From Anadara kagoshimensis (lineage: Eukaryota; Mollusca; Bivalvia; Arcoida; Arcidae), in assembly GCA_021292105.1 (NCBI GenBank), contig CM037874.1:56057539-56121538 (forward strand): DNA of 64,000 bases, read 5' to 3'. Shown here piece by piece: positions 1 to 64,000 of this stretch. Below the pieces are notes generated by a model that was not told the origin of the DNA, did no database searches, and saw only the letters and a list, made by a program, of their open reading frames with translations. Both the position numbers and the translations under genes were made by a program. The first letter of the stretch is position 1; each line of letters starts with the position of its first letter.

Positions 1-87
1 TTGGTCGGACATCAAACGGTAGCCTAACAATTATTGGTGATTGAAAACTTTTGATTGGTTGACTACACTAACGCCTTTTTTACTCAT

Positions 88-230
88 TCAAAGAGCACAC
101 AACCTCACTTCTCTAGTGGTAGTTCACATATAAACTTAACTACAGTTCACAGTTTTAAAAGTTTTTTCTATGCGTTTGTATTGTGATTTGAACAGGGAAC
201 TTAAAAATTCAATTTAAAGAGAAATTAAAT
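88..230 (+). repeat. Degenerate tail copy in unit A (old)
   Basis: It reads like a decayed plus-strand version of the dispersed tail: AGAGCAC, then CCTCACTTCTCTAGTGG, AGTTCACA, and further on TTGTGATTTGAACA. The same remnant lies in every unit (for example 27,893 in D and 50,495 in F), so it was present before the array amplified. Confidence 0.5.
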
Positions 231-589
231 GAACTTGAACTAGATTATGCCATTTGATGAATGGATTTGATAAATATTACGTAATTTATACCATGTGGCA
301 CGAGTAAAGTAGTTACTATAAAAGGACAATCGATAAAAATGCTAGTCTAGACAATAGCAATAATTTGTTTGGATTAAAATGAAGTTATCTCTAAAAGCGA
401 TTAAAAATACATATGGAACCCAGCTTTCCATTTAGGTCATGAACAAAAAGTTTAAATGCATAAGATAAACACATAATAAAGTTTCCTGCCTTGGGGATTC
501 TTCTTTATTTTATTTTATTCCATGATTGTACTACACTGTATGATATTACAATTTTAGTCGAAGAGAACAAGTAATAGGAAAAACCAAGC

Positions 590-720
590 AGCACTAGAAA
601 AAAGAAATTTAAACCAGATGCTTCGGAAGAAAAGGCACCTCCTGTTTAGCTAGTTATACACACAATGTATAAAATCATAATTGAAAATAAAAGGACTTGT
701 TGCGACAGTCATAAAACTTT
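590..720 (-). repeat. Degenerate tail copy in unit A (old, minus)
   Basis: The stretch ACCAGATGCTTCGGAAG, then CACCTCCTGTTTAGCTAG, is a decayed reverse-orientation tail. Equivalents occur at about 19,150, 28,600, 37,815 and 51,180, so it is part of the ancestral unit. Confidence 0.5.
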
Positions 721-3168
721 TGATGTCCTAGCGATAAGGTCAGGTTCGCACTTCCACCACACATAAGCAATTTCATCAAGAGCATAGGGGCATCTTTTTA
801 AGAATGTTAGGAGCAGGTTTATCGCTACAACACAGAAATATGTTTTATCGAGGAATTACAGGTACCACAGGAACCAAAGGTAAAATGTAAACCAAATAGG
901 TTATTGTTTCCTATTTCATTGGAGACGTTCATCTAGTAAGTAACTTTGGAAACAAAAACGAACAGTTCTAATTTGTGTGAAATGGAGGAAGATTCCTTTG
1001 ATTTATTTATTTCGAGGCACCAGTTATGTGAAAATGGGGGAACCTTGAGTTCCCTTATAAAACACACTTTCGGAAAGAGAATAAAAAAACTCCTTATGTT
1101 AGAATCGTACTGACAGGCATTTGAACCGAAGGGATTGATTTAATTTTCAAGGAAATTTAGTGAACTCAATTACACGAGTGTGAAGAAAAGTAGCCGAGAT
1201 AATTCAATACATGTTTTAGTGGTATGATTAAAAAATAAATAATGAAAATATTTTAAATTTTGTCATATTAAAATAAATGATTGACGGAGTTTATTACGTT
1301 CAAAACGCATGCAAAAAAGTAAATTCATTTTCTCGTTTGATTTTCATCAAAGTTTTTCCAATATGAGTTATCGTTTCATCATATTTATTTTTGTTTTTTG
1401 AAAAATGAACAAAACACTGTGCGAACACTATTGAAGTTTTTTGCACTCTTTTTAGATCATTGAGTGTAATGTGTTAGTTAAGATTACTTGCGATGAAGGT
1501 GATAATTAGAAAAAAAAATATTGAAAATATTGTACAGACAGCAAAATGTATCTGGTAGGTTATTTTTGTAAAGAAAAGTGTAAGATCTACAAGTGGTATT
1601 ATTATAATGTGTATTAAAAGCACGTGTATACAAACTTTGAAATAATTTTACTTATATAGACGGTAAGCAGTTTTAGTTAAAGTATGAGTTGTTAAAACTC
1701 GGTTTTGCGCTGACAACTTTTTCGTTATGAAATGTTCGCAAACAAACAAAAAATTGTTTTAGTTCATAAATAGATAAAAATTATCATGCTATAAAATTAT
1801 TAAAATTGCTTTTAAAATGAAAACAAAATATTAGACACACGCCACCTCGTGTTTTTCGTGGATAAATACAAATTTGAATTATCGTTCTCTTGACCTTTTG
1901 CAATCTCGTTAGCGCTTTTATTTCGCGTTGTTGCTCTCCACCTTTAATGTTTCTAAACCTCAAATGTTAGTGTTTTGTTTGTGATCTTTTATCCTTTAAA
2001 CATAATTCTGAATATGTGAAAACAAAAGAGCAAAAACGAGGATTTTCGCGATTTTTGTTATTTTTCCTCAGTCTGACCGTTTTGTGTGTATGATAAACAA
2101 TTTGAAAATACCACTGATAAACTATGTACATGCATAATATAATATAAAACATATGTTTATTAAAATTATACCCCTCTACCCCTCTGTGTAATTCCCTTAA
2201 CTAATATAATTAAAAAGGCATTTGTATAACCTTGTTTTCAAATGTAAGAATTACATATTGCTGAAGGTAGTACAACCAATATTCGACTTTTTTCTAAGTA
2301 AGGTTTTAGATACCTTGTGATATGATGCCAAAAAATTACCTAATTAATTATGTAATTAATATTTAACTAATCAAGGGAAAAAATATCAAGGGAAGTAATT
2401 TGTTTTAGCTCCAAATTGTCCCCAAAGTTTGAAAATATAATTTAAGTTTAACAAACATAAAACTACTTATCCATACCCAAACCTCAATATAACAAGAAAA
2501 GAAAAGTCTTTGAAAACCGAAAAGTTCAACTTTAAACAGGGAAGTGAGTCCAGGTGTTCCGGAGGTCGTCATGGTTATTTTGGATACGGAGACATTATAC
2601 CTATCAACAATAATTTGATGACGACCATACGTCGTTATGCAAGACACAAAAATAAACATTTTGTGCTCAACACCTTAGCATAGAAAGTAACGTTCAGGTT
2701 ATAAGCAAACAAAATTGACCTGCATGTTTGACCTTTAATTTACTTTTTTAAATTGTGGATCAGTATATTTATGTACATGGACCATGAATATTTCATTTAA
2801 AACATGGTACGTGGAACATGCATTGTTCATGTATAAACTCAAATTTCAACATTCCCCATGTTTGGATGAATCCTCCAAAAAGAATATTCCTGATAGAAGG
2901 TCAAGCAGACATGTTAATATTATTTGCCTATTCCAAATATTTGAGTAGACAAATAATCGTTATATTAATGTATAGACGGTAATATAGAATACCACTTTTA
3001 TTCCAACAATGTCTAGCTGTGTACATTATCATTAGTCAGATTAATTAATAATTTCTGTTTGTATTTGTGTTCCTATTTAATTTTTATTTTTATGGTTGGT
3101 TTATTGGTTCGATATCAGTAAACGTCGGATTTGACTTTTATTTGATGTTTTACATTTATTCAAACTTT

Positions 3169-3184
3169 GGGGGGGGGGGGGGGG
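3169..3184 (+). repeat. Poly-G run (G16)
   Basis: Sixteen consecutive G in otherwise very AT-rich DNA. The matching phase in C-E (about 22,490) has ordinary sequence (AAATGCTTTACTTCGCGCAG), so the run is private to unit A. It is either a homopolymer expansion or a sequencing or assembly feature. Confidence 0.9.
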
Positions 3185-3300
3185 CTCACTGATGTTGGAT
3201 TTGCAGCACAAAATGAAGGCTAATTCGTTAATAAACCACTTACGTACAATTACCGGCAATTTCATGATCAATGTTCCCAATTTGTTTTTGTCTTGTCTTG

Positions 3301-3679
3301 ATTAAAAACAAACATACTAATCCTTTCCGAATCACAATCCATAAGCAAAGTAAAAACTTTGGAACTGAGAAGTTAAGTTAGACACGTGAACTTCCACCAG
3401 GGAAGTGAGGCCGGGTGCTCCGGAAGGGTAAGCACCTCCTGTTTAGCTAGCTACACCCGCCACGTGTGTAATCGAAATTGTGTGAAAGGAACATGGAACT
3501 ACGAGACGTCAAATATATCCAAGGCAATCCTGGACACAGAGACATCAAACTTATCAACAATACTGTGATGACGGCCATAAAACTTTTTGAGGGCCTTGAA
3601 AAGCCTAGGCTTGCAATATCCCTGAGTCAAAATTTTATTTGCAAGCAGCCTACTTCGTTGTCCCTGTAGTGGGAACAAG
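3301..3679 (-). mobile_element. Young 5'-truncated copy of the RT-linked element
   Basis: On the minus strand this is the 3' portion of the same element found at 42,031. It has the end of the coding region (FYGRHHSIVDKF...DIFDV, then a stop near 3,500) followed by the conserved non-coding tail (GGAGGTGCTTACCCTTCCGG, CACTTCCCTGGTGG) and the terminus ATGTTTGTTTTTAAT. It is truncated at its 5' side near 3,679. Flanks suggest a short CTTG duplication, which is not certain. Other units lack it at this phase. Confidence 0.7.
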
Positions 3680-5257
3680 CTTGACTGTTTTTATATGAAC
3701 TTTAATTATTACGTGTTCTTGGTACATTGTTTGTTGTAACTAATTCAGGTCTAACTCGCCAAATTTTTAACAATCGGTAGTTTTATAATCAGGTGTCCTA
3801 GTATATGTTTAAATTGTCATTTCTTTTCTGGACTTGGCTGTTTCTTTAATGACCTATATTGATTCATGATTTTGGTTACATCGACTTTTCTTGTCTTGCT
3901 TAAATTGTCATTTCACCAATCTTGCTTGTAGGTCTATAATCAGCAGTCCTTATGCCAGTTGGTCGTTTCTTTATAACCTTTTACTGTTTCGTGTTCTGGT
4001 TACGTTGGTTGGCTGTTTCCAGGTGCTTTTTTTTAGTTTAAAATTTCTGTATATTATATTGCTATATAGGATTGCTTTTATGTCCCTTAAACGAGTCGCA
4101 GTGAAGACATTTGGACCCTAACCAAAATGTCGACCGGAAAAAATATAGAAAGGTTCATATCATTCCATTTCGTTGGGGAACATTATGTTGAAAACAATTT
4201 GAGCAATGCAATAAATCGAAAGACAGATGATTAAAAAATCAAGGACAAAATGTTGGTCGGAAGAAACGGTGTAATTATTATATGTTACCATGTCATTGGG
4301 GACAAAGACAGATGGTATGTTAACGTGGAAATAACTGATTTGCACTCATAACCCACCACTGAGATCATAAAATATATCTAAATACAGACACAGATACAGA
4401 CATTGAAGGTTATACCAATAATAGTTACTATAATGATATTGTGTAACTGCTAATGCTTCTATAATAATACCACATTTATTCCAAAAATATCCCGTCGTGT
4501 GTAAGCATTATCTTTACGCTGGATTATTAATAACTCATGTGGATAATTTTGTGTAATTATGTAAAACTATAAATGTCTTCAGAGTTATAAGCGAACAATT
4601 TTGACCCGCTCGCTTGACCTTTTTAATACGCATATTTATATAAGATGATTCACCCAATACATGGACAGTGTAATAATAAGCATCTAGTGCATAAACAATC
4701 CATGTTTACCATGATGGCGACAAAATAAAAATTAAAATAAATTATCAGTCAATACACAAGAAATTTTAATAATTATAATTGAAAAAAGGTCAAACGGACA
4801 GATCAAAGTTGTTTGTCTATATTAGTATTTGGTTCGAGGCTATTATTGTATCTTCAAAATATGTTTAATTGATGAGCAGGATAGCTTATATATATATTTG
4901 TCATTTTTGTAAAGAGAGCATGACGTACACAATCAGATTCGTTCCGACAGTTTGCGCATTTCACTTGACCTTACACAGTCAGTGTTATTTATACGTTTGT
5001 CTTGCCTGCAGTTTGAAATACGTAGATAGCAAGAAACAATTCAAAATATATAAGCGATTAAACTACGACTCACCTTACAAGGCTCTATGCTGCATCTAGT
5101 TACTTTCTATGAAATAAATCTTGGTGTATTAAAAATAGAATAGTCACAAACCAGAGATGGTAAGCTATTTTGTTAACATTGCAATCCTTGATTATAATAT
5201 GTTAAACATTCTTTCAGACCGTTCTTTCTGTAATTTATTTAAACCAAGCCACTTTAT

Positions 5258-5546
5258 CCCCTCTGGCTATAGCCACTGTGGTATCTTTTTTAGTAGAGTG
5301 TGCGCTCCGTAAGTGTCTGACTCAAGACTTAAAAATGGATAATGATGTTATTTGGTTAAGCACTCGGCATTACGAACTGAAAGTCACGGTGCATTTTGAT
5401 GGAAACTTAATATAAACGGGGTCCCGTGTCACAACAAGAACTCTGTATAATGCCATCAATGCAACGCACAGGCAAAACTTCTCGCTTCGGCTATAGCTGG
5501 CGAAAACTGTCTGGGACGTTAAACACCATTACTCAACTCCTTTTGC
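5258..5546 (+). mobile_element. tRNA-headed SINE copy (degraded)
   Basis: It contains CGCTCCGTAAGTG, then GCACTCGGCATTACGA, AAGTCACGGT, GGGGTCCCGTGTC, TTCTCGCTTCGGCTATAGC and GGGACGTTAAACACC. The order and motifs match what I recall of molluscan tRNA-derived SINEs with a conserved central domain and a GGGACGTTAAAC tail. The first ~150 bp align with the second copy at 11,500. The segment holding the B box is missing here. SINEs are non-coding and depend on a partner LINE. Confidence 0.6.
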
Positions 5547-5690
5547 TATTACACCAATTACCGCCATAACGACCTTATGTTTTAGTAGTGTACGTATGTT
5601 TATGGTGTTTAAAATTTTAATTTTACCACTGTTTATACAGGAGATGCTTAACCCAATGTTAATCACAGACTATATTTTATTTAACTGTGT

Positions 5691-5825
5691 ATTAAAAACA
5701 AACATACTAACCCATGTCCGAATCACAATCCAGAAGCAAAGTAATACTTTGGAACTGACAAGTAACGTCAGACATGTAAACTTTCACCAAGGAAGTGAGA
5801 CCAGGTGCTCGGGAAGGGTTAGTAT
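5691..5825 (-). mobile_element. Young tail copy of the RT-linked element
   Basis: Minus-strand terminal part only: ATTAAAAACAAACATACTAA, CCAGAAGCAAAGTA, then GGAAGTGAGACCAGGTGCTC. Truncated just after the GGAAGGGT motif. It lies directly beside an older plus-oriented remnant (about 5,840-5,885), giving a back-to-back pair. Confidence 0.6.
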
Positions 5826-7918
5826 TTAATTTTCTTTATGGATTGCGATTTGGATATAGATTGGCATGTTTGAGTTTGATTCGTGGTTTTTTTTCAACTC
5901 ATATTCCATAATTTACCATGATATTGCATCATCCTGTGTATAAGCGCCAAATACAAACAATATCTCTTGCCATGACAAAGGAATGCAAACTTATTAAAAA
6001 ATTATTTGGAAAACGTATTAATGTGTGAAAACATTTATTAATTTAGCTTCAAACAATGTGATTTAAAAATAACTATAAAGACTTACATGTATTACATAAA
6101 TTTTTTCATACAATTATCTATAGTAAAACCTGCTGGTTATATACTTATCACTATTCTTGTGCTTGCTGCATAGCATCAGTTATTCTCATGTACTTTTCAG
6201 TTTCTAATTGTTTTATATCTTAATAATATTGAAGCATCATGTATATTAAGTGAAACATGTAAGGGTCAATGACAACCAATATCTTTTGCCATGATGAGAC
6301 AATGTAAACCGCCAAAAAAATGCATACAGAAAAGTTAATAATATGCCAAATATTCGTTGCACTCAAAATCTCCTTATAAGTCACAGAGTGCACAAACGTC
6401 AAATACGCCATTAGAAAAAGTCGATTAATAATTAACTGTAAGACGGTGATGTTTTATATAAAGATTTGTTATACAGTTAAGACCGGCTGGGTATATACAT
6501 AAATGCATATCAACATGATTCAGTACGTACATGTATTTGTGTGAATTTTTACTAAACTTATATACATAAAATAAAATTGTGTTATTTGTTGAATAAGATT
6601 GTGTCTTGTTTGCACTTTATCTGGCTGAGTTGCAAAAATTGAGCTTCTGATAGGTAGATGATGGAATTTGCTTCATTATATAACGAAATACTCATCAATT
6701 GCTTTTAGACATGTTCGGTGCACTAAGGCACGGCTAACACTAGTAATGTATACCAAATATCATCGTTTTGATATGTTTATCTGGTCGATCACATTTAAGT
6801 TTATACCACTTAATTATTTTTAAAAAATTGGACTCCCATGTTTGATTGATGATGTTCATCTGATCGGTTACTTTGAGATAAAGACTACTTACTTAAAATA
6901 ATTCGAAAAGGACAGTTGGGAAAATGGTTGATTCGCCAACCCGATTTAATTTGAGATGTCCATCTAGTCGAGCTCAACGTTTGTGCAGTTAACAAAGTAC
7001 GAAAATTCACTTTAATGATTGATTCGGTACCCATGACCGAGTCAAATGCAAAGTAATGCATTCTGAAAGTGAATGATAATCATATCTTTGTACTCAAAGA
7101 TCACAAATATGATTATTCCACTATTATTTGTTTGGTCACATTGAAATCTAGACAACTTATTTAAAATAATAATTAAATACAGTTTTGAGATAATATTTGA
7201 TGGATCAAACTCGATTTAATTGGAAATGTCTATCTAGTCGGCTGCAATTTTCGATACAATGTATGAGCAGTTTAAAAACCATCATTTACCATACTAGAAC
7301 TCTTGAGACCATAGTAACTGCTTAACTTTGAACCCAAAACCGCGAGTCGGAAATCTAAACAACTCGATCACATATATCTACAATAGACATAACTGGCATA
7401 TGATAAGCCATGTTTTATAGAGAAATTTTTTTTTAATTATTTGCAATTACTGATATTAATATAAAACCACTTTACACATCATAAACTCTCACTTTGTTGT
7501 ACTTGATGACAGTTATGATATTTTTGAGTGCAAACCTTTATATGAAAATTAGTGCAAAATCGCAACGAAAATGGAAGAATTGTATGAACATATAAATGTA
7601 CGCATGTGCATGCATATTTTTAAATTTTAAAAAAGTGTAAAAAAAAAAAACAAAACAGATACATACGCTTTGTGATATTGCATTTTAAGATGTGGCGGAT
7701 GTAGCTAGCTAAATATAAAGAGCTTACACTTCCGAAGGACTCTTCGTCATTTCTCTAGAGGAAGTTTAAATGATTAAAACATATAACTTAAAAGGTTATT
7801 TCTGAGTATGTATTTCTAGATAATAGCGATACGAAAAAGTGAATCCTCGATAAATTTGTTCTAGTGGTGTTTAACATTCATAACTATTATTATTTGATTT
7901 CGATCATTTATTTTAATA

Positions 7919-8200
7919 AAAAGTTTTATGGCCGTCATCACAGTATTGTTGATAAGTTTGATGTCTCTGTGTCCAGGATTGCCCTGGATATATTTGACGT
8001 CGAATAGTTCCATGTTCCTTTCACACAATTTTGATTACATACGTGACTGGTGTAGTTAGCTAAACAGGAGGTGCTTACCCTTCCGGAGCACCCGGCCTCA
8101 CTTCCCTGGTGGAAGTTCACGTGTCTAACCTAACTTGTCAGTTCCAAAGTTGTTACTTTATTATAATTCTGACATGGATTAGTATGGTTTGTTTTTGATT
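7919..8200 (+). mobile_element. Young tail copy of the RT-linked element (with coding end)
   Basis: Plus-strand copy starting within the last coding codons (AAGTTTTATGGCCGTCATCA, giving KFYGRHHSIVDKF) and running through the conserved tail to GTTTGTTTTTGATT. Sequence on its two sides corresponds to positions about 1.1 kb apart in unit C (about 25,650 and 26,790). The insertion therefore coincides with a deletion of host unit sequence, or recombination between two tail copies removed it. Confidence 0.7.
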
Positions 8201-11200
8201 AGCTTTCTTTAAGATGTTCATTCAGCACGTCGCTTAAATGGATATTATATAAATAGAATGAAAAGGTCGAAGTATAATTACAAGTGTAATAATCCGACTA
8301 AACAGTGTTGTCGTGACATTTTGGATATTTTGTCAAATAGAAAATGAAAAAAATAAGACAAATCTTTTAGGCGTGTCTTTTGAATATGCTCGTAACACAA
8401 TGATCATATGATCAACTTAATCTGTGGTAAAACAGGTTAAAAGCAGTTAAATGGAGCAGCTGATTAATAAAAACAACGTAAAAATGTGGGGTTTTTTTTT
8501 TTTAAAAAAAGAAGCATTTTCAAAAATTTTAAAATTTTGCATCATTAACACGTCTTAAAACAGTAAAAATACCAAAAAGTCTATCCTAAAATTTCCTTTA
8601 AGTATGTGTAAACGCACAGTCAATGACCTAAGTTAAAAAAACCAGTGATCAAGGACAACTGATTGGTAAAAATAGTGTTAAATCAAGGATTGTTAGAAAG
8701 GATCATTTTTAAAAACTTTAAAATGTGCATCATTGAAAAAGTCTGTAAAAAACAAAATGAAAATGACTATCTTTAAGTTTCCTATAAATATGTGAAAAAC
8801 GCGAAGTCAATGATCTAAGTTAAAAGAACAACTAAAAGTGTTCTGTGATGAAACTCCTTACTAATTGTCTTTACTTTAAGCTGTCTAGGCGGCGCATTAT
8901 TGTTGATCAAAATATCTCACAAAAGAAGATGATGATATCTTTATTTTCTTGTAAAAAACTTTTTTGTTCTTTAAGGAATCCTTGAAACATGCACAAACTC
9001 TTATGTATAGGTCATTGGCATATACTAGAGAGAAAGCTGAAATTGTTTCGTGACAAAACTTTTTAATAACTGTTGTCTGCATTCTAAAATATCTAAGCAA
9101 GTCTAGGGTACTTAATCAAAAATATTATTACTATTGTTATTACTTACACATTTGCGTGACAATTTCACTACAGCTTCAGCTTTGCACGAAATAGAAAACG
9201 ACGAGATTGCACTGGAGATTGAACCCACATTTCTATCTAAACAGATCCCGAATTCATTACTTTCTTAAAATTTTAATTTTGTCTTTGTTATGAATTAAAA
9301 ATTTACTTGACACTCTCGCAACAACTTTAACCTTGCACGAAACAGGGAAGCCGAATTTCACTAAAGGGAAGGTTGAACATATTCGAAGATTGAAAACCTT
9401 ATTGGTGTTTTAAACATAACGTTTTCAGATTTTGAAAATTGTTTTGTTTTTTAGCTGGTATTTTGTAGACGATCAGTTAGGTTGTTATCGAACCAGAAGG
9501 AGTATTGCCATATTAGGGGCACTAGAAATTTAGCTTCATTTGTTGTGGGCAATAGCAAGAAAAGATTAGGCACATGGTGCCAAAGTGGTTGTGTCATATC
9601 CAAATTATGATTCTTGTAGCTCACGATGCTTTGTTGGACACCAAATGTAGGAAGCAACTTTTACTGGTTTACTGCACTAAACCTCACCCAATATTTATTT
9701 GATTAATGGTAATTTTCCCCTGGATTTTAAATTCAATTCAGAAATTTATCATTTAATTGCATTCCTTCAGTCAATTAATAATTTAAATATAAAGAGAAAT
9801 AAAATGAAAGAACATGTTTCATGGATTCTTTATTTGATGATTGAATTATATAAATATTACGTAATTTATATCATGTAGCACACTATATAAGGACAATCGA
9901 TAAAAATGCTAGTCTAGACGATCGCGAAAATTTGTGTGAATTAAAATGGAGTTATTTCTTAAAGAGATTAAAAATACATGCAGTCATGAATATGAAGGTT
10001 TTAATGCATAAGATAAACACTTATTGTGATGAAGGCCATAGAACTTTTTTTAGATCATTGATATAAACCTAGGTTTGCAATTCCACCACACATAGACAAT
10101 TTGATGTAGAGGCATCATGGTATGAATGTACGGAGGAGGTTATTGTTGCAGCACAGAAATAGGTTTTATAGACAGGAATTAAAGGTACCCGGGTAAAATG
10201 TTAGTCAATAAACTTACCGTCGCCTGTTTGATAGGAAATGTCCATAAAGCTAGTAACCATGGAAACAAAAACGAACAGTTTACATTTTTATGGTGTGTTT
10301 AAAGATTCTTTTTTTTATATCGAGTAGTGGGTTAATAAAAATCTTAACCAGGACTTAAAGCATTAACACTCTACCCTACCCTTTCCCGACCTCTGAAACC
10401 TTAAATATTTGGCATCTCCATATAATCTTTGCTAAGTTATATTTTTATGCCATCTTTTGTAATCGCCGTCTGAACACAAATTCGAACACACGGCTTTATT
10501 GATATATTACAACAACGCGATATTATTTTTTCAACTGAATGATAAAGATTTTGTTCTTACACCACAACTCAGTTTTACGGGACAGCAAGGGAAATTCAAA
10601 GGAAAATAAAATGTCAGAAAAAATAATGGAGGAAACAATACGAAGCAACATGGAAAGCATCACAACAAAAAGAAAGGAAATAAAAAAAGAATTACTAAAA
10701 CATATTATGAAGGAAAAAGGAACAAATACATAAAAGCAAAAAGCAGCAACGGAAAGAAAAAATACATACAAATACATTGCGAAAAGCAACTTTTATTTTG
10801 CACCCAAAATTCTCTTTAGATCAATGAGTGTAGTATGTAAGTTATGATTATTTACGGTTAAGATGCTATTACATTATATTATTAAAAATATTGTACAGAC
10901 AGCAGAATGTATGTAGTAGGTTATTTTAGTAATAAAAAGTGTAATATCTAACAGAAGAATCTTGTTGATATGTATAAAAACAAGTGTATACAATGTATTA
11001 ACTTTGAAAGAATTTTACTTATATACACGGTAAACAGTTTTAGTAAAAGCATTAGTTAAGGTGACAACTTATCGTGAACAAACATAAAGGCGATTTTATC
11101 CATTTTTGTGTCGTACCATTGTGCCATTTCTGTATAGTGTTTTATAAATAAATATTTGGTTTTACGCCGCTGTTTCTTTATGCAATGTTTGCTAATGAAC

Positions 11201-11261
11201 GAAAAAGTGATTTAGTTCATTTTATGCCGTTTTGTACTAGATCAATGAATGAGATACTAGT

Positions 11262-11356
11262 GTGACAAATATTTCTTTCTGAAATGTTCGAAATAAAAGA
11301 GTAGAGAGACCCGGTGTTGTACTGACAAATGTTTCTTTCTGAAATGTTCGAAATGA
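11262..11356 (+). repeat. 60-bp-period tandem duplication
   Basis: The stretch TGACAAAT(A/G)TTTCTTTCTG continuing to AAATGTTCGAAAT occurs at 11,262 and again at 11,322. Other units have only loosely similar sequence here. Confidence 0.75.
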
Positions 11357-11499
11357 ATGTTTATTTAATTATAAGCCTTAACAGATTTTTACTATGTCTT
11401 TGTATTATGTACGATCTCCTCTTCACTTGTTTCTGTCTTGCCAGCATGTTATCGTTGAGTTGACGCTTTTTGCCGTATTTAAGATTTAACCATGTCCGA

Positions 11500-11672
11500 C
11501 TATACCGTTGCCGTAGCAATGTTGGTAGAATCCTCGCTTTGTAAGTGGTTCGAACCACGACCGGGTCTGACACAAGACTTGAAAGTGGGTATTGACTGTT
11601 CTTTCGCCAAACACTTAGCATTACAAAATGAAAATCACGGTTCTTTCGGATTGGAACTTAAAACAGTGTCAT
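11500..11672 (+). mobile_element. tRNA-headed SINE copy (3'-truncated)
   Basis: It starts near ACCGTTGCCGTAGCAATG and carries a good B-box-like motif (GGTTCGAACCACGACC), then GGTCTGACACAAGACTT, TTAGCATTACAAAATGAAA and ATCACGGTTCTTTCGGA. It aligns with the first part of the copy at 5,258 and ends before the GGGACGTTAAAC tail. It is absent from C-F at this phase, so it is a private insertion in unit B. Confidence 0.6.
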
Positions 11673-12668
11673 GGTAGGCTTGTTATACAAGTTTTTAGAA
11701 ATTGTTTTTTGTCTTTCCTTTCATTACATGATTAATATCTTGGAAATACATTGTAGCTATTATAACGAAAAAAAATTAATCCGTAAATGTGTAAAGGTTA
11801 TATTTTGTTTTCGTTTTCAAACTTTTGATACTTTTGTAAGAAATTTAATTTTTTATCCGTGTTTCTTTTCGTGGATAAAAATATGTTTAACAGTTTGGCA
11901 AATTTTAATTATCGTTCTCGTTCCCACATTTGGTTCGCGTTGTTGTTCTCTAACAGTATTTTTAAATTTCAAATATTAGAGCTTTATGCGTTGACTTGCT
12001 CCCTTAAACATGGTTATACAAATCTGAAAACGCAAGAGCAAAAACGTGGATTTTCGCGAATTGCATTTTGTTTTTTTTTTTTGCAAAACCTGGCCGTTTT
12101 GTGTGTATGATAAACATAATTTGTAAAATACCACTGGCAAACTATGTGTATACATAATATATAATATGAAACATCTGTTGTTTAAAAAAATACCCCACTG
12201 TGTATTACCTGTGAAAGCCTGTTTTCAAATGTAAGAATTGCATATTGTTAAAAGTACAACACTATTCCATCAGGCGAGTTTTCTTCTGAGCTACATTAAC
12301 GTTGTATGGCATATGCTCGTGATTAAGTCATTGTCACAGATTATGTCATATAACAGCCCTATTCTGCCAATAAGCTAAACAAAGTTAAATTCTACGACAA
12401 GAATAAAAACGCAAAACCAGATATCGAACTCATAGTTGTTTGACACCTTGTGTTGTAAAGCTAAAAATCAATTAGTAAAAACTCAGTGATACAACTGGTA
12501 TATGAATGATGAAAAATCAAGGAATAAAAATATCAAGGAGAGTATATTTGTTTAAGCCCCAAATTGTCTCCGAATTTAGAATTTTCATACACAAACAATA
12601 CTGGTCCATGACCAAACCAAAATACAAAATATGGAAAAAGGTTCGAAAACTTAGCTACTATGGCCACA

Positions 12669-13015
12669 CTTGCAAATAAATTGTTGACTCAGGGATATTG
12701 CAAGCCTAGGCTTATCAACTCCCTCAAAAAGTTTTATGGCCGTCATCACAGTATTGTTGATAAGTTTGATGTTTCTGTGTCCAGGATTGCCGTGGATATG
12801 TTTGATGTCTCATGGTTCCATGTTCCTTTCACACAGTTTTGATTTAACAAGTGGCGGGTGTAGCTATCTAATCAGGAGGTGCTTACCCTTCCGGAGCACC
12901 AGGCCTCAGTTCCCTGGAGGAAGTTCACGTGTCTAACCTAACTTGTCAGTTCCAAAGTTGTTACTTTGCTACTGGATTATGATTCGGACATGGATTAGTA
13001 TGTTTGTTTTTGATT
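12669..13015 (+). mobile_element. Young 5'-truncated copy of the RT-linked element
   Basis: Plus strand. It begins inside the coding end (LANKLLTQGYCKPRL...), continues with KKFYGRHHSIVDKFDVSVS, runs through the non-coding tail with GGAGGTGCTTACCC, and ends GTTTGTTTTTGATT next to GATACACATAC of the host unit. Unlike the A copy at 3,301 it has TGG in place of the usual stop, so the frame runs a few residues further to TGA at 12,840. About 80 bp of unit sequence seen in D is missing at the insertion point. Confidence 0.7.
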
Positions 13016-13853
13016 GATACACATACATTGCACTAATCAACAATATTTTGAAGACTTCCAAACGTCGTTATGTAAGAAAAATCAGGTTGCACTCAGCAGT
13101 GTACCACAGAACACGCCGTTCAGTTGCACCAAGATAATTGTTATATTAATTATATATTTTCTATATTTTTATTGGAATACCACATTTATTCCAACGATGT
13201 CTTGCTATGTACATTATCATAAGTAAGCATAATTGATAACAATGGGAATGAAAACTAATTCGTTTATTAACCACTTAACCAATTATCAATTATTTTACAT
13301 ACTATCGGTAGAATTATGTTAAGTAGTACTAATACCTGTTTGTATATTCTTGTCCTGTCTTGATAACTTATTAGTTTATGTGTTGTCGGAAGTTCTATAA
13401 TCAGTTGTCCTAAAATATGTTTTAATTGTCTTTTCTTTTACTAGCGAGACTTGGATGTTTCTTTGTGAATTCATATTGTTTCCTGTTTTGATTACATTGA
13501 CTTTTGTTGTCTTGCCTTTGTAATTAACAATTTAACCACAACTTTTCAGTACAACTTGCATAACCAGTAGTTCTTATATTTGATTTTTCTTTTGTGTCTT
13601 GTCTTGGTTTTATCTTAGATTACCCTTTCTTTTTTCATGCTCTTGTTGTTAAGTTGACTGTCAACAGCAATGTTTTCTTGTTAAAATATTCTATGGTGAA
13701 TGCAAAAAATAAAAATGGTGGAAACAATTTCAGCACATTGCTGCTGACTTGAAATTGCCCGTTGTCAGGATAATTGACAGGTAAGACAGTCGCCTCTAAA
13801 ACTAGTGTTTCTGTGTGATATTGCGTAGAAATTGTCCTGCGTGTGCGCTAGTA

Positions 13854-14040
13854 AATCAAAAACAAACAAACTATTCCATGTCCTAAACACAAAAAAAAAC
13901 AAAAAAACAAAAGGAATGGTACAAACTTTTAAACTGGTAATTTAATTAAACACTTGTACTTCCACCAGGGAAGTGAGACTGGGTGCTCTGGGAGAGTAAG
14001 CACCTCCTGATAAGCAATCTAGCCACACCCGTCACATGTA
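13854..14040 (-). mobile_element. Tail copy of the RT-linked element (shared with unit F)
   Basis: Minus-strand tail: AATCAAAAACAAACAAACTA, then CTTCCACCAGGGAAGTGAGA and AGCACCTCCTGATAAGCAAT. An A-rich expansion interrupts it near 13,890-13,915. Unit F has a copy at the same site (53,789), so this insertion preceded divergence of B and F. Confidence 0.6.
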
Positions 14041-14760
14041 TAAAAAGATGACAAAATAATAATGCACACGGTTACATAGGGTTACAAGCCTAGTGTAATC
14101 CGGCTGGCACTAAAATAGTAGAGTGTATAAATGTTAACGTAGAAATAACTAGCTTGCAGCTATAACCCATCACCGAGATCATAAAGTCATCTAAACACAG
14201 ACATAGACGCATACATTAAGGCTAATACCAATAATGATATTGCGTAAACGCTAGTTCTGTTCTGATAATACCACATTTATTCCCAAAATATTCCGTTGTG
14301 TTTTACGCATAATCATTACTCTGGATAATTAATAACTCGTGTGCATAATTTTGTGTAAGACTATAAATGTCTTCAGTGTAACTATTTTGAGGCTATTATT
14401 GTATCTTTTAAATTTGTTTAATTGATGGGCACTATAGGTGAAATATATTTTTGTCATTTTTTGTTTAGAGAATATGACGTGCGCTATCACACTTCATTTG
14501 TCACAACGGTTTGTACATTTTACTGGACCTTGTATATACTAAATCGGTGTTATTGAAACGTTTTCTTGCCTGTAGGTTGCACGTACGTGGTCAGAAAGGT
14601 TTCATAATATACTGTATAATAGATAAAAATATGTTCAATTTGCAAAGCTACGCTGGATCTGATCGCTTTCTGAGAAGTGCACTTCGGTGAATTGAAGATT
14701 TCATAATGACGTACCAGATGGTCATCTCCAATCAAACCAGACATGACAAACTATTTGGCT

Positions 14761-14820
14761 TACAGTGTAAGTTATGTTTCCACTATATCATACAGAGTAA
14801 GTTATGTTTCCACTCTATCA
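14761..14820 (+). repeat. 30-bp tandem duplication
   Basis: Two adjacent 30-bp copies (TACAG(T/A)GTAAGTTATGTTTC...) differ at two positions. Unit F has a single copy near 54,662, so the duplication is private to B. Confidence 0.85.
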
Positions 14821-16311
14821 AACATTTCTTTAAGACTACACTTTCTTTCTTAATTTAAGCAAACTACGTTGTTGTTTTGTGTCATTACATAAGTTGCTCA
14901 TCTAAAATCACGACCTCTTTTTCCTTGTGGAAATTCCTGTGTAAAAATCTAATTTTCGAAGTTTATACGTGTACTTTTTTATTACTTTTTTGATGATGGT
15001 TTGAACATGGATTTTTATGATTGTTTTTATTGCATCATCCTGCATATTAAGCAAAAGGTGTAAATGTCAATGACAAGCTTTTACTAAAATTAGATCAAGT
15101 AAACCATGACCGTGCATGCAGAAAAGTATGCCAGGATATTAAAAGAAATTACATTCAACAATTTTCTCTTGCACTCAGAGTCTCCAATAAAACCATGGAG
15201 TAAACAATCGCCACATACTCCATCAGACTAAGTGGATTAATAAATAACTATAAAGACGGCAATGTTTTATTTAAAATATTTGTTAAACCATTAACTATAT
15301 CAAGACCTGCTGGGTATTTACATAAATATATATCCGCATTTTTATTATGATGTAGCTTTATGTGTTAATAGTTATTGAACTATTTACACTAACATAAAAT
15401 TGTGTTATTTGTTGAAATACGATTGTGTCTTGTCTGTAGTTTATCTGGTAGAGGTATGCAAAGTTGTCTACATATCTGTGGTTCTAAACATAATTTAACG
15501 GAAAAACATTAAAAATGCTTAAAAAAATGCTTATTGCACTACTAATAAATAAAAAAAAAGCAAAAATGTTACGATCTCCGATTTGCTTTGATATGTTATT
15601 TAGTAAATCACAAGGAAATCTAGAACACTTATTCAAAATAATTCGGAAAGGTGATTTTGAAAAAAAATTGATGTACTAACATCGATTTAAATGGAGATGT
15701 CTATGTAGTCGATTGCAGTTTTTGATACAATGTACATATTAAAAAGTAGACAAATTACTAGCATTTATCATACAACACCCTTAAGACCTAAGTCACCTTG
15801 AACTCAGTAATCGCGAATCGGATACCTTAACAATTCGATCATGTATATTCACAATAGCTATAACTGGTATATTATGTGATGTTTTAACGAGAAAAATGTT
15901 TTTAATTATTTGCAGTTACTGGTATTAATATTAAACCACTTTACACATAGTTAACTCTCTCACTTTGTTGTATTACATAACAGTTAAGGTGTTTCTGAGT
16001 GCAAACCTTTACATGAAAATTAATGCAAAATCCCAAAGAAAATGGAATAAATATATGAATCTATAAAAACAAGCATCTATGCATATATATTTTAAAATAT
16101 AAAAGTGTAAAAAAAATAGGACAGACACATACTCTTTGTGATATTGCCCTCTAAGCTATGAAATGGCGGATGTATCTAGCTGACACTTCCAAAGGAAGTT
16201 AAAATGTTTAACAAATCTAACTACATGTATTTAAAAAAATATTTTTCTTTATTTATTTCTGTCTCGCTTTTTAATCCCTTAAACCGTTGCTTGATATATA
16301 ATTTATTGTTA

Positions 16312-16443
16312 TTAAAAGTATACAAATCCATGTCCAAATTATACTCGAAAAGCAAAGTCTAAACTTTTAAAACTTGCAAATGAAGTTGAAAACGTGAAAT
16401 TCAACCAGGAAAGCAAGGTCTTGTGGTCCGGGAGAGTAAGCAA
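16312..16443 (-). mobile_element. Decayed tail copy of the RT-linked element
   Basis: AAATCCATGTCCAAATTATA, AGCAAAGTC, CAACCAGGAAAGCAAGGTCT and GTGGTCCGGGAGAGTAAGCA follow the order of the minus-strand tail, with many substitutions. Truncated after GTAAGCA. Confidence 0.5.
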
Positions 16444-17073
16444 GAAAACAATATCTTGTAAACATTTTATTGATTTTTCATTTGAATCCATAGTTGTATA
16501 ATTTTCTCATGCCATTTGGAAGTCATATATGAAATAATTGAGTTCTAAATTAGACGAAAGCAACTTGAAAATTAAAAAAAGCTATTTTTGTTCGCCCAAA
16601 ATTAAATTTTTAGTAGATGAAGTATAAATAAAGCCTTTTTTATTTTCATGTCACATTGCAGAGGTAGAAGGCTTATAACCAATAGTTACAATCAAATTAG
16701 TTTAACTTAAAATTCCATTTAATTATCTGCGAATTTGACAACACTCAAACGCTCTTTGTTTAATTTAATTTGTCTTCGTTTTTAATACAAAAATTCTTTC
16801 AAATTTGATTTACCAAGATACATTTTGCAAAGTGTTTAGTATGGATTGTTGTGAAGTTATGTTGATAGTCGGCCGAAAAAAATTAGCTCTAAAACTGCAT
16901 TACAGTTTTCAGAGATATACTTTCAGGTTCCAGGTTTTACAAGTATGTCTTGACTATGAATTTGCTTATCTTTGGCAATCTAAAGAATGCTGCTATGGAG
17001 AAAAATTCCCTGGTAACAAAGGACATAAGACGTACCCAAGAATTTTATGTGAATATGGCCATTTTGGTTCTTA

Positions 17074-17190
17074 CCGGCCTCAATTCCCTGGTGGAAGTTC
17101 ACATGTCTAACCTAACTTGTCAGTTCCTAAGATTCTACTTTGCTTCGGGATTGTTATTCGGACATGGATTAGTATGTTTGTTTTTGATTA
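17074..17190 (+). mobile_element. Short young tail copy
   Basis: Plus-strand last ~117 bp of the element: CCGGCCTCAATTCCCTGGTG, CACATGTCTAACCTAACTTG, then GTATGTTTGTTTTTGATTA. TTACC is found at both borders (TCTTACCGG left, GATTACCAA right) and could be a 4-5-bp target duplication. It is absent at this phase in C and D. Confidence 0.65.
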
Positions 17191-20100
17191 CCAAAAACAC
17201 TCCACTGCCAACTAAAATACCAGTGTTGCTTCTTTTATCGAAAACTATTTAGCTTTCTTTAGGATGTTCATTCAGCACGTCGCTTAAATGGATATTATAT
17301 AAATAAAATGAAAAGGGCGAAGTATAATTACAAGTGTAATAATCAGATTCAACAGTGTTGTCGTGACATTTTGGATATTTAGTCAAATACAAAATGAAAA
17401 GAATAAGACAAATCTTTAGGCGTGTCTTTTGAACATGCTCGTAACACAATGATCGTATGATTAACTTTATCTGTGATATAAAACAGGCTTTATAACAGTG
17501 ATCAAGGACAACTTATTGGTAAAAATAGTGTTAAATCAAGAATTGTTAGAAAGGATCATTTTCAAAAACTTTAAAATGTGCATCTGAGGCGTCTTAAAAA
17601 CATAAAAAATCAAAAGGTCTATCTTTAAGTTTTGTTTTAAATATGCGAAATTGCTATGTCAATGACCTAAGTTAAATAACAGTTAAAGTGTTTTGTGACG
17701 AAACTTCTTGCCCACTTATTGTCTTTACTTTAAGCTGTCTAAGCAGTGCATTATTGTTGATCAAAACATCACACGTAAGAAGACGGTTGTATCTTTATTT
17801 TCTTGTAAAAAACTTTTTTGTTCTTTAAGGAATCCTTGAAACATGCACAAACTCTTATGTATAGGTCATTGACATATACTAGGGAGAAAGCTGAAATTGT
17901 TTAGTGACAAATCCTTTTAATAACTGTTGTCTGCACTCTAAAATATCAAAGCAAGTCTAGGGTACTTAATCAGAAATATTATCAATATTGTTATTACATA
18001 CACATTTGCGTGATAATCTGACTACAGCTTCCACTTTGTACGAAAAAGAGAACGACGAATCTCCATTGGAGATTAAACCAACATTTGTATCTTGCACGAC
18101 GATCCCTCATCAGTAGTTCTTGGACCAAAATAGTAATGAAACCAAAACTTTTTTGCAAGATGTTGAACGGAAACCCAAAGGATAAAAAATATTTTACAAA
18201 AATATCCTATCCGGACATTGCAAACGTTATTGGTGTTATGGGCGATCATTTAGGTTGTCATCGAAACAGACGGAATGTCACTACCATTTCAGCTTTATTT
18301 GTTGTGAGACATAGCAAGAAAACATTCGGCTCATTGTGTCACACGTTGTTTTACCGTATCCAAATTCACAATTCTTGCAGCTCACGATTCTTTGTCGGAC
18401 ATCAAATTGAAGCCTAACAATCACTGGTGTAGGAAGCACCTTTTATTGTTTGACATAACCAACGTCCTTTGTTTACTCATTCAGAACACCAAACCCCACT
18501 AATAGAACAGCATTTGTTTAACTTCATTTGTCAGTTTAAAAGGTTTTTATATGTTGTTGGATTGTGATTTGAACATGGAACAATGTGTTGTGTTTTGACT
18601 GTTAGAATTGAATTGGTATGTTTGCGAGTGTGATTTGGACATGGACCGGTTTATGTTAAATTTAATCATTATTTTGGTAATTCTTAATTTTCTCTCTGGG
18701 TTTTAAAATCAATTTAAAAATTAATCTTTTAATAACCTCCCTTGGAACTATTGATAAGTTCAATATAAAGAGAAATAAACTGAAAGTGCTTGCTTCAAAG
18801 ATTTCTTATTTGATGATTGAATTTTATAAATATTACGTAATTCTTACCATGTGGCACAAATAAATTAATTTCTATATAAGGACAATCGATAATAATGCTT
18901 GCCTAGACGTTTGCGATAATTTGTGTAGATTAAAATATAGTTATCTACGAATGAGATTAAAAATACATGCATAACACAGTTCCCCACTTAGGTCACGAAT
19001 AACAATTTTTAGAAAACACTTCAGTTCCGTGCCTTTAAGAATTATTATTATATTATTTTATACTATGATTGTACTACACTGTTTACTATACCACAATTCC
19101 AGTGGCAGAAAACAAGTAAAAGAAAAAGCCAAACAATACTAGAAAAAAGGAAAGTGAGACCAGATGCTTCGGAAGCGTAAGCACCCATGAGTAGCTAGCT
19201 ACATCCGCGACGTATGGAATCCATATTGTTAATAATTGAAACTAAGCGCCGTCAAACATATCCAGAATAGTTTTGGATAAAGAGTTGAGAGGAAGAGTCT
19301 TTCACCTATTTTAAACGATCAGCTATAAAATGATGGAGGAAGCCCAAGTTGCAGGATAAACATATATACCTCAGTTCCGAAAAAGAACTCATGCTAGGAT
19401 TTGAACGGGTATGAAATTTATTTTGGAGGAAATTTAGTGCACTCTATCACACGAGTGTAAAGAAAAGTAGGCAAGATCATTAAATAATAATATAAATAGA
19501 CTTTAATACAAAAATCATATCGCAGAATCCTAAACTGTTTACAAAACCTTCACCAGCTACTAAAGGTAAAAACAAAATTATGAAATTACTAAATTAATCT
19601 AATTTTTGTCCTATTGAAATAAATGATTGACGGAGTACATTGCATTCAAAAAGACACGCAAATTTTTTTTCTCGTTTCGTTTTGATCAAATCTTCCCCGA
19701 TATGAGTTATTGTTTTTTCCTTTTCGTTTTGATTTATAATTTCGACTACTTGTAGTCAACGTCAACAATATCTCAGCTCTCTTTTAAGAGTTTTCTGCAA
19801 GAAGCTTGTCATACTGAATGTCTACAATTCTGTTTGAAGAACCAAGTGAGCGTTATGTGCTTGGTTTGATTTACTGAGACGTAACTTATTAGTAGCTGTA
19901 CTGCCACTGGCCGTTTCGATAGAAAAGAAAAAAAACCTAACTTAACCATGGCGTAAAGCAATATAACTCCATAATACGCTTCCCCAACCTCTAAAATCTC
20001 TAAAGCACTTGGTCTCTACATGTAATCTTTGTTTTGTTATATTGTTTATACCATAATTGTTAATGGTCGTTTGAAGACAAATGCGAACACACGGTCTTGC

Positions 20101-22009
20101 TGTTGTATTACAACGACGCAAGATTGATATTTTCAGCTGAATGACAAAGATTTTGATACAGACATCACCAGTCATCACAAAAACGTAACAGGACAACAAG
20201 ATAAACTTCACAGCAAAACAAAGTGACAGAAACATAAATGAATGTGCAATAAGGAAAGCATCAAAACAAAAGAATCGATAGAAAGAAAAAATGACTGAAT
20301 ATGAAGGAGAAATAAAAACATAACGGCAAAAGCAGAGATGGAAAGAAAAAACATAAATAAATCACTTACCGAAAAACATTTTATTTTTTTTGCACCAAAA
20401 AGACTCTTTAGATCATTGAGTGTATTATGTAAGTTATGATTATTTTCAGTGAAGATGATATTAGATTAAATTATTAAAATATTGTACGACAGCAAAAAGT
20501 ATCTTAGGATTTTTCGGTAAAGAAATGTGTATATCTTCAAGAGGTATTTTTTGGTATGTGTTAATAGCATGTGTATATTAACTTTAAACGAATTTACTTA
20601 TTACACTGTAAGCAGTTTTTAAAGTATTATAGTATCATATTAAAGACTGTATTTTATGCAATGTTCGCAAACAAACCAAAAGTTAGTTTAGTTCATTTTA
20701 TTGCATTTTGTACTAAATATTAATGAGACTGTGGAGACAACACTTTCGTTCTGAAATGGTCGAAATAAAAGATTGAGAGACCCGGTGATGTAGTGACAGC
20801 TATTTCTTTTGGTATGTTTGCAAAAAAGTGTTTTAGGTAATTGTAAGCTGTTTTGTACAATATGCCTTTGTATTAAGTAGGGGTTTCTTCTAATCTTGTT
20901 TCTGTCTTGACAGCAGATTGTCGTTTGGTGGTGTAAAGGAAACAACTTTTGCAAGTTTTATCTTTTTAAGTTCCAGAGAGCGTCTAGTTCTAGCGTCTAA
21001 GAAGGACACTTTTTGCATATTTAAGACTTCGTCATGACTGACTAGATGGATCTTGATGTTTTGGTGGATATAATTCATGTTAAGTTCTACAATGCCGTTT
21101 TTTTAACATGTTCTTTCTCTTTCAGTTCATACATGATTAATTTTTGTAAAACATTGGAGCTATTATTCGTAAATGTGAGAGGTAACGTGTTTCTAATATT
21201 TTCTTTTCATTTTAAATGCAATTTTGAAACTTTTGTAACAATATCATTTTTTATCTGTGATTTTTGTCGATAAATCTGTTTTGCGTTGTTGTACTCCAAA
21301 TTCAGTGGTTTTTAAACCCAGATGCTTGTGTTTGACGTTGTCTTGCTCTCTAAAACATAATTTTGAGAATATGAAAACACAAAAGGAAAACAGGTGAATT
21401 TTTGCGAATTTTTCTGACAATCTTGACCGTTTTGTGTGTATGATGAACAATTTGAAACTGCCACTGACAACTATTGCATGCATAATATATAATATAAAAC
21501 ATATGTGTATTAAAATTATACCCACTGTGTAATTCACTAAACTAATATAATTAAAAAGGCATTTGTGTAAGCTTTTTTCAAATGTGAGAAATACATATTG
21601 TTGAAGATAGAACAACATAATTTCATCAGGCGAGTTTTCTTCTAAGTTACATGTATGGTATATGCTCATAGTTTATAAATGTGATTAGTCATTGTCACAG
21701 ATGATGTCATACTACAGCCCTTCTTGCCCTAAGCAAAAAAATTAAATTCTCGACAAGAATAAAAACGCGGAACCAGGTATCGAAACTCATAGTTGCTAGA
21801 TACCTTGTGTTGTAAACCTAAAAACTAATTAGTAAAAACTCTTGATATAGTGGTATATGAATGATGAAATAATAAGAAATAAAAATATCAATGGAAGTAT
21901 ATTTGTTATAGCCCCAAATTGTCGCCGAATTTAAGATTATCATACACAAACAATACTGGTCATGCCCAGACCAAAAATACAAAATAAAAAACGGTTTGAA
22001 AACTGTAAA

Positions 22010-22210
22010 ATTCAGCTTCCACTAGAGAAATGAGTCAAAGTGTTCCAGAAGAGAACCACATATTGTGTAAGTAGCTACAATGCTACGCGAGTATTCAAAA
22101 TTGAGAATGAAAGAAACATGAAACTATGGATCTTTATAATCTATGGTTATGTTTGATACACAAACATTATACTTATCAACAATATTTTGAAGACTTCCAA
22201 GCGTCGTTAT
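22010..22210 (-). repeat. Old tail/coding-end remnant in unit C
   Basis: A decayed minus-strand copy: CTTCCACTAGAGAAATGAGT, GTGTTCCAGAAGAG, then ACACAAACATTATACTTATC and AACAATATTTTGAAGAC, matching the end of the element's coding part read backwards. Equivalents lie in A (2,520), E (40,365) and F (53,285). B and D have lost its first ~85 bp. Confidence 0.55.
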
Positions 22211-25200
22211 GTAAGAAAAATCAGATTGCACTCAGCTTTGTACCACAGAACACGTCGTTCAATTGCACCAATGATTAAATACACAAATAGTTGTTATATT
22301 TATGTATTGTCGGCAATGGTTTTATTAGAATACCACATTTAATCCAAGAATGTCTTGCTGTGATCATCATTAGTCAGATTAATAAATAACTTTTTTGTTC
22401 TTATTTACCCAGGTTTTATGGCTGGTTAAATGATTCCATGTCAATCAATGTCCGATGTGACTTTTATATATTTATTTTAAACGTTTTCAAAATGCTTTAC
22501 TTCGCGCAGTCTCTGATGTTGGATTCGCAGTGCATCGGCAAATTATAGCTAACTCGCTAATTAATCTTGTAGGTAGAATTATATTAAAAAGTCCTAATTT
22601 TGGTTAGTATATTCTTGTCCTGTCTTTGCAAACCACTAATTCACATGTTGTCGGTAGTTTAATTATCAATAGAATTCAATTTTTTTTGTATGTTCTTGTC
22701 TAAAGTTGGTTGTTTTTGATGAACTTTATTGTTTGGTGTTTGGTTAGATTTGCTTTTCTTTTCTTGACTTTACCGTTAACTAATCGTTCCCATTGTTGGT
22801 AGTTTCATAATCAGTTGTTCCAAAATTTGTTTCAATTGTCTTTTTTCTTTCCTTTCTGGACTATGCTGTTGAGCTAAAATGTTCCATTTTCTTGGTTCCA
22901 TTAACTTTTCTTGACTTGCCTTAGCAATAAATAAATCGTTCACCTTTCGTTTGTATTTTTAAAACCAGACGTCCCAATATTTATTTGTTTGTCTTTTTTG
23001 TCTTTCGTAAACTTTTGGTATTGTGTACTTAGTTGCATTGGCAGTACCCAAGTACATGTTTTTTCAGTTTTTCAGCAACTTTAATATTATCTTGTGAATG
23101 CAGAATTAGTAATTATAACTGCAATGGGATGTCATTGGAAAAGCATCCCATAAACGAACCCCGGCTAAGCATTTGGCCCCTCAGCATATGTATCTTAAAA
23201 ACAAAAAGCAAATGGCAATTCATTTACCCAAAGATTGTTCAATTAAAAGTTTCATATAGATCTGTTAAATATTTTCTTTGAGAAACGTCAAGACAAAAAG
23301 TTGTCCAGAAGAAATAGAGTAAACACTATATGCCGCCCCTTCCTGATTTGCTGAAAACATAATATTGAAAATTATTTGAGCAATGAAACAAAGGTAAATA
23401 ATAATTAGTGTAATATGTGAATGTGGAAGTAACTGGTTTGCACTCATTACTTCCATCGAGATCATCAAGGCCATCTAAACACAGACACAGACTTATACAT
23501 TAAGGGAAATACCAAAATTTGTTAATAATGATATTGTGTAACTGCTAATGCTTCTATAATAATACTGCATTTATTCCAAAAATATCCCGTTGCTCTGGGT
23601 AATTAATAACTTATGTAAAATTTTGGGTAATTATGTAAAACTATAAATGTTTCAGAGTTATAAGCAAACATTTTGACCTGTCCGCTTGGCCTTCATTAGG
23701 AAATCCTCATGTAAGATGAACTATCCAATACATGGGTAATGTTATAATATGCCGGCTGATAATAAACAATGCATGTTTCCTATGATACCCATCAGTAAAT
23801 ATCTGTGTATCATATACGTATATAAACTAGGCCATTATATCAATTTATTATAAAGGTAAAGCGGACAGGTCAATGTCGTATGCCTTTACAAGTTTTTGGT
23901 TCGAGGTTATATTGTATCTTCTAAATTTGTTTGATTGATGATACATATATTTGTTATTTTTTGTCTGGAGAGTATGACGTACACGGTTATATTCGTTTCG
24001 TTGTTTTGTGGATTTCACTTGACTCTACACAGTGAGTGTTATTAAAAAGTATGTCTTGCCTGCAGTTTAAAATATGTAGGTGGTCAAAAATGTTTCAAAA
24101 TCTGCATTAAACTAAGGTTCAATTTTCAAGGCTATATGTTGTACCTAGTTACTTTCTTGAAGATTAGAAAGTGACATACCAGATCGGCATCTACACATGA
24201 GAAGCTACCCTATTTCACTGTGTATATACTTTGCTTTTACAATTGTGTAATTTGAATATGGATTGGTATATTTATTTCTAATCTGTGGTGTTTTTTTCAG
24301 ATTCAATTCGTATATAGTATTTCGGTGCGTACCCGTTGCATTACAATAGTTATTTTTGCACACACGTTTTTAGCCTTAATGGTTTTATTTCTTTGGTAAA
24401 CAATTTTTTTCATTATATCTCATGCTATTGCATCCTTCTGTGTATTAAGTGAACATGTAAGCGCCGATGAGAAGAAATACCTTTTGCCATTACGAAGCAA
24501 TGTCAACCAGGGAAATGAATTCATAAAAGTTAACGATGAAATGCTTATGCTTGAAAATATTTAGCAATTTTCCCTTGCACTCAAAGTCTCCGTTAAAGTC
24601 ATAGAGTACACAAACGCCAAATACACCATGAGACAAAGTGGATTAATAAATAACTATATAGACGGCGATGTTTTACATAAAGATTTGTTATACAATTAAC
24701 TATATTAAGACCTGCTGGGTAAATAAATAAATACATATCCATATCATGATTCAGTACATTTTAGTGGTAATCATTTCAGAACTTTTCACACTTATATAAA
24801 ACTGTGTTATTTGTTGAAGTACGATGATACCTTGTCTGAAATTTATCTGGCAAGAGGTGTGAAAAAATGACTACATATATATGCTTCTCAACATGTACAT
24901 GATGGAATCTGCTACATAATGTTACGGAACTAAACAAAACATTTTATAAAGATATGTCGATTGCACTGCTATCAGTTCAAACCCTGAAGATTGCGATCTC
25001 AAATTTGATCAGATATGATTATTTATTCGTTCATATCAAATCTACACCATTTATTTAAAATAATTCAGAAAGACAGTTTTTTGGATGCACCAAACTCGAT
25101 TTAATTTCAGATTTACCATACTAACACTCTTAAGATCACAACAACGGCTAAACCTTGAACTTGAACGTTAACCCAGTAACCGCGAGTCAGAAACCTTAAA

Positions 25201-25439
25201 AACTCGATTATGTATATCCACAATAGACATAACTGGGATATAATAAGTAATGTTTTAAAGAGAAAAATGTTTTAATTATTTGCAGTTATTGGTATTAATA
25301 TTAAACTACTGTACACACCATTAACTCGCATTTTGTTGTAATAGATGATAGTTAAGGTATTTTGAGTGCAAACATTTACATGAAAGCTAATGCAAAACTG
25401 AACGCATATATGTATACATATTTTCAAATTTTAAAAAAT

Positions 25440-25545
25440 GTAGCTACTTAAAAATGGATGCTTACATTTCGAATTCCGAAGGACTCGACGTAATTTCCCA
25501 AGGGGAAGTTCAAATGTTTAACAAATCTGACTTCAAAGGTTATTT
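25440..25545 (+). repeat. Old tail remnant in unit C (plus)
   Basis: GTAGCTACTTAAAAATGGAT, GCTTACATTTCGAATTCCGA and AATTTCCCAAGGGGAAGTTC follow the plus-strand tail order (GTAGCTAGCTAAACAGGAGG, TTCCCTGGTGGAAGTTC). The same remnant is in A (7,700), D (34,545), E (44,465) and F (56,765). It therefore belongs to the ancestral unit. Confidence 0.5.
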
Positions 25546-25901
25546 CTGATTATGTACGTCTAAATTAGAGCGATACGAAAAAGTAAATCCGCAATAAAAT
25601 GGTTCTAGTGTTGTTTATTATTCATAACTATTATTATTTAATTTACAACATTAATATTTTAAAACTGAGATATATTATATCATACCAAATGTCAACATTT
25701 CTTACTTCAAAAGGTTATAGACAAAAAATGATCTGATTTGTATTTCTAAATATAAGCGCACTGGCATGGATAGGCAACGTATGGAAACTCATGACGTCAT
25801 TTGCTGAAATTTAAAATGAGAATTGAGAGATCTATGGATTATTGCAAACATAAGTACAGATGATTAATGTGCATTTTTACTGTTTATATATAGAAGCAAG
25901 A

Positions 25902-25922
25902 AAACAAAACAAAACAAAACAA
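25902..25922 (+). repeat. AAAAC microsatellite
   Basis: Short AAAAC repeat, longest in C. The matching tracts in D (about 35,003) and E (about 44,930) are shorter, and E adds a 9-bp ACATGTAAA-type repeat just after. This is a marker of ongoing slippage between units. Confidence 0.7.
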
Positions 25923-27892
25923 GCATGTAAACATATCTTGTAAACCTTTTATTGATTTTACATGTGACTCCTAATAATGTCTCGATTTGCACATGTCATT
26001 AGGAAGTCATATATAGAGTAGTCGAGTGCTAAAATAGACGAAAGTAATATGAAAATTTTAAAAAGCTATTTCTGTCGCTCAAAAATAAAATTTTAGTAGT
26101 TGATGTATAAATAGGAGCCTTTTCTTGATTAGATTACCTAAAGGTAGTAATAAACGAAAACGTTACGATTAGGATGTGATAAAGGCTTATAACCAATAGT
26201 TACAATTAAATTATTTTAACTGAAAATTCCATTTATTTTACTTTGTGAATTTTACAATTCTTAAATGCTTTTTGTTTAATCTAATTTGTCTTCGTTTTAA
26301 AACAAAAATTCGTTCAAATTTGATTTACAAACTTGATTATATCAAGATAAATTTCATAATGTGTTTAGTATGGATTGCTGTGAAATTATATTGATAGTCG
26401 GCTGAAAAAATTAGCTCTAAAAACTGTATTACTGTTTTAAGAGATATCTCTTAACTAAAATTTTCCTTATCTTTTCGCAATCTAAAAACTGCTTCTATTG
26501 AATAATACCCTGCGTATGTGTATGAGCCAAAATAACGAGTCGTAAAAAATTTACTTCAGCGAAACTAAATCTGTCTAGCACTTTGCTTTACGCCTTGGAT
26601 TTATGACTCTAGTACGTCTAGTGTTACCTTATGTTTGCTTTATGCACTTGGATCCTGGAGACAAGACATAAGACCTACCATTTTTGAAGAAACTGTAAAA
26701 TTAGACATTTTGGTCCTCACTAATAGAAATAACCCTTTGCTGCCCCCTTAAATACTTGTGATGTTTATTCCATTGAAAACTATTCCCCGTCTTTAAAGGT
26801 TTTCTTCAGCATGTCCCTTCAATGGATATTAAAGGATAAACACGTAAAAGAAGAAGTATAATTTTCAGTTTGAAGATCCGATCCAGTTTTGTTTTCGTGA
26901 CATATGGGATTTTCAAATACAACATAAAAAATAGACAAATCTTTAAGGCGTGTATTTTACATTATAAAAACTGTAATCAACTAAATCTGTGATAAAACAG
27001 GCAGTGGTAAAAAACAACCGATAGATAAATAACAGTGTTAAATCTATGATTTTTTAGCAGACCATGTGAATAAAATTAATATTTGCATCATTGAGACTTA
27101 AAACAAAAAATCAAAAGTCTATCCAAAGTTTTCTTTGAATTTGCGAAAACGCGATGTCAATGGCCTAGGTAAAAAAAACAACTAAAAGCGTTTTGTGACA
27201 AAACCTCTGACTCATTGTGTATACTTTAAGCTGTCTTGGCAGTGAATTATTGCTAATCAAAACATTTCACGACGAAAGTCGATGATAGCTGTGTTTTGTT
27301 GTAAAACATTTTTCCTAAGGAATCCTTGAAACACACACGAACTTAAATCTGAAGGCCATTGACAAATATTAGGAGGAAAGCTGAAAGTGTTTTCGTAACA
27401 AAGCCACTCAATAAATAAATGCCGTCTGCACTTTAAAATGTCTAAACAAAACAAGGACTGTAAACACAAAATATATTATTTGTCATGAATTAAAGATTTT
27501 CGTGATAATCTCATGCAGTTTCAACTTTGCACGAAATAGGGAACGCCAAATCTGCACTGGAAATTAAACCTATCTGGATATGTAGAATGTTACTGATGTT
27601 GGAATCAAATTATTTCAACATTTTGAAAAAGGGGTTTGCTTTTTGGCTATGTATATTGTAGGCGGTTATTTAGGTTGTCATCGAACCAGAAAGGATGTTA
27701 CCATGTAAAAGTCATCAGAATTTCAGCTTTTTTTGTTGTAAGAAATAAGAAGAGAACATTTGACACATTTTGCAACACATTGTTGTACCGTTTCCAAATC
27801 ATGGTTCTTCCAACTCACGATGCTTTGTTAGACATAGAACGTAGGAAGCAACTTTTATTGGTTGAATTCACCAAGGTCCTTTTTAACTCTTT

Positions 27893-28000
27893 CAGAGCAC
27901 CAAACTTCAGTGGAAATTGACGCATAAACCTAACTGCAGTTCACATTTTTAAAAGTTTTTCTATGCTGTTGTATTGTGATTTGAACATGAAACAAGGTGT
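27893..28000 (+). repeat. Old tail remnant in unit D (plus)
   Basis: AGAGCACCAAACTTC, GTGGAAATTGACGCATAAAC and TTGTATTGTGATTTGAACAT mirror the tail sequence (GGAGCACCCGGCCTC, GTGGAAGTTCACGTGTCTAA, GGATTGTGATTCGGACAT). It is present in all units at this phase. Confidence 0.5.
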
Positions 28001-28594
28001 TTTTGTTTTGGCTGTTAGAATTGTGCTTTCCCATGGATCTCTATGTACGTGTTTTGATCTTTTGGTAATTGTTATTAGGACATGGTATATTTATTTTTAA
28101 TTTATCATTATGTATTTGGTAATTGGTATTTTTGTCTGGATTTTAAAATCAATTCAAAAATTTATCTTTAATTGCCCTCTTTAAACAATTGATAAATTAA
28201 ATATGAAGAGAAATAAAATAAAAGTGCATGTTTCAAGGATTCCCTATTTGATGATTGAATTTTATAAATATTACGTAATTCATACCATGTGGCACGAGTA
28301 AATAAGTTACTATATAAAGACAATCGATAAAAATGCTTGTCTAGACAATTGCGATAATTTTTGGATTAAAATGGAGTTATCTTTTAAAGGGATTAAAAAT
28401 ACATGCATAACCCTGCTCCGCACTTATGTCATGAATAAAAAAGTTTTAATGCATCAGAAACACACTATATTTCCTGACCAAGGAGAAATTTTTTTTCTAT
28501 CATTCATTCTATGATTGTACTACACTGTATAATACTACAATTCTAGTAACAGAAAAAATTGAAAGAAAAAAAAACCACAAGCAGCGCTAGGATA

Positions 28595-28765
28595 AGAAAG
28601 TTAAACCAGATGCTTCGGAAGGGTAAGCTCATTCTGTTTAGCTAGCTACATCCAAAACATATGGATCATAATTGAGAATAAAAGAAACATGGAACTATTG
28701 TCTTTTAAACATATGAGGAAAATGTGGATTTAGAGGCAACCTTCTTCTTAACGATATTGTGACGA
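28595..28765 (-). repeat. Old tail remnant in unit D (minus)
   Basis: ACCAGATGCTTCGGAAGGGT, CTGTTTAGCTAGCTACATCC and AAAGAAACATGGAACTAT match the minus-strand tail and the adjoining region in order. Together with the plus copy ~0.6 kb upstream it makes a converging pair found in every unit. Confidence 0.55.
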
Positions 28766-28973
28766 ATGCCATAAACATTTTTGAGATTCTAGATATAAAC
28801 CAAGGTTTGATTTTCCATCACACATAAGCAATTTGATGTAGGCATCATGGTATGAAGGTTATTGTTGGAACACAAAAATAGGTTTTATAGACAGGAATTA
28901 CAAGTACCACATGTAATATGTAAGTCAAATAAACTTACCATCGCCTGTTTGATTGGAAATGTCCATATAGTCA

Positions 28974-28987
28974 GTTACCATGGAAAC
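28974..28987. promoter_or_regulatory. RFX X-box-like motif in the unit
   Basis: GTTACCATGGAAAC fits the loose X-box pattern (GTNRCC, two-base gap, RGNAAC). It recurs at the same phase in E (38,191-38,204), B (10,253-10,266, GTAACC) and F (51,556-51,569, one change) and is weaker in A (about 941). No transcription unit is visible next to it, so any binding role is speculative. Confidence 0.2.
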
Positions 28988-31900
28988 AAAAACAAACAGT
29001 TTTTATTTTTGTGGTGTGGAGGAAGGTTTTTTATTTATATCGAGTAATCGGATGATAAAAATCTCAATCAGGACTTAAAGCAATATTACTCCGCCCTACC
29101 ATTCTCCAACCTCTTAAATCTGAAGCACTTGGTCTCTCCATGTAATCTTTGCCAAATAATATTGTTTATACCATAATTGTTAATAGTCGTCTGAACACAA
29201 ACGCGAATACACGACCTTGCTGTTGTATTACAACGACGCAAGATTGATATTTTCAGCTGAATGACAAAGATTTTGATACAGACATCACCAGTCATCATAA
29301 AAAACGTAACAGGACAACAAGATAAACTTCACAGCAAAACAAAGTGACAGAAACATAAATGAATGAGCAATAAGGAAAGCATCAAAACAAAAGAATCGAT
29401 AGAAAGAAAAAATGACTGAATATGAAGGAGAAATAAAAACATAACGGCAAAACGCAGAGATGGAAAGAAAAACATAAATAAATCACTTACCGAGAAACAT
29501 TTTATTTATTTTGCACCCAAAAGACTCTTTAGATCATTGAGTGTATTATGTAAATTATGATTATTTTCACTGAAGATGATATTAGATTAAATTATTAAAA
29601 ATATTGTACAGACAGCAAAAAGTATCTGGTAAAGAAATGTGTTATATCTTCAAGTGGTATTTTTTGGTATGTGCTAAATGCATGTGTATATTAACTTTAA
29701 AAGAATTTTACTTATATACACTGTAAGCAGTTAGTTGCATTATTATAGTATCATAATTAAAAGACTGTATCTTTATGCAATGTTCGCAAACAAACCAAAA
29801 GTTAATTTAGTTCATTTCATTGCGTTTTGTACTAAAATATTAATGAGATACTGTAGAGACAACAATTTCGTTCTGAAATGGTCCCAAATAAAAGATTGGA
29901 GAGACCCGGTGATGTAGTGACAGCTATTTCTTCTGACATGTTTGCAAAAAAGTGTTTTAGGTAATTGTAAGCTGTTTTGTACAATATGCCTTTGTATTAA
30001 GTAGGGGTTTCTTCTAATCTTGTTTCTGTCTTGACAGCAGATTGTCGTTTGGTGGTGTAAAGGAAACAACTTTTGCAAGTCTTTATCTTTTTAAGTTCCA
30101 GAGAGCGTCTAGTTCTAGCGTCTAAGAAGGACACTTTTTGCCATATTTAAGACTTCGTCATGACTGACTAGATGGATCTTGATGTTTTGGTCGATATAAT
30201 TCATGTTAAGTTCTACAATGCTCGTTTTTTTAACATGTTCTTTCTCCTTCTTTCAGTTCATAACATGATTAATCTTTTGTAAATACATTGGAGCTATTAT
30301 AATCCGTAAATGTGAGAGGTAACGTGTTTCTAATATTTTCTTTTCATTTTAAATGCAATTTTGAAACTTTTGTAACAATATCATTTTTTCTGTGATTTTT
30401 GTCGATAAATCTGTTTTGCGTTGTTGTACTCCAACTTCAGTGGTTTTTAAACCCAGATGCTTGTGTTTTACGTTGTCTTGCTCTCTAAAACATAATTTTG
30501 AGAATATGAAAACACAAAAGGAAAACAGGTGAATTTTTGCGAATTTTTCTGACAATCTTGACCGTTTTGTGTGTATGATGAACAATTTGAAACTGCCACT
30601 GAAAAACTATGTGCATGCATAATATGTAATATAAAACATATGTGTATTAAAATTATACTCCACTGTGTAATTCACTAAACTAATATAATTAAAAAGGCAT
30701 TTGTGTAAGCTTGTTTTCAAATGTGAGAAATACATATTGTCGAAGATAGAACAACATAATTTGATCAGGCGAGTTTTCTTCTAAGTTACATGTATGGTAT
30801 ATGCTCATAGTTTATAAATGTGATTGAGTCATTGTCACAGATAATGTCATACTACAGCCCTTTTGTGCCACTAAGCAAAAAAAGTAAATTCTTCGACAAG
30901 AATAAAAACGCGGAACCAGGTATCGAACTCATAGTTGCTAGATACCTTGTGTTGTAAACCTAAAAACTAATTAGTAAAAACTCATTGATATAGCTGGTAT
31001 ATCAATGATGAAATAATTAAGAAATAAAAATATCAATGGAAGTATATTTGTTATAGTCCCAAATTTTCGCCGAATTTAAGATTATCATACACAAACAATA
31101 CTGGTCCATGCCCAGACCAAAAATACAAAATAAAAAAAAAGGTTTGAAAACTTGAAAACTTGAAAACTGTAAGTAGCTACAATGGCCACGCGAGTATTCA
31201 AAATTGAGAATGATGAAACTATGGATCTATTTAATCTATAGGTATGTTAGATACACATACATTACACTTATCAACAATATTTTGAAGACTTCCAAACGTC
31301 GTTATGTAAGAAAAATCAGATCGCACTTAGCATTGTACCACAGAACACGTCGTTCAATTGCACCAATGATTAAATACACAAATAGTTGTTATATTAATGT
31401 ATTGACGGTTTTATTAGAATACCACATTTAATCCAAGAATGTCTTGCTGTGATCATCATTAGTCAGATTAATTATTAACTCATGTGTTTTTTGTTCTTAT
31501 TTACCCAGGTTTTATGGCTGGTTAAATGACTCCATGTCAATAAATGTCGGATGTGACTTTTATATATTTATTTTAAACGTTTTCAAAATGCTTTACTTCG
31601 CGCAGTCTCTGATGTTGGATTCGCAGTGCATCAGCAAATTAAAGCTAACTCGCTAATTAATCTTGTCGGTAGAATTATATGAAAAAGTCCTAATTTTGGT
31701 TAGTATATTCTTGTCCTGTCTTTGCAAACCACTAGTTCACATGTTGTCGGTAGTTTAATTATCAATAGCATTCAATTTTTTTTGTATGTTCTTGTCTAAA
31801 GTTGGTTGTTTTTGATGAACTTTATTGTTTGGTGTTTGGTTAGATTTGCTTTTCTTTTTTTGACTTTACCGTTAACTAATCGTTCCCATTGTTGGTAGTT

Positions 31901-34900
31901 TCATAATCAGTTGTTCCAAAATTTGTTTTAATTGTCTTTTTTCTTTCCTTTCTGGACTATGCTGTTGAGCTAAAGTGTTTCATTTTCTTGGTTGCATTAA
32001 CTTTTCTTGACTTGCCTTAGCAATAAATAAATCGTTCACATCTCGTTTGTATTTTTAAAACCAGACGTCCCAATATTTATTTGTTTGTCTTTTTTGTCTT
32101 TTGTAAACTTTTGGTATTGTGTACTTAGTTACATTGGCAGTACCCAAGTACATGTTTTTTCAGTTTTTCAGCAACTTTAATATTATCTTGTGAATGCAGA
32201 ATTAGTAAATTATAACTGCAATGGGATGTCATTGGAAAAGCATCCCATAAACGAACCCCGGCGTAAGCATTTGGCCCCTCAGCATATGTATCTTAAAAAC
32301 AAAAAGCAAATGGCAAGTTCATTTACCCAAAGATTGTTCAATTAAAAGTTTCATATAGATCTGTTAAATATTTTCTTTGAGAAACGTCAAGGACAAAAAG
32401 TTGTCCAGAAGAAATAAAGTAAACACTATATGCCCGCCCATTCCTGATGCGCTGAAAGACATAATATTGAATATTATTTGAGCAATGAAACAAAGGTAAA
32501 TAATAATTAGTGTAAATATGTGAATCTGGAAGTAACTGGTTTGCACTCATTACTTCCATCGAGATCATCAAGGCCATCTAAACACAGACACAGACTTATA
32601 CATTAAGGGAAATACCAAAATTTGTTACTATAATGATATTGTGTAACTGCTAATGCTTCTCTAATAATACTGCATTTATTCCAAAAATATCCCGTTGCTC
32701 TGGATAATTAATAACTTATGTGGAAAAGTTTGGGTAATTATGTAAAACTATAAATGTCTTCAGAGTTATAAGCAAACAATTTTGACCTGTCCGCTTGGCC
32801 TTTTATTAGGAAAATCCTCATGTAAGATGAACTATCCAATACATGGGTAATGTTATAATATGCCCGGCTGATAATAAACAATGCATGTTCCTGTGATACC
32901 CATAAGTAAATATCTGTGTATCATATACGTATATAAACTAGGCCATTATATCAATTTATTATAAAGGTAAAGCGGACAGGTCAATGTCATTTGCCTATAC
33001 AAGTTTTTGGTTCGAGGTTATAATTGTATCTTCTAAATTTGTTTGATTGATGATACATATTTTTGTCATTTTTTGTCTGGAGAGTATGACGTACACGGTT
33101 AATTCGTTCCGTTGTTTTGTGGATTTCACTTGACTCTACACAGTGAGTGTTATTAAAACGTATGTCTTGCCTGCAGTTAAAAATATGTAGGTGGTCAAAA
33201 TGTTTCAAAATCTACATTAAACTAAGGTTCAATTTGCAAGGCTATATGTTGTACCTAGTTACTATCTTGAAGATTAGATAGTGACATACCAGATCGGCAT
33301 CTACACATGAGAAGCTACCCTATTTCACTGTGTACATACTTTGATTTTACAATTGTGTAATTTGAATATGGATTGGTATATTTATTTCTAATCTGTGGTG
33401 TTTTTTTCAGATTCAATTCGTATATAGTATTTCGGTGCGTACCCGTTGCATTACAATAGTTATTTTTACACACACGTTTTCAGCCTTAATAGTTTTATTT
33501 CTTTGGTAAATAATTTTTTTTATTATACCTCATGCTATTGCATCCTTCTGTTTATTAAGTGCTCATGTAAGCGCCGATGAGAAGAAATACCTTTTGCTAT
33601 TACGAAGCAATGTCAACCAGGAAAATGAATTCATAAAAGTTAACGATAAAATTCTTATGCTTGAAAATATTTAGCAATTTTCCCTTGCACTCAAAGTCTC
33701 CGTTAAAGTCATAGAGTACACAAACGCCAAATACACCATGAGTACAAAGTGGATTAATAAATAACTATATAGACGGCGATGTTTTACATAAAGATTTGTT
33801 ATACAATTAACTGTATTAAGACCTGCTGGGTAAATAAATAAATACATATCCATATCATGATTCAGTACATTTTAGTGGTAATCATTTCAGAACTTTTCAC
33901 ACTTATATAAAACTGTGTTATTTGTTGAAGTACGATGATACCTTGTCTGAAATTTATCTGGCAAGAGGTGTGAAAAAATGACTACATATATATGCTTCTC
34001 AACATGTACATGATGGAATCTGCTACATAATGTTACGGAACTAAACAAAACATTTTATAAAGATATGTCGATTGCACTGCTATTAGTTCAAACCCTGAAG
34101 CTTGCGATCTCAAATTTGATCAGATATGTTTATTTATTCGTTCATATCAAATCTGCACCATTTATTTAAAATAATTCAGAAAGACAGTTTTTTTTGGATG
34201 CACCAAACTCGATTTAATTTCAGATTTACCATATTAACACTCTTAAGATCACAACAACGGCTAAACCTTGAACCCAGTAACCGCGAGTCGGAAACCTTAA
34301 AAACTCCATCATGTATATCCACAATAGACATAACTGGGATATAATAAGTAATGTTTTAAAGAGAAAAATGTTTTTAATTATTTGCAGTTATTGGTATTAA
34401 TATTAAACTACTGTACACACCATTAACTCGCATTTTGTTGTAATAGATGATAGTTAAGGTATTTGAGTGCAAACATTTACATGAAAGCTAATGCAAAACT
34501 GAACGCATATATGTATACATATTTTTAAATTTTAAAAAATGTAGCTACTTAAAAATGGATGCTTACATTTCGAATTCCGCAGGACTCGACGTAATTTCCC
34601 TAGGGGAAGTTCAAATGTTTAACAAATCTGACTTCAAAGGTTATTTCTGATTATGTACGTCTAAATTAGAGCGATACGAAAAAGTAAATTCGCAATAAAA
34701 TGGTTCTAGTGTTGTTTAATATTCATAACTATTATTATTTAATTTACAACATTAATATTTTAAAACTGAGATATGTTATATCATACCAAATGTCAACATT
34801 TCTTACTTCAAAAGGTTATAGACAAAAAATGATCTGATTTGTATTTCTAAATATAAGCGCACTGGCATGGATAGCTAACGTATGGAAACTCATGGCGCCA

Positions 34901-37900
34901 TTTGCTGAAATTTAAAATGAGAATTGAGAGATCTATGGATTATTGCAAACATAAGTACAGATGATTAATGTGTATTTTTACTGTTTATATATAGAAGCAA
35001 GAAAACAAAACAAAACAAACATGTAAACATATCTTGTAAACCTTTTATTGATATTTCATGTGACTCCTAATAATGTCTCGATTTGCACATGTCATTAGGA
35101 AGTCATATATAGAGTAGTCGAGTTCTAAAATAGACGACAGTAATATGAAAATTTTAAAAAGCTATTTCTGATCGCTCAAAAATAAAATTTTAGTAGTTGA
35201 TGTATAAATAGGAGCCGTTTCTTGATTAGATTACCTAAAGGTAGTTATAAACGAAAACGCCACGATTACGATGAGATAAAGGCTAATAAACAATAGTTAC
35301 AATTAAATTATTTTAACTGAAAATTCCATTTATTTTACTTTGTGAATTTTACAATTCTTAAATGCTTTTTATTTAATTTAATTTGTCTTCGTTTTAAAAC
35401 AAAAATTGTTTCAAATTTGATTTACAAACTTGATTATATCAAGATAAATTTCATAAAGTGTTTAGTATGCATTGCTGTGAAATTATATTGATAGTCGGCT
35501 GAAAAAAATTAGCTTTAAAAACTGCATTACTGTTTTTAGAGGTATCTCTTAACTAAAATTTTCCTTATCTTTTCGCAATCTAAAAACTGCTTCTATTGAA
35601 TAATACCCTGAGTATAATGTATGAGCCAAAATAATGAGTCGTAAATAATTTACTTCAACGAAACTAAATCTGTCGTACACTTTGCTTTACGCCTTTGATT
35701 TACGACTCTAGTACGTCTAGTGTTACCTTATGTTTGCTTTATGCACTTGATCCCTGGCGACAAGAGACATATGACCTAATACTTTTTTAAGAAACTGTAA
35801 AATTAGATATTTTGGCCCTGACCAATAGAAATAACCCTTTGCTGCCACGTCAAATACTTGTGATGTTTCTTTCATTGAAAACTATTTCCACCGTCTTTAA
35901 GGCTTTCCTTCAGCATGTCGATTCAATGGATATTCAAGGATATAAAACGTAAAAGAAGAAGTATAATTTTCAGTTTGTTGATCCGATCCAGTTTTGTTTT
36001 CGTGACATATGGGATATTTTCAAATACAAGATAAAAAAATAAGACAAATCTTTTAGGCGTGTCTTTTACATTGAAAAACGTGTAATCAACTAAATCTGTT
36101 ATAAAACAGACAGCGGTAAAAAACAACCGATAGATAAATAACAGTGTTAAATCTATGATTTTTATAATAGACCATTTTCAAAATATTAAACTTTGCATCA
36201 TTGAGACGTCTTAAAACAAAAAAAATCAAATAATCTATCCTAAAGTTTCCTTTGAATTTGCGAAAACGCGATGTAAATGGCCTAGGTTAAAAAACAACTG
36301 AAAGCGGTTTGTGACAAAACGTCTGGCTCTTGTGTATTCTTCAAGCTGTCTTAGCAGTGCATTATTGTTAATCAAAACATCTCACGAAGAAAGACGATGA
36401 TAGCTGTGTTTTATTGTAAAAACATTATCTTTAAGGAATCCTTGAAACATACACAAACTTAAATCTGAAGGTCTTCGACAAATACTAGAAGGAAAGCTGA
36501 AAGTGTTTTCGTAACAAAGCCACTCAATAAATAAATGCCGTCTGCACTAAACAGAACAAGGCTGTAAATACAAAACATTATTATTATTGTCATGAATTAA
36601 AGTTTTTCGTGATAATCTCACTGCAGCTTCAACTTTGCACGAAATAGTAAACGTCAAATCTGCACTGGAAATTAAACCCATCTAGATATGTAGAATGTTA
36701 CTGATGTTGGAATCAAATTATTTCAACATTTTGAAAAGGGGTTTGCCGATTGGTTATGGCTATTAATTAAAACATATAGCTATCCTGACATTGTAAACGT
36801 TATTGTGGTGGAACCATTGCATTTTAACATTTTGAAAATTGTTTTGTTTTTGGCTATGTATATTGTGGGCGATCATTTAGGTTGTCATCGAACCAGAAGG
36901 AATGTTACCATGTAAAAGGCACTAGGATTTCAGCTTTTTTGTCGTAAGAAATAACAAGAAAACATTTGACACACTGTGTAACACATTGTTGTACCGTTTC
37001 CAAATCATGGTTCTTCCAACTCACGATGCTTTGTTGGACATAGAACATAGGAAGCAACTTTCATTGGTTGAATTCACCAAGGTCCTTTTTTACTCTTTAG
37101 AGCACCAAACCTCGCTTCTCTAGTTGAAGTTGACGCATAAACCAAACTGCAGTTCACATTTTTAAAAGTTTTTCTATGCTGTTGTATTGTGATTTGAACA
37201 TGAAACAAGGTGTTTTTGTTTTGGCTGTTAGAATTGTGCTTTACCATGGATCTCTATGTACGTGTTTTGATCTTTTGGTATTTTTATTAGGACATGGTAT
37301 GTTTATTTTTAATTTTATCATTATGTGTTTGGTAATTGGTATTTTTATCTGGATTTTAAAATCAATTCAAAAATTTATCTTTAATTGCCCTCTTTGAACA
37401 ATTGATAAATTAAATATGAAGAGAAATAAAATAAAAGTGCATGTTTCAAGGATTCCCTATTTGATGATTGAATTTTATAAATATTACGTAATTCATACCA
37501 TGTGGCACGAGTAAATTAGTTACTATATAAAGACAATCGATAAAAATGCTTGTCTAGACAATTGCGATAATTTTTGGATTAAAATGGAGTTATCTTTTAA
37601 AGGGATTAAAAATACATGCATAACCCTGCTCCGCACTTATGTCATGAATAAAAAAGTTTTAATGCATCAGAAACACACTATATTTCCTGACCTAGGAGAA
37701 TTCTTTTTTTTTCTATCATTCATTCTATGATTGTACTACACTGTATAATACTACAATTCTAGTAACAGAAAATAATTGAAAGAAAAAACCACAAGCAGCG
37801 CTAGGATAAAGAAAGTTAAACCAGATGCTTCGGAAGGGTAAGCTCATTCTGTTTAGCTAGCTACATCCAAAACATATGGACTCATAATTGAGAATAAAAG

Positions 37901-40900
37901 AAACATGGAACTATTGTCTTTTAAACATATTGAGGAAAATGTGGATTTAGAGGCAACCTTCTTCTTAACGATATTGTGACGAATGCCATAAACATTTTTG
38001 AGATTCTAGATATAAACCAAGGTTTGATTTTCCATCACACATAAGCAATTTGATGTAGGCATCATGGTATGAAGGTTATTGTTGGAACACAAAAATAGGT
38101 TTTATAGACAGGAATTACAAGTACCACATGTAATATGTAAGTCAAATAAACTTACCATCGCCTGTTTGATTGGAAATGTCCATATAGTCAGTTACCATGG
38201 AAACAAAAACAAACAATTTTTTATTTTTGTGGTGTGGAGGAAGGTTTTTTATTTATATCGAGTAATCGGATGATAAAAATCTCAATCAGGACTTAAAGCA
38301 ATATTACTCCGCCCTACCCTTCTCCAACCTCTTAAATCTGAAGCACTTGGTCTCTCCATGTAATCTTTGCCAAATAATATTGTTTATACCATAATTGTTA
38401 ATAGTCGTCTGAACACAAACGCGAATACACGACCTTGCTGTTGTATTACAACGACGCAAGATTGATATTTTCAGCTGAATGACAAAGATTTTGATACATA
38501 CATCACCAGTCATCATAAAAAACGTAACAGGACAACAAGATAAACTTCACAGCAAAACAAAGTGACAGAAACATAAATGAATGAGCAATAAGGAAAGCAT
38601 CAAAACAAAAGAATCGATAGAAAGAAAAAATGACTGAATATGAAGGAGAAATAAAAACATAAGGGCAAAACGCAGAGATGGAAAGAAAAAACATAAATAA
38701 ATCACTTACCGAGAAACATTTTATTTATTTTGCACCCAAAAGACTCTTTAGATCATTGAGTGTATTATGTAAGTTTTGATTATTTTCAGTGAAGATGATA
38801 TTAGATTAAATTATTAAAAATATTGTACAGACAGCAAAAAGTATCTAATAGGATTTTTCGGTAAAGAAATGTGTTATATCTTCAAGTGGTATTTTTTGGT
38901 ATGTGCTAATAGCATGTGTATATTAACTTTAAACGAATTTTACTTATTTACACTGTAAGCAGTTTGTTAAAGTATTATAGTATCATATTTAACAGACTGT
39001 ATCTTTATGCAATGTTCGCAAACAAACCAAAAGTTAATTTAGTTCATTTCATTGCGTTTTGTACTAAAATATTAATGAGATACTGTTCTGAAATGTTCCC
39101 AAATAAAAGATTGGAGAGACCCGGTGTTGTAGTGACAGCTATTTCTTCTGACATGTTTGCAAAAAAGTGTTTTAGGTAATTGTAAGCTGTTTTGTACTAT
39201 ATGCCTTTTGTACGGGTTTCTTCTAAACTTGTTTCTGTGTTGCCACCAGTTTGTCGTTTGTTGGTGTAAAGGAAACATATTTTGCAAGTATTTATCTTTT
39301 TAAGTTCCAGAGAAAGTCTAGCTGCTAGAAAGGACACTTTTTGCCAAATTTAAGACTTCATCATGATTGACTAGATGGATATCTCAAATAAAACTTGATG
39401 TTTTGATTGATATAATTCAGATCTACAATGCTCGTTTTTTTAACATGTTCTTTCTCTTTCAGTTCATAACATGATTAATCTTTTGTAAATACATTGGAGC
39501 TATTATAATCCGTAAATGTGAGAGGTAACGTGTTTCTAATATTTCCTTTTCATTTTAAATGCAATTTTAAATCTTTTGTAACAATATCATTTTTATCTGT
39601 GATTTTTGTCGATAAATCTGTTTGGCGTTGTTGTACTCCAACTTCAGTGGTTTTTAAACCCAGATGCTTGTGTTTTACGTTGTCTTGCTCTCTAAAACAT
39701 AATTTTTAGAATATGAAAACACAAAAGGAAAACAGGTGAATTTTTGCGAATTTTTCTGACAATCTTGACCGTTTTGTGTGTATGATGAACAATTTGAAAC
39801 TGCCACTGACAAACTATGTGCATGCATAATATATAATATAAAACATATGTGTATTAAAATTATACCCCACTGTGTAATTCACTAAACTAATATAATTAAA
39901 AAGGCATTTGTGTAAGCTTGTTTTCAAATGTGAGAAATACATATTGTTGAAGATAGAACAACATAATTTGACCAGGAGAGTTTTCTTCTAAGTTACATGT
40001 ATGGTATATGCTCATAGTTTATAAATGTGATTGAGTCATTGTCATAGATAATGTCATACTACAGCCCTTTTGTGACACTAAGCAAAAAAATTAAATTCTT
40101 CGACAAGAATAAAAACGCGGAACCAGGTATCGAACTCATAGTTGCTAGATACCTTGTGTTGTAAACCTAAAAACTAATTAGCAAAAACTCATTGATATAG
40201 CTGGTATATGAATGATGAAATAATTAAGAAATAAAAATATCAATGGAAGTATATTTGTTATAGCCCCAAATTGTCGCCGAATTTAAGGTTATCATACACA
40301 AACAATACTGGTCCATGCCCAGACCAAAAATACAAAATAAAAAATGGTTTGAAAACTGGAAAATTCAGCTTCCACTAGAGAAATGAGTCCAAGTGTTCTA
40401 GAAGAGAACCACATATTGTGTAAGTAGCTACAATGGCCACGCGAGTATTCAAAATTGATAATGGAAGAAACATGAAACTATGTGTCTTTATAATCTATGG
40501 TTATGTTTGATACACAAACATTATACTTATCAACAATATTTTGAAGACTTCCAAGCGTCGTTATGTAAGAAAAATCAGATTGCACTCAACTTTGTATCAC
40601 AGAACACGTCGTTCAATTGCACCAATGATTAAATACACAAATAGTTGTTATATTAATGTATTGCAATGATTTTATTAGAATACCACATTTAATCCAAGAA
40701 TGTCTTGCTGTGATCATCATTAGTCAGATTAATTAATAACTCAGTGTTTTTTGTTCTTATTTACCCAGGTTTTATGGCTGGCTAAATGACTCCAAGTCAA
40801 TAAATGTCGGATGTGACTTTTATATATTTATTTTAAACGTTTTCAAAATGCTTTACTTCGCGCAGTCTCTGATGTTGGATTCGCAGGGCATCGGCAAATT

Positions 40901-42030
40901 AAAGCTAACTCGCTAATTAATCTTGTCGGTAGAATTATATTAAAAAGTCCTAATTTTGGTTAGTATATTCTTGTCCTGTCTTTGCAAACCACTAGTTCAC
41001 ATGTTGTCGGTAGTTTAATTATCAATAGCATTCAAATTTTTTTTGTATGTTCTTGTCTAGAGTTGGTCGTTTTTGATGAACTTTATTGTTTGGTGTTTGG
41101 TTAGATTAGCTTTTCTTTTCTTGACTTTACCGTTAAATAATCGTTCCCATTGTTGGTAGTTTCATAATCAGTTGTTCCAAAATTTGTTTCAATTGTCTTT
41201 TTTCTTTCTTTTCTGGACTATGCTGTTTAGCTAAAGTGTTTCATTTTCTTGGTTGCATTAACTTTTCTTGACTTGCCTTAGCAATAAATAAATCGTTCAC
41301 CTCTCGTTTGTATTTTTAAAACCAGACGTCCCAATATTTATTTGTTTGTCTTTTTTGTCTTTCGTAAACTTTTGGTATTGTGTACTTAGTTGCATTGGCA
41401 GTACCCAAGTACATGTTTTTTCAGTTTTTCAGCAACTTTAATATTATCTTGTGAATACAGAATTAGTACATTATAACTGCAATGGGATGTCATTGGAAAC
41501 GCATCCCATAAACGAACCCCGGCGTAAGCATTTGGCCCCTCAGCATATGTATCTTAAAAACAAAAAGCAAATTGCAAGTTCATTTACCCAAAGATTGTTC
41601 AATAAAAAGTTTCATATAGATCTGTTAAATATTTTCTTTGAGAAACGTCAAGGACAAAAAATTGTCCAGAAGAAATAGAGTAAACACTATATGCCCGCCC
41701 CTTCCTGATTCGCTGAAAGACATAATATTGAAAATTATTTGAGCAATGAAACAAAGGTAAATAATAATTAGTGTAAATATGTGAATGTGGAAGTAACTGG
41801 TTTGCACTCATTACTTCCATCGAGATCATCAAGGCCATCTAAACACAAACACAGACTTATACATTAAGGGAAATACCAAAATTTGTTACTATAATTATAT
41901 TGTGTAACTGCTAATGCTTCTATAATAATACTGCATTTATTCCAAAAATATCCCGTTGCTCTGGGTAATTAATAACTTATGTGGAAAATTTTGGGTAATT
42001 ATGTAAAACTATAAATGTCTTCAGAGTTAT

Positions 42031-42475
42031 CTTAAATTAGGAGACTATGTAAATGTCATCTATCCTAGTGAGCTTGAAATAAAAGACACGACTGATTCCT
42101 CAAGTTCTGCTTCATATTTAGACTTATACCTGAATTATGACGCACAAAAAAAAGCTACATTTGAAACTTTATGACAAACGTGATGACTTCAATTTTTCTA
42201 TTGTCAACTTTCCTTTTTTATGCAGCAATATACCTGCTTCTCCTGCTTATGGTGTATTTGTTTCCCAATTAATACGCTATGGTAGAGATTGTTCCCACTA
42301 CGGGGACTTTGTACAACGAAGTAGGCTGCTTGCAAATAAATTGTTGACTCAGGCATATTGCAAGCCTAGGCTTATCAAGGCCCTCAAAAAGTTTTATGGC
42401 CGTCATCACAGTATTGTTGATAAGTTTGATGTCTCTGTGTCCAGGATTGCCTCGGATATATTTGACGTCTCATAG
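42031..42475 (+). pseudogene. C-terminal region of an RT-linked retroelement protein, frameshifted
   Basis: Two overlapping open frames. The first runs from 42,031 (GDYVNVIYPSELEIKD..., then SASYLDLYL) to a stop at 42,163. The second starts one base out of phase at about 42,137 and runs to the TAG at 42,473, with KLYDKRDDFNFSIVNFPF, SNIPASPAYGVFVSQLIRY and KKFYGRHHSIVDKFDVSVS. The switch falls in a run of eight A (about 42,147-42,154), consistent with a one-base slip. The motif order matches the region downstream of the YIDDL-type catalytic box in invertebrate retroelement proteins. The catalytic RT core itself is absent because of 5' truncation. The class (Penelope-like, LINE or other) cannot be decided from this piece. 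Confidence 0.7.
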
Positions 42476-42679
42476 TTCCATGTTCCTTTCACACAATTTT
42501 GATTACACACGTGACGGGTGTAGCTAGCTAAACAGGAGGTGCTTACCCTTCCGGAGCACGCGGCCTCACTTCCCTGGTGGAAGTTCACGTGTCTAACCTA
42601 ACTTGTCAGTTCCAAAGTTTTTACTTTGCTTCTGGATTGTGATTCGGAAATTGATAAGTATGTTTGTTTTTGATTATAA
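42031..42679 (+). mobile_element. 5'-truncated RT-linked retroelement fragment in unit E
   Basis: Inserted after CAGAGTTAT at a site that is uninterrupted in A (about 4,580), C (about 23,655) and D (32,769). TTAT occurs on both sides (42,027-42,030 and 42,680-42,683), a possible 4-bp target duplication, although the right side lacks two bases of the empty site. It holds the end of a coding region, a non-coding tail with GGAGGTGCTTACCCTTCCGG and CACTTCCCTGGTGG, and the terminus GTATGTTTGTTTTTGATTA shared by the other copies. It is the longest copy in the window. Confidence 0.8.
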
Positions 42680-45357
42680 TTATGCAAACAATTTTGACCT
42701 GTCCGCTTGGCCTTTCATTAGGAAATCCTCATGTAAGATGAACTATCCAATACATGGGTAATGTTATAATATGCGCGGCTGATAATAAACAATGCATGTT
42801 TCCTATGATACCTGTGTATCATATACGTATATAAACTAGGTTATTATATCAATTTATTATAAAGGTAAAGCGGATAGGTCAATGTCGTTCGCCTATACAA
42901 GTTTTTGGTTCGAGGTTATAATTGTATCTTCTAAATTTATTTGATTGATGATACATATTTTTGTCATTTTTTGTCTGGAGAGTATGACGTACACGGTTAT
43001 ATTCGTTCCGTTGTTTTGTGGATTTCACTTGACTCTAAACAGTGAGTGTTATTAAAACGTATGTCTTGCCTGCAGGTTAAAATATGTAGGTGGTCAAAAA
43101 TGTTTCAAAATCTACATTAAACTAAGGTTCAATTTGCAAGGCTATATGTTGTACCTAGTTACTTTCTTGAAGATTAGATAGTGACATACCAGATCGGCAT
43201 CTACACATGAGAAGCTACCCTATTTCACCTTGTATATACTTTGCTTTTACAATTGTGTAATTTGAATATGGATTGGTATATTTATTTCTAATCTGTGGTG
43301 TTTTTTCAGATTCAATTCGTATATAGTATTTCGGTGCGTGCCCGTTGCATTACAATAGTTATTTTTACACACACGTTTTCAGCCTTAATAGTTTTATTTC
43401 TTTGGTAAACAATTTTTTTCATTATACCTCATGCTATTGCATCCTTTTGTGTATTAAGTGAACATGTAAGCGCCGATGAGAAGAAATACCTGTTGCCATT
43501 ACGAAGCAATGTCAACCAGGGAAATGAATTCATAAAAGTTATACAAATATATAAAAGTTATATAAACGATACAATGCTTATGCTTTGAAAATATTTAGCA
43601 ATTTTCCCTTGCACTCAAAGTCTCCGTTAAAGTCATAGAGTACACAAACGCCAAATACACCATGAGACAAAGTGGATTAATAAATAACTATATAGACGGC
43701 GATGTTTTACATAAAGATTTGTTATACAATTAACTATATTAAGACCTGCTGGGTAAATAAATAAATACATATCCATATCATGATTCAGTACATTTTAGTG
43801 GTAATCATTTCAGAACTTTTCACACTTATATAAAACTGTGTTATTTGTTGAAGTACGATGATACCTTGTCTGAAATTTATCTGGCAAGAGGTGTGAAAAA
43901 ATGACTACATATATTTGCTTCTCAACATGTACATGATGGAATCTGCTATATAATGTTACGGAACTAAACAAAACATTTTATAAAGATATGTCGATTGCAC
44001 TGCTATAAGTTCAAACCCTGAAGCTTGCGATCTCAAATTTGATCAGATATGTTTATTTATTCGTTCATATCAAATCTGCACCATTTATTTAAAACAATTC
44101 AGAAAGACAGTTTTTTTGGATGCACCAAACTCAATTTAATTTCAGATTTACCATACTAACACTCTTAACATCACAACAACGGCTAAACCTTGAACCCAGT
44201 AACCGCGAGTCGGAAACCTTAAAAACTCGATCATGTATATCCACAATAGACATAACTGGGATATAATAAGTAATGTTTTAAAGAGAAAAATGTTTTTAAT
44301 TATTTGCAGTTATTGGTATTAATATTAAACTACTGTACACACCATTAACTCGCAATTTGTTGTAATAGATGATAGTTAAGGTATTTTGAGTGCAAACTTT
44401 TACATGAAAGCTAATGCAAAACTGAACGCATATATGTATACATATTTTCAAATTTTAAAAAATGTAGCTACTTAAAAATGGATGCTTACATTTCGAATTC
44501 CGCAGGACTCGACGTAATTTCCCAAGGGGAAGTTCAAATATTTAACAAATATGACTTCAAAGGTTATTTCTGATTATGTACGTCTAAATTAGAGCGATAC
44601 GAAAAAGTAAATCCGCAATAAAATGGTTCTAGTGTTGTTTAATATTCATAACTATTATTATTTAATTTACAACATTAATATTTTAAAACTGAGATATGTT
44701 ATATCATACCAAATGTTAACATTTCTTACTTCAAAAGGTTATATACAAAAAATGATCTGATTTGTATTTCTAAATATAAGCGCATTGGCATGGATAGGCA
44801 ACGTATGGAAACTCATGACGCCATTTGCTGAAATTTAAAATAAGAATTGAGAGATCTATGGATTATTGCAAACATAAGTACAGATGATTAATGTGTATTT
44901 TTACTGTTTATATATAGAAGCAAGAAAACAAAACAAAACAAACATGTAAACATGTAAACATGTAAACATATCTTGTAAACCTTTTTTGATGTGACTCCTA
45001 ATAATGTCTCGATTTGCACATGTCATTTAGAAGTCATAAGTAGAGTAGTCGAGTTCTAAAATAGACGAAAGTAATATGAAAATTTTATGAAAATTTTAAA
45101 AAGCTATTTCTGATCGCTCAAAAATAAAATTTTAGTAGTTGATGTATAAATAGGAGTCTTTTCTTGATTAGATTACCTAAAGGTAGTTATAAACGAAAAC
45201 GCCACGATTAGGATGTGATAAAGGCTTATAACCAATAGTTACAATTAAATTATTTTAACTGAAAATTCCATTTATTTTACTTTGTGAATTTTACAATTCT
45301 TAAATGCTTTTTGTTTAATCTAATTTGTCTTCGTTTTAAAACAAAAATTGGTTCAAA

Positions 45358-45378
45358 GGAGGTTGTGCGCTATGGGCC
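45358..45378 (+). repeat. Left terminal inverted repeat of the Spy-like element
   Basis: 21 bp beginning GGAGGTTGTGC. It matches the reverse complement of 48,879-48,899 at 19 of 21 positions (differences at positions 12 and 17). Similarity stops after GGCC. Confidence 0.85.
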
Positions 45379-45578
45379 CCTCCCGGCACCACAATTTTAA
45401 TAATTTTTTGAAGGGGAAAATATCTTTGATATGTTACCGAACACATTGCCAATTATACAAATGAAATAAATCCATAAAAGTTTTACACAAAAAATATTTT
45501 AAACTGTCGTCATGTATCGCTAAAGTACAGGGTGTTTGTCCTATTTTTCGAAATATTGACGTTTTTCCGGTACATTTC

Positions 45579-45705
45579 TTCAAATTAAACTATGAGCGCA
45601 GTCGTGCTCCAAAAAGATATTTAAACTATAAACTTATGTTAAATAAAAGAACCTTGTGTTAAAATATTTTTGTGGAGCACGACTGCGCTCATAGTTTAAT
45701 TTGAA
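45579..45705. repeat. 33-bp perfect inverted repeat with 61-bp spacer
   Basis: Left arm 45,579-45,611 (TTCAAATTAAACTATGAGCG... ending GTGCTCCA) and right arm 45,673-45,705 are exact reverse complements. The AT-rich spacer is 61 bp. It may be a nested MITE or foldback inside the Spy-like element, or a structural subterminal repeat. No target duplication is obvious. Confidence 0.9.
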
Positions 45706-45841
45706 AAAATCGTCAATAAAATTGTCCACTAAAGTCGGGAAAGTATGGGGTAAGGAAAATTGTGTAGCACAATGTGGCTAAAGTGAACATTTACTTATAT
45801 TTTCTTTCTGTTATAATAAGCAAAAAAATTAAAATATTTTT

Positions 45842-46024
45842 GTGATTTTTGTTGATTACATATATTTTAACAAAACAGAATCGATAAAATTTTATGCATT
45901 TATAAATAACTGTTTAAAAACAACGCCAGTAACCGTTTATGCTATAGAGCGTAATGCTACACATTTTAGAAATCGACGACGTCGTCAAGAACAACAACAA
46001 CAACTGGTCACACCGGCTACGTAG
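45842..46024 (+). pseudogene. Possible relic of a transposase N-terminus (weak)
   Basis: A 60-codon frame ends in a basic, glutamine-rich stretch (HFRNRRRRQEQQQQLVTPAT) and then a stop. It lies about 0.5 kb from the left end of the Spy-like element, where a transposase could begin, and arginine-rich segments are common near the start of Harbinger-type transposases. No DDE residues or downstream continuation are visible. It may equally be a chance frame. Confidence 0.15.
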
Positions 46025-46412
46025 ATCGTTTAACAACATTGATACACAATTCACGCTACACATTCGCGATTTCAGTGATGTGCATATAATTATGTAACTT
46101 TTCTTTTTCATTTTATTTCATGGATACTGTTATTTTGTGTCTGATAATATGGTGATACGAAAATTGGCACACATATCCTGACTCCCGACAGTCGGGACAG
46201 AGTTCAGTGACACCGAGATGAAAGTCACTTGTACCGGTTTGTGTGTATGGTTTACAATGTAGCGATCATAATTCCATTAATTTTGAGAAGCGGTTTTTGA
46301 AAAACACGGCAAATCAAGCAATAAAAAAAATAAAATTCAGGAATGCCAGTTGGGAGCGTAGATCGGATTACACACGGTGGTCAACTATAAAAATCTATGT
46401 TTACATCCAATA

Positions 46413-46483
46413 TCGTGGTGGGGCAATAGGTAGCGGTGTGGACTTAGAAACTGACGACCCGGGTTCAAATCCCGATGAAGACG
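46413..46483 (+). mobile_element. tRNA-like sequence / SINE head inside the Spy-like element
   Basis: An A-box-like GGGGCAATAGGTAGCGG is followed about 45 bp later by a B-box-like GGTTCAAATCC (46,462-46,472) set in CCCGGGTTCAAATCCCG, the usual spacing of an internal pol III promoter. A T-rich tract follows at about 46,491. It is more likely a SINE head than a functional tRNA, because I could not form a convincing acceptor stem. Confidence 0.4.
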
Positions 46484-47888
46484 TTAATGCTTTTTTTTTA
46501 TTTATTTTTTTAAATATATCATTTTTGAAAAAATATAAATTATATTTTTATAAATTATTAACATTACATTCGATGAGGATAAATTAAAACGCTCTCGCAC
46601 CTCTCCACACAACTCAATTTTTGTTAAATATTACACATGTATATTAGGTTCAGGTGCTTTTATTATTTTCATTTTTTCTCTCTCGCACCTCTTAATTATT
46701 TGTTTCTTTTTTAAAAAAATTTAAACTTTTATTATAAATCTGGTTTTTAATTATATATATTTTTAATTTTACCATTTCCTTTTTTCTGCAGCATTTTAAA
46801 AAAAATTATTATCACAAATCAGGAGGTTTTATTTATTAATTTTAATTTCTTTTCTCTCTCTCGTCTTTTCAGGGAATTTTGGAATTATTGAAATACATGG
46901 TTTTTTTTAAATAATTCACCCAGTTTATTTACGTATAGAAGTTTTCATCATAAGGTATTGTTAGATCTTGTTCAAAATACAAATACATGTATACACATTA
47001 GTTAAAAATTGCTAATATTGGAATGGTGGACTTTTAAGATAATTTGACCCTCCAAAAACTGAACCTCGTCACTAATTACTAGTATTAGTACCCTCTCAAT
47101 GAAACTTATGTAGTCTGTCTTTTTGTTTCCCAAAAGTTTTATCCTCATCGCCTCCTTAAGCGCTTATAAATATTTATGTCTGTCCATCCTTTCACTGTGT
47201 TCCCAAAATGATGTTGTCTTATGAAAGAAGATCCATCCTGCATAATTTACATTTGGTGGTTCAATACAATGATCAAGGGACTAGCACCACTAACATTTAC
47301 ACACATGGTATTCTAACTTGGAGAAGGAGACCTTGATGGTGCTACTTTTCAGTAAAAGTGGAAGTGAGACCCACCTTTCACAAATTAGTAAGACTACTCT
47401 GTATACATATCCTGGTAATTATTTTTATTTACATGTACATGCATATGGGATGTTTAACACTGATGAACTATTAAACTCACGTTGATTGGTTGGTGATTAA
47501 GACATCTGTAAAGATTATTTCTATTATACAGAGGCACCCAGCTTGCCTGGTTTTCTGTACCATCAAGTAACTGATCAGAGAAAAACAGTGAATTTCAGGA
47601 AGGAAGCCTATAAACATTCTTGCATTAAATACCATCCCAAGTTCCATTTGCATGAGCTGCAATGATCCCTATTTGGATGATATTTAGGCATTTTCGACCG
47701 ATCTCCGACGGGGTATTGCAGTTGTGTCTTTTGGTGGTCACATCTCATTGGTTGAAATAGAAAGGGAGATAATAACGACATTCCATTGTACTGATTTTGC
47801 ACTCTAGAAAAGAAACTAACCGACCAATTTTGATGAAAATTAGTTTCTAGGTACAATCTTAGATGTTGTACATGTTGCGCTAAAAGTC

Positions 47889-48170
47889 GGTCATTGTGAC
47901 CTTGTTTTTATGGTCTGGTGATTTTCTTCGATTTTGATCAAACTTAGTTCATATCTACGACTTTATATGCTATACATATTGCAACACAAAAAAGATCATT
48001 GTGACTTAATTTTTAGTCAGTTATTTTCTTTGATAATATAAAGTTTAATATGACAATTTTGATGAAACGTGGTCGTAAGTACAATTTCAATGATGTATGT
48101 GTTTCAACACAAAGAAGGTCATTGTGACCTACTTTTTCATGGCCTAGTGAAATTTTCTTAAAAGTTGCAG
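47889..48170 (+). repeat. Three imperfect ~105-125-bp repeats (GTCATTGTGAC type)
   Basis: G(G/A)TCATTGTGAC recurs at 47,889, 47,994 and 48,117. Each is followed or preceded by similar text (TTTTGATCAAACTTAGTTCA or TTTTGATGAAACGTGGTC, then GCAACACAAA or TCAACACAAA). It is a short, decayed tandem repeat within the Spy-like element, of a type frequent in invertebrate genomes. Confidence 0.7.
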
Positions 48171-48398
48171 TACCTTAGATAGTAAAACATGAATGTGCAT
48201 ATGGAAACATCATAATTATATAAAAATAACAATTTCCAGAAGTTATTACATCTTTAGCTTCATTCAAATACACCTATCATTGCTACTGCTAACACTATCA
48301 GTTCTTTTCCAATGTTTATTGGGGTGACTTACCACGCGATTGACCCCTGCTCAAACGCTATTTCTAGTTTCAATCATCTGTTCCCATCAATTCCATAT

Positions 48399-48597
48399 GT
48401 ACACTTGTATATTTAGCAATCCGTTGCTATGGACAATTAGTTGCCATGGTAACAAATAATGTTTTATTTTATGACTTTATACATTATGTTAACCATCCAT
48501 TGATAAGGGCACACATGTACCTATTTTTATATCTATACAAGTATATTTAACCATCCGTTGCTATGGACATTTCGTTGCCATGGTGACAAATAATGTT
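48399..48597 (+). repeat. 134-bp-period duplication with X-box-like palindromes
   Basis: The stretch containing CCGTTGCTATGGACA and GTTGCCATGGT(A/G)AC occurs at 48,399-48,463 and 48,534-48,597, with AAATAATGTT closing both. GTTGCCATGGTAAC (48,440-48,453) is close to an ideal RFX X-box palindrome. A further GTTGCTAAGCAAC lies at 48,767-48,779. Whether this is regulatory or just repeat structure cannot be told. Confidence 0.65.
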
Positions 48598-48878
48598 ATA
48601 TTTTACGTTCTCGAACTTAATATTTACTTTTATTGATAAATGTAGTAATGTAGAAAGATTATTCACACAAAAACATTAGAATGGGATAAAATCTGCCACA
48701 ATATGTTAAATTCATAATGCGAAATGTCTATATTTAAGATTTGCTAAGGGTCAGTTGCCATGCACCGTTGCTAAGCAACAGTATATCAGAACACTTAAAT
48801 TTTTATGTTTTTACAAAGACCAAATCTTGGACTAAATTCTACAGAAAAATCATTATATTCTGGTATGGGGCCAAAAAT

Positions 48879-48899
48879 GGCCTATAGTGCACAACCTCC
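48879..48899 (-). repeat. Right terminal inverted repeat of the Spy-like element
   Basis: Ends GCACAACCTCC and is followed directly by TTTGATTT of unit E. Pairs with 45,358-45,378 at 19 of 21 positions. A short GGCC-containing inverted motif (GGGGCCAAAAATGGCC) lies just inside. Confidence 0.85.
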
Positions 48900-51800
48900 T
48901 TTGATTTACAAACTTGATTATATCAAGATAAATTTCATAAAGTGTTTAGTATGGATTGCTGTGAAATTATATTGATAGTCGGCTGAAATAATTAGCTCTA
49001 AAAACTGCATTACTGTTTTAAGAGATATCTCTTAACTAAAATTTTCCTTATCTTTTCGCAATCTAAAAACTGCTTCTATTGAATAATACCCTGAGTATAA
49101 TGTATGAGCCAAAATAACGAGTCGTAAATAATTTACTTCAACGAAACTAAATCTGTCTAGCACTTTGCTTTACGCCTTGGATTTATGACTCTAGTACGTC
49201 TAGTGTTACCTTATGTTTGCTTTATGCACTTGGATCCTTGAGACAAGACATAAGACCTACCATTTTTAAAGAAATTGTAAAATTAGACATTTTGGTCCTC
49301 ACTAATAGAAATAACCCTTTGCTGCCCTCTTAAATACTTGTGATGTTTATTTCATTGAAAACTATTCCCCGTCTTTAAAGGTTTTCTTTAGCATGTCCCT
49401 TCAATGGATATTAAAGGATATAACACGTAAAAGAAGAAGTATAATTTTCAGTTTGAAGATCCGATCCAGTTTTGTTTTCGTGACATATGGGATATTTCCA
49501 AATACAACATAAAAAATTAGACAAATCTTTAAGGCGTGTATTTTACATTAATTAAAACCTGTAATCAACTAAATCTGTGATAAAACAGGCAGTGGTAAAA
49601 AACAACCGATAGATAAATAACAGTGTTAAATCTATGATTTTTTTAACAGACCAATGTGAATAAAATTAAAATTTGCATCTTTGAGACTTAAAACAGAAGA
49701 AAAATCAAACAGTCTATCCTAAAGTTTTCTTTGAATTTGCGAAAACGCGATGTCAACGACCTAGGTAAAAAAAGAACTAAAAGCGTTTTGTGACAAAACC
49801 TCTGACTCATCGTGTATACATTAAGCTGTCTTAGCAGTGAATTATTGTTAATCAAAACATTTCACGACGAAAGTCGATGATAGCTGTGTTTTGTTGTAAA
49901 AACATTTTCCCTAAGGAATCCTTGAAACACACACGAACTTAAATCTGAAGGCCATTGACAAATATTAGGAGGAAAGCTGAAAGTGTTTTCGTAACAAAGC
50001 TACTCAATAAATAAATGCCGTCTGCATTTTAAAATGTCTAAACAAAACAAGACTGTAAACACAAAACATTATTACTATTGTCATGAATTAAAGATTTTCG
50101 TGATAATCTCATGGGCAGTTTCAACTTTGCACGAAATAGGGAACGCCAAATCTGCGCTGGAAATTAAACCTATCTGGATATGTAGAATGTTACTGATGTT
50201 GGAATCAAAATATTTCAACATTTTGAAAAAGGGGTTTGCTTTTTGGCTATGTATATTGTGGGCGATTATTTAGGTTGCCATCGAACCAGAAAGGATGTTA
50301 CCATGTAAAAGGCACCAGAATTTCAGCTTTTTTTGTTGTAAGAAATAAGAAGAGAACATTTGACACATTTTGTAACACATTGTTGTACCGTTTCCAAATC
50401 ATGGTTCTTCCAACTCACGGTGCTTTGTTGGACACAGAACGTAAGAAGCAACTTCTATTGGTTGAATTCACCAAGGTCTTTTTTAACTCTTTCAGAGCAC
50501 CAAACCTCACTTCTCTAGTTGAAGTTGACACATAAACCAAACTGCAGTTCACATTTTTAAAAGTTTTTCTATGCTGTTGTATTGTGATTTCAACATGAAA
50601 CAAGGTGCGTTTGTTTTGGCTGTTATAATTGTGATTTACCATGGATCATTATGTACGTGTTTTGATCTTTTGGTATTGTCATTAGGACATGATATGTTTA
50701 GTTTTAATTTTATCATTATTTATTTGGTAATTGGTATTTTCACCTTTAATTTCCCTCTTTGAACAATTGATAAATTAAATATGAAGAGAAATAAAATAAA
50801 AGTGCATGTTTCAATGATTCCCTATTTGATGATTGAATTTTATAAATATTACGTAATTTATACCATGTAGCACGAGTAAATTAATTACTATATAAAGACA
50901 ATCGATAAAAATGCTTGTCTAGACAATCGCGATATTTTTTGGATTAAAATAGAGTTATCTTTTAAAGGGATTAAAAATACATGAATAACCCTGCTCCGCA
51001 CTTATGTCATGAATAAAAAAGTTTTAATGCATCAAAAACACACTATATTTCCTGACCTAGGAGAATTCTTTTTTTTCTATCATTCATTCTATGATTGTGC
51101 TACACTGAATGATACTACAATTCTAGTAACAGAAAACAATTGAAAGAAAAAAAAACAAGCAGCGCTAGGAGAAAGAAAGTTACACCAGATGCTTCGGAAG
51201 GATAAGCTCATTCTGTTTAGCTAGCTACATCCAAAACATATGGAATCATAATTGAGAATAAAAGAAACATGGAACTATTGTCTTTTAAACATATTCTGGA
51301 AAATTGTTGATATACAGGCATCTTTTTCCTCAACTATATTGTGATGAAGGCCATAGAACTTTTTGAGATTCTAGATATAAACCAAGGTTTGATTTTCCAT
51401 TACACATAAGCAATTTGATGTAGGCATCATGGTTTGAAGGTTATTGTTGGAACACAGAAATAGGTTTTATAGACAGGAATTACAAGTACCACATGTAATA
51501 TGTAAGTCAAATAAACTTACCATCGCCTGTTTGATTGAAAATGTCCATACAGTCAGTTACTATGGAAACAAAAAAACATTTTTCATTTTCGTGGTGTGGA
51601 GGAAAGTTCTTTTAGTAATGAGATGATAAAAATCTCAATCAGGACTTAAAGCAATATTACTCCACCCTACCCTCCCGTAACCTCTTAAATCTGAAGCACT
51701 TGATCTCTCCATATAATCTTTGCAAAGTTATATTGTTTACACCATCGTTTTAATAGTCGTCTGAAAATATATGCTAACACTCACGGTATTGCTTTATATA

Positions 51801-52676
51801 TCAACAACGCGATATTGGTATTTTCAGCTGATTGATAAAAATTATGTTACAGACATCATAACTAACTTAGCAAGACAACAGTAAAATAAAGTGACAGACA
51901 AATTGAATGAATAAAACACTACGGAGTAACAAAGAAAACATCACAAGAAACAAAACTGATAGAAAGAAAAGAAGGACTGAAGCACAATATAAAGCAAAAA
52001 AGAAAAACATAGAAGCAAAACGCAGTGATAGAAAGAAAAAAATTACAAAAACAAACTTTGTGAAAAGCATTTTATTTATTTTGCACCCAAAATTCTCTTT
52101 AGATCATTGAGTGAAATATGTAAGCTATGATGATTTACGGTTAAGATGATATTAGATTAAATTATTAAAAATGTTAATATTGTACAGACAGCAAAATATT
52201 TCAGTAATGAAAAGTAATATCTACAAGTGGTATCTTTTGGTTTGTATTAAAAGCACGTGCCTATTAACTTTGTTTTTTTTAACTTATGTATACTGTAAGC
52301 AGTTTTAGGTAAAGTATGTGTTTTTCTGACAAATCTTCGCGAGTGAACCAAAAGGTGATTTAGTCCATTTTATGGTGCCGTACTGTTTTGTGATATTAAT
52401 TAAAAATCTTGGTTTTGTGTCGAAAATAGTTTCTTTATGCAATAAAACATTTGTTTCGCGTTGTTGCTCTCCAACTTTAGTGCCTGTTTGAACCTCAAAC
52501 CTCAAATGTTAGTGTTTTATGTGTTGTCTTGCTTCTTTAAACATAATTATGAAAATATAAAAACAAAAACGTGAATTTTCGCGAATTGTATTTTAGTTTT
52601 ATTTTTTCTCAGCCTTCCCTTTTTGTGTATGATAAAAGCAAGTTGAAAATACTACTGACAAACTATGTACATATAA

Positions 52677-52788
52677 ATAACAAACATGCTAATCCATATC
52701 CGCATCACAATCCAGAAGCAAAGTAAAAACTTTGGAACTGACAAGTTTGGTTAGACACGCGAACTTCCATCAGGGAAGTAAGACCATA
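52677..52788 (-). mobile_element. Tail copy of the RT-linked element in unit F
   Basis: AACAAACATGCTAATCCATA, ATCCAGAAGCAAAGTAAAAA, GACAAGTTTGGTTAGACACG and ATCAGGGAAGTAAGACCA follow the minus-strand tail, truncated before the GGTGCTCCGG motif. The equivalent phase in the other units lacks it. Confidence 0.65.
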
Positions 52789-53788
52789 ATTATACTAAAC
52801 ACACGTTTATTTAAACAATACCCAACTGTGTAACACGCTAAACTAATATAATTAAAAATGTACAAGCTCGTTTTCAAATGTACGAATTGCATATTGTTGA
52901 GGGTGGTGCTAACAATATTCGATTAGACGAGTTTTCAACAAAGCTACATTTACGCAGTAAGGTACATGCTTGTTGTTTTTTAATATTGTTGTCTCCTTGT
53001 CATAGATCATGAAATACCACAGCCCTATCTGCCACTAAGCCAAACAGTTAAATTTAACGACAGGAATTTAAACGGGGAACCAGGTATTGAAATCATAGTT
53101 GTTAAATTCCCCGTGTTGTAAAGCCAAACAATTATTTAATTAGTTATCTAACAGGTTTACTTAAATTGAAATAATCAAGAGATAAAATATCAATGGCCCC
53201 CAAGTGTCATCAAAGTTTGAAAGTAAAATTTAAATTATCAACATAAACATATTGATTCATGCCCAAACGACAATACAAAAAGTCCAACTTTAACTAGGGA
53301 AGTGAGTCAAGGTGTTCTGGAAGGGTATGGAAATAGGTCGTCAAATAATTCCATGGTTATTTTAGATACAGAGACATTATAGTTAACAACAATCATTTAA
53401 TAAAGTTTGTACTCAACACCTGAGTATAGAACGTAACGTTCAGGTGTATAGGTAAATAGGATTGACCTGTCTCTTTGACCTTTAATTTAATTGTATGAAT
53501 TATGAACCAATATATTTTGGTATATGGATCACAGGTTTTTGTATAATCTACATTACAGAAAACATGCATTAATAAGAATCTTAACACTATCCCTATGTCA
53601 TGAATTTATTTGTCCTTTCTTGTCGCGTTTTGGTTACTCACTATTTATTCACATGTTTTATTATCAGTTGTCCTAAATATGTTTCAATTGTCTTTTGTTT
53701 TCCTTTCGTAACTTGGATAAACTCTATTGTTTTGTCTCCTTGGTTACATTGTTAGTGTACAGAAATTGTACTGTGTGCGCCTTAGTAG

Positions 53789-53945
53789 AATAAAAAACAA
53801 ACATACCAATCCGTATGCTAAAGCAAAGTAAAAGCTGTTAAACTGACATTTTGTAGTTAAACACATGAATTTCCACAAGGGAATTGAGGTATGGTGCTCC
53901 GGAAGTGTAAGCACCTCTTGATTAGCTAGCCACATCATGTACAGA
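53789..53945 (-). mobile_element. Tail copy of the RT-linked element (shared with unit B)
   Basis: Minus-strand tail AATAAAAAACAAACATACCA, TTCCACAAGGGAATTGAGG, GGTGCTCCGGAAGTGTAAGC, ACCTCTTGATTAGCTAGC. Flanks (ATAATAATGCACA, GTGTAATCTGGCTGGC) match those around the copy at 13,854, so this is one ancestral insertion. Confidence 0.65.
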
Positions 53946-56764
53946 ACGATTATCAAATAATAATGCACAGTGTTACATTGGGGAAGCGTAGTGTAATCTG
54001 GCTGGCTCTGATCGTAAAATATATACATGTTAATGTAGAAAGCTTGCACTAATAACCCACCACTGAGATAATAAAAGTCATCTAAACACAGACACAGATA
54101 CATACTTTGAGGGAAATACCAATTATTGTTACTATAATGATATTGTGTAACTGCTTAATGCTTCTATAATAATACTGCATTTATTCCAAAAATATCCCGT
54201 TGTGTGTAGTCATCATCATTACTCTGGATAATTATTAACTCGTGTGGGTAATTTTGTATTAAATTTGTAAGACTATAAATGTCTTCATTGTATCTGTTTT
54301 GAGGCTAGTATAGTATCTTTTTAAATTTGTTTGATTGATGAGCACTATAGGTGAAATATGTTTTTGTCATTTTTGTTTAGAGAATTTGACGTGAGCATTA
54401 ACACTTCATTTGTCCCACGGGTTTTACATTTCACGTGACCTTGGATATACCAAATCGGTGTTAATTAAACGTTTTCTTGTCTGTAGATTGCACGTAGGTG
54501 TTCGGAAAAGTTTAATAATATACTGTATAATAGATTCAAATAGGTTTAATTTGCAAAGAAAGGTGGCATCTAATCGCTTTCTGAGTAATACACTTCGGTT
54601 TGTTGAAGATTGCATAGTGACGCACCAGATGGTTTTCTCCAAAGATGATAAACTATTGGCTTACAGTGTAAGATTTGTTTTTACTCTATCAAACATTTCT
54701 TTCTTTAATTTAAACAATCCAAATTGTTGTCTTATGCCATTAGATAAGTTGATCATCTACAATCACTACCTAATTTCCCTTGTGGAAATTCCTATGTTTA
54801 ATTTAATTTGTGAAATTTATACTTTTAAAGATTTTCTTTGATTGTAATTTAAACATGTAATGACATGATTGCTTTTGATTGCCCACCCTGCATACTGAGT
54901 AAAAAATTTAAGCGTCGATAACAAGCACTATCTTCTGCCATGATGAGACAATGTAATCACGAAAAATGAATACAGAAAACTGAATAATAATCCAATATCT
55001 AAACCACACATTCAGCACTCAAAGTCCCCGTTTAAGTCAAAGAGTACACACACGTGAAATACTCCATCAGACAAAGTGGATTAAACAAATAACTACAAAG
55101 AAGGCGATGTTTTATATAAGTTTTTATACAGTAAAGACCTCCTGGGTATATACATAAATGCATATCAACATTATGATTCAGTAAGTTGTTGTGTTAATTT
55201 TTACTCAACTTATATACATAAAAATAAAATTGTGTTATTTGTTGAAATGCGATTGTGTCTTGTCTGCACTTTATCTGGCTGAGTTGCAAAAATTGAGCTT
55301 CTGATAGGTAGATGATGGAATTTGCTTCATTATATAACAAAAATACTAATCAAATGCTGCTAGACATGTTCGATGCACTTAGGCACGACTAATACTAGAA
55401 ATGTATACCAAATATTATCGTTTTTATATATTTATCTGATCGATCACATTGAAGTATATACCACTTTATTATTTTTTAAAAATGGAAAACAGTATGGAGT
55501 CTCAGGTTTAATTAAAGATGTTCCTCTGATCGGTTACTTTTCAATCAAAACCAGTTATTTAAAATAATTCGGAAAGTTGGTTTTGAAAATGTTTTATTCA
55601 TCAGCCCCAATTTAATTTGAGATGTCCTTCGCGTCAATTAAAATGTTTGTGCACTTAACAAAGTACGAAAATTCACTTTAATGATTGATTCGGTACCCAT
55701 GACCGAGTGATATGCAAGTTAATGCAAACTAGGAAAGTGAATCCTGAAAGTGAATAATATAAATATCAATGCTTGAAAATATTCAGCATATTTTCTTTGC
55801 ACGCAAAGTCTCCGTTATAGTCATAGAGTACACAAAATGCATTATCACACAAAGTGGATTAATAAATAACTATAATGACGGCAATGTTTTACAAATAGAT
55901 TTGTTATACAATTAAATATATTAAGACCCGCTGGGTATAGGCATGAGTACATATCCACATTATTATTCCGTACGTTTACACCTATAAAAATTGATTGTGT
56001 CTTGTCTGGATTTATCTCGTTAATGTGTACAAAATGTCTACATATCTATAGTTATCAACATATACATAATGCGACCTGTTAAATAATATAACAAAAATAT
56101 TCACATTTAATAAAATGCTTTTAGAAATATTTGATGTACCAAGTCGCATATAATAATGAAAACGAAAAAGTTAAAGATCACCGTTTTAATTGGACATATT
56201 CATTCAAATATTCCGTCAAATTGGAAATCTATATCGCTTATTTATAAATTAATTGTAAAAGACAGCATCAAACTCGATCTAATTGGAAATGTCTATCTAG
56301 TAGGCTGGAATTTTCGATACAACTTTCTAGTAATTAAAAAGTAAGCACATTATCTATTCACTTCATTAGCCTACTAGCACCCTTAAAACCACAGTTACTG
56401 CTAAAACTTGAACCCAATAATCGGAAACCTTAACAACTCATTAATGTATATCCACAATATACATAACTAGCATATGATAAGTGATGTTTTAAGGAGAAAA
56501 GTGTTTTTAATTATTTGCAATTACTGATATAAATATGAAATCACTTTATACATCATAAACTCTCTTATTTTGTTGTACTAGATGACAGTTAAGATCTTCT
56601 TGAGTACAAACCTCTTAATGAAAATTAATGCAAAACAGCAACTGAAACGGAATGCATGTATGAATTATGTACGCATAAATGATTGCATATTTTGAAATTT
56701 AGACAAAAGTGTTGAAAAACAAATACAGGCATATACGTTTTGTTATATTGCCCTCAAAGATATG

Positions 56765-56916
56765 ACGTGACGGGTTTAGCTAGCTAAACATGTGGTGTAA
56801 CTGACTTCGCTTCCCTGGTAAAAGTCCATGTGTTTATTAAATTTACCGGTGTTCAAAGTTTTTACTTTCCTCTAGTATTGTGATTTGGATGGATGTGTAA
56901 GTTTGTTTTGAAATGA
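56765..56916 (+). repeat. Tail copy at the right edge of the array
   Basis: GTGACGGGTTTAGCTAGCTA, CTTCGCTTCCCTGGTAAAAG, GTTCAAAGTTTTTACTTTCC and TGTGATTTGGATGGATGTGT match the plus-strand tail. It corresponds to the ancestral remnant at 25,440 in C but is better preserved. Array homology ends immediately after it, which makes it a candidate exchange breakpoint. Confidence 0.55.
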
Positions 56917-57062
56917 CCTTGGTTCAAGGTTATGTCTATAGTACACATTAGATGTAAGGCACTAGATGTTTTCATTTAAAGCAATCTAAACAACCTTAAA
57001 CTCTACGGTAGTTGCAGGTTCCTGATAACTATCCCCTATGTGTATCGGTTGGACTTATTGGA

Positions 57063-57140
57063 ATAAAAAAACAAACATACCAATCCATGTCCAAATCGCA
57101 ATCCAAGAGCAAAGTAAAACTTTCTAACTTGCAAAAAATA
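57063..57140 (-). mobile_element. Short tail copy outside the array
   Basis: AAACAAACATACCAATCCAT, TCCAAATCGCAATCCAAGAG and CAAAGTAAAACTTTCTAACT give the terminal ~80 bp of the element in reverse orientation. It faces the plus copy at 56,765 across ~150 bp. Confidence 0.55.
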
Positions 57141-57732
57141 ACGTTCCTTAACCAGTATATTATCAAACTTGTATAATTCCAACAAATGAATAATAAATTA
57201 GATATTGTATGTTTGCTTAAAATTGTTAACATTGTTGTTAATTCTTTGGTAAAATAAGTATAATGTTTTAATGTGCATATGACTTCCCCACAGGTTGAAA
57301 AATTAGTGAGCAGGATGGCATTATCCGAGGCAAATGTACTATAATCACACCACTGGATATATATACTCCCGTGCCTATTCGCAATCAGAATTTTATAATT
57401 AGTGTTCCGAATATATATTTGTTATTTTTGTCTTGTTGGTTAGTTCTATCTTTAACGTGTATCATTTCGAGTGTTCTCTGTGTCCTTTGGCTATTACTTA
57501 ATTACTTTCTATTTCTGTTTTCTATTTTAAAATGAGTTTATTTTGTATGTCTATAAAATGACATATAAAAATATAATATGACGATCACTTTAATTCATAT
57601 TAAATGGTCTTTGCACCAAAATCGAATAATTTTAATACATAAATCGTCTGGTATTTGTCATATTATGGTAATATGCCAGAAAGTGATTTTTTAAAATTTT
57701 ATTACGTACAGAAGAACCCAGTGACTTTTATT
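57141..57732. other. AT-rich sequence without recognisable features
   Basis: No long frame, no clear repeat and no match to the array unit that I could see. TTCCCCACAGG near 57,286 resembles a splice acceptor but has no supporting exon. Confidence 0.4.
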
Positions 57733-57801
57733 CTAAATGCCGAATGCTTAGCAAAATCATTTGGACAGACGCCGATAGTGGTTCGAATCCACTCATTCCC
57801 A
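57733..57801 (+). pseudogene. tRNA-like relic (leucine-type arrangement)
   Basis: ATGCCGAATGCTTAGCA resembles the D-arm of a class II tRNA. GGACAGACGCC could be the variable-arm region, and GTGGTTCGAATCCACTC is a good T-arm followed by ATTCCCA as a 3' acceptor strand. The 5' acceptor strand and part of the anticodon arm do not pair or are missing, so it is probably a pseudogene or a SINE head rather than a working tRNA. Confidence 0.4.
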
Positions 57802-57824
57802 CAAACACTTCCTTTTGGGCTAAG

Positions 57825-57830
57825 AGATAG

Positions 57831-57914
<84 letters not shown>
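57825..57914 (+). repeat. Compound GATA / GA microsatellite
   Basis: About six GATA repeats pass directly into about 32 GA repeats. It lies 23 bp after the tRNA-like relic, where a SINE tail would be expected, so it may have grown from one. Confidence 0.95.
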
Positions 57915-57917
<3 letters not shown>

Positions 57918-58300
57918 TTTTGTAATACTTAAAATTAAACGTAAAAAGTCCTAAACATCCACAAGATGCCAAATATAAGCTGTAAATTTGAATGACGTTA
58001 CAGTGTACCCTGTTTAAACAAGAAATAGGTATGTTATTCCCTATCAGTAATAGTTTTTAGAAGCATTGTTTTTAAAAAAATAAAAGATTCATGATCAATT
58101 TTTGAAATTCATTATCTGATCATTTTCGTTGAAAAAATATTTAAAAATATGTTAAACATGATATCTATTGCTGTTATTAGTGTAAAGTTTATTATCTACA
58201 AGACGACTGTTATTAATATAAAAACACTTACACATAAATTCTAGATGAATCTTGTTCCAGATAACCTTAGTGATTTTATTACGACAAAACGTCGCTGATT

Positions 58301-58357
58301 AGTTTAAAATAACAGCATTACAGTTATATGAGTTTAAAATAACAGCATTACAGTTAC
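58301..58357 (+). repeat. 30-bp tandem duplication
   Basis: AGTTTAAAATAACAGCATTA followed by CAGTTA occurs twice, starting at 58,301 and 58,331. Confidence 0.9.
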
Positions 58358-58489
58358 CTATAGTGCAAGTGCACCAAACCTGTGTGCTAAATGGAACTTG
58401 AGTTGAAAAGATGGACCAAAACTTTCATACTCTCTGGTTGGATAGAAGATATTCATCTAGTTAATCATGATGAAGTCTTCAATCAAAAG

Positions 58490-58645
58490 AAATCAATCCA
58501 TGTCAAAATCAAAATCCAGAAGCGAATAAAAAACCGGCAAATTAAGCTTAACACCTGGACTTCTACCAGTACTTGTCAAGCCAGGCCGGGTGATCCGGAA
58601 GTGTTAGCACCTCCTGTGTAGCTAGAGATACACCTGCCGCGTGTA
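58490..58645 (-). mobile_element. Tail copy of the RT-linked element in the flank
   Basis: AATCAATCCATGTCAAAATC, AAATCCAGAAGCGAATAA, GGCCGGGTGATCCGGAAGTG, TTAGCACCTCCTGTGTAGCT and CACCTGCCGCGTGTAAT follow the minus-strand tail in order. The open frame that spans it is incidental. Confidence 0.6.
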
Positions 58646-58664
58646 ATGCTAGTCGAAGCACTAC

Positions 58665-59050
58665 TTACAAGGAATTGCATTCCGAAACGACTGTCTAGAG
58701 CTGCAAAATTATATAATATGGTATAATATGTAAATTAAACCCCTGAGGGTGGCTGGTGCCCAGAGGATATCACAAACTCAGTAGGCTATAATTGTTTATA
58801 ATTGTCAGAAATATACTATTGGTTAAATTTGATGCTAATTAAAATTTGAAATTCCTCAAAAACTAAGTTACACTCTTTTAATTTTTTAGGTGATTTGGTA
58901 AAATATATTTAGGTCCTTTGAGTTTTTCTTCAACATCTTGCAAAATGTTTTGGTTCATGCAGTACTAATAAGGAATTGTATCCCAAAACGGCCGTCTAGT
59001 GCTGTAAAATTAAAACTGATATAATATGTAATGGAACAAAAAATTTTTAA
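58665..59050 (+). repeat. Two diverged copies of a ~90-bp sequence
   Basis: ACAAGGAATTGCATTCCGAAACGACTG-like text at 58,668 and TAAGGAATTGTATCCCAAAA at 58,968 are each followed by GTCTAG(A/T)GCTG(C/T)AAAATTA and a TATAATATGTAA motif. A third, partial copy is at about 62,700-62,735. CAAAAACTAAGTTACAC between them also has a relative near 62,553. Possibly remnants of one local repeat family. Confidence 0.55.
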
Positions 59051-59928
59051 AAGGACCTATACGTTTTGTTTCAGAATGTAACTACCTGGTAAATACAAAT
59101 ACCCCAAGCATTGTGGAATGTGTCAAATAATCAAACCACAATGCAACTCCAAACAGGGTCGCTGATAGAGATAGTTTTAAATTGTAAATTACAATGATAA
59201 AATTGTTTTTGACAATCTACCCTGAAGTTTGAATTGATTCTAGAAAACGTGTAAGAAATAAATATGCATTATCTATCAACATCAAGCATACCAATCTACA
59301 ATGTATGTCTAATAACACTAACCAGTCAGCAGTATATATGCATTGCACACCGACAAACAATAAATATGTTTTACGCACTAACTGGTATACAATAAAAATT
59401 CCGAAACGAAACAAAAAAATGATTTTGTAGTCTCAAAGATTGAAAAGATTAATATAAAATCCACTTACACAACGATATCAACACTGTCTGTGATCCTGTT
59501 ACTAAAATGTACCAGATTATCTTGACAAGTGTTCTAAGTGCATTAAAAGTAATTAGAGAGGATTTAAAAGAATGTGATTCTTGCAAAATACGTATAATGT
59601 TAGTAAAAGGTCATTATATAAATATATATCTTATTAATGTACGCATTTAAGGGTGTTTACTTCCTTATTTTTATACAAAACTACTCACTCGGTAATTTAA
59701 AGAAAATTTAAAAAAAAACCCATTAAATCTGTTATTCTCGCTATTTTGATCTAGACAAAAAAAATTAAAGAATTGAGAACAAAAACATTAGTAATACAGC
59801 TTAAAGAGATTGTTTAAATAGCCAAAAAATGAAAACGTCAATTGAACCATTATTTGAAATAATTTTGAAATCAATACATAAATTTTCTATCCCGATTGAA
59901 ACAAAAAAAATGTATGAAATTTTTATTT
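59051..59928. other. AT-rich intergenic sequence
   Basis: Only short frames (longest 65 codons) and no recognisable element. A-rich runs occur near 59,710-59,770 and 59,900. Confidence 0.4.
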
Positions 59929-60082
59929 AAGGAATGACATTACTTTGACTGTACTGCATGGAGTTATGCAGTAGAATGGACTGTCTCAAATTAAATGAAA
60001 GCCGAAGGCTTTCATGGTTATTTGAGACAGTCCATTCTACTGCATAACTCCATGCAGTACAGTCAAGTACATGTCATTCCTT
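59929..60082. repeat. Near-perfect ~150-bp palindrome (hairpin)
   Basis: The left arm starts AAGGAATGACAT and the right arm ends ATGTCATTCCTT. The arms contain GACTGTACTGCATGGAGTTA and TGCAGTAGAATGGACTGTCT and their exact inverses, separated by a tiny loop in GAAAGCCGAAGGCTTTC (centre near 60,004). A few unpaired bases occur near the arm ends (TACTTTG versus CAAGTAC) and near the loop. Transcribed, it would fold into a long hairpin. It could be a MITE or foldback element, or an inverted duplication. The arm sequence appears a third time nearby (60,349). Confidence 0.9.
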
Positions 60083-60182
60083 ATATTTACAATCATTTGT
60101 AACTTTTCCAAATAAACACAAAATATAAACTGACATTTTAACACTTTTCATAAAAGAAAACAACTATAACTACCTCGTTAAA

Positions 60183-60345
60183 AATTGACTGTTCCAACTG
60201 TCGGCATCATTGACGTATCGCCGGCCACGCCCACAATGTTCCGACAAAGCTGACATAACGGTACCAAAGCAGCGTCACGGCAACTAATGACGTACTAGTA
60301 TCAGTGACGTCATTAAATGGTACAATTCCCTGCTCGCGTGCTCCA
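60183..60345. promoter_or_regulatory. GC-richer patch with clustered CRE-like motifs
   Basis: Markedly more GC than its surroundings. It contains a full CRE palindrome TGACGTCA (60,305-60,312), TGACGTA at 60,211 and 60,288, GCGTCACGG near 60,272 and a CCACGCCC box near 60,225. Several CREB/ATF-type sites in about 100 bp would suit a promoter or enhancer, but no gene start is visible on either side. Confidence 0.3.
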
Positions 60346-60348
60346 TTC

Positions 60349-60383
60349 AACTGCATCGAGTCATGAAGTAGAATCGAGGTCAA
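60349..60383 (+). repeat. Third, diverged copy of the palindrome arm
   Basis: CTGCATCGAGTCATGAAGTA then GAATCGAGGTC aligns with CTGCATGGAGTTATGCAGTA then GAATGGACTGTC of the left arm at 59,955, with about six differences. This suggests that the hairpin arose by inverted duplication of a local sequence. Confidence 0.6.
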
Positions 60384-60639
60384 ACACTGCATTGAAGCAA
60401 AACCAATGTGATTGTAAATATTTCCTTATATGGATTACGTATCTTGTCGAAATGAATTCCTATATATACTGAAGGGAAACTAATGGTAGATAAAATAGTT
60501 ATAGAAATAACAAGCCTGATTAAAACGTGAATTTTGAGCCAGTTGGCGTAAACCCATTTATATTTTTAATTGTCTAAATACCAGAAATAATTTTTATAAA
60601 TCATTATAATAAAAAACATAACAACATATGTCCTAGCAA

Positions 60640-60790
60640 TAATCCCCCCAAAATGTTTAAACTTTGAAGCTGGCAAATTAAATTAAACAAGTTAACATCC
60701 ACAATGGAAATTTGGCCTGGTGCTCCAGAAGGGTACGTAGCGCCCCTGTTTACCTATCTACACCCACTACGTGTTTAACAAAAATTGCAA
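60640..60790 (-). mobile_element. Decayed tail copy in the flank
   Basis: AAATGTTTAAACTTTGAAGC, CATCCACAATGGAAATTTGG, CCTGGTGCTCCAGAAGGGTA, CGCCCCTGTTTACCTATCTA and CACCCACTACGTG follow the minus-strand tail order. Confidence 0.55.
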
Positions 60791-60868
60791 ATGAAAAGAA
60801 TAAGGGGCAATAGGACGTCAAATAAGAATAAAACTAGTAACCAACAACGCACTAAAAAGACAACACAA

Positions 60869-61390
60869 GTAAATGATAAAACATCCAACGCTTCAAAACA
60901 TAACACAAAACAGATTAAGGATAACATCAGATAAGTAAAAAGAAAGAAAAGTAAGATTGTGAAATTATTTTATCTGGGTTACACACTAACTTTTAAACAA
61001 AATACACATACTTGCATTGTAATTATTAAAAGTAATAAGTAGAATGTACATATTCTCCAAGATTAATCAAAAACAAACATCTAATCCATGTTATTTAATG
61101 TTATGATTATAGAATTACTTTCCTAGCAATTCTAAACAATTTCAAATACTTAAATACTTGCTGTTATTACGGTATATTTTACTAAACTAATCTTTCCTAC
61201 TTTTAGTTCACAAAAATGTAGGCAATCACTTTACATGTACATGGGGTTAACGGGAAATATAAATTCCAGAAATGTCTTTATACATAACATTCGTGTAATT
61301 TTTTTCAAATTTGATTTCGAGAAATGCCTTTTCTTTCTTCTTTTTCACAACCATAGTGCGTTGAGTATAATACAATTATTAATTCTATGT
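60869..61390 (+). repeat. Local duplication, copy 1
   Basis: Matches 61,796-62,240 in order: AATGATAAAAC, AATTCTAAACAATTT, TATATTTTACTAAACTAATC, AAATGTAGGCAA, then GTGCGTTGAGTATAATACAA at 61,358 and again at 62,199. Period ~0.85-0.93 kb, diverged. Copy 1 contains a fragment of the element terminus (AATCAAAAACAAACATCTAA) near 61,065. Confidence 0.65.
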
Positions 61391-61580
61391 TTGAAAATAT
61401 AAAACAAATTACAAAGCGAATGCCTAATACATGTATTTCAATTTATATTACAAATCAATACGCATATGTTTATAAAGTAAATCATATGCAACAGGGTACT
61501 TGGAGGTTACAACACATCCAAACATGGGGAATGGCCCTTTTCCCTAAATATATCTATAGGTTGAAAAATGTGTTTCAAAA

Positions 61581-61690
61581 AAGGCCTTACTTCCCATGTA
61601 GGTGTTCATGTGATTATTTTAATTTGCCCGTTTTAAATGTTTCTACTTTTCGTATGAGATGGTGATTAGAGCATGGAACAGCTATGTGCG
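61581..61690 (+). repeat. Decayed tail copy between the local duplicates
   Basis: GGCCTTACTTCCCATGTAGG, GTTCATGTGA, TTCTACTTTTCGTATGAGAT and GGTGATTAGAGCATGGAACA parallel the plus-strand tail (GGCCTCACTTCCCTGGTGGA, TTTTTACTTTGCTTCTGGAT, GTGATTCGGACATGGATTAG). Confidence 0.45.
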
Positions 61691-61795
61691 TTTTTGTTTT
61701 ATTTTCCGATATCCCCACATTAAGATACCATTTTTACCAAAAATATATACTTGTGCAACCAGCACAACAAATACCACGAGAACAAAACCCATTAA

Positions 61796-62265
61796 ATGAT
61801 AAAACTACTAAAATGAGACAAATGAGAAAAACATTGGGAATAATATTGCATGATATACGGTTCAAACTAACTTTACAAAGACTCACTTATTAATAATTGG
61901 AATGTAATATCTAAAAAAGTTTAAGTAAACTGTACATGATAACTGTTACTTACATAAACTAACTTCCCAAACAATTCTAAATAATTTGTAATTTTTTAGT
62001 TGTTTTACTACCATAACGGGTTGTTTTACTAAATGACCTTTCATGCGTTCTGAGTTCAAAAAAATATAGGCAACTGTTACACAAGGTACTATCCAGAAAT
62101 ATTAATTCAAGAAAATCATATTTACATAAAAACGTGTTTTTGATTTGATTCCAAGACAATGATTTTTTGCGTTATGTTTCTTTTAATTAAAAACTGGTGC
62201 GTTGAGTATAATACAATGTTGTATGTTATGTTTTAAAAACTAAATCAACAAATTAATTAAACCTC
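61796..62265 (+). repeat. Local duplication, copy 2
   Basis: Second copy of the segment at 60,869. The best conserved blocks are ACAATTCTAAATAATTTGTA (61,972) and GCGTTGAGTATAATACAATG (62,200). No open frame is conserved between the copies. Confidence 0.65.
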
Positions 62266-63094
62266 AAATATTTAATGACTACTGTAAGTCCTTGATGTAC
62301 TTGCTAACCTGGGACGTTTTGCGTGCAATAGAATAAAGACAGTTGTAACTAAATAAGAACTACATGACGCAAATCAGTGCAACTATTAAATATATCTTTC
62401 AGAAAGATTACACAGGGTATTCGTTAAATGTAGCAGGGTATTCTCAAGTTGAAACTACATTCAAATATCGGAAATGATACCGTTTCTTCAATTTTAATTA
62501 TGATAAACAATGTGCATTAAAATAACCTGATTCTTAAAATTTTTCAAATTCCTCTAAAAACTAAGCTTTGTTTGAACATTCATAGCATTGCCTTAGGTGG
62601 ATAAGTAAGAAATTTAGTCATCTATTTTTCTTATTTCACCATCTTAAAAATAATTGGATTTCCAAAATTCTGGTCAGAGTTCTAACGATGATAAATTTAT
62701 TTAAAAAACGACCGTCTAGTGCTGCAAAATTGCTACATATTTAGTTATAATTTGAATATATTGGCAAAAAGGGTTAAGACAACTTTTCATATTTCTTATT
62801 AATGGCGAACTTAGTTTTATTGTTCAATGGAAAAATAAGTTCCAGTTGTTGTCAAAATGGTCGGTCTCACTTCACAGGTAAAAATTGACGTCTTTTATAC
62901 TTTTCTTAGTTTGCCGATTTGTTTTTGACATATTCTAGTTGAAGATCTTAATTGGTATTATGCAGGATGAAATAAAACAAAGATATTTCTAATTTTGTAA
63001 CAAAACTAAATCTGTATCTAATACTCAGAATAAATATGACATTTCAATGTTCCCTACATTCTCAATTTTGATTAAGGTATTAGCTTTCTAAACA
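62266..63094. other. AT-rich intergenic sequence with one repeat fragment
   Basis: Apart from the ACGACCGTCTAGTGCTGCAA fragment near 62,707 (a relative of 58,686 and 58,985), I see no gene or clear element. Confidence 0.4.
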
Positions 63095-63235
63095 GAATGT
63101 GCCTACCTATTCGAAGCACCCGGCCTCACTTTCCTGATGAAGTTTACATGTTTAGCTAAGCCATTTTAAAATGTTTTATTTTGTATTTAAAATCATGGTT
63201 TGGACATAGATAGATATATTTGTGTTAGAATTAGC
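63095..63235 (+). mobile_element. Tail copy in the flank (plus)
   Basis: TGCCTACCTATTCGAAGCAC, CCGGCCTCACTTTCCTGATG, AAGTTTACATGTTTAGCTAA, TGGTTTGGACATAGATAGAT and ATTTGTGTTAGAATTA follow the plus-strand tail to its terminus. Confidence 0.55.
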
Positions 63236-63599
63236 TTTGGACAACCAACATCTATTTTTTTGTTCTAACCAAAACATAGAGGTGAATATTTCATGTAAAC
63301 AGACCTTGTACTTTCGACTGAAACTAAATTTTTACCAAATGAGTAATCACGATACTAACAGACATGCGAGCAGTACATTAGTGTAAATGAATTAAATTAA
63401 TTAACGCTGCAACAAGAAGGTGTTTATAGACTCTGAGATGATCAGAATAATATAAAATCGTTTAAACAGCAATTCCAATGATGTTTATAATCCTAATGTT
63501 TATATGTTATAGTTTGTGCCAGATTGCATTGACAAGGTTTCCCTAGTGCATCCGAATATAGAAAAGCTTCAGCTGCGAAAAAGTATATACATAGCATTA

Positions 63600-63690
63600 T
63601 CAAAAACTGAAAAAATGATCTTCCAAACGGAAAGTGAGACCAGTTGTTCAAAACGGTAAACACCTCCTGTTTAGCTGGTTACGCCTAAAA
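63600..63690 (-). mobile_element. Tail copy in the flank (minus)
   Basis: CTTCCAAACGGAAAGTGAGA, CCAGTTGTTCAAAACGGTAA and ACACCTCCTGTTTAGCTGGT match the inner part of the minus-strand tail. Confidence 0.5.
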
Positions 63691-63837
63691 ATTCAGCTGC
63701 GCCTATGTACATGCACACAGACATGAAAAGATGAAAAAATTGTAAAAGCAATGCAAAATAATATTTTTAAAAGCGTCATTAATAAACTGGATATATCATT
63801 GTTGTGCGTATAAGTGGCGTGTTAATATCTTGTTTCT

Positions 63838-63905
63838 GGTTTTATGACCGTTATCACGATATTGTTAAATGTCTTTGTATTCAAAATTATCCTGGCTTGC
63901 ATCTT
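63838..63905 (+). repeat. Decayed coding-end fragment of the RT-linked element
   Basis: GTTTTATGACCGTTATCACG, ATATTGTTAAATGTCTTTGT and CAAAATTATCCTGGC parallel the coding end seen at 12,731 and 42,390 (GTTTTATGGCCGTCATCACA...). Truncated soon after. Confidence 0.5.
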
Positions 63906-64000
63906 TTTTACGCACAAGAAGAAGTCTTAGGAGAACCATTTTACTTAGAATTACAAAACAAACCTTTACAAACATAAAAGTTACGAAAAACCTTAAAATG

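Follow-up and report, generated by a model that had tools for sequence, protein, structure and literature searches.

An AAA|TTT insertion of a Spy-like element and three paralogous empty sites within one tandem array

The window, which is the whole stretch of 64,000 bases of DNA analysed here, contains an inserted block of 3,542 bp (45358-48899, GC 0.322) that splits an AAATTT sequence into AAA and TTT, as well as three homologous sites in which AAATTT is uninterrupted. At the filled site (site A) the insertion neither duplicated nor removed any host base, and the block, which is delimited by terminal inverted repeats, is probably a non-autonomous cut-and-paste DNA transposon moved by a Spy-type transposase. 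With one AAATTT site filled, its three paralogues empty and an unambiguous border, these 64 kb form a tidy natural experiment. Its value is that of a clear and well-controlled example of published Spy behaviour, together with an element to annotate, and not that of a new phenomenon. The missing duplication is not new for Spy, since new insertions in human cells, aligned to their original loci, have already been reported to show no target duplication (PMC11304231).

Table 1. Coordinates of the inserted element, the split and empty target sites and the internal repeats (positions in the window)
Feature	Position	Strand	Remarks
Inserted element, taken as non-autonomous	45358..48899	.	Missing from three homologous sites; no Pfam row at E<=1 in 6 frames
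Left terminal inverted repeat, 21 bp	45358..45378	+	Weaker match on to 45391
Right terminal inverted repeat, 21 bp	48879..48899	-	19/21 identical to left; weak match from 48866
AAA half of split target site	45355..45357	+	
TTT half of split target site	48900..48902	+	
Empty site B, AAATTT uninterrupted	16801..16806	+	
Empty site C, AAATTT uninterrupted	26316..26321	+	
Empty site D, AAATTT uninterrupted	35413..35418	+	
Fold-back in element	45574..45710	+	53-nt arms, 92% complementary, 31-nt spacer
Three degenerate direct repeats in element	47825..48160	+	Spacing ~105 and 123 bp
Two 77-nt direct repeats in element	48395..48605	+	87% identical

Borders of the inserted block and its empty sites

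To look for homologous junctions, the 300 bp on either side of the block were compared with the whole window by blastn (E<=1e-3). The matches were site A itself, sites B, C and D, and one 70-bp piece of the left flank (54783-54850) which falls short of the junction. When both flanks were joined into 600 bp, they showed 95.8% identity to site C over 600 aligned positions and 94.5% to site D over 601; site B matched in two pieces, one of 402 aligned positions with 75.1% identity and another of 66. The regions 6.8-9.0, 56.5-60.5 and 60-64 kb were also aligned with higher sensitivity and gave no further homologous junction, which leaves a total of one filled and three empty sites found in the window. 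The matches doing better than the shuffles here were rejected: all of them involve the right flank of site B, at least 270 bp off the junction, and they look like a repeated retroelement-like tail such as that at 42.6 kb.

The filled site reads TTCAAA|TTTGAT, and sites B, C and D show the unbroken TTCAAATTTGAT. Aligned to B, C and D, the joined flanks of A show 16 columns across the junction, TTCAAATTTGATTTAC, with neither a gap nor a substitution in any of the four rows. The first base of the element is G and the last one is C, whereas the left flank ends with A and the right one starts with T, which keeps the border from sliding. Because the junction is gap-free across the four sequences and the border cannot be moved, no base was duplicated or lost, which agrees with what the sequence-only reading had claimed from the three empty sites (3/3 gap-free). 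The alignment of the four sites also confirmed its placement of the block exactly between AAA and TTT, with AAATTT intact in B, C and D. That reading had further regarded the three empty sites as an internal control; all of them are indeed intact, but they are paralogues by descent, and represent one pre-insertion state three times instead of three insertion events.

The borders were set by the empty sites, independently of the inverted ends, and the inverted ends previously noticed fall exactly on both of them (45358 and 48899). The element starts with GGAGGTTGTGCGCTATGGGCC and ends with the reverse complement of GGAGGTTGTGCACTATAGGCC. These 21-bp terminal inverted repeats agree in 19 of 21 positions, the leading 11 without exception, and weaker similarity extends out to 34 nt (26/34). 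When 2,000,000 pairs of positions were drawn at random from the window, four of them reached 19/21 and six had the leading 11 bases identical. Read from the flanks, the insertion point is surrounded by a palindrome of 10 bp, TCAAA|TTTGA. The AAATTT sequence is found 104 times in the 64,000 bases of the window, and the chance of a random insertion point falling at AAA|TTT is ~0.0016.

The 11-bp end, with at most one mismatch allowed, showed no further copy within the 64-kb window, and the comparison of the block with the window (E<=1e-3) gave the self-match only. The exact end pattern was absent from the viral contigs and prokaryote genomes searched, where a second copy was hardly expected. In addition, the block had no similarity in the phage records searched, a result of little weight, as Spy is reported only from invertebrates (PMC11304231). 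The records of the window's own genome were possibly excluded from the viral, prokaryote and phage searches, and plasmids and E. coli lay outside their scope.

The tandem array carrying the sites

The window shows a tandem array from ~200 to 57,000, with units of roughly 9-10 kb and more diverged related stretches on either side of B, C and D. With the homologue of the insertion site taken as the boundary, the array divides into B (16804-26318), C (26319-35415), D (35416-45357) and E (48900 onward). Across the shared positions of a four-way alignment, units C and D are 96.4% identical, and B is 89.8% identical to each of C and D. In the same alignment, unit E shows 69-78% identity to the other units over its length, and its first 3.4 kb match C at 89.6%.

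A Pfam scan of a complete sibling unit (26319-35415), in all six frames, gave no accepted protein family; its single row, XPA_N, was rejected at an E value of 0.38, its 11.3 bits falling short of the cut-off of 27.1. The open frames of unit C (at least 35 codons) were compared with the distant repeats by tblastn, dropping the matches that start within 16,000-48,900 or contain stops. The remaining matches are short, found on both strands and often in overlapping frames, and we read them as apparently non-coding similarity. Rfam gave nothing at gathering scores within the window.

Unit D carries an insertion of ~650 bp (42031-42680) which B and C lack at the corresponding points. Within it, positions 42137-42475 hold a 112-aa open frame without a Pfam match, which we take to resemble a retroelement protein. 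No Pfam row was obtained for the three plus-strand frames of 42031-42680, or for six out of 22 open frames listed with at least 80 aa. Relatives of this insertion, ~350-390 bp long and 92-94% identical, are located at 3301-3681 (minus strand) and 12669-13015 and bear a GTTTGTTTTTGATTA-like end. The GC content is low (0.313) and retroelement-like tails recur in the window; together with the lack of protein families in the stretches scanned, this is suggestive of a eukaryote, and the types of repeats might hint at a mollusc. A microsatellite of period 4 (AGAG) with 22.8 copies is located at 57823-57913.

Content of the element

None of the six frames of the block matched a Pfam family at E<=1, in a scan where stops are read as X and the HMMER filters drop most weak matches, which weak remnants could escape. 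The longest stop-to-stop frame of the block has 121 codons, a length equalled by 22 of 200 dinucleotide shuffles, and is chance-like. The missing Pfam families and the chance-like longest frame rule out an intact autonomous copy, and no more than that. The block is taken as a non-autonomous element, in which a badly decayed transposase remnant could escape the Pfam scan.

Several smaller features were found inside the element (Table 1). The fold-back is possibly a nested MITE: as single-stranded DNA, the region 45550-45725 has a folding energy of -53 kcal/mol, where shuffles average -13.4 (z -13.2), and no clear target duplication was seen by eye around 45574-45710. Two Rfam candidates on the fold-back were rejected, MIR3932 (E 0.00068, 33.4 bits against a gathering score of 150) and SpF43 (E 0.63, 21.4 against 70). 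Furthermore, positions 46414-46480 resemble a tRNA, with a B-box-like GGTTCAAATCC and a T run after it, a stretch which we presume to be perhaps the head of a SINE; neither ARAGORN nor Rfam made a call on it.

Origin of the insertion and likeness to known systems

The block is probably a Spy-mobilised non-autonomous element of the ordinary kind. The sequence-only reading had stated that it fits Spy, and the AAA|TTT target, the missing duplication and the inverted ends do match; as to membership of the family, it is the structure that points to it. The label "Spy-like" seems fair for an element assessed by its structure and one insertion. It is the target habit that points to the mobilising enzyme, and a single insertion cannot establish the target rule of a family. 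In the proposed mechanism, a Spy-type DDE transposase, encoded by a full-length relative at another genomic locus, would act in trans, bind the inverted ends and cut the element out. It would join both ends at directly opposite positions, in the middle of the palindrome TCAAA|TTTGA. Such joinings without a stagger would leave no single-stranded gap to be filled, and hence no target duplication would arise.

The block might also be a non-autonomous member of another cut-and-paste group (PIF/Harbinger, ISL2EU, Pangu or Nuwa) which lost its target duplication here, piggyBac and Tc1/mariner being further candidate groups; we consider this unlikely. GG starts are usual in ISL2EU and in most NuwaII, and Pangu and NuwaI are likewise reported with GG or GGG; furthermore, these related groups likewise prefer AT-rich targets (PMC4482050). 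Because such starts are common to several groups, the GG start of the block does not single out Spy. However, the junction is gap-free against each of the three empty sites, and it would take a coincidence to lose exactly one short copy and leave AAATTT split in its middle. That a lineage unrelated to the Spy transposases independently reached zero-stagger insertion in a palindromic AT-rich target seems quite improbable.

The element could have been ancestral in the array unit and lost seamlessly from the remaining sites. An exact excision without target duplication could restore a perfect AAATTT, and the sequences alone allow such a loss; the words "footprint" and "excision" are absent from the main text of PMC11304231. 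Gain and seamless loss would give the same sequences, and it is parsimony alone, with site B empty, that favours insertion as the simpler history. Several exact losses would be required in place of one insertion, and site B, although more diverged (~75% around the junction), is equally clean. Since the most diverged site is also empty, a single gain in A would be the simplest history and the empty state is likely ancestral, which makes loss very unlikely.

Helitrons produce no target duplication and often insert between A and T, and canonical Helitrons start with TC, end with CTRR and have no terminal inverted repeats. A Helitron-like element would share with the block the missing duplication and the A|T insertion point; however, the block has no TC...CTRR ends and shows terminal inverted repeats, a symmetrical pair GGAGG...CCTCC with the leading 11 bases identical, and we regard this origin as highly improbable. 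An assembly artefact or a joining of unrelated DNA is extremely improbable, as a repetitive array is open to mis-assembly but mis-joining would not give inverted ends at both borders together with an exact split of AAATTT.

A non-autonomous element moved by a Spy-type transposase, which is the origin we favour, can be compared with the published Spy group of the PHIS superfamily, described from 182 elements in 172 species, all of them invertebrates, with four elements in Mollusca (PMC11304231). Intact Spy elements have 1165-5910 bp with one open reading frame and terminal inverted repeats of 5-691 bp, and both the length of the block and that of its inverted repeats lie inside these ranges (PMC11304231). 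In Crassostrea virginica, the Spy terminal inverted repeat is given as 26 bp in one passage, and as 27 and 26, in uncertain order, in another (PMC11304231). Most Spy elements are flanked by AAA and TTT, and ~60% of cgSpy insertions are found in AAWTT (PMC11304231). The block shares with Spy the terminal inverted repeats, the lack of target duplication and the AAA|TTT insertion, this last seen in one insertion alone; in contrast, intact Spy has a transposase open reading frame with DNA-binding and DDE domains, and no transposase gene was found in the block.

The other groups are told apart by their target duplications. Those of Pangu (ANT), NuwaI (CWG) and NuwaII (TNA within C|TNA|G) have been described, and paralogous empty sites were already applied to Pangu and Nuwa (PMC4482050). 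PIF/Harbinger is a related group with mostly short terminal inverted repeats and AT-rich targets and a 5'-TWA-3' duplication (PMC4482050), which is missing in the block. ISL2EU, reported as the sister clade of Spy (PMC11304231), has ends that usually start with GG, as those of the block do, and a 5'-AT-3' target duplication (PMC4482050), which the block does not show.
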